This document shows positions 1 through 22,252 of a stretch of DNA of 22,252 nt, one piece after another. This DNA comes from a virus. The number at the start of each line of letters is the position of its first letter. Within the stretch, counting starts at the first letter, position 1. The notes below the pieces were generated by a model. It ran no database searches. It was not told where the DNA came from and was given only the letters and a program-made list of their open reading frames with translations. A program made the position numbers and the translations under genes. The stretch spans positions 1 through 22,252 of the IMG/VR virus record IMGVR_UViG_3300020450_001315; one strand, 5' to 3'.

Positions 1-1
1 T

Positions 2-3000
2 AATTTAGTACCTGAAGTTATTACTGGCACTACAAGTTTATCATCTGATATTTCAACCACTGACACTATAATTGAAGTTCCAAGCACAAAGGGTTTTCCT
101 TCGGAATATGGTCTTCTAAAAATAAATGATGAAATAATATCTTATACTGGAATTACATCTACATCCTTTACAGGATGTATTCGTGGTTTTAGTGGCATAA
201 CTGGTTACAATGTAGGTATATCCTCATCTCTTCTAGAAATTAATCGTGAGAGTTTAGTTTTTGAGGATACCGTTGCAAATAATCATAATACTGGTAGCAC
301 AATCACAAATTTATCAGTTTTATTTTTACAAGAATTTTATAAAAAACTTAAAAGAACATTTTTACCTGGTTTAGAGGATAATGATTTCGCTGCAAATTTA
401 GATGTTGGAAACTTTGTAAAATTTGCACGTTCTTTTTATCAGTCAAAAGGTATTGAAGAGTCTGTAAGAATATTATTCAAAGTATTATATGGTGTTGAGT
501 CTACAATTTTAGATCTTGAAGGAAATCTTATAAAACCTTCAGATGCTGAATTTATTCGTAGAGAAGTTATTGTTGCAGATTTAATTTCATCTACAGGAGA
601 TCCACAAAACTTAGTTGGGCAGACTATATTTAAATCCACAGATACATCAACTAATGCATCAGTATCTGAAGTTGAAATTTTAAAAAGAGATCAAAAAACA
701 TATTACAAAATTTCATTATTTGTTGGATTTAATGATCGTGATTTAATTGAAGGTGTTTTTACTATACCAGGTAAAACAAAAGTTCTAACTGATGTTGCAA
801 TTAATGGTGAAGTCATATCAGTTGACTCAACAGTTGGATTTGGAGCAACAGGAACTATTATTAGTGGGCAAAATAGCATTGATTATACATCTAAAACAAT
901 AAATCAATTCTTCGGATGTACAGGTGTTGGTGTTAAAATCAATACTGCTGATGATATTAGATCAGATGAAACCATTTTTGGATATGAAGATGGAGATTTA
1001 TCTAAAAGAATTGACCTTAGAATAACAGGTGTTCTTTCTGAATTGATACCTGTATCTGATATTAGTCTTACAAATGAGGGAGAAAATATTTTTGTTAAAA
1101 ATGTAGGTGAAAAAATTAAAAATCAAAATTCAACTTATAAAGAAATTTTTGCTAATTCTTGGAAATATAATACATCCTCAAGAATTCAAGTTGATATAGA
1201 AGGAACAACATATACTTTTAGAGCACCTATTGACAAATCAAATTTAAAGGTAGGAGATACATTTAATATATTAAGAAGAAACGAACAGGTTATTGAAGGC
1301 ACTGGAACTGTAAGTAGCATAGACAATAATCTAAATCAAATCACAGTTGATAATGTTGTCGGTTTTACTACAATCTCTAATCAATTATATGATATAAGAA
1401 GAGTAATTGAAACTGCATCAAGTAGTGGAGTTGAAATAGATCAAGGAAACGATGTATTAATATCAGATGTATTAAATGTTTATAGTGATGGTGAAATTGA
1501 TGGATATGTTGCTTCTAATTCACTACCAAATTATGATATTACAATTGATACAATTAAGGAAACAATTAGTGGTCAGAGTTTAGATGGAAAAGATGTTTTA
1601 ACAGACAAATATAGTTTTATTCAGTTTTCACCACCAACTAATCAAAATATAAAGTTTATACAAGGAGATGCGATTATTTACAGTCCAGCAACGGAAGTTT
1701 TATCTGGTTTAGAGTCTGGTAGAACTTATTATGTAGACCCTATAATCCCTCCTGCAGGTGCTAACATATCAAAAATAGCGTTATACCAATCACTTAGTCA
1801 AATTGGGACAGCAAGCACTGTACAAATAGGTATTGGAACAACAAGCACAGAAGATCATACTTTTATTTTTAAACCACACGCTAACAGAAAATTACAATCT
1901 GATAAAATTTTAAGAAGAATTCCTCTATCACAAAACTTATCATCATCTTCAAAAAATGAAACTCCTATCAATGATATTGGAATACTGAGAGATGGTGTTC
2001 AAATTAGATCACCGATATCTGATGATATCATTTATTATGGAAATTTAGAGTCGGTAGATGTATTAAATGGTGGTAGAGATTATGATGTAATCAATCCACC
2101 TTCAATAAGTGTTGAAAAATCATCTGGAACAAGAGCATTAGTTCAACCTGTTGTAAAAGGTAGTGTTAAAGAAATTATAGTTGATCCACAAAATTTTGAT
2201 ATTGCGTCTGTAAAAAATATCTCTATTACAGGAGGTAATGGTTCAGGATGTGTTCTACAACCTGTGGTTGGTATAAGAAATAGATCTATAGAATTTGATA
2301 GTAGAGATATATTTTTTAATGGTGGTATTGATATTAATGATGAAACAATTACATTTAAAACTGAACATAATTTAGAAAATGGTCAGTTAGTTTATTACGG
2401 TTCAAATAATAATCCACCTATAGGTATAGGTTCTGCGTATGATATAAACAATATCATCACAGGTACATTGTCAGATGGTGATCCATATTTTGTGAGAGTT
2501 GTAAATCCAACAACAGTTAGAATATTTAACAAGAAAGAAGACGCTCTAGCAGGTATAGCAGGTATTAATACAGTTGGTCTCTCTACAGATACTGGAGCTA
2601 GTGGTATACATCGTTTTAGAACTGAAAATAGAACAACCCTTATATCGGTTAAAGTTTTAGAGGAGGGATCAGGTTATACAAATCGTAAACTTAGAGTTGA
2701 ACCATCAGGTATTTCTACATCTTTTGATACAATTAATTTTGTTAATCACGGTTTTTCAAATGGTGAAATAATAGAATATTCTGCTGATAATCAAATTCAA
2801 GGATTAAGCACAACGACATCTTATCTTGTTAAAAAAATTGATAATAATACATTTAAACTTGCAAATGCAGGTATTGGTGGCACATCTACAGTAGATTATG
2901 ATAGAGAAAAATATGTTAATTTAAGTTCAACAGGAACAGGATATCAGGTATTTCAATATCCAGAAATTAAAGTTAATATTGAAGTATCTTTTGGATCAAC

Positions 3001-6000
3001 AGTTACTGGATCTTTCAATTTAACTCCTATCGTAAAAGGTGAAATAATTGATAGTTATCTTTATGAAAATGGAACTAATTATGGATCTACAATTTTAAAT
3101 CATCAAGTAAAACCAGATGTGTCTATTTTAACAGGTACGAATGGGGTGATAAAACCAATTATTGTAAATGGAAAGGTTATCAGTGCAAGTGTTGTAGGTA
3201 AAGGAGAGAATTACTTCTCTACACCCGATTTAGAAGTTAAAGATACTGGAACAGGATCAGGAGCAATTGTGAGACCTGTAGTTGAAAATGGGCAGATAAT
3301 TGATGCTATCGTTATATTTTCTGGTATAGGTTATGATGCATCAACTACAGAAATCAATGTAGTGCCAAGAGGATCTAATGGAGTTCTTGATGCAAGAGTT
3401 AGAAGTTTAAATTTAAATAGGGTAGAAAGATTTGGAGACTTTAATTTAGTATCTAGAAAAAATTCATTTGGTTTTAGTGTTCTTGGATATTCACAAAAAG
3501 TAGCTAAGACTTTAGAGAGTAGTTTCACGGTTAAAAATAATGATGATTTTAAAGAAATAACTGCTCATTCACCAATTATTGGTTGGGCATATGATGGAAA
3601 TCCAATCTATGGTCCATTTGGTTACTCTGATCCAGATAATATAAATTCTGAATTAAAAATATTATCTTCCTCATTTGTACTTGATATATCTAAAGTTAAA
3701 AATAGACCTAATGGTTTTAAAGAGGGATTTTTCATAAATGATTTCATATGTGATGGGTCAGGTGACTTAGATAAACACAATGGAAGATTTTGTAAAACAC
3801 CTGAGTTTCCAAATGGAATATATGCATATTTTGCAACTGTAGGAATATCATCAGCGACTGGAAAATTAGAGGGTAAGTATCCATACTTCTTAGGAAAAAC
3901 TTATAGATCTCCTTTAATAAATGATAATCTTATTTTAGATCATAGTTTTGATTTTAATAATTCTAATTTATTAAGAAATACATTACCATATCTTGTTGAT
4001 GAAGAATTTGGTGATAATGATTTTATTATCGAGTCAAATGAAACAATAAGACAAATCACAAAAATTGAGTCTGTTACAAAAGGTGATATTGATAACGTAA
4101 ATGTTTTAGATGGTGGAGAAGGTTATAAAGTTGGTGATTTAACTGTTTTTGATAATTTAGATACTAATGGATCTGGATTTAGTGCTAAAGTTGATGAAAT
4201 CGTTGGTATTGGTGTTTCAAGAATAGATACAGTTTTAGAAAAATTTGAAGATGCGGTATTTACATGGAAAGATAATAATAATGTTACTGCAAATGTTCTT
4301 CCTTTTTATGAATTAAATGATCAAACCTCCATATCAGTTTCTGGATTAAGTACGAGTATAGTTAATTTAACGGGATCATTTAAAGTTGGAATTTCAACTG
4401 ATACCATAGGTTTGGCAAAAACTATGGCAGTTGGAAATGCTTTGGGAGTTATTGAAGATATTTACGTTACAGATATCCCTAATACAGTTTCAATAGGTGG
4501 ATCTTTAAGAGTTGGATCTGAAATTGTAAGAGTATTAAATGTTTATGATGTAAGAAAAGTTATTAGAGTGCAGAGAAATGAGGCAGGATCAGTTGGTATT
4601 GCTCATACTTTGGGATCAAAAATTGATGTATTGAATAATCAAATTAATATTCCTGTAAAAACTAGTAAATTTGAGTCTAAAACAAATGATTTAGTTTACT
4701 TTAATGGACCTCAATCAGTCGGTGTTGGCACAACAACAGGAAGTGCAACTAGTGTCAAATATATTGTTGGAGAAATAGTTCAAGATTTATCAATACCTAC
4801 TAGAACAATACACTTACCAAATCATCCATTTGAAACTGGTCAAAAAGTTACTTTATTTAAAAATAACGGTGCAAATAGATTTGATGTAGGTAGAACACCT
4901 AATGTTGCTGAATTTAAAGTACCTCATGTTGGACAAAATTCACTTGATGTTTATATCATAAACAAAGGTGAAGATTATGTTGGCATACTTACTACAAAAG
5001 TTGGTATAGGGAGCACAAGTGAAGGTTTATTCTTCTATTCAAAAGGATCAAACTCTGGTATCTCATCAGGACTATATTATTTTTCATCTAACCATCAACA
5101 AGTAACTGGAGATATTGATAAAGTAACAACTACAGTTTTAACTAATGTTTCTGCTGCAAATACAACAACTCATAATCTTCAAGAGAGTGATATTATCAAG
5201 ATGAATGTGGTACCCAACTTATCAGTTGGTATAGGCACAACAGCACCAATTTCTGTTAATTATAATTCTGAGTATGAAAAGTTATTAATTAATCCGATTA
5301 CATTTTCAGCATCGGATGTTGAGACAAATAGAATTGATATAAGTGATCATGGTTTTGAAACTGGTGATAAAGTATTTTATGACGGAGGAGCTACTGGTTT
5401 ATCAACAGGAGATTATTATATTAATAAAATTAGCGATAGATATTTTCAACTTGCAGAAACAAAAACTGATTTAAATATAACCCCAGTCAAGATTGTTTCG
5501 ATTGCAGCAAATACTGGAGGTGCTAATCAGTCACTATCTTTAATAAATCCTAGAATTGATGTCGTAAAAAATTCCAAATTAACTTTTGGATTATCAAGCA
5601 CAACTTTATTAAACTTTGATTTTAAACTTTTTTATGATAAGAATTTAAGTAATGAATATTTAAGTTCACAAGATACAACAACTTTTAATGTAATCGGAAT
5701 TGGAACAATTGGTATTGGTACAAATAATGCTGATCCAATAGGTGCTCAACTCTCTATTCAATATTCAGAAAATACACCTGATAGATTATACTATGGTTTA
5801 TCTAAAGGTGGATATATTAGCACATCTGATACTGATGTTGAAAATTATGCAGAGATAAGATTTATTGATAGTGTTTATAATGGTGAATATAAAATATTTG
5901 ATGTTACAAATGAAACGTTTAAAATTTCACCTCTAGTTCCAGAATTTACAACTTATTTGGATACAGATTGTGAAAAATTAGAGTATAGCACAAGATCAAA

Positions 6001-9000
6001 AAATGTTCAAGGTGCAATTAAAGATTTTAAAATAATTTCACCTGGTTTTAACTACAAAAAACTACCTAAATTTAAAACAATTACTAGTGCAAATGGTAAA
6101 AATGCAAATATAGTTGCAGTATCAACATCCATAGGTAGAATTAATGATGTAAGAATTGTAGATATAGGATATGAGTATTCATCGGATAAAACACTAAGTC
6201 CAGAAGCATTCATATCACCAGTTGTAAATATTGATAATCTTGATATTATTGAAAATGTAAGAATCATAAGTGGTGGAAATAATTATATTAATGCACCAAA
6301 TTTAATTGTTTTTAATCCTGTTAGAAACGTAGTTGCTGATAATTCATCATTACAACCTATCGCACCTAACCAAACAATATCTGATGTCAAAGTTATTGCA
6401 CCTGTAACTGGTTTAGACTCCTTAAATCATCAAATTATTGCTATAAACAATTCAAATGGAATTGGAATTAACTCCGTACAATCAAGTTCATCTGGATTAG
6501 TTACTTGTTTCTTAGAAACACCTATGAATGGATTTGTTGATCCACAACCATTTGCAATAGGAGATGAAATATTTGTTGAAGGAATACAAAGAATTGGAGA
6601 AATTGGTGTTGGTGCAACTCAAGGGGGTATATCTACAAATACCACTGTTGATGGTGATGGATTTAACTCAGAAAATTATAACTATCAATTCTTTGAAATT
6701 ACTGATTATATTGCAGGTGCACAAGCAATACTTAAATTTAATTTAGCAGGTTTAACAACTAATACTGGTATTGCAAAAACATTCCAATCAGGTTATGCTT
6801 CAATTATTAATAAGTCAAATTATCCTGTAATAGAACCCATACAAACAAGGGGTGTGTTTGAATTATTTGAAACACTGATGGTTAATTCAGTTAAAACTGA
6901 TTTAACAGTTGTAGAAATAAGAGATGATTATATAAAAACTGATGGTAAATTTGAACTTAAAAAGGGAGATAGAATTAAAGGAAGATCTAGTAATGTTTCT
7001 GCTGAAGTAACAAGTCTAATTTCAAATAAAGCGAAGTTTAAAACTGATTTTTCAAACAGACAAGAGTATGGTTGGTTAGATGATATTGGAAAATTAAATG
7101 AAGATTATCAAGTAATTCCTGATAATGATTACTATCAAAATTTATCTTATACAGTTAAGAGCACAGTAGAATGGGATAAATTTGTAAATCCAGTAAATCG
7201 TCTTGTTCACCCTGCTGGATTAAAGAATTTTGCAGATACTTCAATCGAAAGTCAAGTTTCTGTTGGTATTGGAACTACTGCAATAACAAATGATTTAATA
7301 GTTCTTGATGTGCTTAATATTTTAGGTTTAGAAGAACAACAGAGAGTTGATGCAATTAACAATTTTGATTTTGTAAGAGATTATGAAACAAGAGGAAACA
7401 GTTCAAAATTTATTGAACTATCAAATAGAGTATTAACAGACTTTACAAGATGTAAATCAAATAGAGTTTTAGTTCATGATGATATAAGTGATAAGTTTTC
7501 AAGCACAGGGTTCCAAGAAAATAACACAGTTATAGAACAACTTACAGAGGATTTTGGAAATTATTTAATACAAATCGTTGATCCTGATACATCTGATGTT
7601 CAATTCTCAGAACTTATAACACTAACTACAACTGATAATGCATTTTTGCTTGAAAAAACAACTGATTTTACAACTTTAGAATTAGGTGAGTTCTCTACTG
7701 AAATCACTTCATCTGGAGAAAAAAATCTTATATTTACACCAACAGAAAAATTTACAAAAGATCATGATATTAAAATTTTAAAAATAGATTTTAATTCGGA
7801 TTTAATTGGTATTGGAACACAGGCAGTTGGGCAAGTGGATTTGGTTGGTTCAAATGTAGGAGTAGATAGTACAACTAGTGGAGTGACCACAACTACTATA
7901 GCTCAATTCCCTAATACAGATTTTAATGGTCTCTATGCAAATATTTTTGTACAAGATAGCACTACTAAAGAAATTAATTATAATGAAGTTATTGTAGATT
8001 TTGATGGAACAAAAACTACAACTTCTCAAACATATATTGATACTTCATTAGGTTTGAGTAATTCATCAGTGGGTGTAATAACTGCAAGATTTGAAAATAA
8101 TTTTATCAAATTGCAATGTGAAAATGATAGATTAAATCCACTTGAAGTTAGAGCAAACATTGTAGGATTGGGAACAACTACAACTGGAATAGGAACACAT
8201 AGATTTTTGACAATAGGTCAACCTTCTGGATCGGAGAAAAGTGCAAGATTAGAATCAAAATATGTAACTGGCACAGCAAGTCCAATAACTTATAATACAA
8301 TAAACAAAGATAATGAAAGTTCTGTTAAATCCATTGTAAGAGTGTCTTGTGGAGAAACATCTGCAATACATCAAATTATCTCTTTAAGAGACACTGACGA
8401 TGTTCTAACAGTACAATATCCGTTTGTATCTGCAGGATCGACTACTGGTATTGGTACTTTTGGTGGTGAAATATCTGGTAGTGATATTAACTTAAGATTT
8501 TATCCAGATGCTGAGTTTGACTCATTAATAGAAGTTCAATCTTTCAATCAAATATTCTATACTGATAATGATTTTTCAAACGTTCCTGGAGAATTTACAC
8601 ACGGAAGAGTGACAGAAAAATTATTCCTATCAACATACGATGGTTTAAGTGGACTAAGAGCAAACAAGACAGCATTTGATTTAAAGTATGAGGGAGTTCC
8701 AATTTACACTAAAGAGTTTGATCCCGTGGGTATCAACTCAATTGCTGATGGAGTAGGGTTATTGAAAACAACAGGTCTTTTCAATATACCAAATCACTTC
8801 TTTAACACAAACGAACAACTAACATATACACCTGGATCGACATTTGCTGGTGTAGCAGCGACTGCAGTTTCTATTGGTCAAACAACTAATACAGCAGGTA
8901 TTTTGACAACAATATTACCAAGCACTGTATTTGCAAAAGTTATTGATGAAAATCAATTTGAGTTATATACACGACCTGAATATGTCTCATCAGGTGCAGC

Positions 9001-12000
9001 GGTAACATTCACTGGTAGTGGTTCTGGTAATTTACACAAATTGTCAATGACGAAACAATTGACAAAAACTATTATTGGATTAGATGGTGTAGTTCAACAA
9101 CCTGTTACATTTACAAAAATATCTCATACATTAGGAATTTTTGATGGTTTCACACATAATAACAACATTGGAGTTGGTCTTACACAATTTATTTTAAGTG
9201 GTATAGGATCTGTTACAACTTCTGATATATTAAAAGTGAATGATGAATTTATGATTGTGACTGAAGTTGGTTTTTCAAGCACTCCAACAGGCACAATTAA
9301 CGATGCAGTAGATGTTGCATCAGGTATTGCAACATTACCTTCAGTTAAAGTAAGAAGAGGTCAACTAGGAATTCCAGCAACAACACATACTGCTGGTGTA
9401 GAAGCTAGGTTACATAGAGGATCAATCAATATTGTTGATAGCACCTTACACTTTACAGATCCTCCAAAAGGAAATACTAGGTCAAGAAGAGATGATACAA
9501 ATTTACCTTTTGTTAAAGCTGATTTTAGTGGAAGAACTTTCTTAAGAAGTGATTATACAACTAATATGTTATTTGATGATATATCAGATGACTTTACAGG
9601 AATAGGAAAAACATACAGTCTTAAAGTTGGTGGAGCAAATACCTCATCAGGCATAGGAGTTGGTAACGGAGTTCTCTTCATAAATGGAGTATTCCAAACA
9701 CCAAAAACTTTAAACAATGCAGGTAATAATTATGAATTTATAGCAGATACAACAGCAGGTATATCAACCGTTGAGTTTACTGGTATAACATCAACTAATG
9801 GTGACTTTATAGTCTCAGAATCTGATATAAATCAAAACCAAGTTCCAAGAGGTGGAATAATAGTTTCTCTAGGATCAACCTCTGGTCTTGGATATGCACC
9901 ATTACACGGAGCAAAAGTTAGAGCATTTAAAAATAACGCTGGTGGATTGACAAGCATTGTTGGTATTGGCACATCATCAGGATTTAATCTAGGTATTCAA
10001 ACTGCTGCTTATGATAATATCACAGGTATTATTACAGTCACCACTAACACTGTTCACGGTTTCGGACTAGAGAGACCTAATACTGTAAAATTAAAAAATC
10101 TAGAGTTTAGTTGTGTTGGTTATAGTGGTGTTACAACAACAATATTCCAAGATCATGAAAGACCATTATTCTTAGTTGGAATTGTATCTGATAGATCTTT
10201 CCAAGTTCAAGCAGGTCCTAGTACAATCGTTCACACTTACGTTGGTGGTGGTGAAGCTTATGAATTCTATAATGATCTCTCATTTGGATCTGGATATCGT
10301 GGTGGGTCAGTTGCGATTGGTGTAACTGATCAAGCATATGAGCATAAATTTGTAAGTTCTGGTATTGGATCAATTAAGAAAACAGCATTCTCAGGGGCAG
10401 CAAGTCAAGGATTTACTGCGACAGATGCACAATATATTTCACATACTGGTAATTTGATACTTACCATACCTAATCATACGTTTACTACAAGTGATACAGT
10501 TGGTATTGACACTGGTGGGTTAGTATTCAAATGTTCTAAAGATGATTTCTTCTCAAATCATCCTTATCCTCGTGAAGTATCTAAGACCAAAGGAGTAGCA
10601 TCTGATGGTGTAGGTGGTAAAGATCCATTTGCTGGTATACAGACTAGTGTAGATTCAACTACAACCAATACGATAACATTCTTTGTTGGACAAGGAGGTG
10701 GTGGTGGAACTGGTGCAGAAATTTCTGCTACAGTGGGAGTTGGAGGAACATTATCCTTTAATATTGTATCTGCTGGAACAAGTTATGTAAATCCAGAAAT
10801 TATAATTCCAGAACCTAATTATGATAATCTACCTGTAGTTGGTATATCAAGGTTAGGTATTGGACCGACAACAGATACTGGATCTAATTTACTTATTGAC
10901 GTTGAAGTAGGAGCATCTAAAACAACTGTTGGTATTGGTTCAACCACATTTGAAATATCTAATTTCAAAATAGCAAGACCTGGACATTCATTCAAAATTG
11001 GTGATAAATTTAAACCTGTTGGATTAGTTACTGCTGCTCATTTAACAAAACCAATCAATGAATTTGAACTTGAAGTATTAGGAATATTTAACGATAAGTT
11101 CTCTGCTTGGCAGTTTGGTGAAATAGACTTTATTGATGATATTAAAAATTTACAGGATGGTTCTAGGGTCAGATTCCCATTATTCTTTAACGGACAATTA
11201 ATTAGTTTTGAGAAAGATTCTACAAATTCACAATCTCAACTAATTGATCTAGATGCTGTTTTATTGATATTTGTCAACGGAGTTCTTCAAAAACCAGGAC
11301 AATCATATTCATTTGAGGGTGGAACTACATTTACGTTTGAAGAAGCACCTACTGGTGAAACATCACCAGGAGCGAATGATCATGATAAGGTTGATATATT
11401 CTTTTATAAGGGTAAAGATGGAGTGGATGTTGACATTGTTGACATTCAAGAAACAGTTAAAATTGGTGATGAATTAAAAATTTCAAAAAGTCCTATAGGT
11501 ATTACTACATCTCAGACAGGTGAAAGAGTTGTTAAAGAGATATTGGGTGCAGATTTAGTTGAGACAAATATCTACACTGGATTGGGTGTTGATGAAATAA
11601 ATGAAAAACCTGTTAGATGGACTAAACAAAAAGTTGATTTAATTGTAAATGGTCAAGTAATTGATAAATCTAGACCATCAATTGAACCACAAATTTACCC
11701 AACTGCAAAAATAATCGGAGACCTATCAATAGTTTCTGGAACAAATAGTGCAAATAGTATATTTGTTGACGAGGTTGAGTCATTTATTTACGAAGATGAT
11801 GTTTATGGTTTATCATCATTTGAAGTTGATGCTCTAATCACATCAGGAAAAATTAATGTTGGAGCTTCAGCGACTGCAGTTGTTTCCGCTGCTGGAACTA
11901 TATCAATCGATATAACAAATGCTGGTTCTGGATACTTATCAGCACCAAGCATTTCAATTCGTCCGCCAATTGGTTCTGGAACTACAACTGGTATAGGATC

Positions 12001-12691
12001 TACAGCGTTTGCAACAACTACCATAACAAATGGTGCAGTAACTGATACAACATTGACTGCTGTTGGATTTGGTTATACTCACTCTAATCCACCAGAGGTT
12101 CTTATAGAATTACCTTCATTCCAGACTGATAAAGTAACATCATTAGCAAATGTAGAAGGATTTACTGGTATCATAACAGGTATTGCACCAACAACTAATG
12201 GTAGTCAACCAGCGATTAAATTCTTCTTTAGATCAACAAAAAATGCATCAAGTCTTCTCGTTGGATATCCAGTCTTTATACGGGATACATCAGTTGGTCA
12301 TGGGGTAACATCAGTTGGTGGTCATAATTCATCTATAGTTGGTATTGGAACAACCTTCTTAGATAATGTTTATCAGGTAGCATCAATTACAAATATTGAT
12401 AAGGATGGTGAAATTATTTGTAATGTTGAAAATGGATCTAACCTTGCTGGTATTACAACTGAGGGTTTCCATTATCCTGCTGGAATAACAACTTCTATAT
12501 CAATGGGTCGATTAAGTTGGGGTAGATTATATAATGGAGAGCGTTCAAGTAATCCTATCTCAATAGGTGTTACTGGATTAACTGTAAATACTGGATTAAC
12601 AACATTCCCAACTATTCAAAGAAAAAATTATGATCCAACATCACATAGGGGTCTCAGATCCACTGGTGCAATTAGGGTATTTGGACTTTGA
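2..12691 (+). CDS. Giant gp7-like baseplate wedge protein with repeat-module mosaic (5' end outside window)
   Basis: The frame is open from base 2 without a stop to TGA at 12689-12691, giving 4,229 visible residues; the start lies upstream of the window. Visible residues 149-164 (KGIEESVRILFKVLYG) and 204-210 (LVGQTIF) match, from memory, the C-terminal part of T4 gp7 (KGIEASYKFLFKVLY, LVGQTIY). Residues about 2376-2412 (YYQNLSY ... W..FV....LVHPAG) resemble the later gp7 segment ending in a VHPVG motif. T4 gp7 is about 1,030 residues, so this protein is at least four times longer. The additional sequence is a YHYH domain (about 1185-1300), many GGxGY and HGF repeats, NGVxQ-P modules, and recurrent VGIGTT linkers. 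I see no signal peptide or membrane segment. In T4, gp7 is a wedge protein next to gp8 and gp10; gp8 follows here. The gp7 assignment rests on motifs and synteny; the function of the added modules (adhesion or baseplate periphery) is inference. Confidence 0.85.
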   Translation, partial: NLVPEVITGTTSLSSDISTTDTIIEVPSTKGFPSEYGLLKINDEIISYTGITSTSFTGCIRGFSGITGYNVGISSSLLEINRESLVFEDTVANNHNTGSTITNLSVLFLQEFYKKLKRTFLPGLEDNDFAANLDVGNFVKFARSFYQSKGIEESVRILFKVLYGVESTILDLEGNLIKPSDAEFIRREVIVADLISSTGDPQNLVGQTIFKSTDTSTNASVSEVEILKRDQKTYYKISLFVGFNDRDLIEGVFTIPGKTKVLTDVAINGEVISVDSTVGFGATGTIISGQNSIDYTSKTINQFFGCTGVGVKINTADDIRSDETIFGYEDGDLSKRIDLRITGVLSELIPVSDISLTNEGENIFVKNVGEKIKNQNSTYKEIFANSWKYNTSSRIQVDIEGTTYTFRAPIDKSNLKVGDTFNILRRNEQVIEGTGTVSSIDNNLNQITVDNVVGFTTISNQLYDIRRVIETASSSGVEIDQGNDVLISDVLNVYSDGEIDGYVASNSLPNYDITIDTIKETISGQSLDGKDVLTDKYSFIQFSPPTNQNIKFIQGDAIIYSPATEVLSGLESGRTYYVDPIIPPAGANISKIALYQSLSQIGTASTVQIGIGTTSTEDHTFIFKPHANRKLQSDKILRRIPLSQNLSSSSKNETPINDIGILRDGVQIRSPISDDIIYYGNLESVDVLNGGRDYDVINPPSISVEKSSGTRALVQPVVKGSVKEIIVDPQNFDIASVKNISITGGNGSGCVLQPVVGIRNRSIEFDSRDIFFNGGIDINDETITFKTEHNLENGQLVYYGSNNNPPIGIGSAYDINNIITGTLSDGDPYFVRVVNPTTVRIFNKKEDALAGIAGINTVGLSTDTGASGIHRFRTENRTTLISVKVLEEGSGYTNRKLRVEPSGISTSFDTINFVNHGFSNGEIIEYSADNQIQGLSTTTSYLVKKIDNNTFKLANAGIGGTSTVDYDREKYVNLSSTGTGYQVFQYPEIKVNIEVSFGSTVTGSFNLTPIVKGEIIDSYLYENGTNYGSTILNHQVKPDVSILTGTNGVIKPIIVNGKVISASVVGKGENYFSTPDLEVKDTGTGSGAIVRPVVENGQIIDAIVIFSGIGYDASTTEINVVPRGSNGVLDARVRSLNLNRVERFGDFNLVSRKNSFGFSVLGYSQKVAKTLESSFTVKNNDDFKEITAHSPIIGWAYDGNPIYGPFGYSDPDNINSELKILSSSFVLDISKVKNRPNGFKEGFFINDFICDGSGDLDKHNGRFCKTPEFPNGIYAYFATVGISSATGKLEGKYPYFLGKTYRSPLINDNLILDHSFDFNNSNLLRNTLPYLVDEEFGDNDFIIESNETIRQITKIESVTKGDIDNVNVLDGGEGYKVGDLTVFDNLDTNGSGFSAKVDEIVGIGVSRIDTVLEKFEDAVFTWKDNNNVTANVLPFYELNDQTSISVSGLSTSIVNLTGSFKVGISTDTIGLAKTMAVGNALGVIEDIYVTDIPNTVSIGGSLRVGSEIVRVLNVYDVRKVIRVQRNEAGSVGIAHTLGSKIDVLNNQINIPVKTSKFESKTNDLVYFNGPQSVGVGTTTGSATSVKYIVGEIVQDLSIPTRTIHLPNHPFETGQKVTLFKNNGANRFDVGRTPNVAEFKVPHVGQNSLDVYIINKGEDYVGILTTKVGIGSTSEGLFFYSKGSNSGISSGLYYFSSNHQQVTGDIDKVTTTVLTNVSAANTTTHNLQESDIIKMNVVPNLSVGIGTTAPISVNYNSEYEKLLINPITFSASDVETNRIDISDHGFETGDKVFYDGGATGLSTGDYYINKISDRYFQLAETKTDLNITPVKIVSIAANTGGANQSLSLINPRIDVVKNSKLTFGLSSTTLLNFDFKLFYDKNLSNEYLSSQDTTTFNVIGIGTIGIGTNNADPIGAQLSIQYSENTPDRLYYGLSKGGYISTSDTDVENYAEIRFIDSVYNGEYKIFDVTNETFKISPLVPEFTTYLDTDCEKLEYSTRSKNVQGAIKDFKIISPGFNYKKLPKFKTITSANGKNANIVAVSTSIGRINDVRIVDIGYEYSSDKTLSPEAFISPVVNIDNLDIIENVRIISGGNNYINAPNLIVFNPVRNVVADNSSLQPIAPNQTISDVKVIAPVTGLDSLNHQIIAINNSNGIGINSVQSSSSGLVTCFLETPMNGFVDPQPFAIGDEIFVEGIQRIGEIGVGATQGGISTNTTVDGDGFNSENYNYQFFEITDYIAGAQAILKFNLAGLTTNTGIAKTFQSGYASIINKSNYPVIEPIQTRGVFELFETLMVNSVKTDLTVVEIRDDYIKTDGKFELKKGDRIKGRSSNVSAEVTSLISNKAKFKTDFSNRQEYGWLDDIGKLNEDYQVIPDNDYYQNLSYTVKSTVEWDKFVNPVNRLVHPAGLKNFADTSIESQVSVGIGTTAITNDLIVLDVLNILGLEEQQRVDAINNFDFVRDYETRGNSSKFIELSNRVLTDFTRCKSNRVLVHDDISDKFSSTGFQENNTVIEQLTEDFGNYLIQIVDPDTSDVQFSELITLTTTDNAFLLEKTTDFTTLELGEFSTEITSSGEKNLIFTPTEKFTKDHDIKILKIDFNSDLIGIGTQAVGQVDLVGSNVGVDSTTSGVTTTTIAQFPNTDFNGLYANIFVQDSTTKEINYNEVIVDFDGTKTTTSQTYIDTSLGLSNSSVGVITARFENNFIKLQCENDRLNPLEVRANIVGLGTTTTGIGTHRFLTIGQPSGSEKSARLESKYVTGTASPITYNTINKDNESSVKSIVRVSCGETSAIHQIISLRDTDDVLTVQYPFVSAGSTTGIGTFGGEISGSDINLRFYPDAEFDSLIEVQSFNQIFYTDNDFSNVPGEFTHGRVTEKLFLSTYDGLSGLRANKTAFDLKYEGVPIYTKEFDPVGINSIADGVGLLKTTGLFNIPNHFFNTNEQLTYTPGSTFAGVAATAVSIGQTTNTAGILTTILPSTVFAKVIDENQFELYTRPEYVSSGAAVTFTGSGSGNLHKLSMTKQLTKTIIGLDGVVQQPVTFTKISHTLGIFDGFTHNNNIGVGLTQFILSGIGSVTTSDILKVNDEFMIVTEVGFSSTPTGTINDAVDVASGIATLPSVKVRRGQLGIPATTHTAGVEARLHRGSINIVDSTLHFTDPPKGNTRSRRDDTNLPFVKADFSGRTFLRSDYTTNMLFDDISDDFTGIGKTYSLKVGGANTSSGIGVGNGVLFINGVFQTPKTLNNAGNNYEFIADTTAGISTVEFTGITSTNGDFIVSESDINQNQVPRGGIIVSLGSTSGLGYAPLHGAKVRAFKNNAGGLTSIVGIGTSSGFNLGIQTAAYDNITGIITVTTNTVHGFGLERPNTVKLKNLEFSCVGYSGVTTTIFQDHERPLFLVGIVSDRSFQVQAGPSTIVHTYVGGGEAYEFYNDLSFGSGYRGGSVAIGVTDQAYEHKFVSSGIGSIKKTAFSGAASQGFTATDAQYISHTGNLILTIPNHTFTTSDTVGIDTGGLVFKCSKDDFFSNHPYPREVSKTKGVASDGVGGKDPFAGIQTSVDSTTTNTITFFVGQGGGGGTGAEISATVGVGGTLSFNIVSAGTSYVNPEIIIPEPNYDNLPVVGISRLGIGPTTDTGSNLLIDVEVGASKTTVGIGSTTFEISNFKIARPGHSFKIGDKFKPVGLVTAAHLTKPINEFELEVLGIFNDKFSAWQFGEIDFIDDIKNLQDGSRVRFPLFFNGQLISFEKDSTNSQSQLIDLDAVLLIFVNGVLQKPGQSYSFEGGTTFTFEEAPTGETSPGANDHDKVDIFFYKGKDGVDVDIVDIQETVKIGDELKISKSPIGITTSQTGERVVKEILGADLVETNIYTGLGVDEINEKPVRWTKQKVDLIVNGQVIDKSRPSIEPQIYPTAKIIGDLSIVSGTNSANSIFVDEVESFIYEDDVYGLSSFEVDALITSGKINVGASATAVVSAAGTISIDITNAGSGYLSAPSISIRPPIGSGTTTGIGSTAFATTTITNGAVTDTTLTAVGFGYTHSNPPEVLIELPSFQTDKVTSLANVEGFTGIITGIAPTTNGSQPAIKFFFRSTKNASSLLVGYPVFIRDTSVGHGVTSVGGHNSSIVGIGTTFLDNVYQVASITNIDKDGEIICNVENGSNLAGITTEGFHYPAGITTSISMGRLSWGRLYNGERSSNPISIGVTGLTVNTGLTTFPTIQRKNYDPTSHRGLRSTGAIRVFGL
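119..250 (+). repeat. 'EII.Y...RG' module, copy 1
   Basis: Visible residues about 40-75 read LKINDEIISYTGI, then CIRGFSGI. Similar units occur in the same protein near 4500-4620 (GSEIVRV ... QRNEAGS ... AHTLGS) and near 9225-9420 (NDEFMIV ... VRRGQLG ... THTAG), and in the DUF4815 protein near 20638-20750 (GEEIVSY ... LTRGKFN ... THPEGS). The pattern is a short beta hairpin with a 'feature is on / event is RG / H..G' spacing common in phage tail proteins. Its function is unknown. Confidence 0.5.
332..790 (+). other. gp7 C-terminal core, first part
   Basis: Visible residues about 110-260 of the giant protein. In order they are FYKKLKRTFLPGL, then KFARSFYQSKGIEES..ILFKVLYG, then LVGQTIF followed by a beta-rich stretch ending GVFTIPG. 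Recalled T4 gp7 has the same order: RFFESRSYDFYSTKGIEAS, FKVLY, LVGQTIYT and then a beta-rich stretch ending in LIAGQEV. This is the best anchor for the identity of the whole gene. The match is from memory, not from an alignment run. Confidence 0.75.
2048..3380 (+). repeat. Cluster of GGxGY beta-repeat modules
   Basis: This stretch has repeated units of the form 'V.VLNGG.DY...P.I.V', 'G.RALVQPVV.G.V', seen near 2048-2275, 2642-2710 and 3040-3380. Examples are VLNGGRDYD, VLEEGSGYT, YENGTNYG, VGKGENYF and FSGIGYDA, alternating with GAIVRPVVENGQI-type strands. Further copies in the same gene lie near 4088-4195 (VLDGGEGYK), 6029-6312 (ISPGFNYK, VDIGYEYS, ISGGNNYI), 10752-10815 (VSAGTSYV) and 11900-12115 (TNAGSGYL, AVGFGYTH). 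The alternation of hydrophobic strands and glycine turns suggests a stacked beta structure. No catalytic residues are apparent. Confidence 0.7.
2339..2883 (+). repeat. Two HGF-type modules (first of about seven in this gene)
   Basis: The units have the pattern 'I.F..HGF..GE.V.Y....GL...T.Y.V..I....F.LA'. Copies are seen near 2339-2560 (TEHNLENGQLVYYG, then PYFVRVVNPTTVRIF) and 2720-2883 (VNHGFSNGEIIEYS, then YLVKKIDNNTFKLA). Other copies in this gene lie near 4801-4868 (LPNHPFETGQKV), 5327-5470 (ISDHGFETGDKVFYDGG), 8777-8972 (IPNHFFNTNEQLTY), 10027-10217 (VHGFGLERPNTVKL) and 10450-10530 (IPNHTFTTSDTV). This is a familiar small beta module of tail and baseplate proteins; its binding partner is unknown. 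Confidence 0.65.
3545..3910 (+). other. YHYH domain inside the giant baseplate protein
   Basis: Visible residues about 1182-1303 carry HSPIIGWAYDGNPIYGPFGY, then D.HNGRFCKTPEFPNGIYAYF, then YPYFLGK. These are the hallmarks of the YHYH family (Pfam YHYH protein), which also occurs as a free-standing secreted protein in bacteria and inside structural proteins of marine T4-like phages. The conserved His, Tyr, Asp and Glu residues suggest a bound metal or a structural core, but no activity is established for the family to my knowledge. It is flanked by GGxGY modules on the left and repeat-rich sequence on the right. Confidence 0.8.
7124..7234 (+). other. gp7-like second part (HPAG motif)
   Basis: Visible residues about 2375-2412 read DYYQNLSYTVKS, W..FVNPVNRLVHPAGLKNF. 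The T4 gp7 C-terminus, as I recall it, has ...SSRW...VIRFVHPVGFGF in the same relative order, about 100 residues after LVGQTIY. Here the distance from LVGQTIF is about 2,170 residues, so the core appears to be split by a very large insertion. Similar YYQ..SY...S......W...V....HPAG motifs occur in several marine phage structural proteins, so an independent HPAG module is an alternative reading. Confidence 0.55.
9067..11430 (+). repeat. NGVxQ-P modules (three copies)
   Basis: Three units contain a short 'hydrophobic-NGV.Q.P' hairpin: near 9082-9110 (GLDGVVQQPVTF), near 9668-9710 (VLFINGVFQTPKTL, preceded by DDISDDFTGIGKTYSL) and near 11257-11410 (LIFVNGVLQKPGQSY, followed by GGTTFTFEEAP and VDIFFYKGKDGVDV). 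This beta module is frequent in tail fibre and baseplate proteins of T4-like phages; T4 gp10 has a comparable RFNGILQ hairpin as I recall it. It suggests that the right half of the giant protein is fibre-like or exposed on the baseplate rim. Confidence 0.55.
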
Positions 12692-12703
12692 TTAAATAAC
12701 CAC

Positions 12704-12711
12704 TATAAATA
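12704..12711 (+). promoter_or_regulatory. T4-type late promoter box upstream of gp8
   Basis: A perfect TATAAATA octamer lies in the 42-base gap between the giant gene's stop (12691) and the gp8 start (12734), 22 bases before the ATG. In T4-like phages late transcription is driven by the sigma-like gp55 protein recognising this box with the sliding clamp as activator. No -35 element is expected. The gap holds no hairpin that I can see, so read-through from the upstream gene is also likely. Confidence 0.8.
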
Positions 12712-12733
12712 AAAAGAAAAGTAAAATTTTAAG

Positions 12734-14329
12734 ATGTCGGCAATTGTTACTGACCAATTTAGAATTCTGAACGCAAATAATTTTGTTGAATCAGTAGAAA
12801 ATACAAATAATTCATACTATGTTTTTGTAGGATTATCAAATCCTACAGGATCAGATACTGTTGTGGGTTATGGAAGATCAGGAGATTGGAACTCAAATAC
12901 CCCTGCACCAATAGATAGTTTTTCATACAGAGCACATTCTGGTGACACGATGATGTTCGGTAAGAAAGTATCATCAGCAAACATAAGAAGGATAATAAGA
13001 AGAGTTGACTGGATATCTGGAAATAGATATGAAATATACAGAGATGATTATAGTGCTACCAATCAAAGTCCTTTAACTAAAGCAAACAGGTTATATGATG
13101 CGAACTACTACGTTCTTAATTCCGACTTCAAGGTTTACGTTTGTATTAATAATGGATCAAGTGGAACTAACCCTCTTGGAAACGTGTCACAAGATGAACC
13201 AACCTTCACAGACTTGGAACCATCAAAAGCGGGGAATAGTGGAGATGGATATGTTTGGAAGTATCTTTTCACTGTTTCACCTAGTGATATTATTAAATTT
13301 GACTCAACTGAGTTCATTACTGTCCCGAACAATTGGTCTTCTTCCACTGATGCTCAAATAAGAGCAGTGCGTGAGAATGGAGACTCATCAGTAAATGAAA
13401 ATCAAATCAAACACGTTTACATTGAAAATGGTGGTAGTAATTATGCATCTGGAAATGGTCAAGAGGTAGATATTATAGGTGATGGTTCAGGTGCAAAGGC
13501 AAGGATTGATGTAGATACTGCAGGAACAATTACTAATGTAACTGTGAGTGCTGGAGGAAAGGGATATAGTTATGCACTTGTTGATTTAGGTACTCTTAAT
13601 AGTAATGTTGCAACTAATCAAAGAGCAAAATTAATTCCAATAATTCCACCTAAATTAGGACACGGTAGTGATGTATACACTGAGTTAGGCACTGATAGAG
13701 TTATTGTTTATGCTAGATTTGATGATTCTACAAAAGATTTTCCTATTGATACAAAATTTGCACAGGTAGGAATCGTAAAAAATCCAACAAAAGTAGGCAC
13801 AGCATTAACTTATACTGATAATAATTTTTCATCTTTACAAGCAGTAAAATTTAGCACGGTGACTGGATCTTCACCAAAAATTGGTGAAGAAATAAAGCAA
13901 ACTCTCACTGTCACCCCGCTTGATGGAAAAGTTGCAACTGGTTTTGTAGCATCATATGATCTTGAAACTAAAGTTTTAAAATATTTTAAAGATAGGTCTT
14001 TAAATTTTAACAGAACTTTATTAGATCAGACTGATTATTCAGGAATTTCTACATCTGGTAGAGTATATGAATTTGAAAACGCAATCACTTCAAATAATAT
14101 AGTAGGAACTGCATCATCTTTCTCTGGAGCAGTCGATATAACCTTTTCCGATGCTACTTTGAATCCAAATGGAAATAAAGTTATTAATTTAGGTACAACG
14201 TTTACACAAGGGTTATCTGATAGTGAGATAAATAAAGGGTCTGGTGAAATAATCTATCTAGATAATAGACCCATTATTAACAGAAACCCTCGTCAAAAAG
14301 AAGACATAAAAATCATACTGGAATTTTAA
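12734..14329 (+). CDS. 8: Baseplate wedge subunit gp8, enlarged
   Basis: The 531-residue product matches recalled T4 gp8 along its length. N-terminal AIVTDQFR (3-10) matches AIVTSKFR; MMFGKKV (73-79) and RRVDW (89-93) match MMGTVKV and RRDW; GDGYVWKYLF (170-179) matches GDGYVWEYLF and is followed by a TEFITVP-type strand; the C-terminus SGEIIYLDNRP (503-513) and terminal LEF match SGEMIYMENRP and FTF. T4 gp8 has 334 residues. Most of the extra ~200 residues lie between GDGYVW and the C-terminus and include a GGxGY module at about 226-280 (IENGGSNYASG ... AGGKGYSY). In T4, gp8 dimers sit in each wedge and contact gp7 and gp10. It has its own late promoter. No clear Shine-Dalgarno precedes the ATG, only an A/G-rich stretch; this start gives the conserved MSAIVTD N-terminus. 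The next gene begins four bases after its stop. Confidence 0.93.
   Translation: MSAIVTDQFRILNANNFVESVENTNNSYYVFVGLSNPTGSDTVVGYGRSGDWNSNTPAPIDSFSYRAHSGDTMMFGKKVSSANIRRIIRRVDWISGNRYEIYRDDYSATNQSPLTKANRLYDANYYVLNSDFKVYVCINNGSSGTNPLGNVSQDEPTFTDLEPSKAGNSGDGYVWKYLFTVSPSDIIKFDSTEFITVPNNWSSSTDAQIRAVRENGDSSVNENQIKHVYIENGGSNYASGNGQEVDIIGDGSGAKARIDVDTAGTITNVTVSAGGKGYSYALVDLGTLNSNVATNQRAKLIPIIPPKLGHGSDVYTELGTDRVIVYARFDDSTKDFPIDTKFAQVGIVKNPTKVGTALTYTDNNFSSLQAVKFSTVTGSSPKIGEEIKQTLTVTPLDGKVATGFVASYDLETKVLKYFKDRSLNFNRTLLDQTDYSGISTSGRVYEFENAITSNNIVGTASSFSGAVDITFSDATLNPNGNKVINLGTTFTQGLSDSEINKGSGEIIYLDNRPIINRNPRQKEDIKIILEF
13409..13575 (+). repeat. GGxGY module inserted in gp8
   Basis: gp8 residues about 226-280 read IKHVYIENGGSNYASG, then GDGSGAKARIDVD, then VTVSAGGKGYSY. 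The unit has the same strand-turn pattern as the modules of the upstream giant protein and of the DUF4815 protein downstream. T4 gp8, as I recall it, has no equivalent in this position. Confidence 0.65.
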
Positions 14330-14332
14330 CCA

Positions 14333-17300
14333 ATGTCACAGAAGACTAACTTAAATATATCACCTTATTATGATGATTTTAATAAGGATAAAAACTTTTA
14401 CAAGGTTCTATTCAAACCTGGATTTCCTGTACAGGCAAGAGAATTAACTGGTTTACAGTCTATTTTACAAAATCAAGTTGAATCATTTGGAAAACATATA
14501 TTTAAAGAAGGTTCAATGGTCATACCTGGTGGTATTGAATATGATCCAACTTATTTCTCGGCAAAAGTTAATGCAACTCATTTAGGAGTCGATGTCTCTA
14601 TCTACTTAAGTAATATAATAGCTAATAATAATGGAAAAGGAACAAGAGTTAGAGGTCAAAGTTCAGGTATAGTTGCAACTATTAAAAACTTTATTTTACC
14701 TCCAGAGGAAGGTGTAGATGATATAACAATTTTTATTAAGTATAATCAATCTGGAACAAGTGGAGAGGGCACCGCATTCCCAGATGGTGAAATATTAATT
14801 CTTGAAGACAATGTAACTTATGGTAACACAACTTTAAATATTGAAGAAACTGTATTAACCCTTGTATCTGAAGATGCAACTGCCACAGGATCTGCATTTG
14901 GTGTTAACAAAGGTGTTTACTTTATGCGTGGTGCTTTTGTTGATGTGCCAACTTCTCAAATAATTTTAGATCCTTACTCAAATACTCCATCTTATAGAGT
15001 TGGATTTGAGGTATTAGAAGAAATTGTTAATGCAAATGATGACTCTTCATTATATGATAACGCAAAAGGATTTACAAACTTTGCAGCACCAGGTGCGGAT
15101 AGATTTAAAATTACAGTAAAACTTACTAAAAAAGATTTACAAGATTATCAGGATACTAATTTCGTAGAATTATTCAGAATAAATGAGGGTCAAACTAAAA
15201 AATTACAAGATTCTACTGTATATTCTGAAATAAAAAAATATTTTGCAACAAGAACATTCGATGAATCAGGTAATTATGCAGTTGAACCATTTCGTGTAAC
15301 AACTCAAGATTCATTAAATGATGAAATTGGGTCAGGTGGATTATACACAGAAAATCAAGTAACAGATAAGGGAAATATACCAAATGATGATTTAATGTGT
15401 GTGAAATTGTCACCAGGTAAAGCATATGTTAGAGGTTTTGATGTTTCTTTACCAGGCACAACTGTGATAGATGTTGAAAAACCAAGATCTACAAAAACAA
15501 TAAAGAATGCGTCTATTCCATTCTCAATGGGTAGTTTAATTAAAGTAAATAATGTTACTGGTGCACCCAAGATTAGTCTAGGTGGAGATGAAACAAATGT
15601 TGTTCAATTAAGAAATCAAAGAGTTGGTACTAATAAGTCATCAGCACAAGGATTACAAGTTGGAGAAGCAAGAGTTTATTCCTTTGGTCTTGCTGATGCT
15701 TCATATTCAGGGGCAACAACACCTTGGGATCTACATTTATATGATATTCAAACATTTACGATATTAAAATGCACTGATATTAATATAAGTCTTATACAGG
15801 GAGAAAAGGTTAGAGGTTTAGCAAGTGGAGCGATTGGATATCTTGCTAAAAATCGTGATGCAACAGGTGTAAATGAAATTTGCTTATCACAAACAACTGG
15901 TAAATTTATAGATGGTGAAGAAATTATATTTAATGAAAGACCTAGCGTTGCAAGAACATCAATTAAAAAAGTTATAACATTTACAATTGATGATGTAAAA
16001 TCAATATTTCAAAATGTATCTGGTTATCCTACTTTCAATGCAGATACTGTTCTTTATGATCGTGTTTTACCAAATTTTTCATTAACAGATGAACTAAACG
16101 TAGTTGGAACTGCAGCAAGTGTTGCAAATAGAAGTTTTGCAGGAGTTGGAATTAATACTAATACTATTATCGCATATAATAAAGGTAATTATCAAGATCC
16201 AACATTTAATGAAATCTCTGATATTTCTAATGATGGAAAAATATTAACTTTATCGGCAACAACAAATGTCGTTGGTGTGAGTACAGGAAGTGTATCTTCA
16301 ACTTCATCTACTTTTAGAATAAAAGTTCCAAGAGTGTTGAATATTAAAGATTCTGGTATATTTTCAAAATTACCAAGAAAAATTATCTCAAATGTTGATA
16401 CTTCAAACTCTAATTTGATTATTAGTAGACAAATCAATAATCAAACAGTTTCAGGTGGATCTTTAACAATCAATTCTCAAGCAGGATTAGATGCTAGTGT
16501 TGGTGTTTCAAGTGCCTTCTTTGAACCATTTGATGCCGAAAAATATTCAATTCATTATGATAATGGTTTAGTAGAAACACTAACAGCAGATCAAGTATCA
16601 GTTGATAATTCAGATAATGATGTAACATTTAGTGGATTATCACAACCTTCAGCAACTTCAGTAACAGTTAATGTTACTATGAAAAAAGTAGGAGCCTCAA
16701 GTAAATCAAAAGATTATGTAAGAAGTCAGCAACTTGAAGTCACAAGAACAGTTGGTATATCTACATTAACAAGTTTACTAGTACCAAGTAATGCTTATGG
16801 ATTAAGAGTTGAAGATAGAGAAATTTCACTTAATGTGCCAGATGTATCTAAAATTATTGCTGTATTTGAGTCAAAAACAACTGCTGCTCCGACATTAGAT
16901 ACTTTGACATTTGTATCTGGTTTATCGCTTAACACAAATGGTATACTTGGAGAGAAAATAGTTGGTAAAGATAGTAGAGCAGTAGGACAAATTGTAGAAA
17001 TACCAAATGCAACTGAAATTAAATTTGTTTATCTGAATGCGAACAAATTCATTATAGGTGAAGATGTTCATTTTAAAGAATCTGGTGGTCAGTATATATT
17101 ACAAGGATCAGAAGCAGGTAATTTTACTGATCGAACAAATGATTACGTTTTAGATAAAGGTCATAAGGCACAGTATTGTGATTATTCTAAAGTTGTAAGA
17201 AGAGCAAAAGTAGGTGCTCCATCTAAAAGATTGTTAATTGTTTTTGATCAATATCAAGTAGCGAGTGGAAATAGTGGTGACTTTTATTCAGTTAATTCAT

Positions 17301-20300
17301 ACACGAAGGAGAGATATTCAAGGGATATTCCTTTGATAGTAGGAAATAGGGCAACAGATATTATTGATTTAAGACCAAGAGTAAAACCATTTACTATAAG
17401 TAATGAGAATGTTTCACCGTTCTCTTTCACTGCAAGAGAATTTGAGTCAACAAATCCATATGTTGTTACACCAAATGAAAGTTCAATATTAGGGTACAGT
17501 TATTACTTACCTAGAATTGATAAACTAGTAATTAATCAATATGAAGAAGTTAAATTAATAAAAGGTGAACCATCTGAGGAACCATCAGTTCCAAATGAAG
17601 AAGGTAACTCTATGGAGATTGCCGAAATAGCTTTACCTCCATATCTTTTTGACACAGTTAGATCTCCAAATATCAAACTATTTGAAAATAAGAGATTTAC
17701 GATGAGAGATATCGGTGCTCTAGAGAAAAGGATTGAAAATTTAGAATTGACTACAACTTTGAGTGCATTAGAACTTAATGCTCAATCATTACAAGTAAGA
17801 GATGCTGATGGATTGGATAGATTTAAAACTGGATTTGTTGTCAATAACTTCTCAGATAGAAACTTTATTGATTTTACACCTGAGACAGGATCTAGGTGTG
17901 ATGTTGATGTAGTGGGTCAAGAATTGATAAGTGCTACAGATTTTTGGTCTATCAATCCAGAGTTAGCTTTAAATCCTGCTATTGATGTTAATAGTGCTGA
18001 CCTTAATTCAAATTTACAACTTTTAGATACAAATTGTAAAAAAACAGGTGATTTAATAACATTAAATTATACAGAAGTTGATTGGTTAACACAACCACAA
18101 TCAACTGAAGCGGAAAATGTAAACCCATTTAATGTTATTGTGTTTATGGGTGGTATCATTTTAGATCCACCATCAGATAATTGGGTAAGAACAATTTACA
18201 CAAATAATAGTAGACTTGAATCTTCTGGTGCTCAATGGGCTGAGGTTGCAAATGATGAGATATTAGGACCATCAATTGAAAGTGCAACTAGTGATTTTCG
18301 TGAAACTGGTAGAGATGTGCAGGATCCTCAATTTCAATGTTATAGACGTAGAAGAAAAGTAATTCAAAGAGTTTATAGACAGGATCAGAAGATTAGGAGA
18401 ACATTTACAAACGTATTACAAGGTCCTAGTCATGAATTTGATTACGTTGAAAGTATTAAGTTAACGACTGAAGCTGATCCATTTATGCGTTCACGAAATG
18501 TTTACTTTAACGCAAATGGATTAAGACCTAATACAAAACACTTCCATTACCTTGATAATGGAGTTCCTGACATATTCCCTAAACTTATTGAAATTAATAT
18601 GGTTTCAGGAACATTCAATGTTTTTGAAGATATAAACATTGAAATAGATGGTACACAGATAGGATTTGCAAGAGTACAACAACCTAATCACAAATTTGGG
18701 GATACATCAAGACCTGATGTTGGTGCAGGATTAGGATCTCCATCAGTTCTTGTAGAAAAATACACAGTGGATCCTTTTGATACATCAAGACCAGCACCAT
18801 CAGAGACATATTCAGCAACCTCTAAGTTACTTAATATTGATACAATATCTTTAGCTAATAATGAAAAATATTTTGGTTTCATTAATAAAGGTGCTAAAAT
18901 TGTAGGAGAAAGTAGTGGTGCTGTTGCTACTGTTAGTAGTATTGATCTATTCAGTGATAATTGGGGTGATTTATTAGGAGCATTCTTCTTTAGAGATGCG
19001 AATAAAACACCAAAACCACCTACACTCTTTGCAACAGGCACAAAAACATTCAGAGTCACATCCGCTCCAGAGGGCACTATACCCGTTCCTGGTAGCACAG
19101 ATCACTCTAGTGATGCATCTGGTACATTTACAGGCACAGGTACTATTCAAACTCAAATACAGAGTAATGTACAGGTAAGAAATCCACCCGCACCTTCAGG
19201 AACTCGTCCTAGTGAGATAATTACAAGAACTAATTTACTCTACAAAGAGGAATTAGGTGAGAAATTCATAGCTCCTCATAGAGATCCATTAGCACAATCA
19301 TTTACTGTTGATGAAACAGGTGCATTCTTAACTTCATTTGATGTCTTCTTTAAATCAAAAGATGAGAAAGCAAAACTATTTGTTGAATTAAGATATGTAG
19401 AATTAGGAACTCCAACAAAATATCTTGTTCAAAATTATGCACAAATTGCAATTAATCCAAGTAACATCAATGTGTCTGATGATGCGTCTATACCAACCAC
19501 TTTAAATTTCCCATCACCAATCTATCTTGAACCTGAAAAAGAGTATGCTTTAGTATTCTTAGCACCATCTTCTGATAAGTATGAGATGTGGGTTGCCACA
19601 ATGGGTCAAAAAACAGTTGGAACAACGAATTTACCAGACGTTGAAAATGTTGTTGTCACAAAACAATATATTGGTGGAAGTTTATTTAAATCTCAAAATG
19701 GTACAATATGGACAGCAAGTCAGTATCAAGATCTAACATTTAAATTACGTAAAGCAGCATTCGTTAATTCAGGAACTGCTACTTTCTATAATACTTTAAT
19801 TGAAGCAGGAAATCTGAATACACAAGTGTTACCCGATAATCCAATACGTGTTTTACCAAGAAAATTAATTGTTAAATGTTCTGGTGCTCCTCAAAGTGAT
19901 TTCCCAATTGGAAAAAAAGTAAGTACTGACAATGGAACTAATTCTGCAGCAGGAAATGAAGATTTATTTGTAATAGGTATTATTGAAGGTAGAGGTGCTG
20001 CAATTAGTTCAGCTACAACTTTTGAAATAGTTTCTAATGGTGCTGGATATTCAGTTACTAACTCCAATAATATTCCACTTATATCTTTAACAGGTAGTGG
20101 AACAGGAGCTCAGTGTTCAGTTTCAGTTGATACAACTACTGGTGCGATAAATTCAATATCAAACTTAACAACTGGATCAGGATATCAAGTGGGTGAAGTT
20201 TTAACTGTTGACAATTCAGATGTTAAGGTCACAAGAGGTGCTGGATTTAAAGTAGTGGTAACTGCGATTAGTAGCACTGCTGATACTTTATTCTTAACTG

Positions 20301-21766
20301 ATGTTCAAGGTAAGCAGTTTACATCGGGACATAAACTTGTTCATTATGGTGCGAATAATCAAACAAGAAGTTTGTCATCGGTAACTGTTAATTCACCACA
20401 AAATACATCATCAGTGGTAACAAGTGATTTGTTTACTGGTAGTGTATTTGAAGTAACACAATACAATCATGCACATCACGGTGCTACAAATAAGGTAGAA
20501 ATTAAGGGTATTAAACCTGATACAACAGTTGTTGCTACCACATCTGAACTAACACCTGAAGGAACAGTAGTATCTGTGGCAAATACAACACCATTTGCTA
20601 CGTTTGGTGGAATATCTGTAAGCACTGGTGAGGCATTGATTGGTGAGGAGATTGTGTCATATACTCTTGGAATTGGACAATTGACACTTACAAGAGGTAA
20701 ATTTAATTCAAATGCAACAACTCATCCAGAAGGATCTCTTATTCAAACTTATGAAGTTGGAGGTATGCCTTTAGTTGGTATTAATACCACACATACCGTA
20801 CCATCTAATACAACATTAGTTAATTCATCAAATATTGATAATTATTACTTAGATGTTGATGTATTGAACATCTCTACCAGAGTTAATAATCAACAATTAT
20901 GTTTTACAAGTGAAAAAGGTATTGGTGGATCAGAAGTTAAAATATCACAAAACCATCAATTTAGTTCAATTACACCACAATTTAACATTATCACACCAGG
21001 TAGCGTAACTCGTGCTAATTCATCAATTAGAACAGTAAGTGGAACAAGTGCAAATGGAACAGAGATTTCGTTTGATGATCAAGGATATGAACCTATTCCA
21101 TTAAATAATGCGTCATTCTTCCCAACTCCTAGATTGGTTGCATCTAGAATTAATGAGGTTGATAAACTTGGAAATCTTCCAAAACAAAAATCTTTAACTT
21201 TAGATGTAAATATGAGTTCACCTGATCCTAATTTATCACCAGTTTTAGATACAAAAAATGCTACGTTTATTCTAGGTAGAAATAAAATTAACAATCCTAT
21301 TGGATTTGATAATTATGATACGGACACTAGAACTAATCAATTAGAAGACGATCCACATGGTTCTATATTCATTTCAAATAGAGTTGATTTAAAACAACCT
21401 GCAACTTCATTAAAAGTATTAGTAGGTGCTAGTGTGCAACCCGAATCAGACTTTAGAGTATATTACAGATTGTTTAGTGCAGATTCAAGTGAAGTATCTC
21501 AAACATATAGAGCATTTCCTGGTTATAAAAATTTAGTTGATACTGACGGTGATGGATTTGGTGATGATATAATTGATTTAAGTAAAAATGATGGTAGAGC
21601 AGATGCATTTGTTTCTCCAAATGAATTTGATAATTTCTCTGAATATCAATTCTCAGTTGATAATTTAGAGCAATTTAGTGGATTTATTATTAAAATTGTA
21701 ATGATCTCCACTAATGAATCATATCCTGTAAGATTAAAAGACTTTAGAGCAATCGCATTAGCATGA
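14333..21766 (+). CDS. DUF4815-family giant structural protein, probably baseplate/fibre
   Basis: The 2,477-residue product begins NLNISPYYDDFNKDKNFYKV with FKPGFPVQARELTGLQSILQ following, which is the N-terminal signature of DUF4815 proteins in marine T4-like phages. Later family marks are KAYVRGFDV (about 363-371) and DYSKVVRR ... VFDQYQ ... IPLIVGNRATDIIDLRPR (about 945-1018). A short coiled coil (EKRIENLELTTTLSALE, about 1130) follows. Then come MRSRNVYF..NGLRPNT (about 1385-1400), a C-terminal-type module DPLAQSFTVDE ... FKSQNGTIWTASQ (about 1650-1810), a GGxGY module (about 1895-1960), an RG..H..G module (about 2100-2140), and DTDGDGFGDD (2403-2412), a calcium-loop-like motif. It lies where T4 has gp9/gp10 and starts four bases after gp8, so the two are probably co-transcribed and co-translated. 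Receptor binding or fibre attachment is inferred from position and modules, not shown. I see no membrane segment or lysozyme motif. Confidence 0.82.
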   Translation: MSQKTNLNISPYYDDFNKDKNFYKVLFKPGFPVQARELTGLQSILQNQVESFGKHIFKEGSMVIPGGIEYDPTYFSAKVNATHLGVDVSIYLSNIIANNNGKGTRVRGQSSGIVATIKNFILPPEEGVDDITIFIKYNQSGTSGEGTAFPDGEILILEDNVTYGNTTLNIEETVLTLVSEDATATGSAFGVNKGVYFMRGAFVDVPTSQIILDPYSNTPSYRVGFEVLEEIVNANDDSSLYDNAKGFTNFAAPGADRFKITVKLTKKDLQDYQDTNFVELFRINEGQTKKLQDSTVYSEIKKYFATRTFDESGNYAVEPFRVTTQDSLNDEIGSGGLYTENQVTDKGNIPNDDLMCVKLSPGKAYVRGFDVSLPGTTVIDVEKPRSTKTIKNASIPFSMGSLIKVNNVTGAPKISLGGDETNVVQLRNQRVGTNKSSAQGLQVGEARVYSFGLADASYSGATTPWDLHLYDIQTFTILKCTDINISLIQGEKVRGLASGAIGYLAKNRDATGVNEICLSQTTGKFIDGEEIIFNERPSVARTSIKKVITFTIDDVKSIFQNVSGYPTFNADTVLYDRVLPNFSLTDELNVVGTAASVANRSFAGVGINTNTIIAYNKGNYQDPTFNEISDISNDGKILTLSATTNVVGVSTGSVSSTSSTFRIKVPRVLNIKDSGIFSKLPRKIISNVDTSNSNLIISRQINNQTVSGGSLTINSQAGLDASVGVSSAFFEPFDAEKYSIHYDNGLVETLTADQVSVDNSDNDVTFSGLSQPSATSVTVNVTMKKVGASSKSKDYVRSQQLEVTRTVGISTLTSLLVPSNAYGLRVEDREISLNVPDVSKIIAVFESKTTAAPTLDTLTFVSGLSLNTNGILGEKIVGKDSRAVGQIVEIPNATEIKFVYLNANKFIIGEDVHFKESGGQYILQGSEAGNFTDRTNDYVLDKGHKAQYCDYSKVVRRAKVGAPSKRLLIVFDQYQVASGNSGDFYSVNSYTKERYSRDIPLIVGNRATDIIDLRPRVKPFTISNENVSPFSFTAREFESTNPYVVTPNESSILGYSYYLPRIDKLVINQYEEVKLIKGEPSEEPSVPNEEGNSMEIAEIALPPYLFDTVRSPNIKLFENKRFTMRDIGALEKRIENLELTTTLSALELNAQSLQVRDADGLDRFKTGFVVNNFSDRNFIDFTPETGSRCDVDVVGQELISATDFWSINPELALNPAIDVNSADLNSNLQLLDTNCKKTGDLITLNYTEVDWLTQPQSTEAENVNPFNVIVFMGGIILDPPSDNWVRTIYTNNSRLESSGAQWAEVANDEILGPSIESATSDFRETGRDVQDPQFQCYRRRRKVIQRVYRQDQKIRRTFTNVLQGPSHEFDYVESIKLTTEADPFMRSRNVYFNANGLRPNTKHFHYLDNGVPDIFPKLIEINMVSGTFNVFEDINIEIDGTQIGFARVQQPNHKFGDTSRPDVGAGLGSPSVLVEKYTVDPFDTSRPAPSETYSATSKLLNIDTISLANNEKYFGFINKGAKIVGESSGAVATVSSIDLFSDNWGDLLGAFFFRDANKTPKPPTLFATGTKTFRVTSAPEGTIPVPGSTDHSSDASGTFTGTGTIQTQIQSNVQVRNPPAPSGTRPSEIITRTNLLYKEELGEKFIAPHRDPLAQSFTVDETGAFLTSFDVFFKSKDEKAKLFVELRYVELGTPTKYLVQNYAQIAINPSNINVSDDASIPTTLNFPSPIYLEPEKEYALVFLAPSSDKYEMWVATMGQKTVGTTNLPDVENVVVTKQYIGGSLFKSQNGTIWTASQYQDLTFKLRKAAFVNSGTATFYNTLIEAGNLNTQVLPDNPIRVLPRKLIVKCSGAPQSDFPIGKKVSTDNGTNSAAGNEDLFVIGIIEGRGAAISSATTFEIVSNGAGYSVTNSNNIPLISLTGSGTGAQCSVSVDTTTGAINSISNLTTGSGYQVGEVLTVDNSDVKVTRGAGFKVVVTAISSTADTLFLTDVQGKQFTSGHKLVHYGANNQTRSLSSVTVNSPQNTSSVVTSDLFTGSVFEVTQYNHAHHGATNKVEIKGIKPDTTVVATTSELTPEGTVVSVANTTPFATFGGISVSTGEALIGEEIVSYTLGIGQLTLTRGKFNSNATTHPEGSLIQTYEVGGMPLVGINTTHTVPSNTTLVNSSNIDNYYLDVDVLNISTRVNNQQLCFTSEKGIGGSEVKISQNHQFSSITPQFNIITPGSVTRANSSIRTVSGTSANGTEISFDDQGYEPIPLNNASFFPTPRLVASRINEVDKLGNLPKQKSLTLDVNMSSPDPNLSPVLDTKNATFILGRNKINNPIGFDNYDTDTRTNQLEDDPHGSIFISNRVDLKQPATSLKVLVGASVQPESDFRVYYRLFSADSSEVSQTYRAFPGYKNLVDTDGDGFGDDIIDLSKNDGRADAFVSPNEFDNFSEYQFSVDNLEQFSGFIIKIVMISTNESYPVRLKDFRAIALA
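19280..19765 (+). other. LAQSF...SQNG module of the DUF4815 protein
   Basis: Protein residues about 1650-1810. The unit opens DPLAQSFTVDETGAFLTSFDV and closes GGSLFKSQNGTIWTASQYQ then LTFKLRKAAF. Between them is an SIPTTLNF..PIYLEPEKEYALVF stretch. This is a jelly-roll-like module found near the C-terminus of several phage tail and baseplate proteins. Here it sits in the middle, with about 670 further residues appended on its right. Confidence 0.6.
20017..20220 (+). repeat. GGxGY-type module in the DUF4815 protein
   Basis: Residues about 1895-1962 read FEIVSNGAGYSV, then LTGSGTGAQCSVSVD, then LTTGSGYQVGEVL. This is the same pattern as the gp8 insertion and the giant protein repeats. It lies right of the LAQSF module, in the extra C-terminal part. 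Confidence 0.65.
21536..21568 (+). other. Calcium-loop-like DxDxDG motif
   Basis: Residues 2403-2412 are DTDGDGFGDD. The Asp/Gly spacing (D.D.DG..DD) is that of calcium-binding loops of EF-hand, dockerin and thrombospondin-type-3 repeats. One copy only is present, near the C-terminus of the DUF4815 protein. Metal binding is inferred from the spacing alone. Confidence 0.5.
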
Positions 21767-21966
21767 TACCAGTAGAAGGTCATAAAAATCTTTTTCGTGA
21801 TGAAAAAACAGGTGCCATAGTTAATATGGATTCTAATGGATATTCTAATTATATTTCCAATAAGAGAAGAAATTCTGATAAGCAAGCAGAATTGGATGAA
21901 ATGAAAAGTGAGATTGAGACACTAAAATCTATGTTAAAAGAACTTGCTTCAAAGATAACAACATAG
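21763..21966 (+). CDS. Small conserved coiled-coil protein of marine T4-like phages
   Basis: This 67-residue protein starts at an ATG overlapping the preceding stop by ATGA (21763-21766), a sign of translational coupling with the DUF4815 gene. Its N-terminal half (IPVEGHKNLFRDEKTGAIVN) is of a type I recognise as recurring in T4-like cyanophages near structural genes. The C-terminal part, about residues 38-64, is a charged heptad helix (LDEMKSEIETLKSMLKELA) predicted to form a coiled coil. The protein has no known function. Position and coupling suggest it assists assembly of, or is part of, the tail or neck. It could alternatively be a chaperone-like factor for the giant protein. Confidence 0.8.
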   Translation: MIPVEGHKNLFRDEKTGAIVNMDSNGYSNYISNKRRNSDKQAELDEMKSEIETLKSMLKELASKITT

Positions 21967-21970
21967 TAAA

Positions 21971-21978
21971 TATAAATA
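21971..21978 (+). promoter_or_regulatory. T4-type late promoter box
   Basis: A perfect TATAAATA octamer lies in the 41-base gap between the stop at 21966 and the ATG at 22008, 29 bases before the start codon. It is the second such box in the window and, like the first, sits in a gap between genes. It probably starts a new late transcript for the small structural genes to the right. Confidence 0.78.
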
Positions 21979-22007
21979 CTTTCTAGATCTGAATTGCTTT
22001 TCAATAG

Positions 22008-22238
22008 ATGGCAGATATCAAAGTCAGAGTAGGACAACAAAATGCCACGAAGGTGATTTCATCTCTGGCAGGTGCCCAAACTCTATCATTAGCAGAATTG
22101 AGTGATGTGAATGTTACTGGATCCTTACAAAACGGTATGGTTCTGGTTTATAATGGTGTAACGAAAAAATTTGACACAACCTTAGAACTAACGCCAGGTG
22201 CAGCACAGAATTTAGACATCAACGGAGGAAATTTCTGA
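22008..22238 (+). CDS. Small phage structural-type protein
   Basis: This 76-residue product begins MADIKVRVGQQNATKVISS, a start I recognise as recurring in T4-like marine phages. Residues about 29-55 (LAELSDVNVTGSLQNGMVLV, then YNGVTKKFD) follow the 'LSDV......G.VL.Y....KF' pattern of tail-fibre and structural proteins. It lacks transmembrane segments and catalytic motifs. No clear Shine-Dalgarno precedes it; the late promoter above drives it. It stops one base before the next gene's ATG, so the two probably form an operon. A virion or fibre-associated role is likely but its exact place is unknown. Confidence 0.78.
   Translation: MADIKVRVGQQNATKVISSLAGAQTLSLAELSDVNVTGSLQNGMVLVYNGVTKKFDTTLELTPGAAQNLDINGGNF
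22224..22228 (+). promoter_or_regulatory. Strong ribosome binding site GGAGG
   Basis: GGAGG lies 11 bases before the ATG at 22240, inside the coding sequence of the preceding small gene. It is the only perfect Shine-Dalgarno core I see in front of a gene in this window, so it supports the start of the gene running off the right edge. Confidence 0.65.
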
Positions 22239-22239
22239 A

Positions 22240-22252
22240 ATGGCTAGTATAA
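22240..22252 (+). CDS. Start of next gene (cut by the window edge)
   Basis: ATG at 22240 opens a frame reading MASI before the window ends, preceded by GGAGG. Too little is visible to assign a product. By position it is another late structural gene. Confidence 0.5.

Follow-up and report, generated by a model that had tools for sequence, protein, structure and literature searches.

The stretch of DNA analysed here, called the window throughout, is an IMG/VR virus record of 22,252 bases (G000). From position 2 to 12,691 of its + strand runs a frame of 4,229 codons without an internal stop, open at its 5' end, followed by gp8 and by a 2,477-residue protein (Table 1). A small ORF at 21763-21966 (67 aa) matches PHROG 473, a virion structural protein. 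A reading made from the sequence alone had claimed one stop-free frame of 12.7 kb with its start beyond the window, and a related contig (L004) bears this out: there the same frame begins with an ATG, just 3' of a gp6 ORF. Residue 61 of the L004 protein corresponds to residue 1 in the window, so that L004 supplies the 60 absent N-terminal residues and the full protein is about 4,289 aa long. The two proteins share an identity of 0.94-1.00 in eleven 300-residue tiles (residues 1-3300).

Table 1. Genes and mapped features of the window (residues are those of the giant frame, counted from the first one present)
Feature	Residues	Position	Strand	Remarks
gp7 (baseplate wedge) gene		2..12691	+	5' end beyond window; 4,229 residues present, ~4,289 full; PHROG 2885 over residues 1-4208
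Anchor 1	138-240	413..721	+	conserved gp7 core; equivalent to T4 gp7 ~727-814
Internal insertion	241-2353	722..7060	+	absent from T4 gp7; in a compact relative, insertion within the equivalent of T4 765-853
Fastest-evolving stretch	901-1200	2702..3601	+	median dN/dS 0.20-0.30 vs tile median 0.14
YHYH domain (PF14240)	1187-1282	3560..3847	+	Pfam 8.9e-24
Anchor 2	2354-2417	7061..7252	+	second core segment; strong match to compact gp7s, weak to T4 gp7 ~864-896
C-terminal extension	2418-4229	7253..12688	+	S-CREM2 gp7 (1,937 aa) stops shortly 3' of anchor 2
C-type module 1	3335-3413	10004..10240	+	profile match
Extra-module site	~3372	10118..10120	+	~105-108 extra residues in 3/8 related contigs (G001, G005, G008)
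C-type module 2	3476-3570	10427..10711	+	profile match
gp8	531 aa	12734..14329	+	two GxGY repeat units; Pfam Phage-Gp8 5.3e-14; PHROG 438
2,477-aa protein		14333..21766	+	DUF4815 / PHROG 358; gene here labelled VrlC or VriC in phiN3, S-T4, S-SRM01, HTVC008M (position label only)

Homology and gene order show that the giant frame encodes gp7, the baseplate wedge protein, of a marine cyanophage of the P-SSM2 type. Nearly its whole length (residues 1-4208) matches PHROG 2885, 'baseplate wedge subunit' (profile positions 63-4178 of 4179, E 0), and residues 1-2733 match 465 of 50,697 phage records, whose names begin with Synechococcus (374), Cyanophage (61), Prochlorococcus (24) or Marine (6). Identity to P-SSM2 gp7 is 52% across window residues 1-2721. 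In L004 the genes directly upstream are gp25 and gp6 (Pfam GPW_gp25, 4.7e-11; Gp6-like, 5.6e-16) and in the window the gene downstream is gp8, which places the frame in the gp7 slot of the order gp25-gp6-gp7-gp8. The sequence-only reading had called gp7 by motif and synteny, with gp8 as its right neighbour, and was correct on both counts.

The relationship to T4 gp7 emerges from profiles. Nine cyanophage N-cores taken together matched T4 727-813 with an E-value of 1.4e-6, while ten controls (eight other T4 tail proteins, a shuffled and a reversed gp7) gave 0.19-0.89. The corresponding profile of the compact gp7s of phages Cr30, pf16 and phiN3 matched T4 644-825 at 5.5e-8, and cyanophage and compact profiles matched each other at both anchor 1 (1.2e-19) and anchor 2 (5.8e-14); in these comparisons the compact gp7s bridge cyanophage gp7 and T4 gp7. 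When a profile of 35 compact gp7s, drawn from 86 fetched loci, was compared with PDB chains, the two distinct sequences found at E <= 1 were both gp7 (4.5e-6 and 2.5e-4). Pfam Baseplate_wedge (PF23786) is likewise matched by all 35 at E <= 0.01, with the first member scoring under the cut-off; the window protein scores 17 bits against a curated cut-off of 27, and 20.1 bits with the L004 N-terminus. Searched by phmmer as a single sequence, the window reached a T4-like gp7 at E 0.048.

Anchor 2 is homologous mainly through the compact gp7s. Its cyanophage profile matches T4 gp7 weakly (probability 7%, E 0.0049 compared with 0.059 for the best control), the profile of three compact gp7s gave no T4 gp7 match at the expected place (E 0.18 at T4 714-742; the control gp6 was better, at 0.055), and phmmer with window positions 6800-8000, the anchor 2 region, returned only chance-level matches to PDB sequences (E 0.27 and 0.57). 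The profile check suggested for the two anchor regions came out clearly for the first and weakly, as far as T4 itself is concerned, for the second. Likewise, the gp7 signature that had been placed at the left end of the frame is present there, but what it matches is the C-terminal third of T4 gp7 and not the T4 start.

These alignments allow the protein to be mapped. The gp7 core, which corresponds to T4 ~640-900, comprises about 250 residues and includes both anchors; these lie ~30-50 residues apart in T4 and ~2,100 apart here (residues 240 and 2354). Growth is seen at three sites. In the N-terminal helical region ~100 residues have been added that are missing from Cr30, pf16 and phiN3; between the anchors there are ~2,100 more, which contain GxGY repeats and the YHYH domain; and anchor 2 is followed by ~1,800, which include tandem modules of variable copy number. 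On a T4-like gp7 (9f4a) the sequence profile continues without interruption as far as residue 841, which suggests an insertion site near that residue. Cr30 (Caulobacter phage, 767 aa), pf16 (Pseudomonas phage, 523 aa) and phiN3 (Sinorhizobium phage, 1,006 aa) carry both anchors in the same order, but their internal insertion is far smaller and anchor 2 is followed by no more than ~110 residues. A closed gp7 frame, 529-1,278 codons long, was found in 43 of the 44 loci examined (86 fetched) from uncultured relatives of Cr30 and pf16. The accessible part of the pf16 paper (PMC5587285) yielded nothing on pf16 gp7.

T4 gp7, with 1,032 aa (the ~1,030 quoted earlier was accurate), is related to the window protein in its core, clearly at anchor 1 and weakly at anchor 2 (5iv5). 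It differs in having an N-terminal part of ~640 residues and in lacking the inserted modules, the YHYH domain and the C-terminal array. The start of cyanophage gp7 aligns, via the compact gp7s, with T4 ~644; BLAST against T4 gp7 1-640 gave no convincing match (best E 0.34), and a counterpart of these first ~640 residues is not detectable in the window gp7. Because T4 1-640 has no detectable counterpart and the additions lie elsewhere, the same small core appears to have been enlarged differently in T4 and in cyanophages. We considered and rejected the description of the window protein as T4 gp7 plus extra, for the same two reasons. No insertion map of a giant gp7 was found in the literature searched, which included few subscription journals.

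When gp7 was compared with its own sequence by BLAST, nothing but the full-length match came up at E <= 0.01, so repeats were sought by profiles; at the DNA level, no tandem repeats were found inside the window. Of 14 isolate gp7s compared, 9 contain the YHYH segment; those of T4, Cr30, pf16 and phiN3 lack it, and S-CRM01 matches only a repeat before it. A second element, the GxGY unit of ~30 residues, occurs 9 times in the window gp7, 18 times in that of S-SZBM1 and 18 times in the 5,495 Syn9 residues examined, and not at all in T4 gp7 or in the compact gp7 of pf16. The 30-position model behind these counts found nothing in 6/6 shuffled or reversed sequences or in 6/6 T4 proteins; it also gave no match in the DUF4815 protein, though a similar GxGY stretch is visible there by eye. 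Outside gp7 the unit was found twice in the window gp8 and four times in P-SSM2 gp14 (L002 37659-39071). Its occurrence in cyanophage gp7, gp8 and gp14 and absence from their T4 counterparts point to modules common to several virion proteins.

A third element, the C-type module (82 model positions), has two matches in the window and 11, some fragmentary, in P-SSM2 gp7. The latter protein (PSSM2_111, YP_214343.1, PHROG 2885) has the same gene position and layout as ours, with an identity of ~52% up to residue ~3,490 and of 50% in the final ~740 residues. It is longer, and its surplus falls at window residue ~3488, where its C-module matches lie. On a smaller scale, the extra residues at ~3372 in G001, the record behind L004, were read out as an additional tandem module. 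This module of ~108 residues (in L292) is present or absent between viruses that are near-identical over residues 1-3300. As judged from these alignments, gain and loss of tandem modules account for part of the gp7 length variation among relatives.

A frame of this length might be an artefact, adjacent genes having been fused through assembly or sequencing error. In keeping with that idea, one of eight related contigs (G008, behind L007; L298) has a break in the gp7 frame near window residue 3763-3777, through sequencing error or a real split, and the gp7 match in S-SKS1 is split into four pieces. In the other seven contigs, however, the frame is single and unbroken for 4,292-4,470 codons from stop to stop, and it lacks internal stops in the isolates P-SSM2, Bellamy, S-CAM7, ACG-2014f, S-T4 and S-SRM01. 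Since independent isolates share the same unbroken frame, we regard fusion as exceedingly improbable and reject it. In the S-SKS1 record itself (L084 11814-18811) gp7 is mostly unannotated, and its matching in pieces suggests frame errors there.

Selection also speaks for one coding frame. Against P-SSM2 gp7, dN/dS was 0.16-0.53 in 14/14 scored 300-residue tiles (the last 29 residues, below the tile minimum, were unscored). Across 32 relatives (32 of 80 loci, 10-32 per tile) its median was 0.06-0.30 in every one of the 36 covered 100-residue tiles, which span residues 1-3600; columns in which local identity was under 0.35 were omitted, as were comparisons at dS <= 0.05. All scored or covered tiles are under purifying selection, and because dN/dS is low in all of them a chance open frame is excluded. 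Positive selection by dN/dS was not seen in the 36 covered tiles of residues 1-3600. Even the fastest-evolving stretch, at ~1.4 to 2.2 times the median tile, remains under purifying selection.

The size of the protein, first presented as growth of a T4 gp7-like protein to more than 4,229 residues, is ordinary for this family: giant cyanophage gp7s of 3,500-6,619 residues are already in public records. Genes in the gp7 slot encode 5,195 aa in P-SSM2, ~6,076 in Syn9, 4,749 in S-T4, 4,314 in S-CAM7, 4,225 in ACG-2014f, 4,067 in Bellamy, 3,895 in S-SRM01, 3,533 in ACG-2014h and 6,619 in S-SZBM1, with smaller gp7s in S-CREM2 (1,937 aa) and S-CRM01 (1,454 aa). The S-SZBM1 protein (S-SZBM1_208, 'baseplate wedge initiator') likewise lies directly 3' of gp25 and gp6. 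The segment matching window residues 6-66 is found at its residues 813-874, indicating that more has been inserted near its N-terminus, and the C-module has no match in it. S-CREM2 gp7 contains both anchors and ends soon after the second.

Relatives of this protein have been detected in virus particles. According to the accessible portions of the two reports, mass spectrometry of S-SZBM1 virions detected S-SZBM1_208 (6,619 aa, 724 kDa) by 71 peptides at 13.5% coverage (PMC9146016), and ORF122 of S-CREM2 (1,937 aa) was found in virions by 91 unique peptides at 27.2% coverage (PMC10665884). The search for gp7 peptides proposed by the sequence-only reading thus has a positive answer for these relatives and none for the window virus. 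The S-SZBM1 report also detects S-SZBM1_203 (2,446 aa) in virions (PMC9146016), which is likely the counterpart of the 2,477-aa DUF4815 protein, as judged only by size and label. Exceptionally large proteins of S-PM2d are described as acquiring mutations during coexistence with the host (PMC9910659); gp7 may be one of them.

Predicted structures offer a further view of the core and of one insertion. For a compact gp7 of 761 aa (L112), T4 gp7 (5iv5_BJ) was the best of 350,542 chains and the sole one at E <= 0.001 (Foldseek E 1e-4), with TM-scores of only 0.09 and 0.07 and from a model of low confidence (pLDDT 61.5, pTM 0.41; residues 1-130 at 35-57). A second structural comparison with T4 gp7 gave Z 7.5 over 89 residues at 2.9 A, with unrelated chains at 7.2, and concerns this low-confidence model of a compact relative. 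In it the counterpart of T4 765-853 is spread out between residues 134 and 689, so that here too modules are inserted inside this region. The segment of window residues 960-1330, which includes the YHYH domain, was modelled from 64 sequences, the window's own and those of 63 loci out of 106 fetched, as a beta-rich structure with a mean pLDDT of 78.0. None of its 92 PDB matches at E <= 10 (Foldseek) reached 0.001; a second look at 528 chains gave a best Z of 3.7, mostly to Ig-like sheets at model residues 83-165, and no YHYH-titled entry stands among the structural matches listed. With no PDB match at E <= 0.001, the model shows no adhesive fold; the gp7 modules may have an adhesive or fibre-like function, as the sequence-only reading suggested, but the support for it is indirect.

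These results bear on a published view of the tail. According to one passage of PMC7029224, pelagi- and cyanomyophages lack T4 gp7, for which VrlC is the apparent substitute; on that view the giant frame would be a VrlC protein in the place of a missing gp7, and the gp7-slot gene of ACG-2014h does carry the label VrlC. Against this stand the core homology to T4 gp7, found with profiles and in the match of the low-confidence compact-gp7 model, and the gene order of HTVC008M. In that phage the gene between gp6 and gp8 (I899_gp055, L305 33435-36485, 1,016 aa) contains a match to the N-core of a compact gp7 (5e-11), and a different gene, located past gp8, is VrlC. DUF4815 / PHROG 358 has no match in the giant frame at E <= 0.1 and is found in the neighbour at 14333-21766. 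Given the core homology and the HTVC008M gene order, we consider a VrlC identity for the frame very improbable and reject it.

Labels vary among the records concerned. In ACG-2014h (L089 13590-24191; 26165 onward) they look swapped, the gene in the gp6-gp8 slot being named VrlC and the one after gp8 gp7 wedge initiator. I899_gp055 of HTVC008M is labelled 'head closure Hc2', a name probably owed to GxGY repeats of the kind also present in gp14.

We propose that the protein is probably a gp7 wedge protein whose beta-rich inserted modules form a bulky baseplate periphery, that this periphery may serve in host binding or in the docking of other proteins, and that tandem module gain and loss partly set its length. 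One gp7 copy per wedge would pair with two gp6, as in T4, to give the wedge scaffold, from which the inserted beta-rich modules would project as the bulky periphery; in binding the host or docking other proteins, this periphery may partly replace the T4 peripheral proteins gp10, gp11 and gp12. Cyanophage gp7 would in this way retain its wedge role, with peripheral modules built in at one internal and one C-terminal site. As far as the available text of the report goes, the cyanomyovirus genomes known in 2010 lacked wac, g10, g11, g12, g34, g35 and g37 (PMC2984593). The window part of gp7 has a mass of 456 kDa, against 119 kDa for T4 gp7, and six copies, if assembled, would amount to 2.7 MDa (6 x 456 kDa), ~2.0 MDa above T4, a figure conditional on copy number and intactness. 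A large extra structure round the baseplate is accordingly plausible, dependent on copy number and on the protein being intact.

A simpler machine may serve as a precedent for docking. In the sections available, the gp7 orthologue of XM1 (242 residues) is described as making a (gp16)2-gp17 scaffold and holding spikes through an internal loop (80-106) and its C-terminus (201-242) (PMC10457771); similarly, TssK trimers are held by two TssG loops (PMC6300606). By analogy, spike holding in XM1 may be viewed as a docking precedent for the gp7 modules.

How active the periphery would be is a separate matter. It is possible, if somewhat doubtful, that the modules act passively, as a scaffold or hoop by which the baseplate is enlarged or stabilised, and that host binding is left to other proteins such as the DUF4815 protein and fibres. 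Purifying selection across all covered tiles is consistent with such a role, as are the YHYH-segment model's matches only to common Ig-like sheets (best Z 3.7) and the presence of very large neighbouring proteins that could do the binding. However, change is most rapid in a single inserted block that extends up to the YHYH domain, and the module array varies between near-identical contigs, both of which fit exposed, changeable material. A bolder form of our proposal, which we rate as unlikely, makes the giant gp7 itself the host-binding skirt of the cyanophage baseplate: modules that contact the receptor would be an in-line part of the wedge scaffold, at positions like those used for docking separate spikes in simpler machines, and tandem gain and loss would tune how many of them there are.

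An improbable alternative is that gp7 is a precursor, cut after translation to yield a wedge gp7 on the one hand and fibre or adhesin fragments on the other. The published detections, as far as reported in the texts cited above, are peptide counts with 13.5% and 27.2% coverage and not intact masses, which would suit such processing. Anchor 2, however, sits ~2,100 residues past anchor 1, and because of this distance a cut within the insertion would divide the gp7 core.

For the gp7 wedge protein with built-in modules that we favour, the analysis provides a map of which ~250 residues correspond to gp7 and where the added material enters, and this map indicates that the same small core was enlarged at different places in T4 and in cyanophages. 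It further shows near-identical viruses differing by one module, and the evidence counters the printed claim, as worded in the passage cited, that cyano- and pelagimyophages lack gp7 (PMC7029224). Defined gp7 segments are now available for studying host binding in abundant ocean viruses. If the giant gp7 does act as a host-binding skirt, host range in these phages would evolve within a core structural protein and not in detachable fibres.
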